64,000 bases of DNA from Malania oleifera. Taxonomy: Eukaryota > Streptophyta > Magnoliopsida > Santalales > Ximeniaceae. Made by a program: the position numbers and the translations under genes. The notes below the pieces were generated by a model, which saw only the letters and a program-made list of their open reading frames with translations, was not told where the DNA came from and ran no database searches. The stretch spans positions 72,838,597 to 72,902,596 of the forward strand of contig NC_080419.1 of the NCBI RefSeq assembly GCF_029873635.1. The letters run 5' to 3'. Shown here piece by piece: positions 1 to 64,000 of the stretch (position 1 is its first letter; each line of letters opens with the position of its first letter).

Positions 1-821
1 CACATTTTACATCACGATTTTGGAAGAGCTTGTAGGAGACTTTGGGGTCTCAGTTAGCATTCAACACCGCCTTCCATCCTCAGATAGATGGTTAGATAGA
101 GAGGACGATCCAGGTACTTGAGAATATGCTGCGAGCATGTGTATTGGATTTTGGGGGTAATTGGACCCAATATTTGCCGCTGGTTGAATTTGTCTACAAT
201 AACAACTATTAGGCCAGCATAGGCATGGCACCTTATGAGGCACTTTATGGTAGGAGGTGTCGTTCTCCTTTATACTGGGATGAATTAGGTGAAAGGCTAG
301 TTTTGGGGCCAAAGATAGTGCAACAAGCGTATGATAAAGTCTGACTTATTCGAGATAAAATAAGTGTAGGACAAAATCGGCAGAAAAGCTACACAGATAA
401 TCGCCACCGGGAATTAGAATTTAAAGTCGGTGACCATGTATTTTTGAAAATAGCACCACTGAAGGGAGTCATGAGGTTCGGGAAGAAGGGTAAGTTGAGC
501 CCTAGGTTTATTGGCCTATTTGAGATACTTAAGAAGGTTGGGCCAGTTGCCTATCGATTAGCTTTACAACCTATTTTTTTCAGAATACATGACGTATTTC
601 ATGTTTCTATGTTAAGGAAATACGTCTCAAGTCCTTCTCATATTATCAGTTACACAGAATTAGAATTCAATGACGCTCCAGTATATGAGGAAGCTCCAGT
701 ACAGATCTTAAATAAAAAAGAACAAAAATTGCGCAGTAAGAAGATACCACTAGTAAAAGTCCTGTGGAGGGATCATGTGTTGGAAGAAGCTTTTTGGGAG
801 CTTGAAGAGGAAATCAGATAG
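1..821 (+). pseudogene. Ty3-type pol 3' remnant: integrase core end and C-terminal domain
   Basis: Reading through two or more stops, the translation gives the end of an integrase core (a degenerate 'FHPQ.DG..ERTIQ' block near 60-110, then 'GMAPYEALYGRRCRSPLYW' near 222-280) and the integrase C-terminal region ('VGDHVFLKIAPLKGVMRFG' near 430-483, 'LSPRFIGLFEIL', 'HDVFHVSMLRKY'). This order is typical of plant Ty3 pol. Positions 444-821 are an intact open stretch, but upstream stops (for example in 'NNNY-stop-ASIG' near 210) show it is dead. The element is cut by the window edge. Its 3' LTR follows at 1168, so it is the end of an element in + orientation. Confidence 0.9.
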
Positions 822-915
822 AAATAGCCGCACCTACTTAGTGGAGTACAATAGGAATATGTAAGTTTAAATAATGACAGTTTTAATTTGGTTTGTACAG
901 TGTAATTGTAATTCA

Positions 916-917
<2 letters not shown>

Positions 918-971
<54 letters not shown>
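918..971. repeat. (TA)n microsatellite
   Basis: About 27 uninterrupted TA units between the end of pol and the polypurine tract of the left-edge Ty3 element. Confidence 0.97.
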
Positions 972-972
<1 letters not shown>

Positions 973-1149
973 ATATGAAGTGTTTTAGTTTTGGGAGAAT
1001 TTTCTTTTATAGTATAATTGTAATATCCATAACTGCTTATGTAACCACAGTATTCCTTCACCACAAATGAGCGTAAGTAATAAAATAAGTAACCTATTTT
1101 CTTTAAGGTATGGTGAATCACTCAAATAGTAAATTTCGAGGACAAAATT

Positions 1150-1167
1150 TTTATAAGGAGGAAAGAA
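1150..1167 (+). other. polypurine tract of left-edge Ty3 element
   Basis: The purine run 'ATAAGGAGGAAAGAA' lies directly before the TG that opens the LTR at 1168. It is the plus-strand priming site. The same context ('GAGGACAAAATTT' then purines) recurs, inverted, beside the Ty3 LTRs ending at 26001 and 54031. Confidence 0.8.
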
Positions 1168-3506
1168 TGTAGAGACCCAAAGAGTTATGCTATTTAAATA
1201 GTAAAATAAGGAGGAAAATGGAATTGTAAAGGGGGTCACAGCAGGTCCTCGCGTTCGTCAACGAAGTGGCTTATTGGGATCGTCGACGGGGACACGTGTA
1301 TCATTGATGAGGAGTTACTGAGAGGACTATTTCAAGGCTTGAAATTCATCAACGAAGGTTATAAGTTCGTCAATGAACTCCCTTCTTGACCTCGTTGACG
1401 AAGTGATGTGTCTCATTGATGAAGGTAGCTCGTCGACGAAGGTAGTTGTATAAGTATGTTAAAATCGGATTTCAACGCAGGAAAATTTTGCATGTGACTC
1501 TTTCTCTCTCTAGGTTTTGGTCCCCTTCACCTTCTCTCCTTGATTCTGGCTTCATTCTTCACCGAATTGACAATCTGAAGCCGCCATGTCACTCCTGGGA
1601 AGATTTTCTTCAAATCTGCTGGAGTAATCCGTTGGTTAGGCCAACTTAGGAACTATCCCAAAACCAGGGTGAGTGGATTATTTGAGCATTTTCAGTATTA
1701 CCCAGTTCATTGAAGTCAGATTTTGTATTATATGTGAAAATATTGGGGTTTTGTGAAGTAAAATTAAGATATTATATTTTCAAGAATAGGGTGTTTTAGG
1801 ACCCTGTGAACAAGTTTTGAGGACCCCAATGGATGGTATTTCAAGAACATAGGTAAAATGATATATGGATTATAGTTTAGGATTTGTGCATGTGTGGATT
1901 TGGGGAGTATGAGTATGATAATTATTTAGGTTAATTCCGTTGTTTGATTTGGTAAATGTACGTGTGTTATCTCAGGATGTTGAAATTATGAATGCCGCAC
2001 ATGTGGGATTGCAAATAATAGTTAGTGCTCAGATAGTCAAGTAAGAGAAATATGCTCTACTAAGAGTTTTAGTATGATAATCAGTAGAAATTATATGTTT
2101 TACCAGATTATTAATTTTCATATTATAATATATATGTATAGAAGAAAATACGGATTTTAAAACAAGTGAATTTATTTATTTAATTGTGTGGCATGAGTTT
2201 ATTGCAAATTAGTATAGTATTTATACAGTTTACAAATACCAAGTTTTACAGTATATTAGGCAGAAAATATCATGGAATAAATATATGTTTTGTAAAAGAT
2301 GATTTTCAGTATATATACAGATAGAAATTTATAGAATATTTAGAATACCATGATTTATCTATTTTCCATGATACCGTGATATACAGTATATGTATAGAAA
2401 CATATATTTACAAGCATATTCAGAATACCATGATTTCAGTCATATAATCAGATATACAGACAATAAATGTTCAGCCAGTTATTCAGATTAGCAGATCGGT
2501 TTTACAATGTTTTAGCTATTATAAAATCATGGTAAAATAGTAATACAAATATATTAGTTACATATGTATATAGGATCAGACCCTGATGGACCAAATTCAG
2601 TCAATAGAGCACGGTACCGTAGCTATATTCAATTCAGAGTGCAACCACATTACTCAGATAGTATGTGGTATATAGTAGTCGATCGTGCCTACGTTGTGGA
2701 CAGGCTCCCCTTGAGATAAGGGTTGAGAAGGCCGATCTGACTTTTGGAGTTTAGTTGACTTACCCTAGTCAGCCAGCTAGGATAGGTCCCACCTTTGGGC
2801 CGCACAACCCTGTCATGAGGGGTTAAATCATGACTTTCAATTATCCATTCAGGAAAATTTTCTCAATTATTATATACATGTATATTCAAGTTTACAGAAA
2901 CTATAGATATATCTATGGATATTAGAAGTATTATGTTTAGAAAATCTAGAAAAATCAGTTTATGTTAAGCAACATAGGTTTGAGCTATATTGTAATATTT
3001 ACACATTTTTTCTCATCCTTAGTTATTTATGGTATTTTTATATTTGATTTTACAAATATGTAAACTCACTTGTCACAAACTTGTAATAGCATATTCCGTC
3101 TTACTAAGCGTTGTCTCATCTGAGTGATTTAATATTTTTCAGATGATCCAGTTAGGCGAGCAGATCAGGCTCGCAGGTAGAGGAAACTACAATACTGCCC
3201 TTACTGTAGGGTGAGTATTTTTGGGTAGTTATTTTGAGTAGTCCCTAGGTCCAGATGAGGGTATTTTGAGTACTGTTTTATATGTATATTTTGGGAAATA
3301 TTATGACACTCTAGTATTGTATATATGGTTATGGTTGTACGTATTCTACTTCTCACTGCTTAGGTTGTTTATTGTGTCTCAGATTCCACGGGTCCTATGT
3401 TCTCCATGATATTGGTTTGTTTTATATTAAAAGGTATTAAAGCAGTGGAAATTTTACATTAAATTTTTTTTTAAAAAAAAAAGGCCAGAAAAAGCAGGTT
3501 GTTACA
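1168..3506 (+). repeat. 3' LTR of the left-edge Ty3 element
   Basis: Begins TGTAGAGACCC directly after the polypurine tract and ends GGTTGTTACA at 3506, giving TG...CA ends and about 2.3 kb. The 5' partner is outside the window, so neither length nor TSD can be checked; the five bases after it are GATGA. It contains a cluster of TCGTCGACGA-like near-palindromes (1250-1440) also found in the solo LTR at 60282-62319, suggesting the same family. Confidence 0.8.
1250..1440. repeat. cluster of TCGTCGACGA-like near-palindromes
   Basis: About seven variants of TCGTCGACGA/TCGTCAACGA/TCATTGATGA occur within 190 bp near the LTR start. CpG to TpG/CpA changes explain most differences. A matching cluster is at 62090-62215. 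The function is unknown; they could be hairpins or factor sites of the LTR promoter. Confidence 0.7.
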
Positions 3507-4231
3507 GATGATTTGAAGTTTTAGGTAGGAGACTCCTCTGGCTCAACTCATGAAATTCTAAAGTCTTTGTTCTTTCATGTTAAATAGTTTTATATGGAAT
3601 ACGCGGGTTCTCTTTAAATTAGAGCTTTCATGTGGACTTAGTCAGCCTCACACATGCAAATGAGCAAGGAAAAAAAGAAGATCATTAAACTACCAATAGT
3701 TAGGAAATTATTAAAGATTTTTTGAAAAGCTCTTGTTTTTTAGAAGTAGGACATATTTTCCCATATTAGAAAAATGCAATCAAGGGGTACTAAGCGTACA
3801 TACATTGGAAATTGCAAGAAAGTTAAAAAACTGAAGTACAATATCTATGCATCTGAATACATAATCAAAACATGTGGTTATTCAAAAGTGTTGAAATTAA
3901 TTTTTTTTTTCAAAATTTATCCCAATTATATGTTAGAAGTGATCAACAGTACCTGAATGTCTTTAGATGCATAGTAAATTTTCATCAATGACTTTTCTAA
4001 TACATATACAATATTTACGCTTAACATTAATAAAGATAAATTTAATTTTTTGTCCTAAAATTTACCATGAGTAAGACAGTGAAATTCCTATTGAGAACTA
4101 AACTCTTGCTTTGTCAATCTTCATGTTTGGATATTCAAGGAGTGTGAGGTGCTACTAGGTGTGCCATATAACACTAGGTGGAGGCAAGTCCATGAGGATT
4201 TATTAATATGGCTAGGGACTAGTTGGGTTTC
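3507..4231. other. AT-rich spacer, no recognisable feature
   Basis: AT-rich sequence between two LTRs. I see no coding region, RNA gene or convincing repeat; the 60-codon frame near 3774 looks like chance. Confidence 0.6.
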
Positions 4232-4236
4232 TTTCT

Positions 4237-6189
4237 TGTCGACTTTTTGAGTTCTATTCCTGTTTTAATTATGACAAACCACAACATCTCAGTTGTGTAC
4301 CAAGTTTGTACATATATATCTTTCTGAAAAATCATAAATGATGATGCAATATGGAACCCTGAAAAAGCTCCAACACGATCATTTCCAAGGCATATTCCAT
4401 GGAGTTTTAAAAGGTAGAGCCTGAAGACTTTATGGTTTTTAAGTTTTAATAGTAATTAAGGTTTAATTTGTGCATGCATCTTATGATTTAAATTGAAGCT
4501 CTACCTTGACCTAAATTGACCTTAAGAACCCTCAAATTAAATGAAAACCATTTTACACTCAAAGTTAGACTTACACAAAAGGTTCAAATGATTTTGAAAT
4601 CATAAACAGGCCAAAAACTCATTTTTGTTAAGAGTTAGTCGATCGGCCCGTTAGGCCCAGTCAGCCAAAGTGCTCATTTGGCCAAAACTGAGTTTTTTAC
4701 AAAAGGGTCAGTCGATTGGCCTCCCATAAGTCTTTTTGGGCTAGTCAACTGGCGTGTGCAATTGGCCAAATTTATAAAGGCCTGGTAGACCGGTCTTCAC
4801 ATAAAGGATTTAGCCTAATAGACTGAATAGAAAAAAATGCCAAAAATATAGTTTTATATAGGGCTCAGTCTATTGGCCTCTTGAAGGCTTAATTGGCCTA
4901 GTTGACCGGCCTTATGATTCGGCAGATCGGATCTTGGTGCCTGGCAGACCGAAGCTTGTGAAATTGGAAATCACCTTTGGTTGGTTGACCGGCCCATGGC
5001 CCAGTTGACCAAACCTCTCGGGATCAACCCAGATTAAGCTTCAAATGGTCATAAAAATTCAAATTAAAATATTATTTAATTGTCCAAGGGTCACTTAACG
5101 ACCATATTTCAAAATTGCATATAAATACTAGGCCCAAACACTTTGAAAAGGTTAGAAAAAACTCTTTGGAAGCATACTTGCATATTCTTTGATTACCATT
5201 CATTTTTTATACTCCATTTTGAAGATCAAAGTTCAACTTCTCCTACTCTTTAATTTTGAAAATTCTTTTTGGAGAAATTCTTGGGGTTATACAAGCTAGG
5301 CTTTGAGCATATATTCATTCATATATCTTTCTTGAAAAGCTTCTTGTTCTTGAGATTTCTAAAGTCAATTTTTATTTGTAGAAATCATTTTCTACATTTC
5401 TCCTACTCCTTTATTTGAAAATATTTTTGGAGAAAACTCTTTGGGTTTTGGAAGAGAGCCTTGAGCAATATATTCATTCATATATTCTTGCTTGAGAGGC
5501 TTCTTATATTTGATATTGCAAAAGCCAATCATTTTGAGAAAAATCATTTTCCATACTCTCACATTTTCTTGAAAAATATTTTTGAGAGGAAAATCATATA
5601 TTCTATCGAACTTCATTTCATAAATAATTTGAGAGTACATATAGATTTCATTTGTACATCTTTGCTTATGGAGAAGCACTTATTTGTACAAAAAAAATTA
5701 TTTTTAATTGTAAAGGAGGGCTCCATCCTGTAAGGAGTACTAGACGCGGGGTATTGCCTGGAGAGGCAACTGCGCCTAGAAGTAGCGGACTGGACATGGG
5801 GTATTGTCTGGAGAAAGGGTAGTTTCGCCCTGTGAAGAAGTGGATGTAGGGGGAGTTTCGCCCTGTTAAGAAGCGGATAGTGAAATCCTTGGGGGTTTTG
5901 CCCAAGGCGAGGACGTATGTGAGATTTGCTGAACCTCGTTAAAAATTCCAACGTCATTCTCTCTCTCCTTTTACTATTTATCTTTCCAACACATGTATGT
6001 TTATATTTGATTTATTGCAAATGTTGTGCATGATTTAAATATTTGCATATATTGATATTTATATTTAAGATTGTATAGAAAGACCTTAAGTTGCAATATA
6101 CTGGTCGTGGTTTGAAATTAGAGAAAAAACAACCTAAATTTTTTAAATCTCTAATTCATCCCTTTCTTGAGATTACACCATTTCTATTA
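4237..6189 (+). repeat. solo LTR (family shared with 49107-51190)
   Basis: Starts TGTCGAC at 4237, preceded by TTTCT (4232-4236). TTTCT recurs at 6190-6194 and also at 6181-6185. Alignment with the second copy puts the end at 6189; the alternative end at 6180 gives a cleaner ...CA terminus with TTTCT following. Landmarks shared with the other copy are a start block 'CTGTTTTAATTATGACAAA', a TATAAATA box (5120-5127, about 880 bp in), and an end block around 'ACACCA'. Positions 4630-5020 are packed with variants of GTTGACCGGCC. There is no coding sequence. It is likely the result of LTR-LTR recombination. The superfamily is unclear. Confidence 0.8.
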
Positions 6190-6194
6190 TTTCT

Positions 6195-7326
6195 CAGTAA
6201 AATCAATAGCTATAATTTGCTCATGGAACGTTATCATGCATCTTCCCCTTGACAATAAAATGCATATCAAGTCAATCCAAAATTTTGTCAAATTATAGTA
6301 CTCTAGGTTCTCTTTCCAAATGAAGTGCAAGTATATTTGAATACAAGTCTCACTTAAAATAGAGAATTTCAACAAGAAAAAATAATCACTTGTAGCAAAA
6401 CATTGAATGTAGCTATTTTGGTGTATAGAATGTGGAACATTTTGTTAAATTCGAAAAAATGCATTCTAAAACTGCATACTAAATTCTAGCAAAAATGAAG
6501 ATGTCATAACAACCATAACAACAATCAAATATAGAACACATAAGAGAAAATTAAACTAAACCCAGGGAAAATCATTTTACTCATTATAGTGTGTGCTTTC
6601 AAGGCAAGCACACAAAGCAAGCAAACAAGAAGATTAAGCTTGATGCAAGCAAACAAGAAGATTAAGCTTGATGCAAATGACCATCTCTTCTATTTTATAT
6701 ATTTATCTCTACCTTTCCTTTTCTATATGCATCTTTAACGAATATATAAACAAATAAAAATAGATATTACATAAAACTTTGTTATATAAATTTCACCAAA
6801 AAATCATTGCAATGCAGTGGCAATTTGGTTAGTTTTTGTAGTGAGCTAGACATTTTGTTAGAAAAGGAAAATGACATAGATAGGGGGTGGGGGGCAAGTG
6901 TTCAATTTATCTGGCACTTATGCTCCTTATCACAACGAAGATACCCTACTCATTAGTGAATTGGATGCAACAAAATAAAACAATTCTATTGCAAAGGAGG
7001 AGTTGAAAAAGATTCGATTTAAGGAGCACCAGCACATATTATAATAAATCCTACTTGAAGATTTATTTGACAAATATAATTTTGTTAGATAATCGTAAAA
7101 GAAGATTTGGCTAGTGAGTAGTGTAATTAGAAGGATATAATTGTATTTATAAAAAGAAAATTTTTTTTGGGAAAGTATGTATTTTTTCAAAAAATTTGAA
7201 AAAATTATGATATTTTTAAAATTTTAAAAGAGATTTATAATATTTTTGAAAACCTCATGGGACTTTTCTTTCTATCAAAACTCATGATGGTGTTGTGTCT
7301 TTTCTCCAATATTTTATAAGGTCAAC
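6195..7326. other. intergenic spacer upstream of the YbeY gene
   Basis: AT-rich sequence between the solo LTR and the gene promoter. Apart from one short tandem duplication (6617-6672) I see no gene or element. Confidence 0.5.
6617..6672. repeat. 28-bp perfect tandem duplication
   Basis: Two identical copies of a 28-bp unit starting GCAAGCAAACAAGAAG, at 6617-6644 and 6645-6672. Confidence 0.95.
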
Positions 7327-7334
7327 TATATAAA
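7327..7334 (+). promoter_or_regulatory. candidate TATA box of the YbeY gene
   Basis: TATATAAA lies about 190 bp before the ATG at 7517. A plant transcription start about 30 bp downstream would leave a 5' leader of roughly 150 nt with no upstream ATG that I noticed. The surrounding DNA is AT-rich, so chance occurrence is possible. Confidence 0.4.
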
Positions 7335-7516
7335 TTTTTTTAAAAAATAAGTAACTAAGCCTTGCATTCACCGTACAAGGATACCCTCGGCGGAGCAATG
7401 TGGGTCTGCTGAGTCGGCGTCACTGTCACGAACTCCTCCGTCCTCAGCACGCAAAGATAGTAACAACGGCCAAACTCAACCTTACCCACCTCTTCAAAGC
7501 TAAACTGCCGACCTGA

Positions 7517-7918
7517 ATGCATCCTCGTTTCTCTTCTCTCTGCCGTGCCCTCTACCCATTTTCGTCCTCTTCCACATTGACCCTCATGGTGCGTGTCACC
7601 CCACGCACCACCCCTTTCCGGCTGAAGGCGCTCTCGGACGCCACCTACCACTTCTCCCATCGTTCCCATTTGGCTTTTGTAGCTTCTTATTCTTGTCCTT
7701 CTTCGTCGCCTGTGAACTCAGCATTGTTTGGCGGGAGATTTCACGGTGTTCGGGCCCGCGAAGATTGGGGCTTCTCGAGACGGATTGGTCCTGTCTTTGC
7801 GGCGGAGAGAGGGTATCGGAGGGTGAGGCGGCGACCAGCCAAGAAGAAGGAGAAGGAATTGGAGCTCAATGTTAATATTTGTATTGAAGAACAGCTGCCT
7901 GATGATCCCGAAATATTG
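7517..7918 (+). CDS. YBEY: YBEY exon 1 (aa 1-134): transit peptide and start of YbeY domain
   Basis: The first ATG of the open frame gives a Ser/Arg-rich leader, then a basic stretch ('[13 protein letters not shown]') and '[14 protein letters not shown]', where homology to plant YbeY proteins begins. The exon ends in phase 0 at GT (7919). The frame runs on into a CT/AT microsatellite, which is intron. A second ATG at codon 24 is an alternative start. Confidence 0.88.
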
Positions 7919-7919
7919 G

Positions 7920-7976
<57 letters not shown>

Positions 7977-10900
7977 ATGTGTATGTATATCGTATTTATG
8001 TATGTATGACTATATGCATGAATGATTTTATTCATGTTTTGACTGCAATGTGTGATTTTGAAGATTATTGTTTATTGGAAATGGATTAGATGTTGCCTTG
8101 GATGCAAGATATATGTTGCATCTGTTTTAGCATCTGAAGGGTGAGGTTGTTTGTGGGTTCCTTTTCATGTCTGCATTGATTGTGTAGAAATGCATAATAG
8201 TTATAATTTTTTAATTGTCTGTTGAAACCATGATAACCGAGTTATAATCAATAATGGTAGGAGTCAATACACAATCTTGGTTGCAAATTTTGTGTGCTTT
8301 TGTTTAAGTGTGAAGAAAGTGGATGGTTTTTGTTTCACTCACAATGTGGGAAATTGGAATCAGTATGGTGCAGATTAGATTTTATGTTGATATTGTAATT
8401 TACAAATCGACTGATTAAGATTAATTTATTATTTTTTGTGAAGGATAATGGAGGACAGGGGTGTACAAAGGGAAAAAAAAATGTTACATACTCTTTGTTT
8501 CTTTGTAACACTCTGTACACAAGGTTTTCAAACCAAATTATGGGTCTGCAAAGAGCAAGATATATGCAGCATTACCTGTACATTGGAGAGGCTGTTTCCA
8601 TGACTTGACTTGTGAGCTTCGAGTTAAGACATAACCTCCTTATCATTGCCTAAAACCATTTTTCTTGTCAATATGGCTTGGACATGATATGATTTTACTC
8701 ATGAAGCAACCAAAATAAGTGGAATTTTTTTTTTTTTATAATATTAAAAGGACAACTGTTGGCCTGGATATTTCAACAAAAACAAAAACAAACATTGCAA
8801 AAGAATGCATACTTTTTGATCTAAGTGCATTTAGATTGAATATATTTGTCTCTCTTCTTGTTATTCTCTTGTTAGTTGAAAATTTCTTGTACACTTGTAG
8901 CATCCTTCTTGTTTACCATTTTGCTAGCCACTATGCCCTAGTATAGAAATCTTTTGATTAGTTTTAAGGGTAGATGTTCAACTATCAATTATAGGAAAAG
9001 CTTAGTGTTATGGCATATGGGTACAAGAATGGGTTGATGTTGGAGGGTTTTGATTGGAGCCCCATAGGGGTAGATATTGCTAGTTGGTTAGAGTGGCATT
9101 TTGAAGTTGAGGAAGTTATGAGGGCAATCTAGATATGTGGATAAAAATTTACATGGTTTTTTGATGGCTTTATCTTTTTAGGATAGTTAGGAGGTGTTAG
9201 AAAAAGATATCATGATGTTTTTTGAGGAGTTTGATTGTTATGTGGTTGAAGGAAATAATGTGTACTCACCTTTATAGTCCATATTCCTAGGAAGAAGAAG
9301 TCTAGGAGGGCGAAGGGCTTTAGGCCTATTAATATGATGATGAGTATTTACAAGGTTTTAATTAAGGTATCGCCCAAGATGCTTAGGGAGGTTCTAGGGG
9401 ATATATTGATGTTGGCTCATTATTCTTTTATTAAAGAAGACAAGAAATTCATTTGCAGCTGTAGTGGCAAATGAGGAGCTTGGGGATGTGGGAACGAGGG
9501 CTCAAAAGGGTGTGGTTTTTAAATTGGATTTGAAAAGGTGTATGATATGTGACATGGTGAATTGGGGCTTTCCAAATAATATGATTTGGAAGATGGGTTT
9601 TGGGGTAGCGCTGAAGAATTGGATAAGAGGGTGCCTTAGTTCAACTAATATGTTGATGATGGGGTAGCCTAGAGATTTGTTTAGGGTTTCTCAAGGGTTT
9701 AGGCAAGGGGAGTTCAATTTTTTTTTTTTCCCCTAGAAAAAATGGCTATTGGGGTCTACATCTATTTTATTTGGTCTGATAAATAGAATTCCCTTGTCTC
9801 CCTCTTTGTTTACATTGGTGATTGAATGGTTGAGTAGGATAATTTTCACATGCTTAGGGCTGATCATGGGTTTATCATTTGGGAGGGAGAGGTGGAGTAT
9901 CTTGAGTCTAAGGATGGTACCATTTTTTTCATGGAAATAGTGTTGGGAAATTTTATAAGGCCTATGTTTTGTTTAGATTTTTAAAGGATATTTTGAGGTT
10001 AAAGATTAATTGGTCCAAAAGCGGGGCAGCTGGCTTTAATTTGTATAATGATGACTTAGAGGGTTTCGGGACTCTAGCTGATTGTGATTCATTAGCTTGG
10101 CTTTTATCATATATAAGTCTTCCTTTAAAGAGTAAACCTATGCCTACAGCCTTTTGGGGGATCCGGTGCTTGAGAGCGTGTGGAGGATTGCAAGACTGGA
10201 AGAGGCTTAGTTTTTGTTAGGGGGTCTGATTACTCTTACTAGAAATTTCCTTTTTGATAGTCCCATTTATTTTTTATCTCCTTTTAGAGTTCTGTGAGTG
10301 TTGTGGGGACTTTGAAGTGTATTATGAGAGACTTTCCTGGTCTAGGGGAGGATAAAAGGGATCATCTAATAGGTGGGATGTGGTTAGGAGACCTAAGTTG
10401 GGGGGTGGGGGTTGGGGTTGCGGCTTGGTAATGTGGTATCTAAGTCCATATCCTTAATTGAAAAATGGTTATGGAAGTTTTTCGTAGAGGTTATAATTCC
10501 CTAGAACCCCTGTTATTAAAAGTAAGATATGGAATTCATTGGAATGGGTGAAATACTAAAGGATGTTGCGAATATTTGGGTGGGAGAGGTTCTGTTGCAG
10601 TCTTGCAGCTGTTAGTGCCTTTCCTTTTTAGATTATCTACTCTTCATGACACACCAGTTCTTGGACTCTTTTATTCCTAACACGAGGGGAGATGCTCGGG
10701 TTTGGCTAGGGAATTGTTTGGGGCTCTTTTCTTTTAGGTCTTACTCCATTTATCTCCTGAAACCTTCTACTCCCTTCCATTCAGTCGCTTGACTCTTAGA
10801 TTAACAAGAATGACTTGTTATAGGTAAGGAGACCTTGCAAGACCCTCAGCCTAGATATCTGAATGTTGTGCCTTGAGTCAAATGAGACAAATGCACACCT

Positions 10901-13900
10901 TTTTCTTCATTGTTGGATGGCGAGACTTTTTTAAAATGCTCTTCTTCCAAATTTTGGAGAAGCACAGGTGGTTCTGCAAAATGTGCATGATTTTCTTGCT
11001 AGTAAGATTTCAGGGTTTTGGGGGAAGTAGAAAAGGAGGGCTTTATGGGCTTGTGCAGTGTAAGCTATTTTCTGGACTCTATGGCTTTAGAGGAATGTGA
11101 GAATTTTCAAGGATGAGATGACTTCTCCATTTTCACTTTGGGTTAGAGTTAATTTTCTTGCTTCTTTCTGTGCACACCCTTTTTGGTATTTTTGGAGGGA
11201 TATCGCTGTTGAATTTTCGAGGGGCTGGAAGGCTGTTCTGTTGTAATTACTTGATTTTCGGATGATGTCTTATGCTCCATCTTTTTTTTTTTATTTAGCT
11301 TTTAATGAAAATTTTTTTTTTATCTAAAAAAAATGTTTGCTATAGTTTTTATGGAAAACTAGCTTAAGTAGCTTTAAATCTATGTCAGTTAAGAGTGATT
11401 TAATACTACTTTAATTAGAGCCAAAGTCTTGCAATGAGCTCTTCCTTCATGGATTTAGGAATCGAGTTCAAGCTTTAGAACTTTGATTTTTTTTTTTTTG
11501 AATTTTAAAACAAAAGGTATATTTTATTTGCGAGAAGTGAAAGAAAATAAAATAACATATGAGAATTAGACATCCTCCTTCTCACAAAAAAAAAGGCAAT
11601 AAAAAAAGAAAAACAAAACAATACAACAAAGCTTTCTAATCATGTTTCAAATATAAAAAAAAAAAATCCCTTAAAAAGCTTTGGAAGCATAAGCCCATGA
11701 GGAAGGAATTCAATCTTCCCCCAAAGCAGATGCAAAGGCAAATGTTGAACCTTAAATATCTAAGTATCTCTCTCCAATAAAAGACAAAAAAATCCTAGAA
11801 ACACCACACAAATCCAGCAGCACCGTTGGCTAAAATTTGTCCCTTTTTAATGCATTTATCCTGTTTAACTTATGGTTTTTGATGCATACAAGTCTTTTTG
11901 TTGGAACGTTGATACATAACTAATGGAATACTTAAAGTATCTCCATTACCTGACATAACTTTTTTGCATCTTTTTCCCTTCCAATATACTTTAAGAAAGA
12001 AAGCAAGAACTGCAATTCTTTATTGAACTTTGGCACTCAATGCATGAGTTAAACTTAGGGAAATTCAAGTAGGTTTGGGGAATTTAATTGCAAGAAGCCC
12101 CAACTCTGAAGTGTGGTTGTTGGGTCTTGGGACACAAGTTTTACAATGATTACTTGGATCCTTGTCCTAACCCTTAAATGTAATCCAGGGCGATGCTCCT
12201 AATTCATGGTACTTTATATTCAGCTTTGCTAGCTTAGAGGTGGTTAGAAGGCCTAAATTTGAAGAGGAGCTGGGGCTTGGTAACATGGTTTCTAGAAGCA
12301 TCTCGCTAATTGGTAATGGTTGTGGAGGTTCTGCTTGGAGGTTAATTCCCTTTGGCACAAGGTTAACATGGTTCTGCTTATGAGGTTTATTGTAATGGAT
12401 GGGATGCTAATGAAAGTGGCATTGTTTCTCATGCAAGTCCGGGATGTTTGTTTCCCAAGTTGCTTGTCTATTCTTTCCTCTCACCCGTTTCAGAGTGGAT
12501 GATGGCAAGTTGGCTACAGGTTCAGTTCTGGGAGGATATTTGGGTGGCTGAGAGCTCTTTGGAGTTGATAGTTCCTCAGCTGATCAAGCTTTCTACTTCT
12601 CATAGTGCACCTATCAGCTCTTTCATTTCTTCCCCCTGGGGATGGGGGTTCTCTTGGGATTTCCATTTTTTTTGGTAATCTCAATGAAAGATAGGTTGAT
12701 GAGCTCACGACCTTGCTAATGCCTTGGATTGTTTTTTGTTCCTTCCAGTAGGGGTGATCTGAGGGTTTGGGAGGGTGATTCATCAGGTCTCTTTTCTACA
12801 ATATCTTTCCCCTTTTACCTCTTAAAAACGTTTTCCCCAATTTCTTCCCTTGGAGCTACTTCATTTGGAAGGCAGAGGTTCCTTTTATGATCAGTCAGAC
12901 CTTTATCTGGACTGTCAATTGAATTATATGCATGATTTGTTGCAGAATAGAAGCCCCTGCGAGTTTCTTAGTCCTGATTTAGGGAGTCCAATGAAACGAG
13001 CACACACCTTTTCCTTCATTATCAGAAGGCAGGTGGTAACCCATCTTTGGAGTGCTTTGGTTTCTTGTTTTGGTGAAGCTTGGGTGGTGCTTCCGTAGGG
13101 GAGACTTCTTGCTTGAGAGACATTTGGGTTTTGGCACGAGTAGGTGGGGAAGAACTTTTGTGGCAGAGTGCAGTTTTTTCCTATCTTTTGAAGCCTTTGT
13201 ATTGACAGGAATGCAGGAACCTTCAAGGATCACACAACCTCTCCTAGTTTGTTATGGGATAGAGCTGTGTGCTTGGCTTCTTGCTGGCTTATTCCTTTGG
13301 GTTTTTTTAGAGTTTGTTTCTGTTCAGCCTTGAAAGGGATTGGAAGCAGCTTTTGTATTGTAATTCTCTAAATTTTTGATTTTGCTTAAGGCGCACATCT
13401 TGTTCTCCTCTCATTCTTCCTTGCTTGTTCTCTGTTAATATATTTTTCTCATGCAAAAAATAAATAAATGAATAAAATGAGGAAACGGAAGGAAAATGAA
13501 CTAAAAAATAAAATAACAATAAGAAAAAATAAGCCATCTAATTACATTCAATTAATGCAATCTTCCTTTATGCCACTTTAAATATGTACTTAGTGACTTA
13601 GTGAGTTCTTCAAAAGGCACCACAGCCCAAAATAGGAACTAAGCAAGTGTAGATCCCATGTATCACATTACCAAGCTAAGTACTTTATCCCATTGTGCAC
13701 CTGTACCGTGCCCTACCATGTTGATTGAGTTCTAAACTTTTGAACTTTAGTTTCTTCCAAGGAAGACAACTAATGGAACCTGGATAGACTCCAAATTGCT
13801 TGTTCTTTTAGTAGTTCTGTAAGCTTAATTCTCTCATCTTTCTCCATTAAAAAGAGAGATATGGAAACTCCCCTCTATTAATTTTTGGCTGTAAAATGTT

Positions 13901-16900
13901 TTGTGCATGTTGCAGAATATCGCAGAAATGCTCCGTCTTAATGTACCAATGGCAATGAAGTTAGCATTTGACAGTATAAAAGATTCAAAGTACAAAACAA
14001 GAGATACAACTATCAATGATATTGGTGGGTTTGAAAATGTTGAGTTGTCTTTACTTCTTTGCAATGATGAGTTTATTCGCAAGCTTAACATAGATTGGAG
14101 GGATGAGGATCATGCTACTGATGTGCTTTCCATGTCCCAACACATCCCTGAACTCAAGCTTCCAATTGTAAGAACACAATCAGTCTACCAAATGTCTATT
14201 GTGAGTGACAAACAATTGATAACATGACGTGCTTTTTTATTTTGCAGCTTATGTTGGGTGACATTGTAATTTCTGTTGAGACAGCTGCTAGACAAGCACA
14301 GGAAAGGGGGCACACGCTTCTTGACGAGATACGCATCCTTATGGTCGGTTTAAACACTATTTTCTTTATTATCTTGTATGTCGTTATATTATGTGTGAGA
14401 ATACCACTTTACCCTAAAAGCTCAAGCTGTTACGTTATGATTCAACAATGTATATTAGGGGTTAACACTTCCCTGCATGTGCAGCGTGACAGCATGTGGA
14501 GAGATAAACAAACAATAAACAACACACATTACAGGGAATAAGATAGTTCTTAACAAATAGATGATAAACACGGGTGACAAGACTTGAGCCTAGGACCTCC
14601 TGGAAACTTGGCTTTGATACTACCACTTTACCTAAAAGCATAAGCTGTTAGGTTGTGGGCCAGCAATGTACATCAGGCCTTAACAATATGCTTTAGTATA
14701 ATGATTGTGTGTTACTTACTGTCAGAAGATAATGTCATATTTTATTAATTAGTTTGAGTGAGTGGGGTTATTTTTGTGCTTAAGTATTTATTTATTATTA
14801 CTATACAAAAGGGCAGGCCTGGAGTTGTATGTATGCTTCAGAAAACTATGGCTAGGCTCTCTTCTTATTCTCTTCTCCATCTCTAACCCTAAGTGCTGCA
14901 GTGTCTTCATTGAATCTTCAATTTATTTCAGATTTACGACATGGTATCTGAGCAGATTCTCAGAATCTGATGCAGTTACAGCCATTCTCTTCCTCTCCTT
15001 TTCTCTCCCTTGTCGACCCACTCTTAACGTAGTTTTTTTTTCCCCTGGTTTGAGAGTTGTTTAGGGTTTCATATCCTTCTCCTCTCATCTGTGAGCCACC
15101 CTTGTCAGTGTTGTGTGGCTTGTGGTAGATTGCTCATGTAAAGGCAGCACCCTACTGTTTCTAGCAGACTGCTGTTGCTGTTCTGTTGTTTCCTAGGACT
15201 GTTCGTCGACTGATGATAAAGTTATGATGTCGTGGTTGTTCTTTCCATGCCTACCTATCCTTCTAGCTGCTGCCAGGTTATTAAGTGCCTATGCTGCTGT
15301 TTTAAGTGTCTCGGTGCATCATTGTGGTCTGCCCTGTTCCAAGCAGCCAGAGTGTGGTCTGCTCTGTTCTGTGATCAAAACCAACTTTGACAGGATGACT
15401 GAGAGACTGTTTATGTCTGTGATTCCTCCTAGGATACTGCAAAACTTAGTTTTGTGGTTGTAACTTCTTGTTGAGGTTCTGGTTCATTGAAGATCTGGAG
15501 CCCTGTTCTGTGCTTGTATTTGCTGCCTGATTCTGCTTTTTTGCTGTGTGTTGTTCATTCCTGTTGTGTTTGTGGTGGTTGTGATGGCCTATGTAGAGAG
15601 AGCTTTGGCTGATGTGGTTAACACACATATCACAGCCATCAAATTGGTTGGTCCTCCAACTACTTCTTGTAGTCTCAGTGTCTGTGTATCAATGCAAAAT
15701 GGAAGTCCAAGTGTTTGCTGTATTTCCTCCGTCACTAGACTCTAAGGATGATGAATATTGGGTGAAAGAGAATGGCATATTGCTTGTGTGGTTGTGGAAT
15801 AGCATGGAGCTGTGAATTGTTGCAAATTCGGTCTTCCATAGAACAGACAAGTCCAAATGATTTTGTGAAAGCTTCTCACGAACATAAAAATCAAACTTGA
15901 GTTTTTGACTTGTATGAGAAGTTTTGCAAATACCAAGAAGGTAGGTCCATCATTGAGTATTTTAGTACTGGGTATTTGGGAGGAACTCAATATATCAACT
16001 AGCTAGTTCCGACATTCGGATGACTAAGAGGAAATAGGAAGAGTTTTTGATTGCCAGGTTTCTATTTGGGTTGAGTCATGAGCTTCAACCCTTGCATGAT
16101 TATATTCTTGTTGATGAATCCAGACCATCCATGAATGAAGCATATGCTTCAATCCTATGGATCACCAAAGATTGAATTTAGTCGTCTTCTCGAGCTTCTT
16201 TCGTGATAGGTTAGGCATGGTTAGGACCACCTCTAACCGTGTTGTTGGGATCTTCATGGCAAATTGACTTGGGCCCCTAAAACTCTCTTATCGAGGGTTA
16301 CTATCCACACTTCAAGTGCACTTGGCCACCCCTCTTAAAGGAGTATAACAATCTTGTTGCATGGTTCAACGACTCCAACCCATTCTTCTACATTAGTGCT
16401 ACTGCGGCCCATTGAGGTATAGTTGGGCTTCTTGGCTCTTCATCCTCCTCACTTGGGTTATTGATCCTGGTGCTGCCAATATGAAAGGTAGTCTTAATTT
16501 ATTTTAGTCCCTACTTTGTACTCTTAAGGTTACTCTTGTTGATGGTTTGTCTACACTAGTTTCTGGTTGCTGCAAGCCTGCAATGTTCCTTTGCTTCCTT
16601 CTATCCTCTTCGCGTGTATTATATGTTTCTGAAATTTCCGTTGAACTTGTTATGAGTTAGTCAATTAATTAAATCTTATAATTATTTTGTAACCTTCTTT
16701 TCTTCTCATTAGTGCATGATCTCTAGATGAAGAAGAGAATTGATGGAAGGCTTGAGAAAGATGGCCTGTACTATTTCGATATGGTGGTAGATCCAGTTCT
16801 TGTCATACAACTTCCATAATTTGTAGTCATGGTGTTTCTCTAGAGCATTGGCATGCTCGTTTGGGTCATCCGTCCCTTAAAAAAATGCATCTTTTTGTAT

Positions 16901-19900
16901 GTGTTCTTCTCATCAGTTATGGAAGCATATTAGAACATCTTTTCCATTTAAAGTCTTGTAGTAATTATTGTTATATATATATATATATATATATATTTTG
17001 GGTCCATGTAGAGTTAAGAATTTGATTGGTCATTAATATATGATGTCTTTTATGGATGATTTTGTGTGCATGACCAGGATCTATTTGTTAAGAGTCAAGT
17101 TTGTATTTTTGAGTGTATTTACTCAATTGTAAGTGGAAATAAAAACTTAATTTAGCAGTGATATTCAAATTTTTTGATTTGATAATGCTAAGAGTTTGTT
17201 CAAAATGAGCTTTAGTCTTTTTGCTTGGCCAAAGTGATTATTCATCAAGCATCTTTTATACATTCCAATTGAATAGCTAAATGAAAAAAAAAAATAGACA
17301 TTTACTTTGCACAACATGGTCTTTGCTCCTTCGTATGCATGTTCTTAAAAAATTTTGGACTGATGCTCTTCTTGTTCCTACTTAATGAGATGCCTTCTAG
17401 TGTTACCCATGCTCTCTGTAGTGCCTTGTGTTTTTGGGTGCACATGTTTTGTTCATGTTTCTCATACTGGTTGAGAAAAATTCTCTCCTTGTGCTATTAA
17501 ATGTATCTTTGTAGGATACTCGACAAAATATATAGATATTATGATTCCCACTTGCTGTAAATTTGTTAGTGACTATGTCACCTTTTTTGAGGGGACTAGA
17601 TAGATATTATAATTCCCACTTGCTGTAAATATGTTAGTACCTTTTTTGAGGGGACACCTTATTTCTCTAGTGCCATGTCCTCTTTGGTTGAATCTTTTTT
17701 TTAGCCCATTGACGACTTATGGTCCCGCCCTCGTGTGTTGATCCTCATTTTCCTACCTTATCCCTTCTGAGAAATGTTCTAGTCTTTTGAATCCATTAGT
17801 TGCTGACCTAGAGAAATAATCAAGGGTTGTTTTTGAATGACGGAAAGTAGGCACAAACATCACTAACACCATGTAGCTGCCTCTTCTACCAATCACTATT
17901 TTGACTTTTGGTTCTGGAGGTCCATGTAAGGTGCTTGGATTTTCCCATTGCTTACCAAAAAGTTACTCAAACACGTGCTCAGCAGTATTTAGTTGCTTAT
18001 CCTCATTATGTTCTAGTTATTCACCTTCCTAGTCCTATGCATTTTTTGCTTTGTCTATGTCCTCTATTTCTATCCCTTCCTCACATGTTGAAGTGCTTGC
18101 TAACCTTGTGTGGAAGGATGCAATGAATCTATAGTGGATGCTTTGACCACTCTAGGGGCATGGGGCTTGGTGGATTTTACTTTGGTAAGGAGTTGGTTTG
18201 GCGTCGTTAAGTCTACAACATCAAATACCTTCCTAACGGCTGTATCGAACGGCTTAAGGTTCGATTTGTTGCATAAGAGTACACCTAAAAATATGATATT
18301 GATTATTTTGAGACCTTCTCTCTTGTTGCATGCAAGGTTTTTATAATCGGGATCCTACATAGGATTGTTGGGAGGGTTGCAGGATTGGATTGTAAGATCG
18401 GATCGTGGATTGTAAGATTCTACTTATAATGTAAAATAAATTAAAAATTTATATCTTTTGGCAATTTATGACATCTCTTAATAAAATAATCCTAAAAACT
18501 TGGTAGTAAGTTCAAGAAATTAAAGCAAATTTTAGGAATGTTGCTAGCTTGCTAGCTAGCACCTAGCAAGTTTTTCCTTCAACATTTTTGAACCTGAAAA
18601 AAAAAAAAATCTAAGTAGCTTGGATTTCAAAGTGCTTTGCAAAGGACAGGCTATTGCTAGATTATCTATTTTATAATTATAATTAAAAAGAAAAACAAAA
18701 AGAATGAAGAGAAGAAGGAAGAAGAAATTGCTAATATTTTTCAATGAACTGATGTAAATTTCTTAGTTTCTGCGGTTTTGTCATCAGACCGTAAGAAGAA
18801 GAAGGAGAAGAAGTTAAAAAAAGAAGGAAGAGGAAGAAATTTTTGTTAGTTGCAAAGAAAAAAGAGGAAAAAGAAAGCTATATGCTCTTTGCTTTGGGAA
18901 AAAAAGATAGGTCTATGGCTTGTCAATAATAGGGGAAACAAAAAAGGAAGAAAGTGAAAAAAACTACAAAGATAACGCGTAACTGCCATAGGCCTGCAAC
19001 TTTAAGCTCTCAGCCTGACTGTGCAACTCCCTATTTGTTGAAGCTCTTTGCTGATCTCAAAGCTATTAGTGGATCTCTACTGTTGCTAGAAGAAGGAACA
19101 CCCAAGTCTACTGATAGACAACCTAGGATCTGTCTATCAAGAACTCTGAGCTCCTAGAGAGCTTTCAATTTTGAGGAAGAGAGCTTTCAAGAGATGCTCA
19201 GTTGCTCTCTTGACTTGGATTGAGCAAATCCTAGAACATGCTAGTTATGTTGCCCTAATTTTGATGCATTTAGCCAACTAGACCAAATTTTGTGTCTATT
19301 GAAAAAGTAAAGTGTTTGGGCCAATAAAAATATATATTGGGCCTTTTTCATTAAATTCCTAAATAGGAAAAATCTATATTCCATTGCAAAAGTAGGATCA
19401 ATAGGATCGAGATCCTAAGATCATAAGGTTCTAGATAAGATCCTACTGGGATCCTACTTTATTAAGATTCTACTTAAGATCCGGATCGATTAGGCAAGTA
19501 TGGATTGTAGGATCATTGAATCGCACAATTTGGATCGGGATTTTGATAGCCATGGTTGCATGATTAAGTTATTTTTGTGTATTGGTCTCTTTGGTAGTTA
19601 ATTTTAATTGGCCCTTATACAATTGGATTTGAAGAATGCCTTCTTGTATGGAGACTTGCATGGAAAGGTACACATGGAGCAGCCTCTTGGGCATGTTGCT
19701 TAGGGGGAGGATGGTAAGTATGTAGGTTGCATAAGGCCATTTATGGTCTTTGATTGGCCTTTATACCAGTTGGATGTGAAGAATGTCCGTGTATGGAGAT
19801 TTGCACGAAGAGGTATACTGGGGCAACTCTATTGGGTATGTTGCTAAGGGGGAGGAGGATCAAGTATGTAGGTTGCAGAAGGCCATTTATGGTCTTGAGT

Positions 19901-22900
19901 AGTTTTCCTGAGTGTAGCGTGGTTTGAAAAACTTAGTGTGGTTCATAGTTGTCAAATCGAGATTTGAATCATGAATCAAAATTCCAATTTTGGGAATCGA
20001 GAATCAAATTGAATAGTAAGATTCGATATAAATTTCCAAAATCAATTCTAAATGACATGCATATTGTTGAAGATCTGCTGCATATGGAAGGCTACCACTT
20101 TTAGCAACTCTAAGTATAGAGTGTGCCGAGAATCACAATTAGTGTGTCCTAAATTAGACTTGCCTTATTAGCTATAATTTCCTAGAATTAATTGTATAGA
20201 GTGTGAGTTAATTTCTTTTTATCTATAGGCACTTGACTTTATGTATAAAAGCAGCAGTATATAATGACATTATTCACATCATAATACAAAACGTCATTCG
20301 TTAGTTTTTTCTACTTGGTATTAGAGCCTATGATTCTTAAGACCCTAGCCTCATAGTCCTGAAAAAACCCTAGCCGCACATTCCATCCCTGGGAAAACCC
20401 TAGCCACCTTCATCTTATCGAGCACATGTACTCAGGCCGAGGAAGAGGTTCAGCTGCCACCCTATCAGGCCGAGAAAGAAGTCCAGCCATGATGTTCAGC
20501 TGCCACCCTCTTAGGCTGAGAAAGAAGTTCAGCCGCCGCCCCTTTCTCAAGCAAAACCATAGCTGCCGCATGTCCTTACCCACCTGCACCAGACCTCACA
20601 AATCATCATGTCTGTTGACAGTACCCACCTACACCAGACCTCACAAATCATCATGTCTGTTGACAGTAAACATCTTGTGTCAGATATGCAATTCAACAGC
20701 CAGCATGATCAATCCAACTCCACCAATTATGTCAATTGGGCACAATTAGTCAAGATGACCGTCAGAGGGAAGAGCAAGTTGGGATATTTAGATGACTCTA
20801 AGAAGCGGCCAGAAGAAGATGAAGCTGCAACATATAGATGGGAAGATGAGAACTCACAGGTGTTGGCTTGGTTGATCAACACTATGCAGCCAAACATTGG
20901 TCGTAACTGCCTATTCATGGAGAAGGCAAGCGATCTATGGGCAGCTATGAAAGAGGAATTTTCAAGTGGAGGTAATGATGGTTCAATGAGTTGGAGAATC
21001 AGATCCGAGACACTAAATAAGGTGATTTAGATGTTAACTCCTATTTCAGTACTCTAAAGGGATTATGGATGGAATTGGATTATTATCAAAATTTATAACT
21101 TGAGAATTCTCATGTACCAATTAGAGTTACTCGCCTTATGGAGAAGGGTAGGACGTCTAAATTCTTGGTTGGTTTACGATTTGAATTTTATAATGTGTGC
21201 TCAATGGTGATTAGTAGAACTCCTTTACCTTCCCTTATTGAAGCTTTTCCAATGGTACGAAGTGAAGAGAGTAGAAGAAAGGCCATGACTAAGGATCGGA
21301 GTGGAGAATCCATGGCTATGGTAGTCAACAAAGATCGTAGACCTCCAAATAAGAGGAAGAAAGGGGACGACAAGGATAATCTCTGGTGTGACCAATGCAA
21401 TAAATGGAGGCATAATATTGATACTTGTTGGGAGATACATGGAAGACTAGGAGCTAATAGAGATAAAGGTAAAAAGGTGAGTAAAGCACATATGGCTGAA
21501 GGTGCTCAACAACAGAAGGAGACTGAGTCAGCTTTTACCAACAAGCAGCTTGCAGAACTAATGCAGTTACTAGAAATCCGTGCCAAGACTGCTAGCTCCA
21601 CAGGGGGTGGTAAAACTTCCTCTGCTCTCTCTACTACTTCAAATAACTGTAACATGTGGATTGTTGATTCAAGTGCTTCAGACCATGTGACAAGAAACAA
21701 TTCTGTTTTTATTTCATATAAACCTAGCCCTGGTAACCATAAAGTTGAATTTGATGATGATTCAGCATCAATATTTGCAGGAAAAGGAATAGTTCATCTT
21801 CGAGGGAAACTGACATTACCTAATGTTCTGCATGTGCCTCAACTATTAGCAAACCTAATCTCTGTTCAAAAGTTATGTAGGCAACTTAACTGTTTAGTGT
21901 GTTTTTTTGAATTTGGTTGTTTTCTTCAGGATCTAACCTCAATACAAAAGAGTGGTCTAGGTGAGGAAGAAAATGGGTTGTACCTAGTGAAGATGCACAA
22001 CAGGCACCAACAGCTGATACGATCCACAAGTTTTCATGGAATGCAACGACCTGGTGATCCTCCTAAAGCTTGGCTGTGGCATATGAGACTTGGTCATCCA
22101 TCTTTTCTTGTTCTTAGTAAAATGTTTACTAGCCTTATAAATTCCTCTGATGTATGCCAGTTTCATTGTTCTAATTGTGAATTAGCTAAACATCATCGAG
22201 TGTCTTATCCTTCAAGTACTAATAAAGCATCTACTCTTTTTTCAGTTATTCATTCAGATGTGTGGGGACCTTGTCGCATATCTTCTGTCTTTGGTCATTG
22301 TTGGTTTGTAACATTCATAGCTGAGCAAAGACATATGTGGGTGTATTTGATGCGTGACAAATCTGAGGTTTTTTCACTGTTGGTATTTTTTACAACATGA
22401 TCCAAAATCTCTTTGACACAAAAATCAGAATACTTTATAGTGACCAAGGTAGAGAATATGTCAATAATGACTTCAAAACATTCTTTACTGAAAAAGACAT
22501 TATTCACCATATGTCGCGTGCACACACCTATCCTCAAAAATGGTCTGGTGGAAAGAAAAAACCGGCACCTTCTAGATGTCACTCGCAACTTACTCTTTAA
22601 TCATAATGATCCTAAGCATTTTTGGGGTGATGCGCTCTTAACGGCTACCTTTCTTATTAATAGGATACCTTCTAGAGTTTTAGACTTTGAATCTCCATTG
22701 GACAAACTCAAAGTTATTTACCCCATGGTTAAATTCTATTATGATCTCTCACTACGTGTTTTCGGGTGTGATACCTTTGTTCAGAATGTGTCAAGCAATA
22801 TTAGTAAGCATGGTTTTAAATGACGGTTGTGACAGTTACACAACAGTGTTACGTAACGGTTTTTTGGGTTACTGATACCGTTACACATTGCGAAATGGGT

Positions 22901-25900
22901 GGGAAGAAAAACCACGGCTGTACGGCCGTTATGGACCGCGACCGTTGCGTAAAGACTGCTATGACTGTTACGCAACCGCTATAGGACCGTTACACCAAAA
23001 TTTTCTTTTTATTTTTTACTTTTTCTTCTCACTTTTTTCCTTCTCTTTCATAAATCATTCTCAATATACCATGTGGTGAGGGGGAAAAAGATTATAATGA
23101 GGATGACAATGATACAAAATTTACTATTTCTTTAAATAGTCACAAGAGATGCATTAATTAACAATTTGAAAATTCTAACTTGTTAGGAAAATATTTTATT
23201 TTGATAATATTAGTAATGTGATATTTATATTAATTTAGCACACATAAGAATTTGTCACAGATAAGAACGATGAGAAGTATAAATACGCACACACATGTAA
23301 TTTTTCTATCAATGGTGGTTTGAAATAAATGTAAACTTGTTGCTCTTACCAAATAACTTAGTTTCTCGAAGTAAAGGATCCAAAATACACTAAAATTGCT
23401 TCTAAGACGGGCTAAAAGCTTAAAAACATGCAAGTACACTAATATGCACAAGGTTGTGTGTGCTTCAAAAAAATTCACGGTTGTTACACTCGCTTCCCAT
23501 TATGTAACATCCGCTACTCCCGCTTCCCGTTACACCCCTTATCGTTATGTTATGCTACTTGCTACCGTGATTTAAAACCATGTTAGTAAATTAGAACCTT
23601 GTGCAACAAAGTGTATTTTCCTTGGGTACTCAATGTTTGACAAAGGGTACAAGTGTTATTGTCCACAGACTCGTAAGTTGTTTATTAGTAGACCTTCCAC
23701 GAGTTGGTCCTATTTTACCTCCCTACTGCTTAGCAAGGGGAGAATAGGGTTAATCTCGAGCAGTTATGGAGTCCTAATCAAGGTCTAGATCAAGTCTTCT
23801 TGCCAATTGCTACGCCTACTGAAGTGTAGGAATATGAAGCTATCATAGAACACCTTGACCTGTAGCCTGAATAGCGTGACCACCTGTAACCTGAACACCT
23901 TGACCTGCGGCCTGAACAACTTGACCACCCTGACTTGCAGCCTGATCTCTTGCAACTAAAACGTGCACCTGGAGACATCCTACCACTAGACACTTCGCAA
24001 CTTGAACCTGAACCCACAACTACCGTGTAGGAGACTAACTCTTCTAATTTGCCAAAAATAGCAGAGTTTTTGACATACCAGAGGAGAAACACACTATCAA
24101 TACCAGACAAAGAACCAGGCACAACTGAATCTATTCATTCCTCACAAGATCCCTTGGATGCAATAGAAGGAAAGTATATCTGAAGGTACAAACTCAACTT
24201 TAGATTTGTACAGTGAGCTTGATATGCCTATTGCTATTAGGAAGGGGGTTCAAACATGCACTAAACATCCACTGTCAAATTATGTATCCTATCATAGACA
24301 TGGACTAGTGTTTAAAGCTTTTGCTACCAACCTAACATGTCTTTCCTGTAACGCCCCGGTCCCAACTTACGGCTCGGGTGTTACTGCAGTGACATCTGTG
24401 TACCTGATATACTTCTCAACAGATATATATGCAGCGGAAAACATAAACATCCATCAAACTATTACCAGAGTTCTAACTGCCTGATAGATACATACAACTA
24501 TTCCAACATCCATATACAATACTGTATGATACTCGACGCATCCTCAAGTCTTACAACATTTTACAAGTTCTAAAAACCTGTAACATAACCTACAAAATCG
24601 AGTTCGTGGAGATGCTCACTCAAAAACAAATCGTTACCCTGCCCCAATCCTTGCTAATCTCAACCTCGATAAGGACCTGAAAAGACAGTTTGTATGATAG
24701 GGTGAGACACCTCTCAGTAATGGACGATTAAGCTAATAACAGTGTGTGACCAGCATGCTTTAAGTGTTTAACAAAAACGTTAACATATATAATCATCGTT
24801 TCCATAATTGTAAAATACGTAGCCCATTTTCATCATATGAACAACCCCATAGTATATGTATAAATCCCCACAATCAGGGTTGACTGCCCCTACTGTCTCA
24901 ATGCAGCCTGGGTACACGATCAAGAGGCAAACTCATACTAAGACCGCCCCTACTGTCTCAATACAACCTAGGTTCATATAGATCAAAAGTGTGGTGCCCT
25001 CACTGGCAATGGGTCTGTGCCCACACTATCAGTCCCTAGGATTCCTAAAGCATATCGTGCAATTTAAGAAATTTAAACACTCTTTTGAAATCATTTCACA
25101 AAACACATCATGACGTGAAATTTGGCCCGTAGCCGTCAATTAAACTTCCTGCATTTTCATAACAGTTCCAGTATTTCACAACATCAACACCTGCCACACA
25201 GTTTTTCACATTCGAAAACAACCCAAAAGTAAATATAAACAGTTAATATCACAGTACGGGTTTTAAACAACGGAAACAACATTTCCAACTGGTGAAAAGG
25301 TCCGGAATGACAAGTACAATATTCTAAAAATATAACATTTGAATTTGACCCGTTGGTTTTGAAAATAAAGCCGGTTTACCGAACCGAGGCCCAGAAACCC
25401 TAGAACCGCCGTAACTTGATATCTAAAAGTTATTTCAATACTTCAATCGATTCATATTGTATAAGTCACTATATTAACATAACCCCCTAATTTGTGTGTG
25501 AATCGGAGTCCGAAACGACCCGAAACTCAAGCCCTAGCTTTCCGAACCCTGAACCTAAACGGTTCAAAACAACGACACGAAAATCCCGAAACCTAATACT
25601 TGAAGAATAACACTTTAGTATATCTCGTACCGGACCAAAAGCAAAAATTGACCCTTACCTCGATTTTCAGGAAAAACTCAGAAATCTTCGAAATGAAATT
25701 TTGATCCGTAGAACCTGTAGAGATTCCTTCCCTGATCCACGTAGCGACGTCGGATTGTCGATTCCGGCAACACACGGCCCGGAAATCTTAGAGAGAGAGT
25801 GGAGTTCGTGTCTAGAGAGAGAGAGAGAGAGAGAATGAGAGTTTATAAAGAAAAACCTAACTTGACCTTTAAGTAATCAAAATAAATATCTCCTCCAAGA

Positions 25901-25953
25901 TATTTATATATAAATATCTCAAAATATCTTCTCCAAAATATCTCTTTATTTAT

Positions 25954-25984
<31 letters not shown>

Positions 25985-28978
25985 TTGATCGGGTTACTAC
26001 AATCTCCCCCCCTTATAAATTTTTGTCCTCGAAATTTGCTAGTTGTTCCTATCACATCGTCTGAACTCTAACTGCTCTGTCTCTAGGAAGAGCTCGCGGC
26101 CACCCACATAGCAGCCTGTCCCAAATTTATTACCTACCCTCACTTATGGCGGAGGAATACGGCGGTTACATACATTAGTCTTGGAAGCTCACATTACATA
26201 TACAAACTCTCTCAGAGACAATCCACATACCCTAACCATAAGCAAAAAGGGATACACTCACATATTTACATTACCTGTCTAACTCTGAACATCGCTGAAT
26301 AGTTGAGGATACTTCTGACGTATCTCGGCTTCTAATTCCCAAGAAGCCTCCTCAACCGCGTGGTTACGCCATAGCACCTTTACCAATGGTATCTCCTTGG
26401 TACGCAACTTCTATACCTTCTGATCCAAAATCTAAACCGGTACCTCACCATAAGCTAGCGCTTCATTGATCTCTAAGACTCATAACTGATCATGTGCAAC
26501 GGATCTGACACGTACTTCCTCAGCACTGACATGTGAAACATATCATGCATCCTAGATAAGGTCGGGGGTAAGGCTACTCGATAAGCAATTGAACCTATCC
26601 TCTCCAAGATCTCGAACGGTCCAATGTACCGAGGACTCAACTTGCCCTTCCTCCCGAACCTCATCACTCCTTTCATAGGAGCAACCCTCAGAAATACCAT
26701 ATCTCCGATATCAAATTTCAGTTCCCGTCAGTGAGTATCGACATAACTCTTCTTCCAACTCTGAGCTGATCTGATCATTTTTCTGATAAGCTCGACCTTC
26801 GTAGAGGTCTGCTGAACCAATTCCGGTCCCAAAATCTGCTGCTCACCTACCTCATCTCAGTCTCATCCTCACTGGAGGCATTCAGGTGATTATCGCCTCC
26901 TACCATAATCCTTTTCCCTTTGGGTTCCATCCTGTACATAGGTAAAAGCCGACTTAATCATTCCACATTTAACACAATAAATGCAAATATGGAACGAGAA
27001 GATTAAACAACACGTATTCGAGACACCAACAGCCCATACTTACTAGGCTGTCTTACCTTTCATCTCGACATCCGAGTCAAGTCTCTCAACCTAGAAACGA
27101 AACCATCAATGGATTTACCATGGTTTTCCTGAAATCGTCATTCCTTGAAAAGCGCAGAAGACCATCGAAGGAAATCCCGCCTTCGAACTCTCTAACTCTA
27201 TCTCATTACGCCCAATACTTTGGTAATTTACTCACTGACCGTCAAAGTCTGCAGAACCTAGCAAACCTAGGCTTTGATACCACCTGTAATGCCTTGGTCC
27301 CAACATATGGCCCGAGTGTTACTGCAGTGACATCTGTGTACCTGATATACTTTCAACAGATATATACGCAGCGGAAAACATAAATATCCATCAAACTATT
27401 ACCAGAGTTCTAACCGCCTGATAGATACATACATCTATTCCAACATCCATATACAATATTGTATGATACTCGATGAATCCTCAAGTCTTACAGCATTTTA
27501 CAAGTTCTGAAAACCTATAACATAACCTACAAAATCGAGTTCGTGGAGACGCTCACTCAAAAGCAGATCGCTACCCTGCCCCAATCCTTGCTAATCTCAA
27601 CCTCGATAAGGACCTGAAAAGACAGCTTGTATGATAGGGTGAGACACCTCTCAGTAAGCGACGATTAAGCTAATAACAGTGTGTGACCAGCATGCTTTAA
27701 GTGTTTAACAAAAACTTAAACATATATAATCATCGTTTCCATAATTGTAAAATACGTAGCCCATTTTCATCATATGAACAACCCCATAGTATATAACAAC
27801 AATTACATAAATGTACAGATATGCAGGATAGGACATACCATGTATAAATCCCCACAATCGGGGTTGACCGCCCCTACTGTCTCAATATAGCCTAGGTACA
27901 CGATCAAGAGACAAACTCACACTAAGACCGCCCCTACTGTCTCAATAAAGCCTGGGTTCATATAGATCAAAAGTATGGTGCCCTCACTGGCAACAGATCC
28001 GTGCCTACACTATCAGTCCCTAGGGTTCCTAAAGCATATCGTGCAATTTAAGAAATTTAAACACTCTTTTGAAATCATTTCACAAAACACATCATTACGT
28101 GAAATCCGGCCCGTAGCCGTCAAATAAACTTCCTGCATTTTCACAACAGTTACTGTATTTCACAACATCAACACATGCCACACAATTTTCCACATTCAAA
28201 AACAACCCGAAAGTAAATATAACTAGTAAATATCACAGTACGAGTTTTAAACAACGAAGAGAACATTTCCAACCGGTGAAAAGGTCCGGAATGAAAAGTA
28301 CAATATTCTAAAAATATAACATTTGAATTTGACCAGTTGGTTTTGAAAATAAAGCCGGTTTATCGAACCGAGGCCTGGAAACCCTAGAACTGCCGTTACT
28401 CGATAGCTAAAAGTTATTTCAACATTTCAATCGATTCATATTGTATAAATCACTGTATTAACATAACCCCTTTGCTTGCGTGTGAATCTAAGTCCGAAAC
28501 GACCCGGAACTCAAGCCCTAACTTTCCGAACCTCGAACCTAAATGGTTCAAAACAACGGCACGAAAACCCCAAAACCTAATACTCAAAGAACAACACTTC
28601 AGTATAATCTCGTATACACCGGACCAAAAGCAAAAAACAACCCTTACCTCGATTTTTCGGGAAAAACTTGGAAATCTCCGAAATGAAATTCTGATCTGTA
28701 AAACCTGTAGTGATTCCTTTCCTGATCCACGTAGCGACGTCAGATCGTCGATTCCGGCAACACATGGCCCATAAATTTTAGAGAGAGAGAGAGAGTGGAG
28801 TTCGTGTTTAGAGAGAGAGAGAGAGAGAATGAGAGTTTATAAAGAAAAACCTAACTTAACTTTTAAGTAATCAAAATAAATATCTCCTCCAAGATATTTA
28901 TATATAAATATCTCAAAATATCTTCTTTCAAAATATCTTCTCCAAAATATCTCCTCCAAGATATCTCTTTATTTATTT

Positions 28979-29022
<44 letters not shown>

Positions 29023-32000
29023 ATTGGGTTACTACATTTCCATTCCAAAGAATGTCATAGAGGCACTTCAACAGGACAATTGGCGGAAAGTAGTATTTGA
29101 AGAGTTGGGAGCGTTAGAAAATAATCAGACGAGGAGTTGTGCACACTACCAAGAGGAAAAAGGGCAATTGGTTGTAGATGAGTATTTGCAATAAAGTATA
29201 AACTAGATGGAAGTGTTGAAAGGTTTAAAACACACCTAGTAGCTAAAGGATATACTCAAATTCTAGGTGTTGATTACTATGAAACTTTTTCTCCAATGGC
29301 TAAGATTAATACAGTTAGAATCCTATTGTCTCTAGTAGCAAATTTGGATTGGGAACTGAAACAGTATGATGTTAAGAATGCATTTCTTCATGGAGAACTT
29401 AAGGAAGAGGTCTACATGGAAATCCCTTAAGGGCTAATAGAAGAAGATGTAAAGGGGAAAGTGTGTCACCTTTAGAAATCCTTGTATGGACTAAAGTAGT
29501 CACCTAGAACATGGTTTGGGATGAGAGAAATGGGTAATAGGCAAAGTCAAGGTGATCATACTTTATTCATCATACACTTTACAAGTAACAAGATTGCTGT
29601 CCTGATTGTGTATGTAGATGATATTATTGTTACATGGAATATTGGAATGATAAAGAAGGAATGGAGAATCTGAAACTGTGGATGGCCCGAGAATTTGAGA
29701 TCAAAGACCTTGGAAATCTAAAGTATTGTCTAGGAATAGAAGTTGTCAGATCTAAATGGGTTCAAGACGTGTAAACAGCCTTTTGCAAAAATGCAAGGCA
29801 AGGCTGCGTACTATAGACCCATTGTGGTCCGCCCCTTCCCCGGACCTCGCATACGCGGGTGCTTTGTGCACTGGGCTGCATTTTTTTTTTTCCTTTTTTT
29901 AAAGAAAATATATTCTTGATCTATTAATAGTGGTTGGGATGGAAGTTAGTATACCAGCAGGAACTCCAATTGAAGCAAATGCCAAGCTAAGAATGAAGGG
30001 GGTGAAGTAGTTGATATAGGAAGATATCAACGGTTAATTGGTAGATTAATTTCCCTATCACATACTAGACCTGATATTACTTTTGTTGTAAGTTATGTGA
30101 GTAGGTTCATGCAGTGTCCTCGTAAAGAACATATGGAAGCTGTGAATCGAATCCTATGGTATTTGAAGTCATGCCCAAGAAAGGGCACCCTATACGAAAA
30201 ACATGATACATTGAATGTAGAAGTTTATACCGACTCAGACTGGGCAAGATGTCTGGATGATAGAAGATATGCTACAAGATATTGTGTATATATGGTGGGA
30301 AACTTAGTTACATGGAAGAGTAAGAAGAAAAATATTGTTGCTAGATCTAGTACAAAAGCATAATTTTGAGCCCTAGCCAGAGGATTATATAAGATATTGT
30401 GGATTAAACTAATCCTGAAGGACCTGTGAATGAACATCAATGGAAACATGAAGCTCTACTGTAACAAGTAGTCAGCAATCTCATTAGCTCACACTTCGGT
30501 ACTATATGAAAGCACTAAACATATTGAGATTGATAGATGCTTGATTAGAGAGAAAATTGAGTCTAGAGAAGTGTGTATGCCATATATCCCTACAGCTTAA
30601 CAAGTGGCAAATTTGTTTACTAAAGGGTTGGACAGGAAGACTTATGAAGCTCTGGTGGACAAGCTTTGAATGATTGACATCTATTTGCCAACTTGAGGGG
30701 AAGTGTTGAAGATCTGCCGCATATGGAAAGCTACCATTCTTGGCAACTCTAAATATAGAGTGTGCCGAGAGTCACAATTAGTGTATCCTAAATTAGACTT
30801 GCCTTATTAGCTAGAATTTCCTAGAATCAATTGAATAAAGTGTGAGTTGATTTCTTTCTATTTATAGGCACCTGACTTTATGTATAAAAGCAGCAGTATG
30901 TAATGACATTATACCCAACATAATACAAAAAGGCATTCGTTAGTTTTTTCTACTCATATACTGATATACAACCAAGCAGCAAAATAGTAAAACTCATTTG
31001 ACAACAAAAAAATCATATTTCATTTGTATGCTGTCCCTAAACAAATGAAAAGTAAGAGAATGAGTTAGGAAATATTAATAAAATGAGCTTTATATTAAGG
31101 GAAAGAATCAAGAAAAAAATAAAATAACTTGAATTTTTGGTATTTGTCAACAATTAAAAAATAGTAATATTGCATGCATACTCTTTCTTGGATTAAAAGA
31201 AAAAAAAACCAAAAAAAGGTACTAATTCAACAAACTACTGAAAAAACCAACTAAATCTTAACAACACAATGAAACACGGCAGGACACTATACTCCTCCTA
31301 GAGTGAAGAATGATTTTGTGAAGACAACATGAGACCTGAAAGTCTATTTTCTCCTCCTTTTTAGTACAAAACTAATGTAGGCAAGGAATGGTGAAGGTAA
31401 TTGTGTTAAAATAAAAGCAATAGAAAAAAGAAAGAAATTTTGTTTTAGGGGTTTCAAATTAGTTGGGTTTGTCAGGACATGATAGGTCCAGAATCGTGTG
31501 AATCAATAGATTCGGATCAAATCATTAGATTCAATTCACTAGGTGAATCGATAGATTCGACAATGATTCAGTTGTATTTAGATTCGTTAGTAAGATTCTG
31601 ATAGATTTGGTGTAGAAGTGATTCGAATCGTATGAATCGAATCATGAATCGTAAGATTCTAACTATGGTGTGGTTATCTTTGTAGTCAGCTTTATCCAGC
31701 CTTACTCTAATCATTTTGTCTTTGTTTGCTAAAGAGAGACATGTGGTTCGCCTAGTAGTTTATGTTGATGATGTCTTCATGCATTGACTAGAACAGTATT
31801 GCAAATGTGAAGTAGTTGCTTCTTCCAAATCAAGAACTTGGGTACTTAGCGTTATTTTCTTAGTATTGATATTATATGGTATAGGAAGGTTTTGAACCTA
31901 TCTGAGTGAAAATATACCTTGGACTTGTTAAATGAGATGGGTACATTGGGACCTAAACCAGTTGATACTCCTATGATCCCAATTTGAAGTTGTCTAAGGA

Positions 32001-35000
32001 TGTTGAACAGGACTTTGAAGACAAATATCAATATACATGGTTGTTTGGCAAGTTGATCTATGACTGTTACCAGATTGGCAGACTTAACATATCTTTTGTT
32101 GTAAGGGTGGTGAGTTAGTTTATGAAAAATCCCAAATGACCACTCTGGGACTTGTTTGTAGGCTTTTGCAGTATCTCCAAGGTTAGGTTTGATATATATA
32201 TATATATATATATGTAAGAGTCAGTGAGATCATGGGAGCTAGCTCTGTTGATGATTGGAGATCTACTATTGGATATTGCACATTTATGGGAGGCAATCTT
32301 GGTACTTGGAGCAAGAAGCAAACTACGCTAGCAAGATCTAGAGCTGAAGTAGAATACCAAGCTATGGCTGATATTTTGAGTGAGCTTATGTGGTTGGAGT
32401 CTCTTATGTGAGGGGTGGGATCCTTGGTAACGCTAGAAATATGTTCTTTGATAATCAAGTTGCCATTTATTTTGCTAGCAATCTAGTGTTTCATGAGAGG
32501 ACAAAGGACATTTAAATTTACTTTCATTTTGTGAGAGATGCTATGTTGAAGATCGTGAGCATGGTTTTAAATAACGGCTGCAACCATTATGTAACGCCGT
32601 TACGTAATGGTTTTTTGAGTTATCGATACTGTTACACACCGCGAAATTGGTGGGAAGAAAAATCACGGCTGTAGCGGCCATTACGGACCGCAACCGTTAC
32701 GTAAAGGCCGCTACGGTTGTTACGTAACCACTACAGGATTGTTACGCCAAAAAAATTATTTTATTTTTTACTTTTTCTTCTCACTTTTGCCCTCTCTTTC
32801 ATAAATCATTCTCAATATACCATGTGGTGAAAGGGGTAAAAGATTATAATGAGGATGACAATGATACAAAATTTACTATTTCTTTAAATACTCACAAGAG
32901 ATGCATTAATTAACAATTTGAAAATACTAACTTGTTAGGAAAATATTTCATTTTGATAATATTAGTAATTTGATATTTATATTCTATATTTTTCAACTTC
33001 AACCTTCTTCTTTTCTAGTTATTTTATATTTGTATTATTCGTATGTCTTATGTGTCTAATAGATTAATGGAGTGTATAATGTATTTTGTTTTATTAATTA
33101 ATTTAGCACACATAAGAATTTATCACAAATAAGAACAATGAGAAATATGAATAGGCACACGTAATTTTTCTATCAATGGTGGTTTAAAACAAATGTAATC
33201 TTGATGCCCTTACCAAATAACTTAGTTGAACTAAAGAATCCAAAATATACTAAAACTCTTTCTAAGAAGGGTTAAAAGCTTAAAACATGAAAGTATGCTA
33301 ATATGCACAAGGTTGTGTGTGCTTGAAAAAAATTCACAGCCATTACACCTACTTCCCGTTATGTAAAATCCGAAATTGTCGCTTCCTGTTACACCTGTTA
33401 CCGTTATGTTACACTACCTGCTATCGTGATTTAAAACCATGATCGCGAGGACTCCTTTTCATGAAATATGTAGATTAGTTAGGCATTGTTTTCACAAAGC
33501 CTCTATCTAAGCCTATTTATTGTGTCTAATAGGTTGTAAAAAGCTGGGGTTGGGTAATATTTGTAAACCTCTAGCTTGAGGATATGCTATTTTAGTACTT
33601 AGGTTGTGAGAGTGGGGGTATTTTAAAAAAAATGAAGGGTAGACTAAGAAATAATCCAACAGTAAAGCTTGCTGAAATGAGAACGTTAAGGTGGATGAGT
33701 GGCGTAACGCAAAAAGATAAATTAAGGAATGAACATATTTTCTTTAAGTTAGGCGCAGAACCTGTAGAAGATTAGGGCTGGGCACCTTAGATGGTTTGGG
33801 CACCAGCAACGTAAGCCAAATAGTGCACTGGTTAGGAGGATTGAGCTAGTTACTCTGATTGGCAGTAAAATGGGTAGAGGTAGACCTAAAATAACTTAGA
33901 AGGAGATAGTAAATAAGGAGTTAATAGCCCTTAAATTGTTGGAGGAAATTGCCAATGATCAAGGAAATTGGTGGAAAAGGATTCATGTAACCTGCCCCCA
34001 CCCCCACCTAGTGAGACTTAAGGCTTGGTTTGTTGTTGCATATAAAAGGGCACACCTAGAGCTATACGTATGCTCCAGGAAACTGCCAGCGTTTTCTCCT
34101 CTTCTTCTTCTATTCTTCTCTTCTCCATCTCTAACCGTAAGTGCTGTATTTTCTTCATTGAATCTTCAATTTATTTCAAATTGAAACACTTATAATTATC
34201 TTTGCATTGATGATGACATTTCATAATTACTGTTAAGGTTTTTTGTTTCTATAATTATTTGCGATTCAGTTATACATTGCTTTTGTTCAATCTCTTTGAA
34301 AAATCATACAGCTGGATGGTAAGATCAAGTGTATTTTCAAATTATAAAAGTTCTGGAGAAATTTAGAGCACACTTTTAAAAGAGAGTATTCGCCTTTGCC
34401 AAGAGGACAAAACTATCCTATAAGCCTACTCTATCATAGTCCAGTGTGTTTTAATGGGAGAGGAAAGCAATGACAGTCAGCATCTTGGCCTTAAAGGAAA
34501 TAAGTGGTTATGTAGGCAGATTTTCTATCATTTCCAGTTTCTAAATAACTCTTTCAGTCTTGGTGCTGCTAATTTGTATTATTTGAATTAAGAAGAATAA
34601 TTTTGTCACCCTTCTGCAGGTTCATGGGTTGTTACATTTACTAGGATTTGATCATGAGATTAGTAATGAGACTGAAGCAGAAATGGAGGAGGCAGAAGAA
34701 CTTCTTTTGAAGAGTCTTGGATGGAAAGGAAAAGGGTTGATTCAGTATGCAAATGATTCTGAAACTAATGGAAATCTGCATACTGAAGATCTGGGTGGTA
34801 ATTTGACTGTTTTTTCTGTTTTACAATTATGACAGTTTCCAATAGATATTCCCATTGGATACTTACAATACAATCTTTATCCAATTTTGAAACCATACAC
34901 TTGATGTGAGTTTTCCATGAGAGAATCTTACTTGTGAATTGTTAAAAGACAGGAAGAAAGATGGCAGTCTTCGATTTTATAAACCGAAGTTCAAATACAT

Positions 35001-35340
35001 CTTCTGTGATATGGATGGTGAGACCACAACTGAAATGTCCTTGTATGCGTTTTGAGTTTTTTTGCTTACCTTGTGCGGTTTATTTATTTTTTTAAAAAAA
35101 GGGACTCTGCTGAACAGCAAAAGTCAAATTACTTCCACAACTGCAAAAGCTTTGATAGAGGCCAGGTCAAGGGGTATTAAAGTTGTGATTGCTACTGGAA
35201 AAGTAAGAACCGATGAGATATTACCTGCTTGTCTGATTGAGATTTTACCTGCATCTTTATTTTTCATCACTATGAGGACACTAGTTCCTTATTATGCCAC
35301 GTATTACAGGCTAATGCAATGTTTCCTATATTTTTCCCTT

Positions 35341-35379
<39 letters not shown>

Positions 35380-38300
35380 AATTTCCACTGCATTGTTTTT
35401 ATTATTATTATTATTGTTGTTGTTTTTTTTTTCGTATTTATAGTTTCCTTATTTATGTTCTGATTCAGTTGTTAATTTATCTTTGGGAATAGTCTCGTCC
35501 AGGTGCAATAAACACTTTGAAGATGGTAGATTTGGCTGGGAAAGATGGCATTGTTTCGGAGCTTTCTCCTGGGGTTTTCTTACAGGTTTATCTTTTGACT
35601 TTGTGCCCCCTCCCCCACCTTTTCAAAAAAAAAAAAAAAACATTTCGCATGCCACCTGCATTCAATCAGGGCACTCTGTAATTTTTGAAGATTTTACATA
35701 ATATGCAACACGTTGAATCTCTGTTACCCATGCTTAATGTTGTACATGAGAGCTCTTTTCTGTTGTATAATTTTTCATTTGAGCATGTGTACCATGCAAT
35801 TATTTTTTCCAAATAGTTTGGGTTCACAATAAAGACATTCTGCATATCATGTGAAATGGCTTTTCCTTTTGGGCTTTCTGAGATGCTCACTGTATGCTTG
35901 TGTCTAAGCTGGAATGGTGATGATAAGATAATAATGTGTGCACTCTCTGCAATACTGAGCATTTTCTCTAGAAATTGGAGCTAAAGTGGAAGCATCTTTA
36001 ACATTTTAAGTCTTTTTTATCATTGCTACTTAGTTCACTTCTTACCTATTAATACTTGTGTGCTATGTTTGGAGTTCTCTAATCTATAGTTTAAGGTAGA
36101 ATTGAAGTAGGGCATTTTTGCAGAGCTGGTCTGCGAAGCATGATATTTGGAAATGTTATATGGTCCAAGCCTTCAGATTGCATGAAGGTTGTCAGGATTT
36201 GAATTTTCACACTTGTTCTACTTCTTGGTAGCTCAAGACTTTTATTATTGCACCATAAAATGGCCCCTGATGTAGGATTAAACAGTATGTCTGGTTAAAT
36301 AATAATGATTATAATAAGTGAGGATTTTAAAAAGTCAATAAATTTGAAAATCAAATTGGAACTGAAAACTAGTTATACTGTAATTTTGTTAGGGCTCGTT
36401 GTTTCAGTGTTGGTTATGATCACAGGCATTGAGCTTAAGCCTATTTTGATATAAGCCACAATCTTTTAGATAATTTTTAGTACATGTGTGTGACTTATTT
36501 GCATTTTTTTTTGTTTTTCAATGTCTAGTGTTGCAAAAATGAAGGCAGTCTGCTAGACCTGGGGGTCATTCTGCAGCTCTCCAGGCTAGACCTTACTTAC
36601 ACTAAAAATGAAAAAAGTGGAAGACAAAAACACCCCAATATGCACAACCTAAATATTAGAATAGTCCACTTCTCTAAAACTCCCCCTCTAGCTGGAGGTG
36701 TATAAATGTTGCAACAATTAGAACAAGGCAGGTTTAAATAAAGCCTTTGTGAACCATCTCCTAACTAATCACCAGATTTGACAAATGGAGCACGCATTAC
36801 TTTCTTTGTCACAGCATCCATCACAAAAAATGGCTAATGTGTTTTGTCCTCTCATGAAATACTAAATTGCTAGCAATATAAATGGTTGTCTGGTTATCAC
36901 GAGACAAATCTATTGTCTTTTTTTATCAGGAAAGCCATCTCTGACATAGCAGACTTCAACAACATGAGTGAATGGTATGTGCATGGTTCAGCTTTAACAC
37001 TGTATCTCACTGCAGTGTTTGTTTTTTGCAATGCCATATAACAAGATTACCACTGGATGCATCAACAAATGTACAGTATTTAGTAGTGGACCTTTGATAT
37101 TTAACAGAACCAACCCAGCTTTCTTTAGAATATCACATAGGGTCACATTGTGCAACACTTACATACCAAATCTATGCCAGTAGAGCTCTTGAGACATTGA
37201 AGAATCATGCAAATAGTGTTCCAGCATGCCTGCTTGGGCTTCTTCATAAACTGACTCCCCACCCTTAGAGCAAAGGGTAGTGATTGTCAAATAGATCAGC
37301 TCGCCAACCAATTATCTATATGGAAATGTGTCTTTAAAATTCCCGTAGACAACTTCACAATTGAGGCCCATTGGAGTATTAATTGGTTTAGCTCCTAACA
37401 TACTGGTTTCATATTACAAGTCCTAGGTGTGTGTGTCTGTGTGTGCACTTTTTTTTTGTTTTGTTTTGTATTTTATTGAAATAGGTTTAGCCATTTCTTA
37501 TACCATCCAATATTAATACCAAGGAAGTAATGCAGAATGTCCAAGCCCTTGATTTGAATATTTTCCCTAAGCTGGTGCTTCATGCTTGACATTTATGATC
37601 TTGTTGGGGTCTCTAAGAGTGATGATGATAGCATTGACATAAACTACTATAAGTGCCACACCTCTCTCCTTTTTGCAGGTAAGCATAGAATGATTAGAGT
37701 ACTATATAAAGCCAAAAGCATAAGCCATCATACTAAATTTGTCAAACTAAGCTTGAGGAGACAACTTAAGACCATAGATGACCTTATGCAACCTACACAG
37801 CTTACCACTCTTCTACTGCACAATGTATGCCAGAGGTTGCTCCATGTAGAACTCTTCCTCAAACTTATATAAGAAGGCATTCTAGACATCCAATTGGTAC
37901 AAGGCCTAATTAAAATTAACCATTAATGAAATCAAAACATGAAAAGAAATTCAGTTGAGCAACAGAAGAGAGAATCTCAAAATAAAGTACCATATATTAT
38001 GGAATCCCCTTTAGAAACTAATCGAGCTTTAAGCCTCTTCGTAGATTCACTAGGAAGATATTTGACAGTGTAGACACAATGACACTTAATCAACTCCTTC
38101 CTAGGAGGAAGATCCACCAAGTTCCATGCCTCTCGAATGCGTCTTGAGTAAATGCATCCATATCTACATCCATTTTGCATGCTTCTACTCAAGATTAGGA
38201 ATTGCATGAAGATACATAGAAGGATTTGAAATAGAGGAAATAGACATGACAAAAGAACACATGGTGGATGGATCTCCCGAACTAGAAGTTGAGATAGTTG

Positions 38301-41300
38301 AGGGTGGAAGAGGTGGCTGATGATGGTATTATCATCTGCACTGGTTTTCAATGTTCATGCTCATTTTCAATTGTATCTCTGGTCCAATGATCAATGGTCA
38401 GGAAGAGGAGTAGGACTGTCCTCAAGGAAAGAGTAGGGATAGATGATCAAGACAAAGGGGGATCATAATTTGTTGACAAAATCAAAATATCTACACCCTT
38501 TTCTATGTTCTTTTAGCAAAGAACCTTTTCTCTATGCCTTCTTGAGGCCTCCACCAAACCTCTTTTTTATTTGGAGGTCTTAAATAATGCAATGAAAAGG
38601 GGAGAAATTTACAAAGTGGTTTTGAGATTTAGTTAATTGACCAACAGATAACAAATTTGAAGAAAATTTAGGTGCATATAATCCATATAAAAGAGGAGTG
38701 GAAGGAAAGAGAAGAATATTGCCACAACCAAAAGCTCGGGTAGTTGAATCATGAACAAGGGCAATCTTGGAGTGTAAAGTACTAGTTTTCAAGGAATGAA
38801 GTAAATCAAGAGCACCTATCATATGGGAGGAGGCACCAGAATCAGTCGCTTAGGAAGAAGAGGCGAAGAGGGAATAGAAGACTGCGTTTGGATTTGTTGA
38901 ACCATGCAGACAAGATTGTTATACTCCTCTTGAGACATGGTGGATGTAGAGTGGTCATGTGTGCTAAGAGGATCAATAGTAGAATTACCCTTAGCAAGTG
39001 ACTTATTAGCCCAAGTCGGTTTTCTATGAAAATCCCAATAATGATCAACAATATGGTTTTCCTTGTTGCAGTGCATGCAAATGTGGGAACTGTTACAACA
39101 AACACCATGTCCCAATATGCCACCTCTACCACAAACTGTCCCCAAATCTTAGCCTCATCCTCCAACACTACCCCTATTACGGTTAGAGGCAGTTCCAAGC
39201 ATGGATGAAATTTCTCTAGAATAGGCTTGTGGACAGGAAAGAGATCCATCTTTCGTGATCTCTTGGGCTTTTGTGATATGGTTCACTCATAGACTAGATG
39301 GACTTATGGGCTTGAACCTGATCACAGACAAGTTGGAGCTCAGGACTTAAAGCAGACAACAGCTAAGAATTCTGCTTGTTCCGCCTTAATCATCTCAACA
39401 TTAGAACTAATTGGTTGGTAGATATTGTGTTCCTTCCACATACTCTTGGGAGTACTATAGTACTCATTAACTACCTACTCTCTTGGTCAACTTTGAAGAA
39501 CTTCTACTAATCAAAGCATGTGTTTGATTTTTATCTTGTGAGAAGCTTTCACAAGATAAAGGAACAGGGTTGTGTTAAGTTGCTGACAGCCAACGTAAAA
39601 CTTTCTCAAATCTTTTTATCATGAATTCTTATCAAAATCACCTAGATCAAGGGAATAGACTGGGTTAGTATAAAAGGGAGAGGGTTAATAAGTTAGTACA
39701 AGAAACTAAGATAAGATTAGCAACTTGGAATATAGGGACTCTTATGGGAAAAAGTATGGAAATAGTGGAAATAATGTTTAGAAGGAAAATTAATTGAGTT
39801 AGCTTTCAAGAGATGAAATGGTAGGAGAGAAAGCTAGGGAAATTGAAAAATTATGATTTAAACTTTGGTACACTGGGAGAGAAAAACCTAAAAATGGGGT
39901 GGGTATTATTGTAGATAAGAGATCTAAAAGATAATGTAGTAGATGTTAAAAGAATAAGGGATAGGATCATTGCAATCAAGTTAGTTTTAGGCCTAGAGAT
40001 AGTAAATGTCATTAGTGCATATGCTGCCCAAATAGGCTTAGCAGAAAATCTGAAAGACAATTTTGGCAAGATATGAATAGTTTTTTACAAGGGATCCGAT
40101 GTCTGAAAATTCATAGGAGTTGATTTGAATGTTCACATTGGGAAGAATAATATAGGGTATAAGAGGATACATGGAGGCCATGGATATGGAGATAAAAATG
40201 AGTCTGGTGTTACAATCTTAGATTTTACCATATCTTACTATTTGGTCACATTGAATACTGACTTTATAAAAAGAGAAGAACACTTAATAACTTTCAAGAG
40301 TGGATACAATAAAAGCCAAATAGATTTATTTTTAACTAAGAACAGGGACTTTCTATCTTGAAAGGATTGTAAAGTTATCCTAGATGAAAGTTTGACCATA
40401 CAATATAGTCTTAGTATTAGATATACATATTAAAGAATGGAAGAGAAGGAGGAGCAAAAATCAACACAAGAGGACTAGATGGTGGAACTTGAAGGGAGAT
40501 AGTATAGTAAAATTTTAAAGTAAAATGAACAAAAGTGTGATTGGACAATAGGGGATAAGGTATGAAAAGGGGTAGGGGTAGGCCTAGCCTAATATTACTT
40601 GGAATGAGGTAATGAGGAAGGATTTAATATCCCTTAATCTAAAAGAGGAAAATGCTCTAGATTTGGTGAATTGGTGGAAAAGGATTCATGTAGTCGATCC
40701 CACCTAGTGGAACTTAAGGCTTGTTGTTGTTGTCGAGAAGCTTTTGCAACCCTTACATATCAGCAATCATATGAAATATCACATTTGCAGCAATGCTAGT
40801 TTCATGCTATTCCACCACCACACAATTAGCGAGTCATTCTCCATAATCCAATTGTCACTCTTCATAATCCTTGGAGGTCTTAATATGCTGGAGAATGCAG
40901 CAGAATCTTAGATTTATTTTTTGCATTAATTTATACATTCTTATCGCTCGAGCTCATTACAAGTGATTGGAGGAGCCAGCTGTGATCTGCATATTAACAT
41001 TTTCAGTAGACTCCCTATAGAGGCCAACAAACCCCAACATACCACAAAGCAGCACACGCCAGCACCAGCCCCCAAAAAAAGGTAGGAAAAAAACAATGAA
41101 AAAGCAGTTTATCAGTTGCACCCCGTAAGAATAGAGGCGTAGAGCACAGAAGGAACCATACATCAGATCATAAAGGTTCCCCACAAACAATGTTTTGGAG
41201 GCATTCTAGGGCTTTAGTAACCACCCACCATCATATAACCAAACAGCAGCTATCACAAAGTCACACCACGCCCCTGCAATTGCAGGAGCCTGAGAGTGCT

Positions 41301-44300
41301 GGTGGCAGGAAGAAACCATGAAGAAAACAACTTGACATGATGGATGGCAGATTCAGACAGGAACAGATACCAAGGTTTGAAAATCATTCAGAATTCCATA
41401 ACCATAGGCAGGAAGCTGCTGCGACAGAGCAACCAGCAATCCAGCAGATTTCCAGCAGCAGATGCAATTTATGCACATGATCACTAACCACAAACACAAG
41501 CTGCATCCAATAATTGTTGCGCACATTCCAGCTTGAGATGAGTAAGAGGCTGTAATCTACTCTTACTCAAGGAAGCATCTGATTTAAGAACTGACTTGGG
41601 TGAAATAAAGAAAAAAGATGGAAACAACTATCTAGATGAATTCAGATCAATCAGATTTGGTCTAGGAAGCACTGATACCGACACAAAACTGTTGAGAATT
41701 CCACTTGTGAGTTTGTCCCACATTGAAATATTTGAGTGGATGATGCGTGCTTATATACATGGTTGGGCCCAAGACCCAATAGGCTTAAGCTTTTGGGTCA
41801 TGTTGGTGTTCACCCATGTGTATCAAGCACACCCATGGGCTCCTCCGGTTCTAACAAAAACATGGATACAACACATTACTGATGTGGTGATACGACAATT
41901 TTGATAACGTAAGGACATGGTAGGGGTACACTAATTAATCAATACAAAAATATATAGTTAGTCATGTTTTCCCTTTTAGATGATAGTATGACACATTGTG
42001 ATAATTTTGATTTAAAATGAAATATAAACACAATTAATGCAATTCATATTTCTTGAATAATCCACATCACTTGTGCTTCTTTTGTTACAAAAGATTCCCT
42101 TCTTATGTGGATAAGGACCATATCAATAATTACGATTTTATGTATGGATAATTTCTCAATATCTTGTTCATTCTTACAAAAGATTCCCTTCTTATGTGGA
42201 TAAGGACCATATCAATAATTACGATTTTATGTATGGATAATTTCTCAATATCTTGTTCATTCACAAGAAAATATTTTCTTTGTGCACCGGTAAAAGAAAA
42301 CAAAAAAAAAAAAGAAGCTTTTTTGGAGAGAGATACTATTTCACCAATCGAGTCGCAGGTACAAACATATTCATACGTAATGATTTTCCACACAGTGGTG
42401 ACAAAATATATATAACAAGTACAGATCTTTCTTTCCAATTCGTAGAATATTGGTCCCCCCAAAAAAAAAAACTTAAGGGCATGGCTCATCAAGAAGAAAA
42501 TATTAACAGAGAGTGCCAATTGGCAATGGCTTTGTGTGTGTGGGAGTTTTTTGGGGGGGGGGGGGGGGGGGGGCAGGGGAGGAGAGGGAATTCTGGAGTT
42601 GGGAGGTCCGATGGTGCTCTATAAGGATGCCATAGTGGCACTAGTGTTCCAAAGTCCAACTACTCTAATGAAAAGAACCTTCGACTCTCAGCCTCCCGAC
42701 CTCTCCTCAATATTTTTCTTTTTTTAAGTTTTTCTAGGAAAATTAAAGGGGGTTCGATGCAGGAAGTTTTCTGAACCTTTTGGTGTTAGGAAGTGTCTCA
42801 GCCATGTACGAAAAATAAAAAATGAATTATTTAGCTCTCGATATGTGTGAGGGAGTTTCAGGCAGGTGTCTGTATATGACACGTGTTGGATACCAGAAGT
42901 GTCGGTGTTTCATAGGATTTGGAAGATCTTGTTGCTCAGATACCATGTTGCAAATCTGAAGAGGAGGAGAAAGAAAGCAGATGGGTAGTTGGCAAGACCT
43001 GGGAGTCATGTTACAGCTCTCCTGGCAAGAATTATATTAATAATTAAAAAATAGAGGACACCGTATGCATAAATTAAATATAAATAGTTCTACTCCTCTC
43101 ATAACATCTTGAAAGCAAGAATTGTGGAATTGGTGCACATATATAGGTTTAGGGTTGGCAGGTTTAATTTCTTTTATTATGTTTTGTGCATCTTGGCTTT
43201 ATCACTTTGCCTTCTAATGATTGAAGAGGTAAAAAAAAAATTGAGCCTTTTGATTCTGTGGATTAGCTTTAATAAAAATTGCGCTTAATTTTCTTCCCTA
43301 ATTTCTATCTCTTTGTCAAATTATTGTGAAGTTTTAAGGAATTTGTCAGGAACATAATGTTTGTTTGATGTTTCACATGTTTGCGTTCTTGAAATGGTCT
43401 TTGTCTGCTGTTTCATTATTCTCAAGTTGATAGTTTATTTACCATATGTTGTCTTTTCTATTTTTTCTCTTGATGCTAGGGATTGCTTCTTTATGGGAGA
43501 CAAGGCCGGGAAATTTTTAGGAGGAATTTAGATCAAAATGTCTGCAGAAAGGTAATATATTGTTTAAGATGTTGATGAGCGTTTCCATTTCATCATTTTT
43601 ACTAGAAGTTATAATTTGTCCAAAAGTAAAAATAAATAAAAAGGTTGTCATGAGTGTCAATGTCAAATCTTTTTGTTCACATCATTTTTCTTTGAAATAG
43701 AAAAGGTTTTTAGAAAGAGAAGGTGATGCAGGGGCAGCATCAAGGTTCTGCAGACATGGGAGAATTTAGAAGAAATAAGGAAACGAGGAGGGAGGAGATA
43801 CCAGGGGGAACTCATATTCAATTCCAATTTCAATTCATCAATAACTGCCTAAATCATGGCTTTCACACACTATTTATAAGAAAGCCTCTAAACACATGAA
43901 ATTACACGCATACTCCTAAAACTGCATTGCATTACAAACGTACCCCTAGAATACTTACTACAAACAATGTCCCAACATACATAATCCTAATACAAGAAAA
44001 CAGCACACACATAAACAACTAACTAAGCACATTTGGGTTTCGGACCCAATAAACCATTCACCCTATTCTTTTATGTAGGCCTCCTAATTGGGTCAAAATG
44101 ATCCATCCAAATACCTGCTTCTTTTCTTACATCAGAAGGTGTATCTTTTTTGTTTGGGTGGCCTGTCTCACTGCTGGCTTGGTATAATTTGGCATATCAT
44201 AATAGCAAAAAGGGGCAGAGTTGCAAGATCTTCAGCTTTGGAGGGTTTAGGGGATGGACATGCAGGCATGCCCCCAACTCTACCTAATGCCATCTGTGAC

Positions 44301-47300
44301 AGCAAGCAGTGGCCACTGGCTGCTGACATAAGCGTCATGAGGCTGCTATTTGGTGTACCAGACAATGTTGATGCTAGAAATTAGCAAATGGTCTGTTTTA
44401 GTTTGACGTAATTTCATTTGCCTGGTTCTATTGCTACCACAGTTGACCTAGGTGGTTGCTGGCAGTTGCACACAAGTGATTGGTGGCACTTACCCTGCAC
44501 AGAGATACTGTTGTAGCCATCTTATGGTTATCACCTATTTGAAGATGGCTCCAACTGTGCAATTAGTAAGTGCCAGTTAGTATGACCTTTGTGAGGCAGT
44601 GACCCCTCATCTCTAGAACATCATTGTTAACCAAGCATTTTGATATAAATCATTTACCCAGCACTTCTTTGGATAACACTTGTCCAAATCATAAATATTT
44701 TGGCTTATGTACCAAGTATTTGTCAGAAAAATAGTTCTCTGTTGTAAACTGAGGTTCCTGTTTAAATTCACAGCTTACAATCAAAGGCTTCACTATTCCT
44801 GCTAGAAGAAAGAACTTTGGATGCCAATTATAATAAGGAGAATTTATTAATTCATGCTCGTGTCTAAAATAACTACAATATTTTGCTTTTATATGCATTT
44901 TAAAAATCAAAAAACCAGATTTTACGGGTCTTTTGTAAAAGTACCAGCCATTTTCGAGTAATTTTCTTTTTTGCACTGGGACTTTCTACATTTGGTTATA
45001 TTGCTGTTAGAAGCAAAGGGTATAAAGGATGAAATAATTTACAAAGCATGCTAATTTGTTATAGCATACTTATTTTTATGTCTCACAAAAGAAAATAATT
45101 CTTAAAATTGCAGGCACTTTTATATTCCTGGGAGCATAAAGTTCCTCTTATTGCATTCAGTGAGGATCGTTGCTTAACTCTATTTGATCACCCTCTCATT
45201 GACTCAGCACATGCTATATATCATGAGCCGAAGGTCTCTGACAGAAGAATATATTAGTTTTTTCTCACACTTCTTTCTATAATTTCCTGAGTAGTCTCTT
45301 TGTGCATATAATTAATATGGATTTTCCTCATTCTCTACAGGCAGAAATCATGCCTTCGATTGAACACCTCTTGGCTGTTGCTGACATACAGGTGAACAAT
45401 GAAACTTGCAGGAATAATCATAAGATAAGTTGGTGCAGGACAAGAGAGAGAGAGCATTTAGCTATGGTGAGATAAGGAAATTGGAGAGAAATAATTGTAT
45501 GAAGAGAGAGACATGAGAGGAGAGAAAGGGATACAAGAGGATGACTGCGACCCTTGCGAGGGATCACCATAGGGCCACAAAGGACCCAAGCTGTTTCACA
45601 AGCAGCTTGAAAGCTGCACTTGGTAAGAGCTTGTTCAAGCTTGTTCATTATGTAAACAAGCAATTCCCATGCCCAATTTTGAGGCTCGTTTAATAAACGG
45701 GCCAAACTTGAAGATGAATGGGCTCGGCTTGTGAACAGCTTGGTTATGGGTTCGGTTTGGGCTTGTTTAATAGGATAGGATTGAATTAGGATTATTTGTG
45801 GGTTAGATTAATAAGGTCGAATTAAGCTTGATAAATTGTAGTGGACTTACAATTAGGGACTGTTTGTGCATATGTTTCTTTAGCTCGAACTCCATAACTT
45901 GAATTTAGTGATAAGGCTAATACTTGAGGGCAATAGGCTAAATGGTGGTGCAAGAAAAAAATCAGTATTAGTAAGAGCCCTTTTTCCCTTTTTTGCCTAG
46001 CAAAATCTCTTGCCTCTCAAAATGAGAGGTTCCAAAAGAACTGAACCGTTAGCGAGCATCTTGTGCTCGGCTTGGTAAGGACTCATGAGCTTGTTCATTT
46101 GCATAATGAACAAGCTTGAACGAATAGATTAAAGCTCTTAGCTTGGCTTGATCTTGAGTTTGATTTAAATTTAATAAATAAGTTTGAGCATGGAAAAACT
46201 TGGTTTGGTTCGGCTTGGCTCATTTGTGGCCCTAATTCACCGTGCTTATAGTAACAAAAACACAATTTCAATTTTACTTTGATTGAAAATCCTTTATAAT
46301 AAAATATTGATGCGGACTTATCCTACGGTTTTAAAAATTGCACGTTTCTCTTTTGAGGTTTAGCAAAAAGTGCAACAGGGACCTTTTTTGAGAATCTAAA
46401 AATTTCATAGATATATTTGAGGTTAAGTAAAATGACACGAACCTTCCATATTTGGAAAAAGACAAGTAGTAGGAGTGGGGGGGGGGGGGGGGGTGGTATG
46501 ACTTATTAGTGTCTCAAAGATCAAATGTTTGGGGTGGTCCCCAAGATTTTTGAAATCTCAAGGTATGTTTGTGGGATTTTTGGAATGGCCTGCATCTTAT
46601 TTCTAAACCTTAGTGGGGGGATCAATGTCTTTGGCTTTAATATTTTTATTCCTAATTTTGATTAAAATCCTTCTAAAAATTTCAGTTTTTAAGTGGGATT
46701 TACTGCTATTCTAGTCACTGTCCTGTCTATCCTTCCAGATGAATTGAACAATTTATCTTGATTGGTCCCAAGTGGACAATCAAACAAAATTAATATTTAT
46801 TATGCTTGCTGTTTTTGGATTTCCCTGTTATGACTAACATTTATTACAGAAGCTGATATTCTTAGACACTTCTGAGGGTGTCTCTACTACTTTGCGGCCA
46901 TACTGGTCAGAAGCAACTGGAGATCGTGCCAGAGTTGTCCAAGCTGTACCAGATATGCTCGAAGTTGTTCCAGTTGGAACTTCAAAAGGGAGTGGTGTAA
47001 GAGTGCTGCTTGATCATTTGGGTGTCACTGCAGAAGAGGTATGGACTTGTGAAATTTTCATGCCATGTGAGTTTATGGTCCAAACTGAACCATGTTTAAC
47101 TAACACTGAAAAATGAAAATATGCAACCCATGTCACATAATATATATGTTAGTGTTAGAGCAACTTTTGTCTTCATGACAATAAAAATTGTTAATTTAGA
47201 AGACCATAAGAAAGGTGGGACTGAATACACAGTCTCCTTGCCTTGTCAGGAAAATATAAAAATTTTACCGTCAGGATCAATTTACAACATCTTACACCCC

Positions 47301-48041
47301 CACATTTTGTTCATATTTTGGAAGTCTTTGTTACCAAGAAAAGCATTATCAATGAATTGTGTTTTCTGAAAATTCTGATGGGATGCATGAATTCCTTGTA
47401 GAAAATTTATCTGATAAACAACATGACAGATGTCTATAGCTGTTAATGATTTAACGGCTTGACCAACCAACTTTTAAAGCCTTTTAAATATTAGACTTTT
47501 GAATTTCAATTTTTTGATGGAGTAAAAGGGACTAATATAGGCAACCCAAAGAGATGGGTAAAGATTGTATTGCTGCGTGTGCAAGTGCAGAAGACGGTAT
47601 AGGCAATGGCATAATTCTGTCTGAGGTGATTGATAACCCTTGTCACACTTGATCTGCCAATTTCAGTGTGTAGCATGGTTAGCACTGGGTGGTGATGCCA
47701 ATTGCCAATAGTTTAGAACCCATGTAGTAATGTCTTAAAAACTCTTTTGACAACTGGACAAACCCAGGACTGAGTTGTACTTGCTTATGTTGAAGTTACT
47801 ACAATGTAAATTCATCAGCATTGGAGATATGACCGCATTGATCTTCACATTGATTTTGACAATTGATTATTAGGTAATGGCTATTGGTGACGGGGAAAAT
47901 GATATTGAGATGCTCGAGTTGGCCTCTTTAGGCGTTGCTCTCAGTAATGGATCAGACAAGGCAAAAGCTGTGGCTAATGTAATTGGTGCCAGCAATGATG
48001 ATGATGGTGTAGCTGATGCCATCTACCGGTATGCCTTCTGA
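7517..48041 (+). CDS. YBEY: plastid YbeY endoribonuclease fused to a HAD phosphatase domain, 12 exons
   Basis: Join: 7517-7918, 13916-14167, 14248-14343, 34620-34797, 34949-35017, 35102-35202, 35493-35585, 43480-43551, 45114-45233, 45341-45391, 46850-47038, 47874-48041 (1,791 nt, 596 aa). Residues 1 to about 105 are rich in Ser/Arg and poor in acids, like a chloroplast transit peptide. Residues about 120-270 are the YbeY (UPF0054) domain with the zinc-binding set H252, H256, H262 in '[12 protein letters not shown]'. Residues about 324-596 are a Cof-type HAD domain: D330/D332 ('FCDMDG'), T364 ('VIATGK'), K524 ('GTSKG'), D547 and D551 ('GDGEND'). Length and order match the Arabidopsis chloroplast YbeY protein (At2g25870), known to act in chloroplast rRNA processing. 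The role of the HAD half is unknown. All junctions are GT-AG and in phase, with no stop or missing catalytic residue, so the gene looks functional despite about 38.7 kb of introns. Confidence 0.93.
7919..7985. repeat. (CT)n(AT)n(GT/GTAT)n compound microsatellite at the 5' end of intron 1
   Basis: The donor GT at 7919 opens straight into CT repeats, then AT repeats, then GTAT repeats. Length changes here would sit a few bases from the 5' splice site. Confidence 0.9.
8000..9030. other. intron 1, unannotated part
   Basis: AT-rich intron sequence. I see no coding region or clear element. Confidence 0.5.
9040..11335 (+). mobile_element. L1-type LINE fragment, decayed
   Basis: Broken frames read as a plant L1 reverse transcriptase: '[19 protein letters not shown]' near 9319-9375 (the 'RPI..' fingers block), '[11 protein letters not shown]' near 9510-9540, '[15 protein letters not shown]' near 9794-9838, and a region near 9910-9935 where the usual FADD active-site block now reads S-K-D-G. 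Further down, pieces of the C-terminal zinc-finger region appear (near 10870-11000). The 3' end has T- and A-rich stretches up to about 11333. It is an old insertion in sense with the host gene. The 5' limit is approximate. Confidence 0.8.
11470..11860 (-). mobile_element. possible 3' tail of an antisense LINE
   Basis: A T run at about 11490-11502 followed by low-complexity A-rich sequence looks like an inverted poly(A) tail with a short 3' UTR. No protein homology is readable, so this rests on base composition only. Confidence 0.25.
12160..13460 (+). mobile_element. second L1-type LINE fragment (3' part)
   Basis: Frames interrupted by stops read as the C-terminal part of a plant L1 ORF2: '[19 protein letters not shown]' near 12240-12300, '[17 protein letters not shown]' near 12510-12565, and a last block near 13200-13330. 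It ends with an A-rich tail around 13455-13470. It overlaps in content with the LINE at 9040-11335, so it is an independent copy. It is in sense with the gene. Confidence 0.78.
13916..14167 (+). CDS. YBEY: YBEY exon 2 (aa 135-218)
   Basis: Acceptor ...TTGCAG at 13915; the exon starts '[14 protein letters not shown]' and ends '[15 protein letters not shown]', then GTAAGA. Phase 0 on both sides, 84 codons. It includes '[12 protein letters not shown]', the conserved YbeY TDVLSFP-like block. Confidence 0.93.
14248..14343 (+). CDS. YBEY: YBEY exon 3 (aa 219-250)
   Basis: Acceptor TTTTGCAG at 14247; encodes '[20 protein letters not shown]' and onward to 'DEIRILM', which is the conserved GDI.IS YbeY block. 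The donor is GTCGGT at 14344. Intron 2 is only 80 bp; intron 3 is 20,276 bp. Phase 0. Confidence 0.92.
14395..14700. repeat. repeat with two related about 75-bp blocks
   Basis: Blocks at about 14400-14475 and 14624-14697 are near-copies of each other ('ACCACTTTACC..AAAAGC', 'AGCTGTTA.GTT', 'CAATGTA.ATCAGG' type words). Together they look like a small non-coding repeat beside copia element A. The class is unknown. Confidence 0.45.
14755..14941 (+). repeat. 5' LTR of copia A
   Basis: About 187 bp. It shares with 34036-34188 the string of blocks 'AAAAGGGCA', 'CTTCTCCATCTCTAACC', 'TCTTCAATTTATTTCA'. It ends ...GACA directly before the primer-binding site. Confidence 0.75.
14942..14953 (+). other. 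primer-binding site of copia A
   Basis: TGGTATCTGAGC closely matches the initiator-Met tRNA complement (TGGTATCAGAGC) used by most plant copia elements. Confidence 0.8.
15740..16200 (+). pseudogene. copia A gag remnant
   Basis: Frames with stops read '[20 protein letters not shown]' near 15920-15970 and, after more stops, a stretch ending near 16160 that matches plant copia gag. The long leader before it (14954-15740) is GT-rich with no certain coding. Confidence 0.6.
16240..18324 (+). pseudogene. copia A pol remnant, first part
   Basis: Visible pieces: a protease-like '[10 protein letters not shown]' block (about 16465-16495), the gag-pre-integrase signature '[16 protein letters not shown]' (16850-16890), integrase pieces around 17330-17560 ('VFGC'-type block near 17430), and the start of RT near 18110-18300. 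Many stops and frame changes. A 60-70 bp near-duplication containing 'ATAATTCCCACTTGCTG' sits at about 17520-17660. Confidence 0.65.
18333..19554. mobile_element. hAT-type non-autonomous element, 1,222 bp
   Basis: Flanked by a perfect 8-bp TSD GTTGCATG (18325-18332 and 19555-19562), the size made by hAT transposases. Terminal inverted repeats are imperfect: CAAGGTTTTTATAATCGGG against the inverse CATGGCTATCAAAATCCCG. Subterminal GGATCCTA/GGATCGGAT-like words are numerous at both ends. It has no transposase frame. It interrupts the copia A RT, whose reading resumes after the second TSD. Confidence 0.88.
19602..19900 (+). repeat. about 147-bp tandem duplication inside copia A RT
   Basis: Two diverged copies (from 19602 and from about 19750) both read as the RT block 'QLDLKNA/QLDVKN..' to 'GHVA.GE' and 'KAIYGL'. 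It is a local duplication in a dead RT gene. Confidence 0.8.
20065..20315 (+). repeat. 5' LTR of copia B
   Basis: Starts TGTTGAAGATCTG and ends TTTTTTCTACT. The terminus is CT rather than CA, fixed by both the TSD and the adjacent primer-binding site. A TATAAAAG box lies near 20246. Confidence 0.95.
20316..20328 (+). other. primer-binding site of copia B
   Basis: TGGTATTAGAGCC, one change from the initiator-Met tRNA complement, begins at the base after the LTR. Confidence 0.88.
20608..22400 (+). pseudogene. copia B gag-protease-integrase start
   Basis: The gag frame 20608-21028 breaks at a frameshift and resumes at 21138-22400. Visible: the zinc knuckle '[14 protein letters not shown]' (CX2CX4HX4C, near 21387-21428), a protease site 'DSSASDH' where copia normally has D-S-G-A (near 21664), gag-pre-integrase '[11 protein letters not shown]' (near 22071), and the first integrase Asp in 'HSDVWGP'. 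The altered protease Gly and the broken frames make it inactive. Its N terminus contains a 45-bp in-frame tandem duplication (from 20587 and 20632). Confidence 0.88.
22397..22800 (+). pseudogene. copia B integrase, second part
   Basis: Two overlapping frames carry the second catalytic Asp ('[12 protein letters not shown]', from 22397) and the catalytic Glu ('[11 protein letters not shown]', from 22413 frame), so the DDE triad is present but split by frame changes. It ends where the hAT-type insertion begins. Confidence 0.85.
22809..23582. mobile_element. hAT-type MITE, 774 bp (copy 1 of a family)
   Basis: Terminal inverted repeats CATGGTTTTAAAT...ATTTAAAACCATG are near perfect; 8-bp flanks TTAGTAAG/TTAGTAAA (22801-22808, 23583-23590) differ at one base. 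GTTACGTAACGG-type words recur near both ends. The same family as 32560-33441. No transposase frame. Confidence 0.9.
23591..24341 (+). pseudogene. copia B integrase end to RT start
   Basis: Reads '[15 protein letters not shown]' after the hAT insert, then a linker with several short repeats of an 'AACACCTTGACCTG'-like word (23845-23940), then the pre-RT block '[18 protein letters not shown]' (near 24268-24320). Interrupted at 24347 by the Ty3 derivative; continues at 29037 with '[14 protein letters not shown]'. Confidence 0.8.
24347..26001 (-). repeat. 3' LTR of the deleted Ty3 element
   Basis: 1,655 bp, TGTAACGCCCC to GGGTTACTACA on the + strand. Near its right end are GA repeats (about 25815-25834) and an AT microsatellite. 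It lacks about 50 bp present in the other LTR at about 27793-27842. Confidence 0.92.
26450..26930 (-). pseudogene. gag-start/integrase-end fusion scar of the Ty3 element
   Basis: On the minus strand a gag-like start (Met near 26925, 'MEPKGKR' then an acidic stretch) is followed directly by the integrase C-terminal region; the open part 26473-26700 has '[20 protein letters not shown]', '[12 protein letters not shown]' and '[13 protein letters not shown]'. The join shows a large internal deletion. The protein resembles the left-edge Ty3 remnant (1-821). Confidence 0.8.
27285..29036 (-). repeat. 5' LTR of the deleted Ty3 element
   Basis: 1,752 bp, TGTAATGCCTTGG to GGGTTACTACA. Collinear with 24347-26001; differences are an extra about 50 bp, longer AT repeats and scattered substitutions. 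Confidence 0.92.
29042..29757 (+). pseudogene. copia B reverse transcriptase
   Basis: Reads as copia RT with stops: '[20 protein letters not shown]' (near 29358-29420), 'KSLYGLK' and the active site 'VYVDDIIV' (near 29608-29630), which is intact. Interrupted by the SINE. Confidence 0.88.
29758..29900 (+). mobile_element. Au-type SINE, 5' truncated
   Basis: About 140 bp that matches my memory of the Au SINE 3' half: a B-box-like GGGTTCAAGACGTG, 'AACAGCC.TTTGCAAAAATG', 'TGGTCCGCCCCTTCCCCGGA', 'GCACTGGGCTGC', then a T-rich tail (29881-29900). The promoter A box is missing. It splits the copia B RT ('RSKWG' / 'RKYILDLL'), apparently with loss of a few codons. No clear TSD. Confidence 0.8.
29901..30700 (+). 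pseudogene. copia B RT end and RNase H
   Basis: '[20 protein letters not shown]' (near 30020-30080), then the open frame 30097-30363 with '[17 protein letters not shown]' and '[12 protein letters not shown]', the RNase H region next to copia 3' LTRs. Stops follow at 30361 and later. The tract GAGGGGAAG (30695-30703) is the polypurine tract. Confidence 0.88.
30704..30954 (+). repeat. 3' LTR of copia B
   Basis: 251 bp, same length as the 5' LTR with about 21 substitutions and no indel that I can see. Ends TTTTCTACT, then TSD CATAT. Confidence 0.95.
31676..32551 (+). pseudogene. copia A pol remnant, last part (RT active site and RNase H)
   Basis: Resumes after the hAT-type element with '[10 protein letters not shown]' (near 31752-31782, the RT active site), then RNase H as '[20 protein letters not shown]' and '[15 protein letters not shown]' (32260-32390). 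An AT microsatellite lies at about 32190-32212. Multiple stops. Confidence 0.78.
32560..33441. mobile_element. hAT-type MITE, 882 bp (copy 2)
   Basis: Same ends and interior as 22809-23582: CATGGTTTTAAATAACGG...GTGATTTAAAACCATG. Flanks ATCGTGAG/ATCGCGAG (32552-32559, 33442-33449) match at 7 of 8. It holds about 100 bp more than copy 1 (about 32980-33095). One copy hit copia A and the other copia B. Confidence 0.9.
33605..34188 (+). repeat. 3' LTR of copia A, split by an RTE fragment
   Basis: Starts TGTGAGAGTGGGGGTATTTT (compare 14755) and resumes after the RTE insert with 'ATATAAAAGGGCACACC' to '...TTGAAACA'. Confidence 0.7.
33628..34040 (+). mobile_element. RTE-type LINE 3' fragment
   Basis: Reads '[20 protein letters not shown]' (33670-33730), the conserved end of RTE reverse transcriptase frames, and ends with the RTE 3' signature 'CCTAGTGAGACTTAAGGC' and GTTGTTG. 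5' truncated; inside the copia A 3' LTR. Confidence 0.82.
34189..34619. other. end of intron 3, no element seen
   Basis: AT-rich intron sequence ending in a pyrimidine-rich acceptor (CCCTTCTGCAG). No repeat recognised. Confidence 0.5.
34620..34797 (+). CDS. YBEY: YBEY exon 4 (aa 251-310): zinc-binding motif
   Basis: Starts '[13 protein letters not shown]', the YbeY H-x3-H-x5-H metal site, then an acidic helix '[17 protein letters not shown]'. It ends in phase 1 at a tandem donor: GT at 34795 and at 34798 are both usable and differ by one Gly codon; GTAATT at 34798 is the better match. Confidence 0.92.
34949..35017 (+). CDS. YBEY: YBEY exon 5 (aa 310-333): HAD motif I
   Basis: Encodes '[14 protein letters not shown]' and 'YIFCDMDG', holding both catalytic Asp residues (D330, D332). 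Only the acceptor AAAAG at 34948 keeps the frame; the nearby ACAG (34952) would shift it. The donor GTGAGA splits the Gly codon of DMDG-T. Confidence 0.88.
35102..35202 (+). CDS. YBEY: YBEY exon 6 (aa 333-366): HAD motif II
   Basis: Acceptor AAAAAAAG at 35101, with an A-rich tail instead of a pyrimidine tract next to it. Encodes 'TLLNSKSQI' and ends 'KVVIATGK', then GTAAGA. T364 is the motif II residue. Phase 0 at the end. Confidence 0.9.
35344..35373. repeat. (CT)n microsatellite in intron 6
   Basis: About 15 CT units, followed by an ATT/GTT-rich stretch (35400-35430). Confidence 0.95.
35493..35585 (+). CDS. YBEY: YBEY exon 7 (aa 367-397)
   Basis: Encodes '[20 protein letters not shown]' and ends 'LSPGVFLQ'. 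The acceptor AATAG and donor GTTTAT give phase 0 on both sides; start of the HAD cap region. Confidence 0.9.
35586..36538. other. intron 7, first part
   Basis: Has a poly(A) run at about 35625-35641 but no recognisable element or coding sequence. Confidence 0.5.
36539..36676 (-). repeat. 3' LTR of copia C
   Basis: About 138 bp. Shares 'AGACCTGGG.GTCAT', 'CAGCTCTCC' and the end block with 42946-43101. The inverse polypurine tract (AAACTCCCCCTCTAG) follows. Confidence 0.65.
37480..38351 (-). pseudogene. copia C RT remnant
   Basis: The minus-strand frame 38351-37977 ends with '[15 protein letters not shown]' and '[14 protein letters not shown]', the RVT_2 start of copia RT. Later RT pieces lie near 37680-37560. 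RNase H traces ('FHERTKH') are near 36850. Confidence 0.75.
38580..39540 (-). pseudogene. copia C gag and protease-region remnant
   Basis: A gag block upstream (minus strand, about 39500-39300) reads '[20 protein letters not shown]', like copia A gag. A degenerate zinc knuckle '[15 protein letters not shown]' near 39070 has the last Cys replaced by His. '[19 protein letters not shown]' (38690-38630) is the block after protease. Confidence 0.78.
39550..40734 (+). mobile_element. RTE-type LINE with internal deletion
   Basis: Perfect 10-bp TSD GAGAAGCTTT (39540-39549, 40735-40744). The 5' part is an RTE endonuclease: '[20 protein letters not shown]' (39716-39775), 'NVISAYAPQIGLAE', and the open stretch 40125-40361 with '[12 protein letters not shown]' and '[17 protein letters not shown]'. 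Then sequence jumps to the RTE 3' end 'CACCTAGTGGAACTTAAGGC' plus GTTGTTGTTG, with the reverse transcriptase missing. It inserted into copia C gag. Confidence 0.88.
40745..41684 (-). other. copia C gag start and leader, non-coding
   Basis: Continues copia C upstream of its gag on the minus strand. GCA/CAGCAG-rich at 41400-41470, like the GCTGCTG-rich leader of copia A on the other strand. No readable protein. Confidence 0.45.
41690..41856 (+). repeat. small solo LTR (copia-like), 167 bp
   Basis: TGTTGAGAATTCCAC...GGTTCTAACA with a perfect TSD AAAAC (41685-41689, 41857-41861). A TTATATACA box lies at about 41751. The start and end words are typical of short plant copia LTRs. No internal sequence remains. 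Confidence 0.82.
42085..42262. repeat. 89-bp perfect tandem duplication
   Basis: Two copies, 42085-42173 and 42174-42262, starting TTACAAAAGATTCCC. I see no difference between them, implying recent origin. Confidence 0.93.
42553..42573. repeat. poly(G) run, 21 G
   Basis: Twenty-one consecutive G, unusual in this AT-rich DNA. Other runs: 17 G at 46477-46493, 13 G at 53731-53743. Exact lengths are doubtful from any sequencing method. Confidence 0.95.
42946..43101 (-). repeat. 5' LTR of copia C
   Basis: About 156 bp, directly after the inverse primer-binding site. Pairs with 36539-36676. Confidence 0.65.
43102..43479. other. end of intron 7
   Basis: T-rich intron sequence with no element; ends in a good pyrimidine tract and GATGCTAG acceptor. 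Confidence 0.5.
43480..43551 (+). CDS. YBEY: YBEY exon 8 (aa 398-421)
   Basis: Encodes '[20 protein letters not shown]' then 'VCRK', part of the HAD cap. Donor GTAATA. Phase 0. Found only by homology; it is too short to stand out as an open frame. Confidence 0.9.
43720..44110 (-). repeat. possible LTR fragment in intron 8
   Basis: On the minus strand there is a TATAAATA box (inverse of CTATTTATA, about 43879) and a TGGTATC word near 43801 after an AATTGAAATTGAA-type stretch, a layout like a short LTR next to a primer-binding site. The ends are not defined. Confidence 0.3.
44111..45113. other. rest of intron 8
   Basis: No coding sequence or element that I can support. Ends AAAATTGCAG. Confidence 0.45.
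45114..45233 (+). CDS. YBEY: YBEY exon 9 (aa 422-461)
   Basis: Encodes '[20 protein letters not shown]' and ends 'AHAIYHEPK'. Phase 0, donor GTCTCT. HAD cap. Confidence 0.92.
45341..45391 (+). CDS. YBEY: YBEY exon 10 (aa 462-478)
   Basis: 17 codons, '[17 protein letters not shown]'. Acceptor CTCTACAG, donor GTGAAC, phase 0. Intron 9 is 107 bp. Confidence 0.92.
45570..46234. mobile_element. hAT-type MITE in intron 10, 665 bp
   Basis: Terminal inverted repeats of about 22 bp (TAGGGCCACAAAGGACCC against the inverse TAGGGCCACAAATGAGCC, 20 of 22 matching) with the YAGGG start common in hAT elements. The interior repeats AAGCTTGTTCA/GGCTCGGCTTG words, a known look of plant hAT MITEs. Flanking 8-mers GATCACCA/ATTCACCG match only partly. 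No coding sequence. Confidence 0.72.
46477..46493. repeat. poly(G) run, 17 G
   Basis: Second long G run, in intron 10. Confidence 0.93.
46850..47038 (+). CDS. YBEY: YBEY exon 11 (aa 479-541): HAD motif III
   Basis: Encodes '[20 protein letters not shown]', '[20 protein letters not shown]'. K524 in GTSKG is the motif III Lys. Acceptor TTATTACAG, donor GTATGG, phase 0. Confidence 0.93.
47039..47873. other. intron 11, no element seen
   Basis: 835 bp of AT-rich intron; open frames here are short and without homology. Confidence 0.5.
47874..48041 (+). CDS. YBEY: YBEY exon 12 (aa 542-596 and stop): HAD motif IV
   Basis: Encodes '[20 protein letters not shown]' (D547, D551 of motif IV) and ends '[12 protein letters not shown]' then TGA (48039-48041), matching the C terminus of plant homologues. 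Acceptor GATTATTAG. Confidence 0.94.
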   Translation, partial: VMAIGDGENDIEMLELASLGVALSNGSDKAKAVANVIGASNDDDGVADAIYRYAF

Positions 48042-48290
48042 GCTTCAAGTTTCTGCATGGAAGCCTGGAAGGTTGAGACTGGGCTCTTGACACAGCTTGA
48101 TCTATATGTTGGGAGTGGGGAGGTGTCGGCTCCTATGCATTGTTTCTTGGTGATGGCTCCTATACATTGTTTCTTTTATTATTGTTCGTCGTTCAAAAGG
48201 AATAATTTTATGAGCCTAGGAAAAGGTCAGAATAGAAGCTTGTAATTTTTTCCCACAGAATGAATAAAAATTTTCATAATTTATTATGGT
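48042..48290 (+). promoter_or_regulatory. YBEY: 3' UTR with AATAAA poly(A) signal
   Basis: AATAAA at 48263-48268, about 220 nt after the stop, in a T-rich context typical of plant 3' ends. The cleavage site is probably 15-30 nt further on. Confidence 0.6.
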
Positions 48291-48496
48291 TTATATGTGG
48301 CTATTTTTTTGTGCATGGAGTCCCATTGCCGTGATAAGACCCCATCAATTTGCTTCTTATTGGTTACTAGAGAAAGAAACAAATTGGGTTTATCATAATT
48401 TATAATTTGTGTAATATAATTTTCGTAATAGTGTAATTTCAGTAATAGTAGGAGGAATATTTGAGATAAAGTTAAACTTGATAAAGAAATAAATAG

Positions 48497-49098
48497 CACT
48501 TGTAGATTTCAGTATTTTGGATCTATTATGTAAGCTGAAAGAGAAATTGAAAATGATGTATTGCATAGAGTTAAAGTAGGGTAAAATGGAGAAATGCTTT
48601 AAATGTGTTTTGTGGTCGTAGAATACTTTTAAAATTAAAAGGGAAGTTTTATAGGATGGTTTTAAGGTCAGCTATGCTATGTAGATAAGAATGTTGGGCA
48701 ACGAGGAAGCATAATTTTCAAAAAATAAAAGTAGTTAAGATGAGAATGCTTAGATGGATGAGTGGTATAAAACTGAAAGATAAATTAAGAAATGATTATA
48801 TTTGCAGTAAGTTAGGTATAACTCCTATAGATGATAAGAGAAAGATGACTCAAATAGTATGAACACTTGCAACGTAGACTAAATAATGCGTCAGTGAGAG
48901 AGTGAGTTAGTTACTATGGGGGACAGTAGAAATGACATGAGTAGATTTAAAATAATTTAGAAGGAGATAATAAGAATTTAATAGTGTTGAATTTGTTAAA
49001 AGAAATGGTTTATGATCGCATAAATTGACGAAAAAAGATTCATAGAGTCGATCCCACCTAGTGGGACTTGAGCCTTGATTTTATTGTTATTGTTGTAA
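48497..49098 (+). mobile_element. RTE-type LINE 3' fragment
   Basis: Broken frames read the RTE RT end: 'FRYFGSIM' (near 48510), 'REIENDVLHRVKVG' (48541-48580), 'VVKMRMLRWMSGIKLKDKL' (48733-48790). It ends with 'CACCTAGTGGGACTTGAGCC' and TTATTGTTGTT. 5' truncated, just downstream of the gene and in the same sense. Confidence 0.85.
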
Positions 49099-49106
49099 AA
49101 TACATC

Positions 49107-51190
49107 TATTGACCTGATAGGTCATACCCTGTTTTGATTATGACAAATACTCCGGTATTTAATGTCTATCAAGTTTGTGTGTAGGTTCATATTAGCTTGA
49201 TCATTTGATGGCACATGAAAGCTTGAAGACTAAAGACCCTAAAGACTATCTTCTTGTTTTAATTTATATTATTTGGGTCTGTATTAATAATTAGGATATG
49301 GTTTGTAATAATCTCTACATGTCATTCATGTAGGTTTCTGTAAGCTCAGAAATGTCATAGATTGACCATAGAGACCGAATGAATTTAGGGAACCCTTTGG
49401 TCTACCAAAGGTCGACCGACACCAGGTTTTTTGGCATACATGAAAAGACCTTTGGTCCCAACACTCACCCACATATCATATAATATATAGGAGTGTTTAA
49501 TCTATGCTTAAATTGAACATAATTAGGAAAATTGAGAGAGCTCGGGTGACCGAACCCTCGGAGTTCAAAACTCCTCGAGTGCCCAAACTGTTGAAGAGTC
49601 AACAGTTGACTTGGGCTCTTGGGCGACCGAACCATTTTTGTGCGTACTGTCCATGGGCACCTGAACCTCGAAAGGGACATTCCACCATCTCGGGTGACCG
49701 AAATATTTAGTTCAAATTGGCCCCGGGCGATTGAACAAATGAGTTCAGGCCACCAACTGAAGGACCAGGCACCCGGACCTACGAACAAATGCTACTAACT
49801 TTGATTCGAGCTGCCGAACCAAGACACGAGCGACTGAACTCCTTTAAATTACTTTTATTACTGCGTCTGTTCGGGCGACCGAACCTCGTTCAGCCACCTG
49901 AACCTCGGCGGGTTAAAAGTTATTTAACCACGGTAAAATTGGGTTATGTTGGGTTAATGGCATTTAAACATTTTGAATCTTTTCTAATAATTTCCAACAT
50001 TTCCCAAACAGTTATATTTTTAACCTTGTCTATAAATATGGGTTCATTTGTAAGATTAGAGAGAGAATAGCCTAAATAATTAACAAAAGTCCTCTCTATC
50101 TCAAAATCCCATTTTGGTTATAATTCTTCCAAACACTCTCACACCTTCATTCCATTGATTAATCTTAGCCTTGTGAGAGTTCTTGCTTGGGTTATTGCTC
50201 AGTAGTGTTGCTCATACTCCTATTGCGTTGCTTGGTTGATTGTCATTGATTTTGGGGAGTTAAGCAAGAGTTTTCATACAGATTTTTATTTGATAAATCT
50301 AGTGTTGGGAAAATCTCGTTAGCTTAAGGATCTTTGTATTGCCATTGCAAAGATTCCTATAGCTTCATTTTTGTGTGCAAAATAATTTTTTACAAGCTAC
50401 ATTATTCTTTAAAGCAACTTTTGATTACTTTGAAGAAAATATTTTGAGTTGTTTTGAATATTTGCAGCATCTTTGAAACCCTAGTTTATTATTGAGATTT
50501 ATTATTTACTGTTTCAAAGGAATAACTTGATTAGATCACTCTTGAGCATTTTAATGATCATATCTTATTAAGTGTAGCTTGCACAAATATACACATCACA
50601 GAGTTTACATTTACCTACATTGTTGATGTGTGGTTGATTGAGTATACTGAGCTGCATTGGTACACACATCTGCTTATTTAGAAGCGAATTTTCGTGTACA
50701 AATATTTTTATACACATTGGTTGTATTCTAGGCACGGGCCTGAAGAGGAAGACTAGCCCTGTGAAATAGTCTCGGATTGACTTAAACCCTATTAGGAAGT
50801 TAGGTGCGACATCCTATTAAGGCGTGTTAGTTGAGGTCAGCCCCTTGAATTGACCTGGTTGTATTAGGTGCCGATCCACCCATTAAGTGAGCCATCAGTG
50901 GAATCCTCGGGCTTGCGAACTAGAGGCGGGGACGTAGGCATAGTTGGCCGAACTCCGATAACATATCGTATGCCTTGTTTATATTTCTGCACTTTATATT
51001 TACCACACATGTATGTTATGGGGTGAATGATGGGTATGACTTAATTTCTACATTATTTTTATCTATGCATTTAGAAATTGCATAGACAGACCCTAGGTTG
51101 TGTATGTACTGTTGTTGGATAGATTAACCTAGGAGAAAAAGTTTTAAATTCCAATTCAACCCCCTTTTTGGGAATACACCAATTCTAACA
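49107..51190 (+). repeat. solo LTR (second copy of the 4237-6189 family)
   Basis: Perfect TSD ACATC (49102-49106, 51191-51195). 2,084 bp. Starts TATTGACCTG, where the other copy has TG, so the first G has probably changed to A; ends TTCTAACA. The start block, the TATAAATA box (50031-50038, about 924 bp in) and the end block 'ACACCAATTC' match the first copy. Positions 49540-49920 are rich in GGGCGACCGAACC variants where the first copy has GTTGACCGGCC variants. Confidence 0.88.
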
Positions 51191-51426
51191 ACATCTTTGC
51201 CTTAACAAACTTGCATGCTCATACTTTTAAATTAATTATTAATATATTGTGTTTGTACTCTTATGGGAGGCCAAAACTAGCCATGTACTGAGATCAATTA
51301 TAGAGATGTGATGGGCTCTCCAATACTAGTTTTTGGATGTTCTAGAGAGTCTTGACCTAGTGGACTTGAATCAAGGTTTGCTAAAGGGAGTCTCGATTGC
51401 TTAATCTTTTTTTAAGCTACTTAAGT

Positions 51427-51625
51427 GACCGCCACATGTTATTTGTGAGATGTGTTCCCTTTTTATTTTCTCATTATAATTATATGTCATTACTCAATCC
51501 ACTTCATTATTTTTCATTAACTCGATCGCCACATGTTATTTATGACATGTTTCCTTTTTATTTTCTCATTATAACTACATGCCATAACTTGATTCACTTT
51601 ATATTTTTTTCAGGTTTCATTAATT
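51427..51625. repeat. about 97-bp tandem duplication
   Basis: Copies start at GCCACATGTTATTT (51431) and again at 51528, sharing CCTTTTTATTTTCTCATTAT; diverged. Confidence 0.85.
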
Positions 51626-51663
51626 GAGGTGTGATATGCAACTTTTTAGAAGATGATATCTCA

Positions 51664-51677
51664 CACACTTTTTCCTC

Positions 51678-51709
<32 letters not shown>

Positions 51710-51840
51710 AATTTTGAAAATCCCTTCAATCACTAGAATGTCTTCACCTGTGACTACACACTTTTTCCTCACACACACACACACACACACAAACACACAA
51801 TTTTGAAAATCCCTAGAATGTCTTCACCTGTGACTATCCA
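51664..51840. repeat. about 93-bp tandem duplication with (AC)n
   Basis: Two copies each run CTTTTTCCTC, (AC)n, AATTTTGAAAATCCC, ATGTCTTCACCTGTGACTA. One has a short extra piece. Adjacent to, but unrelated to, the duplication at 51427. Confidence 0.9.
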
Positions 51841-51922
51841 CACTTGTGCTTATTGAGTAGTGCTTGACTGTCCTATATGCACTAAAACGAAAAATAGGTA
51901 GACACTAAACTAGAAGCTTCCT

Positions 51923-54031
51923 AGTAATGACCCGAAAATTTTAAAGCAAATAAATAACATGATTAACGAGGCCATCAGATAAATGCTTTGATACCACTTA
52001 CCACGACCTCGAAATATTTCAACACATCATATACATAAATACCCGAAATGTCATATCATAACTACCATCAACACATATATGCCTTGATACCATGGTTGTC
52101 ATATCATAAAGAACCCATTGGGGTCCAAGGTATCATTGTCCATAACATAATTAAACAAACAATAGAAGCAAATATTTTTCCTAATATCATACCTACCAGA
52201 GTACTAACCCAACCAGGACATCTACCAGTCCCAAAATAATACATATGACCACCCCAAATATCCAAAAACATCTAACATAAACCATACAGTATCCTACCCA
52301 CACTCACCCTCGACGTGATCGTTTAAGTCCCACTCTGGAGCTCCTAGGCTTGACTTCCTGAAGGACCTGAAAAGTTAATATTCTAGATGGGGTGAGACAT
52401 CTCTTAGTAAGACGAAATACATTATTATCAGTGTGTGACAGATGAGTTTTATTGTGACAATTATTCATGTCTCTTATATTACCCCTAAATATACTCAACA
52501 TCAGTATAATCAATATGATGTAGTTAGATAAGTCTACTAACATAAATTTTACGACATATCACACACAAGGTATAGCAATTTATAATAAATCTACTAACAT
52601 AAGGTTTACGATATATCACAAACAATATAATGCAGTTCAATTATATCTACTAACGTAGATTTTACAACACATCACAGATAATTAAATTTACACTTCTATA
52701 GCACTTCTATATGCCACACAGGCCTTCTCCTTCGATTTATATGCCACACAGGCTTTTGGCATCTGTATAGACTTCACACAGAGTTTCTATATTGAGCATC
52801 ATGACTTCAATTTATACGCAACACATGCCTTCGATATCAGTATAGAGTTCACATAAAGTTTTTGTATTGAGCATCACTACTTCAATTTATACGCCACATA
52901 GGCCTTCAACATCAGTATGGACTTCACACAAAGTTTCTATACTGAGCATCACCACTTCAATTTATACGCCACACAGGCCTTTAGTATCAGTATAGACTTC
53001 ACACAAAGTTTCTATATTGAGCATCACCACTTCATATTTTTCAATCAAATGCAAAATCTAACTTACGATTTCTTGATTAATGGAATCAAACTATCATATC
53101 CCCATATCCATATCAAACTTGTCATTTTATAATTCCACAGTATCCCACTATATACATATATCCATAAACTAGTATTATGCCACATACTCACAATATCATA
53201 CCATAACAATTTCAACAAAATCATATAAAGTTATTTGTTAATTAATCTCATGCCACACGATTATACGTTAAAATTTTCATTTAAGTAATTCGCCGGGAAA
53301 AAGCGCGTATTTCTAAAATCTGGTTCGATTGTCTTCTGAAAATTCTATTTAATTTAAGCATTCAATTTTTTTTTTTTTAAATGGAGGCGCATGAACCACC
53401 CTCCTGGTTATTCCCAAATATGTATAACACTCAAAACGACCATTCCATATGCCCAAATCATACATAAATTCAAATACGGCGTATATGTATAATATACTCA
53501 AATTTAATCGGTTCAAAATCTTTAAAAAACTGACATAATGTATTCCCCTTACCTTATCTCAGGAGTGATGCGTACTATACTCCTATGACAAATCTACTAT
53601 GGTTAAAATGTTGGTGGTTGAATTTGGAATTCAAGGGTAATTTCCATTCTTCGATTGACGCATGTTTGGTCGAGAAAATCGAGGAGAGAGAGAGAGAGAG
53701 AGAGAATTGAGAGAGAGCATGAGACAGAGAGGGGGGGGGGGGGTTTCCTTAGTAAGGAAGTTCTCCTTACTTACATATATCCTAGCATCTCATTCACATG
53801 AATTATACTATTTATTTTATTACCTTATTTAATTAATCACCTAATTAGTTAATTAATTAATTAATAATATTGTATTAATATTTTATATATATATACACAC
53901 ACATTACTTAATCCCTATATATATATATATATGTATACTTATATATCCATCATATCATTTATGTAATTACTTTAATTTAATAATTAATTTTTTTTTACAC
54001 TTTCATGCCTTTTATTTTTGGGGTCGTTACA
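51923..54031 (-). repeat. 3' LTR of the antisense Ty3 element
   Basis: 2,109 bp, AGTAATGACCCG...GGGGTCGTTACA on the + strand. On its own strand it runs TG...CT, fixed by the TSD. It holds a 75-bp hairpin array (52741-53030), GA repeats and a 13-G run (53731-53743) and AT repeats. Confidence 0.9.
52741..53030. repeat. 75-bp tandem array carrying a hairpin, 4 units
   Basis: Unit starts at 52741, 52816, 52891 and 52966 (constant 75-bp spacing), each ACGCCACACAGGCC-like. Each unit contains an inverted repeat TCAGTATAGA, 14-nt loop, TCTATACTGA or a one- to two-base variant. The collinear region of the other LTR (about 59260-59480) has perfect arms at 59284-59317 and 59434-59467. Confidence 0.9.
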
Positions 54032-54225
54032 TTCTCCCCTCCTTATAAAAATTTCGTCCTCAAAATTTGCTAACTATCACTTATCACAACCTCCTCTGGG
54101 AATCACTAAAATGTTTACCCGACTTTAGAAAGAGCCAACAATCACCCACATAGTGGCTCCATTCAAGTTTATTAGTTACCCTCATTTATGGTGGAGGTAA
54201 CCATTCTCACTTATGTAATTAAACG

Positions 54226-54256
<31 letters not shown>

Positions 54257-54299
54257 ATGCATGACAAATAATAAAAATGATTTTCACTTATATACACAC

Positions 54300-54480
54300 A
54301 AAAATAAACTTTATACTGAGCATATTCTCCGATCAGCATCGACATAGACTTCATACAAAGTTTCTATGCTGAGCATAACTTCTCATTGACATCATTATAG
54401 ACTTCACATAGAGTTTCTATACTAAGCATATTTTACCATCGGGATTGGTATAGACTTCACATAGAGTTTCTATACTGAAT
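54300..54480. repeat. related hairpin words in the internal 3' spacer
   Basis: Three copies of ATAGACTTCA...AGTTTCTAT.CT.A at about 54343, 54397 and 54450 (about 54-bp spacing), the same core as the LTR array but outside the LTR. Confidence 0.8.
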
Positions 54481-55197
54481 CTTCACACAATAGTTCCCAT
54501 AGTCATCTCACATTTCCCAGGTCAATGTAGAGTCTAACATATCCTTAAACAACATCAAACTGTCATATTCACATAATCATATAAAACCTGTCATGTCGTG
54601 TCTCGGCATAAAGCTGTCGTATCATAACCCGACATACAACCATCATAATCGATCTAGGCATATAGTTATCATATCATACCCCAGCACACATCCATCATAT
54701 CATAACTCTAGCCATACAATACCATACAATACAATTTATAATAACAACACTGTAACATGATCTCATTTTCACAAGTCCGTATAAAATCTGACATGTTCAC
54801 AATTATGTATAAAGTCTGTCTTATTATATTTTTGTTTAAAACTGTTAGTTCTGAACTCGACATAAAGCTGTCTAAACTGAATTCAGCATAAAGTTGTCTG
54901 AACATCATGTTTAATCATACAATAATAATTATTCTCAGAAGTCTATCGAATATTCTCCAATCCCATTCGTATAAATCTAAAATTTACATGAGCCGTACAT
55001 ATCAAGTACTCGCTGAAAGGTGTTTCACATCATTGTCCCTCAAATCAGCAAGCTCTCGGACCTAAGTCTTGAGGATCAGGGCGCTTAGTATCGCCATCCC
55101 CCTTTTTGCCTTTTTCCATAATTACTTCAACCAACACCAGTATTTTCCCCAATTTCCATTCATTCACGTGTTCATATCAAATTATTATATCTATAAC

Positions 55198-55211
55198 TCA
55201 GTAAAAATTAC

Positions 55212-55249
<38 letters not shown>

Positions 55250-55525
55250 ACATTTCCACCGTCCAGATAATATCTCCAGATTTTTAATGCAAAAACTACC
55301 ACCACTAATTCCAAGTCATGCATCATGTAAATCTTCTCATACTCCTTGAGTCTTGAGAAGCATACACACTTACTTTCTCTCGTTGTATTAGCACGCAACC
55401 AAACCCTTTTTGAGACATGTCACTGCAAATTACAAAACCTCCTTCTCTTGAAGGAATGGTCAGTACTGGCATAGTGACGAGTCACTGCTTTAACTCTTGG
55501 AAACTTTGTTTGCATTCGCCTGTCC
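55198..55525 (-). pseudogene. Ty3 RNase H remnant
   Basis: Minus-strand reading: 'FVICSDMSQKGFGCVLIQR', then the frame 55398-55198 with 'RLKEYEKIYMMHDLELVVVV' and 'FALKIWRYYLDGG', typical of Ty3 RNase H. It runs into a TA microsatellite (55213-55245), where homology stops. Confidence 0.85.
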
Positions 55526-55527
55526 AT

Positions 55528-56031
55528 TCATATCTTATATTCTTTCTGGTCAACTTGGTTAAAAGACCTAACAACTTGGAAAAAACCTTCTACGAATCGG
55601 AGGTAATATCCCACCAATCCCAAGAAACTCCTGATCTCGTGGACATTCTTCGGTCTTGCCCAGTCCACCACCACCTTTATCGTACTCGGGTCCATAGAAA
55701 TTCCACCCCTGGATATCACGTGGCCAAGAAATGCAAACTGTTCTAACCATAACTCACATTTCCTGAATTTGGCATACAATCTCCTTTCCTTCAACACCTG
55801 AAGTATTATCCCCAAATGATCCTCATGCTCCTTATGACTCTTTGAATATACGAGAATATTGTAAATCAACACCATCACGAACTGATCCAAATATTCATGA
55901 AATACTCTGCTCAAGAGGTCCATGAATGTAGCAGGGGCATAAGTCAATCCTAAAGTCATAACCAAAAATTCAAAATGGCCATACCGAGTTTGGAACACTG
56001 TTTTAGGTACATCCTCTGCCTTGACCCTCAC
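55528..56031 (-). pseudogene. Ty3 reverse transcriptase remnant
   Basis: A 167-codon open stretch: 'KTVFQTRYGHFEFLVMTLGL', 'ATFMDLLSRVFHEYLDQFV', 'KCELWLEQFAFLGHVIS', 'RSFLGLVGYYLRF'. The active site, normally F-x-D-D, reads 'VLIYNILVYS', so both Asp are lost and the enzyme would be inactive. Confidence 0.92.
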
Positions 56032-56878
56032 TTGATGGTACCCGGATCGAAGATCAATTTTAGGGAAAAATCATGTTTCCCGAAGTTGGTCAAACAGATT
56101 ATCTAAACAAGGAAGCGGTTACTTGTTCTTATTCGTCACTTTATTTATCTCTCAGCAGTCAATGCACATTTTCATCGACTCGTCCTTCTTTAACAAACAA
56201 CACTGGTGCACCCCATGGTAATACACTCGGCCTAATAAACTCCTTGTGCAATGACTCCTGTAACTATTCTTTTAATTCTTTCAACTCTATTGGAGTCATT
56301 CTGTATGGAGCCTTAAAAATTGGTGTCGTTCCCAAAGATAGGTCGATAGAAAAATCCACCTCATGCCCGTGAGGTAACCCTGACAAACCGGGAACACATC
56401 AAAAAATTCCCTTTCTATTGAGATATCGTCAACTTTTAAATTAACCTCTAGTGCTCCCTTACACAAGTTATGTACCCCTGACTCCCATCCAAGAGTAGCC
56501 TTTTAGCCTGTATGACTGATAGGATCGGTGGCGAAGTGCATACGTACGACCCCCCAAATCTGTACTCCTACTCCTCGAGAGGTCTAAATACTACTTCCTT
56601 CTTATAACAGTCTATACTAACATAGATGGATGTTAGCTAGTCCGTCCCCAGAATCACATCAAAACCATGCACATCAAAGCCATAAGATCACAGTCCATAC
56701 TGACATAGATGGATGTTAGCTAGTCCATCCCCAAAATTATGTCAAAACCGTGCACGTCAAAAATCGCAAGATCAGCCAATAGTGTTCTCCCCTGTATGCA
56801 GATCGAATAATCCTTATAAATCCTTCTATGGTCCCCATCGGCATGGCCATCGATAGATCAACACCCAATGGTTGAGTT

Positions 56879-57200
56879 TTAACCCCACATGATTTGATAA
56901 TCCTCCTTAGCTATAACTGAATGTATTGCCCCTAAATCAATCAATACAATAGCTTTATTTGACAGAAATGAAATATTACCTGTCATTTGCCTTTTTTGAT
57001 TCTCCCATCGTAAGAGCATAGACCCGAGCCGGGGTGGTGTTTCTCTACTGGCTGCCTCAGGGTGCTTGACCATCTCCCCGAAACTGGCTAATGGGGGTGG
57101 CATTGATCAGCTGTGCACGACATTCTCGTGCAAGGTGGTCGGGTTTATTGCACTGATAACACGTCTTCGTTTCCCACTGACATGCCCCCATATGCCTCCT
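56879..57200 (-). pseudogene. Ty3 protease and zinc knuckle remnant
   Basis: 'CYQCNKPDHLAREC' (about 57165-57122) is an intact CX2CX4HX4C knuckle. Further on, 'AIVLIDLGAIHSVIA' is the protease active-site block, with D-L-G-A in place of D-[ST]-G-A. Confidence 0.85.
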
Positions 57201-57349
57201 ATTACACTTGGATCATGGAGGGCGTGACAGATCACCCCGTTCAGCTCGATTTCCCCCCATTGGTCTTTAGCCTATATTGTTGTTGTTCCTCCTCCACGAA
57301 CGCTGACTATAACTTTCTTGAAAACTAGGAGGCCCAGGCCTCTTACTCT

Positions 57350-58062
57350 GACTCTATTCTTTTGTACTCTTCCGACTCACCTCAGCCACAGTGGCTTTAT
57401 CCACCAGCTCTTATAAGTCCCGTATTTGCAAAACTGCCACTTGCTCATATGTTTCCAACCTCATCCCTCTCACAAACCTCTGCGCCTTCCTGAACTCACC
57501 CGGGATCATAAATGGGGCAAAATGGGACAGCTCCACGAACTTAGCAGCATATTGTGGCACTGTAAGATGACCCTAAGTCAGATTCAAAAACTCTTCCATC
57601 TTAGCATCTCTAACAGAGGCGGGGAAGTAGCGGTCGAAGATGATCTCTTTAAACCGTCCCCAAATCAAGGCTATTGGTACTAACATCTGCTCTTCCAAGA
57701 GCTTCATTGCTGAGCACCATTGCTCAGCTTCTCTTGTCAACTTAAATGTGACATATAAAACACTCTGCTAATTAGTGCATTGTAGAACTGCCAGTATTTT
57801 CTTAATCTTTTACATCCAATTCTCTGCCATAATCGGGTCTGCACTTCTTGAATAGGCTGGGGGATTCATTCAGGTAAACTACTCTATCGTGCAGCCCTAG
57901 TCTATCGACCGGCAACCCCTCTCCCTGGAACTCCGTGCTATCTTAGCCATAACTTGCTGAGCAACACTATGCAGGACCTGATCTGAATCACTGGCATCTG
58001 AGCTGGAAGCCCCCATATGGCTACTCCCTCTAGCATTTGCATTATTTTTCCTAGGGTCCATC
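57350..58062 (-). pseudogene. Ty3 gag remnant
   Basis: Minus-strand pieces: an M-D-P-R-K start near 58060, '[20 protein letters not shown]' near 57705-57650, and '[20 protein letters not shown]' near 57550-57490, matching the plant Ty3 gag domain (W..F...F...Y). Contains stops. Confidence 0.82.
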
Positions 58063-60234
58063 CTGAAAATTAAACAGTGAATGATTTCTTAGAATCCTAT
58101 TGCCAACACACGACTAATACCATTAACTAACTAATCTTAAAATTCACTACCCTCTCATACTAAAATACCTAGACTTCCTCCTCACCATAAACTAGTAACC
58201 CTCCAAATTTCTAATCTCAGATTTTGATCTTACAGTTCATAAATAGAATAGTTGATGGTATGCCATAATTTTCCTGAAATTGTCGCTTCAGGAAAACCAT
58301 AGAAGATCATCACGAAATCTCTGCCTTTGGGCTACAAGACAAAAACCCCATTCCTATCCTTCCTTTAACTCATTCCTATACTCTGGTAGTATTATCTACT
58401 ATAGTCAGCAGAACCTAGCAACCTAAGCTCTGATACCACAAGTAACGACCCAAATTTTTTTTACAAAAACATAATAACATGATTAACGATGCCATTAGAT
58501 AAATGCTTTGATACCACTTACCACGACCCCAAAATATTTCAACACATCATATACATAAATACCCGGAATTTCATATCATAACTACCATCAACACATACAT
58601 GTCTTGATACCACAATTGTCATGTCATAAAGAACCCACTGGGATCTGAGGTGTCACTGTCCATAAAATAATTAAACAAACAATGGAAGCAAATATTTTTC
58701 CTAATATCATACCTACTAGAGTACTAACCCAATCATGACATCTACTAGTTCCAAAATAATACATATGACCACCCAAAATATCCAAAAACATCTAACATAA
58801 ACCATACAGTATCCTGCCCACACTCACCCTCAGAGTGATCGTTTAAGTCCCACCCTAGAGCTCCTAGGCTCGATTTCCTGAAGGACCTGAAAAGTTAATA
58901 TTCTGGATGGGGTAAGATACCTCTCAGTAAGACGAAATACATTATTATCAGTGTGTGACAAATGAGTTCTATTGTGATAATTATTTATATATGTCTCTTA
59001 TATTACCCCTAAATATAATCAACATCAGTATAATCAATATGATGTAGTTAGATAAGTCTACTAACGTAAGTTTTACGACATATCACACACAAGGTAAAGC
59101 AGTTTATAATAAATCCACTAACGTAAGGTTTACGACATCACAAACAATATAATGCAGTTCAATTACATCTACTAATGTAGGTTTTACAACACATCACAAG
59201 TAATTAAATTTACACTTCTATAGCACTTCTATATGCCGCACAGGCCTTCTCCTTCGATTTATATACCACACAGGCCTTCGACATCAGTATAGACATCACA
59301 CAGAGTTTCTATACTGAGCATAACTACTTCAATTTATACGCCACACAGGCCTTCGACATCAGTATAGATTTCACATAAAGTTTTTATACCGAGCATCACC
59401 ACTTCAATTCATACGCCACACAGGCTTTTGACATCAGTATAGACTTCACATAGAGTTTCTATACTGAGCATCTCCACTTCATATTTTTCAATCAAATGAA
59501 AAATCTAACTTACCATTTCATGATTAATGGAATTAAACTGTCATATCCCCATATCCATATCAAACTTGTCATTTTATAATTCCACAGTAATCCCACTATA
59601 TACATATATCCATAAACTAGTATTACGCCACATACTCACAATATCATACCATAACAATTTCAACAAATTCATATAAAATTACTTGTTAATTAATTTCATA
59701 CCACACGGTTATACGTTAAAATTTTCATTTAAGTAATTTTTTGGGAAAAACACGTATTTCTAAAATTTGGTTCGATTGTTTTTCGAAATTCTATCTAATT
59801 TAAACATGCAATTTTTCCTAAAATGGAGGCACACGATCCACCCTTCTTGTTATTCACAAACATGTATAACACTCAAAACAACCATTCCATTCGCCCAAAT
59901 CATACAGAAATTCAAATACGGCGTATACATATGATATACTCAAGTTTAATCAATTCCAAATCTTTAAAAAGTTGACATAATGTATTTCACTTACCTTATC
60001 TTAGGAGTGGTGCCTACGACGCTCCTATGACAAATCGACTCTAGTTAAAATGTTGATGGTCGAATTTGGAACCCAAGGGTATTTTCTGTTCTTCAATCGA
60101 TGCACGTTTGACCAAGGAAATCGAGGAGAGAGAGAGAGAGAGAGAGGGGTTGAGGAGAGAGAAAGTAGAGAGAGAGAATTGAGAGAGAGCGTGAGACAGA
60201 GAGGGGGGCGGTTTACTTAGTAAGGAAGTATTCC

Positions 60235-60236
<2 letters not shown>

Positions 60237-60281
<45 letters not shown>
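60237..60281. repeat. (AT)n microsatellite, solo-LTR insertion site
   Basis: About 22 AT units directly before the nested solo LTR; a second AT run follows it (62319-62336). Confidence 0.93.
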
Positions 60282-60285
<4 letters not shown>

Positions 60286-61161
60286 ACTTTTTGAACCCAC
60301 CAGATGGGGCCTGGGGCGTGATAAGACTATTCATATTCTCTGATACCATTCTCACAGTGAAAATAATAAAACAACCACAAATAAAATACCTGAGTTCTAT
60401 ACTATTCAACCCAAAATGTATATCCATTCACTTATATTACATAACCAGAAATGTTAAACATAACTTTATAAATAACTGTTCCTACTACCACCCAAAATTT
60501 CCAAAGTTCTCAACCCTAGCCTAGAGCTTTCTGAGCTAGATTACTTGAAGGACCTGAAAAGATAATAATTCATTGGGGTGAGACACCTCTCAGTATGGAA
60601 TAATAAACTATAACAGTGTGTGGCAAATGAGTTCATGTGTGTAAAAATTATAGCTATTTAGTAATCAAGATTAACTAAAAGGATACACACACTCACAGAG
60701 TCCGTAATCACGCATACACAACCAATATTTATAGTGAAAGTTCCTGAGGATTGGGGAGTTTACACACCCATACATGTAATGCCCCTTTACTTTGACACCG
60801 TTTGTGATCGTACCCTTTAATATGGGCGTGGCTACAACTGATATTGATCAAGGCACTCACCTTACTCGGTAAGCCCTCAGACGAAGAGTGTTACTTTACC
60901 ATAACTATTTATGCATTTAAGTTCACATACTAGTATTCCCACACATTCATATCAATTATCCCACAAAGTTTGCAAGCATATACACCACAAATCATCCACA
61001 CAGGATACAATACAAGCTACACATCCACACAGGATACCCATACACACAGGATACCACATGTATATTTCACATATCCAATATTAATCGTACCACAGAGATC
61101 CATGTATACACATACATCATAACACATCCCTGCTGGATATAGTACATTTGATTGATCTTAG

Positions 61162-61341
61162 TACGTGGCCCACACAGGGCAACTGCATACCTCTCAATAC
61201 GTGGCACACATAGGACTACTGCATACTACCCAGTACATGGCCCACATAGGGCTACTGCGTATTACCTAGTACGTGGTCCACATAGGGCTGCTGCATACTA
61301 TCCAGTACGTGGCCCACATAGGGCTACTACATACTTCACAT
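61162..61341. repeat. 36-bp tandem array, 5 units
   Basis: Units start at 61162, 61198, 61234, 61270 and 61306: exact 36-bp spacing, TACGTGGCCCACATAGGG-like. As 36 is divisible by 3, the array leaves an open frame repeating 'VRGPHRATAYY', which is a by-product. Confidence 0.95.
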
Positions 61342-62089
61342 GAAACTTTCACAAAAAAACCTCACACACACATTTATGTACACAACCTGACATTATTCAC
61401 AACCAGGCAGTAATCACAACCAAATAGTATTCACCACCAAACAGTATTCACAACAAGACATTTTTCTCAACCAGACAATATTCACAACCAAACTTTATTC
61501 ACAACTGAACAGCATTTACAACCTGTTAATTATGAAAGGTTAATCTCATGCCACACAGTTTTTCCTCAAATGTGATTTATGATCAAAAACCATTATTTTC
61601 AAATGCCTAAACTGTTAAGAAAATCATACTATAAATATATGATTCAAATACTCGAAATTATCCGGTTTAACTTATCAAAAAGTTGGTATAGTTTTATTCC
61701 TCTTACCTCTTCCTCGAAATTCTTCATAAATTGAACAGAAAACAGAACCTTGTAATCCACAAATTCTAACTTAATTAGTTCGACCCCCAAAATATTTATC
61801 ATTTAACATTTCCTAGGCCCAAACAACTCGAATAGCTAATAAATCTTAAAATAACTCCCTTACCCTGATTTTGGGGTGGTGCCCAAGAACTCCAAATCAA
61901 GATTTTGCTTCGATTAACTTGGAGAGAATTGCCCCAAGAACCTTGTGGTGGTTTCCCATCGTTGAATCAGGCTGAATTCGGGCCATATTCGAAGAGTGAA
62001 GGCAGAGGGGCCATAGCCCTAGAGAGAGAAAGTGAGAGGAGAGTGTTTTTGCTAATAAAAATGACCTAAGGCCTATTTATAGGCTGGCC

Positions 62090-62215
62090 TTCGTCGACGA
62101 ATTTAAAAGGTTCGTTGACGAATCCAAGAAGGACACTCATCGACGAGAACAACAGGTTCATCGATGAGTCAATTAAAACTTAAAATTCCCTAGCTCTCGG
62201 TAATTCCTCATCGAT
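62090..62215. repeat. second TCGTCGACGA-like palindrome cluster
   Basis: Five variants: TTCGTCGACGAAT, GTTCGTTGACGAA, CTCATCGACGAG, TTCATCGATGAG, CCTCATCGATGAGG. Same position relative to the LTR start as the cluster at 1250-1440. Confidence 0.75.
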
Positions 62216-62666
62216 GAGGCCTTGCTATGTGCCCCCTTAAAATTTTCTTTCTTCTTCTTTATTGATTTTCCTCTTCTTTTATTTATTTTTCTTCTATTTT
62301 CTAGGTTCGGGTTATTACATATATATATATATATATACATATATATTAATATCATTATTATATTAATATTATATTATTATTTTATAAATATCTTACTTTT
62401 ATCTTTTTGTTATATATATCCTATCATCTCATTCACATGAATTATACTATTTATTTTATTACCTTATTTAATTAATCATCTAATTAGTTAATTAATTAAT
62501 TAATAATATTATATTAATATTATATATATATATACATATATATATACTTATATATCCATCATGTCATTTATTTAATTACTTTAATTTAATAATGTTTAAT
62601 TAATTAATTGATTTATTTAGTTTTTTACACTTCCATGCCTATTATTTTTGGGGTCATTACATTCCT

Positions 62667-63470
62667 ACTCAACCTACTCAAGATGTTGAAAATTGGGCAT
62701 TGAGGATTGAGCAAACTCCAGCAATTATCTTGCTTAGCATAAAGAATCTCCTAACTTTGTCACCTATATGGCTTACATGCAAATGTTTCAAAACCTCCAA
62801 TAATGACGTTTAATGTCCTTATAAAGGATGCTAAAAAGCTTACTTAAGCGATAGCTACCATTAATCAAATGATTCCCACACCCACTGCGGTTTCAAAACC
62901 TCAAGGAACTAGCTTGAATGCTATTGACAACTTACTGCCAAGTGAGAACAATAACTCTACTACTTCTCCAATCTCTAAGAGACATGATAATGGTATGCTG
63001 CCAATGTAAAGATATCCTTCAACCTCGAATTTGGTAATGGTCTCTCAAACACCACCTTTTAGAGGGATAAACCCTATTGCACCTATTGCATCCACTACAC
63101 CTCTTCTACAAGTTCAATATGAAGGATCTACTCACATACTCTTTCAAACCTCAATAATTCTTCTTTAACATGCATCATATCCAATTTTACCCCCTTAAAT
63201 CACTAAAGAGGATTCAAGAGTTTGAGGAGGAATTAGGGGAAGCTTGTTATATTCAAGGTGAACTTCAATCTTCCTTGTACAAATCATATTTTCCTTATCC
63301 TAATAATTACATTAGTCCCAAATTTAAGCTTTTCAATTGCAAGTCTGATAACGTCAAGGAGCATTTGGTGAAGTTTGTACATACATACAAAATCTATGGA
63401 TTGGATGATGATCTCAAATTAAAGGAATTCTCTAAATTCATGACTAAGAGGGCATGCATGATATGTTAAT
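62667..63470 (+). pseudogene. decayed gag of another LTR retrotransposon
   Basis: The open stretch 63170-63469 reads 'IQEFEEELGEACYIQGEL', 'YFPYPNNYISPKFKLFNCKS', 'EHLVKFVHTYKIYGLDDDL', 'KLKEFSKFMTKRA', resembling the gag domain of Ty3-type elements (PP.F..F.G...P..HL..F). The upstream part has stops. The integrase-less Ty3 element (51923-62661) lies next to it. Class not certain. Confidence 0.6.
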
Positions 63471-64000
63471 ATGAAACTATAGGTTAGTTAAGACTTGGAG
63501 TCAAATATGCCATTTTTTATGTAAGAATTTCTTTTTCACTCAAGATAGGGTGATGTGGATCTTGGGAGGCAGCACCATAAGTATAAAAAGGGTTAATGGA
63601 CTATGTGGAACACTTTGGGAATGTGAGACATTTAGGACATTATTGGGGAGCAAGAGCTTTTGAAAGTGTTGTGCAAATCAACGCATGGTGGAAAATCGAA
63701 TTGATCAGATCGTGTAATGCAACAACCAACGATGAACAATATGGAAACAATAAATCACACAGATAATAAAGGAAATAAAATAAACAATGACACAAGAGAT
63801 TACATGGTTCGGCAATGTGCCTATGTCCACGAGAGCAAACGAATGAATTTTCCACTATCAATCTACAAACAAGGGTTATAATATTGTTTATATTCTAACC
63901 CTACATGTACCAAAGACTTAGGAAGTTCCCCAAGTACCCCTGTAGCAATCCTTGGAAGAAAATCCTCCAAAATCCCAAACTTATTGATCTTCCCGATTAA
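63471..64000. other. window end, unclassified
   Basis: No gene or defined element. A stretch at about 63790-63840 ('TTACATGGTTCGGCAATGTG') looks like a word common in plant retrotransposon leaders, but I cannot assign it. Confidence 0.4.

Follow-up and report, generated by a model that had tools for sequence, protein, structure and literature searches.

Successive nested transposon insertions in a 20-kb intron of a predicted YbeY gene of Malania oleifera

How did one plant intron come to consist almost entirely of transposons, in what order did they arrive, and does the gene around them still work? These questions are raised by a locus of Malania oleifera that we analyzed within a window of 64,000 nucleotides (contig NC_080419.1, positions 72,838,597 to 72,902,596 of the forward strand; coordinates below are those of the window). 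The findings are very probably explained by ordinary successive transposition into a single intron of a gene that would still be working, with the intron spliced out.

The YbeY profile (PF02130) is divided in order among three host exons, the last two of which flank the large intron.

13917..14167, + strand: host exon, YbeY domain part 1 (PF02130 E=4.5e-7 on 13919-14167, profile 25-61)
14248..14343, + strand: host exon immediately upstream of the large intron, carrying YbeY domain part 2 (PF02130 E=1.5e-6, profile 68-97)
14344..34619, + strand: host intron of 20,276 bp, GT...AG, splice sites read in the sequence
34620..34798, + strand: host exon immediately downstream of the large intron, carrying YbeY domain part 3 (PF02130 E=5.6e-8 on 34620-34799, profile 98-129)

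Both the acceptor and the donor of the first of these exons can be read in the sequence. The large intron opens with GT at 14344 and its AG ends at 34619, and the profile runs on from 97 to 98 without interruption across it, bearing out the intron boundaries given in a preliminary description of this DNA. Its donor (ATG/GTCGGT) departs from the consensus GTAAGT. Downstream of YbeY lies a HAD hydrolase domain (PF08282, E=8.6e-5 at 46844-47041 and E=1.2e-17 at 47874-48038); a Pfam scan of the host piece 45111-45233 gave no match. Judged by these domains, the host gene encodes a predicted plant ribosome-maturation enzyme in which a YbeY endoribonuclease is joined to a HAD hydrolase domain. The pieces on either flank match the YbeY or HAD profiles or a plant probe, and the presumed exons carry no stops. 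A search of the genome with the host protein returned 10 matches, all within this locus. Once a TRIM and copia A, together with everything nested in it, are subtracted, the host's own share of the 20,276-bp intron comes to about 515 bp; nested transposon makes up about 97% of the intron, which interrupts the YbeY catalytic domain.

We identified nine elements in the large intron.

14394..14685, - strand: TRIM-like mini LTR element, ~73-bp terminal direct repeats, TG...CA ends, target site duplication (TSD) 4/5
14720..34188, + strand: copia A, outermost and decayed; LTR start placed by visual comparison with relatives; TSD
18333..19554, unstranded: hAT-like 2, inside copia A, TSD GTTGCATG 8/8
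19944..31667, unstranded: hAT-like 1, inside copia A and carrying copia B; own length ~0.83 kb, ends CATAGTT
20065..30954, + strand: copia B, inside hAT-like 1; paired LTRs, TSD, Pfam domains
22809..23582, unstranded: hAT-like 3, inside copia B, TSD TTAGTAAG/TTAGTAAA 7/8
24347..29036, - strand: Ty3 element with an internal deletion, lying within copia B; paired LTRs, TSD, PF24626
32560..33441, unstranded: hAT-like 4, inside copia A, TSD ATCGTGAG/ATCGCGAG 7/8
about 33629..34039, + strand: 5'-truncated LINE tail, inside the copia A 3' LTR, ends approximate

The deepest series passes from the host intron through copia A, hAT-like 1 and copia B to the Ty3 element. The nested stack of the preliminary description stands, but its five levels become four transposon generations, and five only if the host intron is counted. 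Transposon domains were found by Pfam in six of the ten pieces scanned, those of copia A only below the cut-off; the other four gave no match.

Copia A has its 5' LTR at 14720-14941 and its 3' LTR at about 33571-34188, the latter divided by the LINE tail, and the two are about 74-77% identical. Its left end had been placed at 14755, a position that we rejected: relatives, compared by eye, put the LTR start 35 bp further left. The flanking TSD (CTTAC at 14715-14719, CTTAT at 34189-34193) agrees at 4/5 positions. PF13976 in 16756-17022 scored 23.5 bits, short of its curated cut-off (28.4), and the pieces 18104-18343 and 32193-32408 had no match in the Pfam scan; beyond that sub-cut-off domain, the element is presumed to be of copia type from its reverse transcriptase (RT) motifs. 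Its RT may also carry a tandem duplication of ~145 bp. Over the site of the LINE tail, 20 of 29 relatives align without the tail, with gaps and blurred ends, and a first look gave 5218 candidates for this tail genome-wide. From its sequence we presume it to be RTE-type; one piece from each of two copies (L073, L074), scanned for an upstream RTE reverse transcriptase, had no Pfam match. The TRIM spans 292 bp, with repeats ~79% identical over 72 sites and a TSD of TTATG/ATATG on the + strand. Seven relatives were fetched and showed two LTR-like ends by eye, with TSDs of good to poor quality. This segment had been called a SINE, a label that its direct terminal repeats, TG...CA ends and 4/5 TSD led us to replace. 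As plant TRIMs are outlined in the parts of the literature consulted, two terminal direct repeats flank a short internal domain (PMC4717578, PMC6934838); the element resembles this class in general.

The four hAT-like elements, each ~0.8-1.2 kb, have 8-bp TSDs matching at 8/8, 8/8, 7/8 and 7/8, with inverted ends CATAGTT, CAAGG/CATGG and, twice, CATGG; hAT-like 3 and hAT-like 4 belong to the same family. Their 8-bp TSDs and short terminal inverted repeats point to the hAT superfamily for all four, in line with the three further hAT-type elements described earlier besides hAT-like 1. The TSD of hAT-like 1 is GTGTGGTT (8/8, at 19936-19943 and 31668-31675); this octamer occurs 6 times in the window against 1.81 expected, which counts against it. 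Copia B has LTRs of 251 bp (20065-20315 and 30704-30954) that are 91.2% identical and end in ...ACT, not CA, and a TSD of CATAT (5/5, at 20060-20064 and 30955-30959). Its domains follow the order PF14244, PF22936, PF13976, PF25597 and then PF07727 (E=8.6e-21), and a Pfam scan of the pieces 22401-22820 and 29974-30360 gave no match. With paired LTRs, a 5-bp TSD, copia-type gag/RVT_2 and the integrase part before RT, copia B is a Ty1/copia element. The LTRs of the Ty3 element (24347-26001 and 27285-29036) are 92.4% identical and enclose ~1.28 kb of internal sequence, in which SH3_Tf2-1 (PF24626) was found on the minus strand at 26476-26727 (E=5.9e-27), gag-pol being mostly missing. Paired TG...CA LTRs, the 5-bp TSD TTTCC (5/5, at 24342-24346 and 29037-29041) and Ty3-type pol identify it as Ty3. 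All three inner TSDs were thus found where the preliminary description had them. Two random places in the intron would agree by chance at 8/8 positions with a probability of 9.5e-5, at >=7/8 with 6.9e-4, at 5/5 with 1.6e-3 and at >=4/5 with 2.1e-2; the 4/5 TSDs of copia A and the TRIM would be weak as sole evidence.

Six insertions were compared with same-genome relatives without the insert: 29 relatives for three of them and six fetched relatives for the other three. The joined flanks were spanned at hAT-like 1 (26/29), hAT-like 2 (15/29) and hAT-like 4 (24/29), and the empty site was found in fetched relatives for Ty3 (6/6), hAT-like 3 (5/6) and copia B (6/6). Under a stricter rule of >=60% identity in 40 columns either side of the join, the true joins passed in 26/29, 14/29, 22/29, 6/6, 5/6 and 6/6, respectively; displaced joins passed in none, except for hAT-like 1 at +100 (2/29) and hAT-like 2 at +60 (1/29), 3 in total. 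A looser displaced-join control was discarded, being often spanned itself: hAT-like 1 at +60 in 23/29, hAT-like 2 at +150 in 16/29 (11 passing the gap rule) and copia B at +150 in 4/6 passing. The spanning at hAT-like 2 +150 may reflect the ~145-bp duplication in the copia A RT. Joins of flank plus insert were spanned in 0 relatives at five of the six sites and in 1/29 at hAT-like 4, probably through a loose extension in relative L044; only 1 of the 24 hAT-like 4 alignments is free of gaps near the join. Relatives run through each of the six sites, and the flanks rejoin once the insert is removed, in keeping with the preliminary description. The boundaries, the nesting and the empty sites, taken alone, are close to certain.

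The LTR divergences (K2P) are 0.273 (SE 0.045) for copia A, 0.094 (SE 0.021) for copia B and 0.081 (SE 0.007) for Ty3. The copia A value comes from 189 sites at 77% identity, with the LINE tail, 14789-14803 and the first 8 bases excluded; excluding the tail gave 74% and 0.326 over 210 sites, and the last part alone 0.244. An initial 64% identity (K2P 0.498) was superseded; it predated recognition of the LINE tail and of where the LTR truly begins. Every one of these estimates exceeds those of copia B and Ty3, in agreement with copia A being the oldest. The proposed order of copia A, hAT-like 1, copia B and Ty3 is upheld by nesting, through relatives and TSDs; LTR dating sets only copia A apart, and copia B and Ty3, inseparable by divergence, are ordered by nesting alone.

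Were the gene dying, with the insertions as described, the stack would block transcription or splicing, and only a truncated YbeY lacking the histidine-motif exon would be made. The large intron does lie within the YbeY domain, upstream of the exon with this motif, presumably a metal site. Copia B lies in sense orientation to the gene by its Pfam domains, as presumably does copia A by its motifs, and both could supply poly(A) signals. Nonetheless, the flanking pieces retain their profile or probe matches and stop-free presumed exons, the host protein has no match at any other locus, and copia A appears old, so decay should be visible by now; we consider this outcome unlikely. The large intron is probably still spliced out, because all 10 host-protein matches in the genome fall in this locus. 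The earlier wording of a working gene that must splice this intron seems a reasonable inference from open exons and single-locus status. It is very unlikely that the whole stack arrived in the intron as a single block duplicated from elsewhere: the inner-layer TSDs alone are compatible with this, but copia A has its own 4/5 TSD in intron sequence, and four stack queries found 100% identity only here among ~40 scored matches each. Unrelated repeats stitched together in assembly, conceivable in so repeat-dense a stretch, are scarcely credible, because a misjoin would have had to mimic a TSD and a resumed element, where relatives run through, at all six inserts.

Read as successive transposition, the TRIM and copia A inserted into an intron of ~0.5 kb, and three hAT-like elements and the LINE tail later into copia A. 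Copia B entered one of copia A's hAT-like elements, and a fourth hAT-like element and the internally deleted Ty3 element entered copia B. The silenced transposon body would be transcribed through, with no termination there, and the intron removed, as reported for Arabidopsis intronic transposons (PMC4417168). A single-locus gene needing removal of a ~97%-transposon intron from its catalytic domain could have its output tied to silencing of the stack, which would make this organellar RNase gene a natural heterochromatin sensor by analogy with the Arabidopsis cases; this reading is quite unlikely.

Nested insertion and transposon-driven intron growth are of a kind already known, here in a 1.5-Gb plant genome, and our understanding of LTR dating or of splicing of transposon-filled introns is unchanged by the stack. 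Its value is as a well-resolved record of four insertion generations of known order within a single-locus gene. LTR-based dates can be checked against it, since nesting supplies an order that LTR divergence alone cannot, and it lends itself to asking how plants splice such introns. In the sections consulted of work on nested clusters, later elements interrupt earlier ones and time order follows nesting level (REANNOTATE, PMC2672092; maize and rice MULEs, PMC3903597); the Malania stack differs from these in filling an intron and in alternating DNA and LTR elements. Intron 5 of oil palm EgDEF1 reaches 36.3 kb, partly from a 10.9-kb Koala Ty3 element (PMC3956824), and is likewise a very large plant intron grown by retrotransposon. 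EgDEF1, however, has been studied and is expressed, whereas our gene is known from sequence, and a four-deep stack is not among the features described in the consulted part of that report. In Arabidopsis, according to the portion of the study considered, intronic heterochromatic transposons require epigenetic factors for full-length transcripts (PMC4417168); there, too, transposons lie in introns, the hosts being transcribed genes, and the relatively long elements named are ~5 kb. In grapevine, according to the excerpted account, >80% of what 2,697 large introns contain is repeats, with copia exceeding gypsy (PMC3058033). The Malania intron resembles these in transposon-driven growth with copia dominant, whereas the grapevine account stresses young LTR pairs and the copia A LTRs differ by ~0.27 substitutions/site.

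Removing the inserts from the large intron of the YbeY-HAD host gene and joining their flanks bore out the preliminary description's claim that the interrupted elements become continuous again, with empty sites found at six insertions. The features are:

14344-34619, large host intron, GT...AG
14394-14685, minus strand, TRIM with ~73-bp direct terminal repeats, TG start and CA end
18333-19554, hAT-like element 2 in copia A, inverted ends, 8-bp TSD GTTGCATG
19944-31667, hAT-like element 1 in copia A, inverted ends, 8-bp TSD GTGTGGTT
20065-30954, plus strand, copia B inside hAT-like element 1, CATAT flanks, 251-bp LTRs with 91.2% identity
32560-33441, hAT-like element 4 in copia A, inverted ends, 8-bp TSD ATCGTGAG/ATCGCGAG

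A search with the copia A RT gave 41 matches at 30 loci, and 29 relatives were tested at the joins, leaving out L030, the window itself. The joined flanks aligned over the join in 26/29 relatives for hAT-like element 1, 15/29 for element 2 and 24/29 for element 4, at ~67-79% identity. Near the join, alignments were gap-free in 20 of 26, 9 of 15 and 1 of 24, respectively. Because of these counts, the alignments make the single-base insertion position well supported for element 1 and fairly supported for element 2, whereas that proposed for element 4 rests on its TSD. For the LINE tail inside the copia A 3' LTR, joined flanks spanned the site in 20/29 relatives, with gaps.

Within copia B and its carrier, the six best hAT-like element relatives, from 44 matches, were all continuous at the copia B site, each with one CATAT. 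Among the six best copia B relatives, from 42 matches, the Ty3 site was empty in all six (one lacking a single C of TTTCC) and the hAT-3 site in five, the sixth having no match there. As a control, the right flank was displaced five times per site. A looser version of this control was inadequate, and we used a stricter one that required 60% identity or more over 40 columns on each side of the join. Under it, true joins were recovered in 26/29 (hAT-1), 14/29 (hAT-2), 22/29 (hAT-4), 6/6 (Ty3), 5/6 (hAT-3) and 6/6 (copia B), and displaced joins in none save hAT-1 at +100 (2/29) and hAT-2 at +60 (1/29).

In another locus of this genome, L033, a copy of the hAT-4 family (2557-3413, 85% over 891 columns, reverse orientation) adjoins the corresponding site in a different copia A relative and represents an independent nearby insertion. 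This possibly reflects target preference.

Copia B carries gag, Pol_BBD, gag_pre-integrs, SH3-like and RVT_2 domains in plus-strand order; both its LTRs (at 20315 and 30954) end in ...CTACT rather than the usual CA. The Ty3 element lies on the minus strand, with LTRs of 1655 and 1752 bp and an internal remainder of ~1.28 kb containing an SH3_Tf2-1 domain.

The outer layer needed correction. The 5' LTR of copia A gave 40 scored matches, window included, and 19 relatives were fetched. By eye, TGTTAGAAG was exact in 7/19, with a near form in several more, and lies ~18 bp left of the best-match start. We therefore place the LTR start at 14720; the 14755 proposed earlier falls 35 bp inside the LTR. 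The resulting TSD, CTTAC before 14720 and CTTAT after 34188, has one difference; 2% of randomly paired sites would match this well (4/5 or better). A gag_pre-integrs match (16756-17022) scores 23.5 bits where Pfam sets its cut-off at 28.4, as would fit an old copy in decay. The RT region also holds a tandem duplication of ~145 bp (19600-19900). Outside copia A, the element first labelled a SINE has, on its sequence, the architecture of a TRIM, given its direct terminal repeats, its TG/CA ends and the two LTR-like ends seen by eye in the 7 fetched relatives. Its TSD in the window agrees at 4/5 positions.

LTR divergence supports copia A (K2P 0.273, SE 0.045, 189 sites; 0.326 in a fuller but poorer alignment) being older than copia B (0.094, SE 0.021, 251 sites) and Ty3 (0.081, SE 0.007, 1652 sites). 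Copia B and Ty3 are not told apart in age by their LTRs and are ordered by nesting. The TRIM repeats gave 0.245 (SE 0.067, 72 sites). At a grass substitution rate of 1.3e-8, which may not be the host plant's, ages would be ~10.5 (copia A), 3.6 (copia B) and 3.1 (Ty3) million years.

After subtraction of the inserted elements, ~515 bp of host intron remain. Repeats resembling the LINE tail at 33885-33989 (74% and 60% alike) also occur in another intron of the host gene (40588-40692) and just downstream of it (48942-49046). The YbeY domain is split over exons into three parts that follow the order of its profile (positions 25-61, 68-97, 98-129). Behind it comes a HAD hydrolase domain, matched by PF08282 at 46844-47041 (E=8.6e-5) and at 47874-48038 (E=1.2e-17). 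An approximate plant protein probe matches in pieces from 13910 to 48038, the splice sites of several downstream exons and the exons ahead of 13917 being provisional. Across the 1.494-Gb genome, which its genes and elements suggest is a plant's, all 10 matches to the host protein sequence taken from the window lay in the host locus and the YbeY profile hit one place; neither search showed a second copy. Downstream of the host gene, 51939-60111 holds more long direct repeats, which are 85-93% alike, contain 75-bp repeat units and are spaced ~6.4-6.5 kb apart; one pair, 53771-53904 and 62410-62543, lies 8.6 kb apart (94%). Together these are probably another LTR element. At the left end of the window, an open frame (345-821) resembles, by eye, the C-terminal part of a Ty3 integrase.

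The likeliest reading is that the large intron is still removed. The best precedent among the cited sources is the intronic heterochromatic transposons of Le et al., who suggest that heterochromatic marks on such transposons favour intron splicing or block premature polyadenylation (PMC4417168). Oil palm EgDEF1 is described with a 36.3-kb intron derived in part from a 10.9-kb Ty3 element (PMC3956824), and intron growth through transposons is described in grapevine (PMC3058033). Thus, this kind of structure is already known, and the stack here is a well-resolved example.
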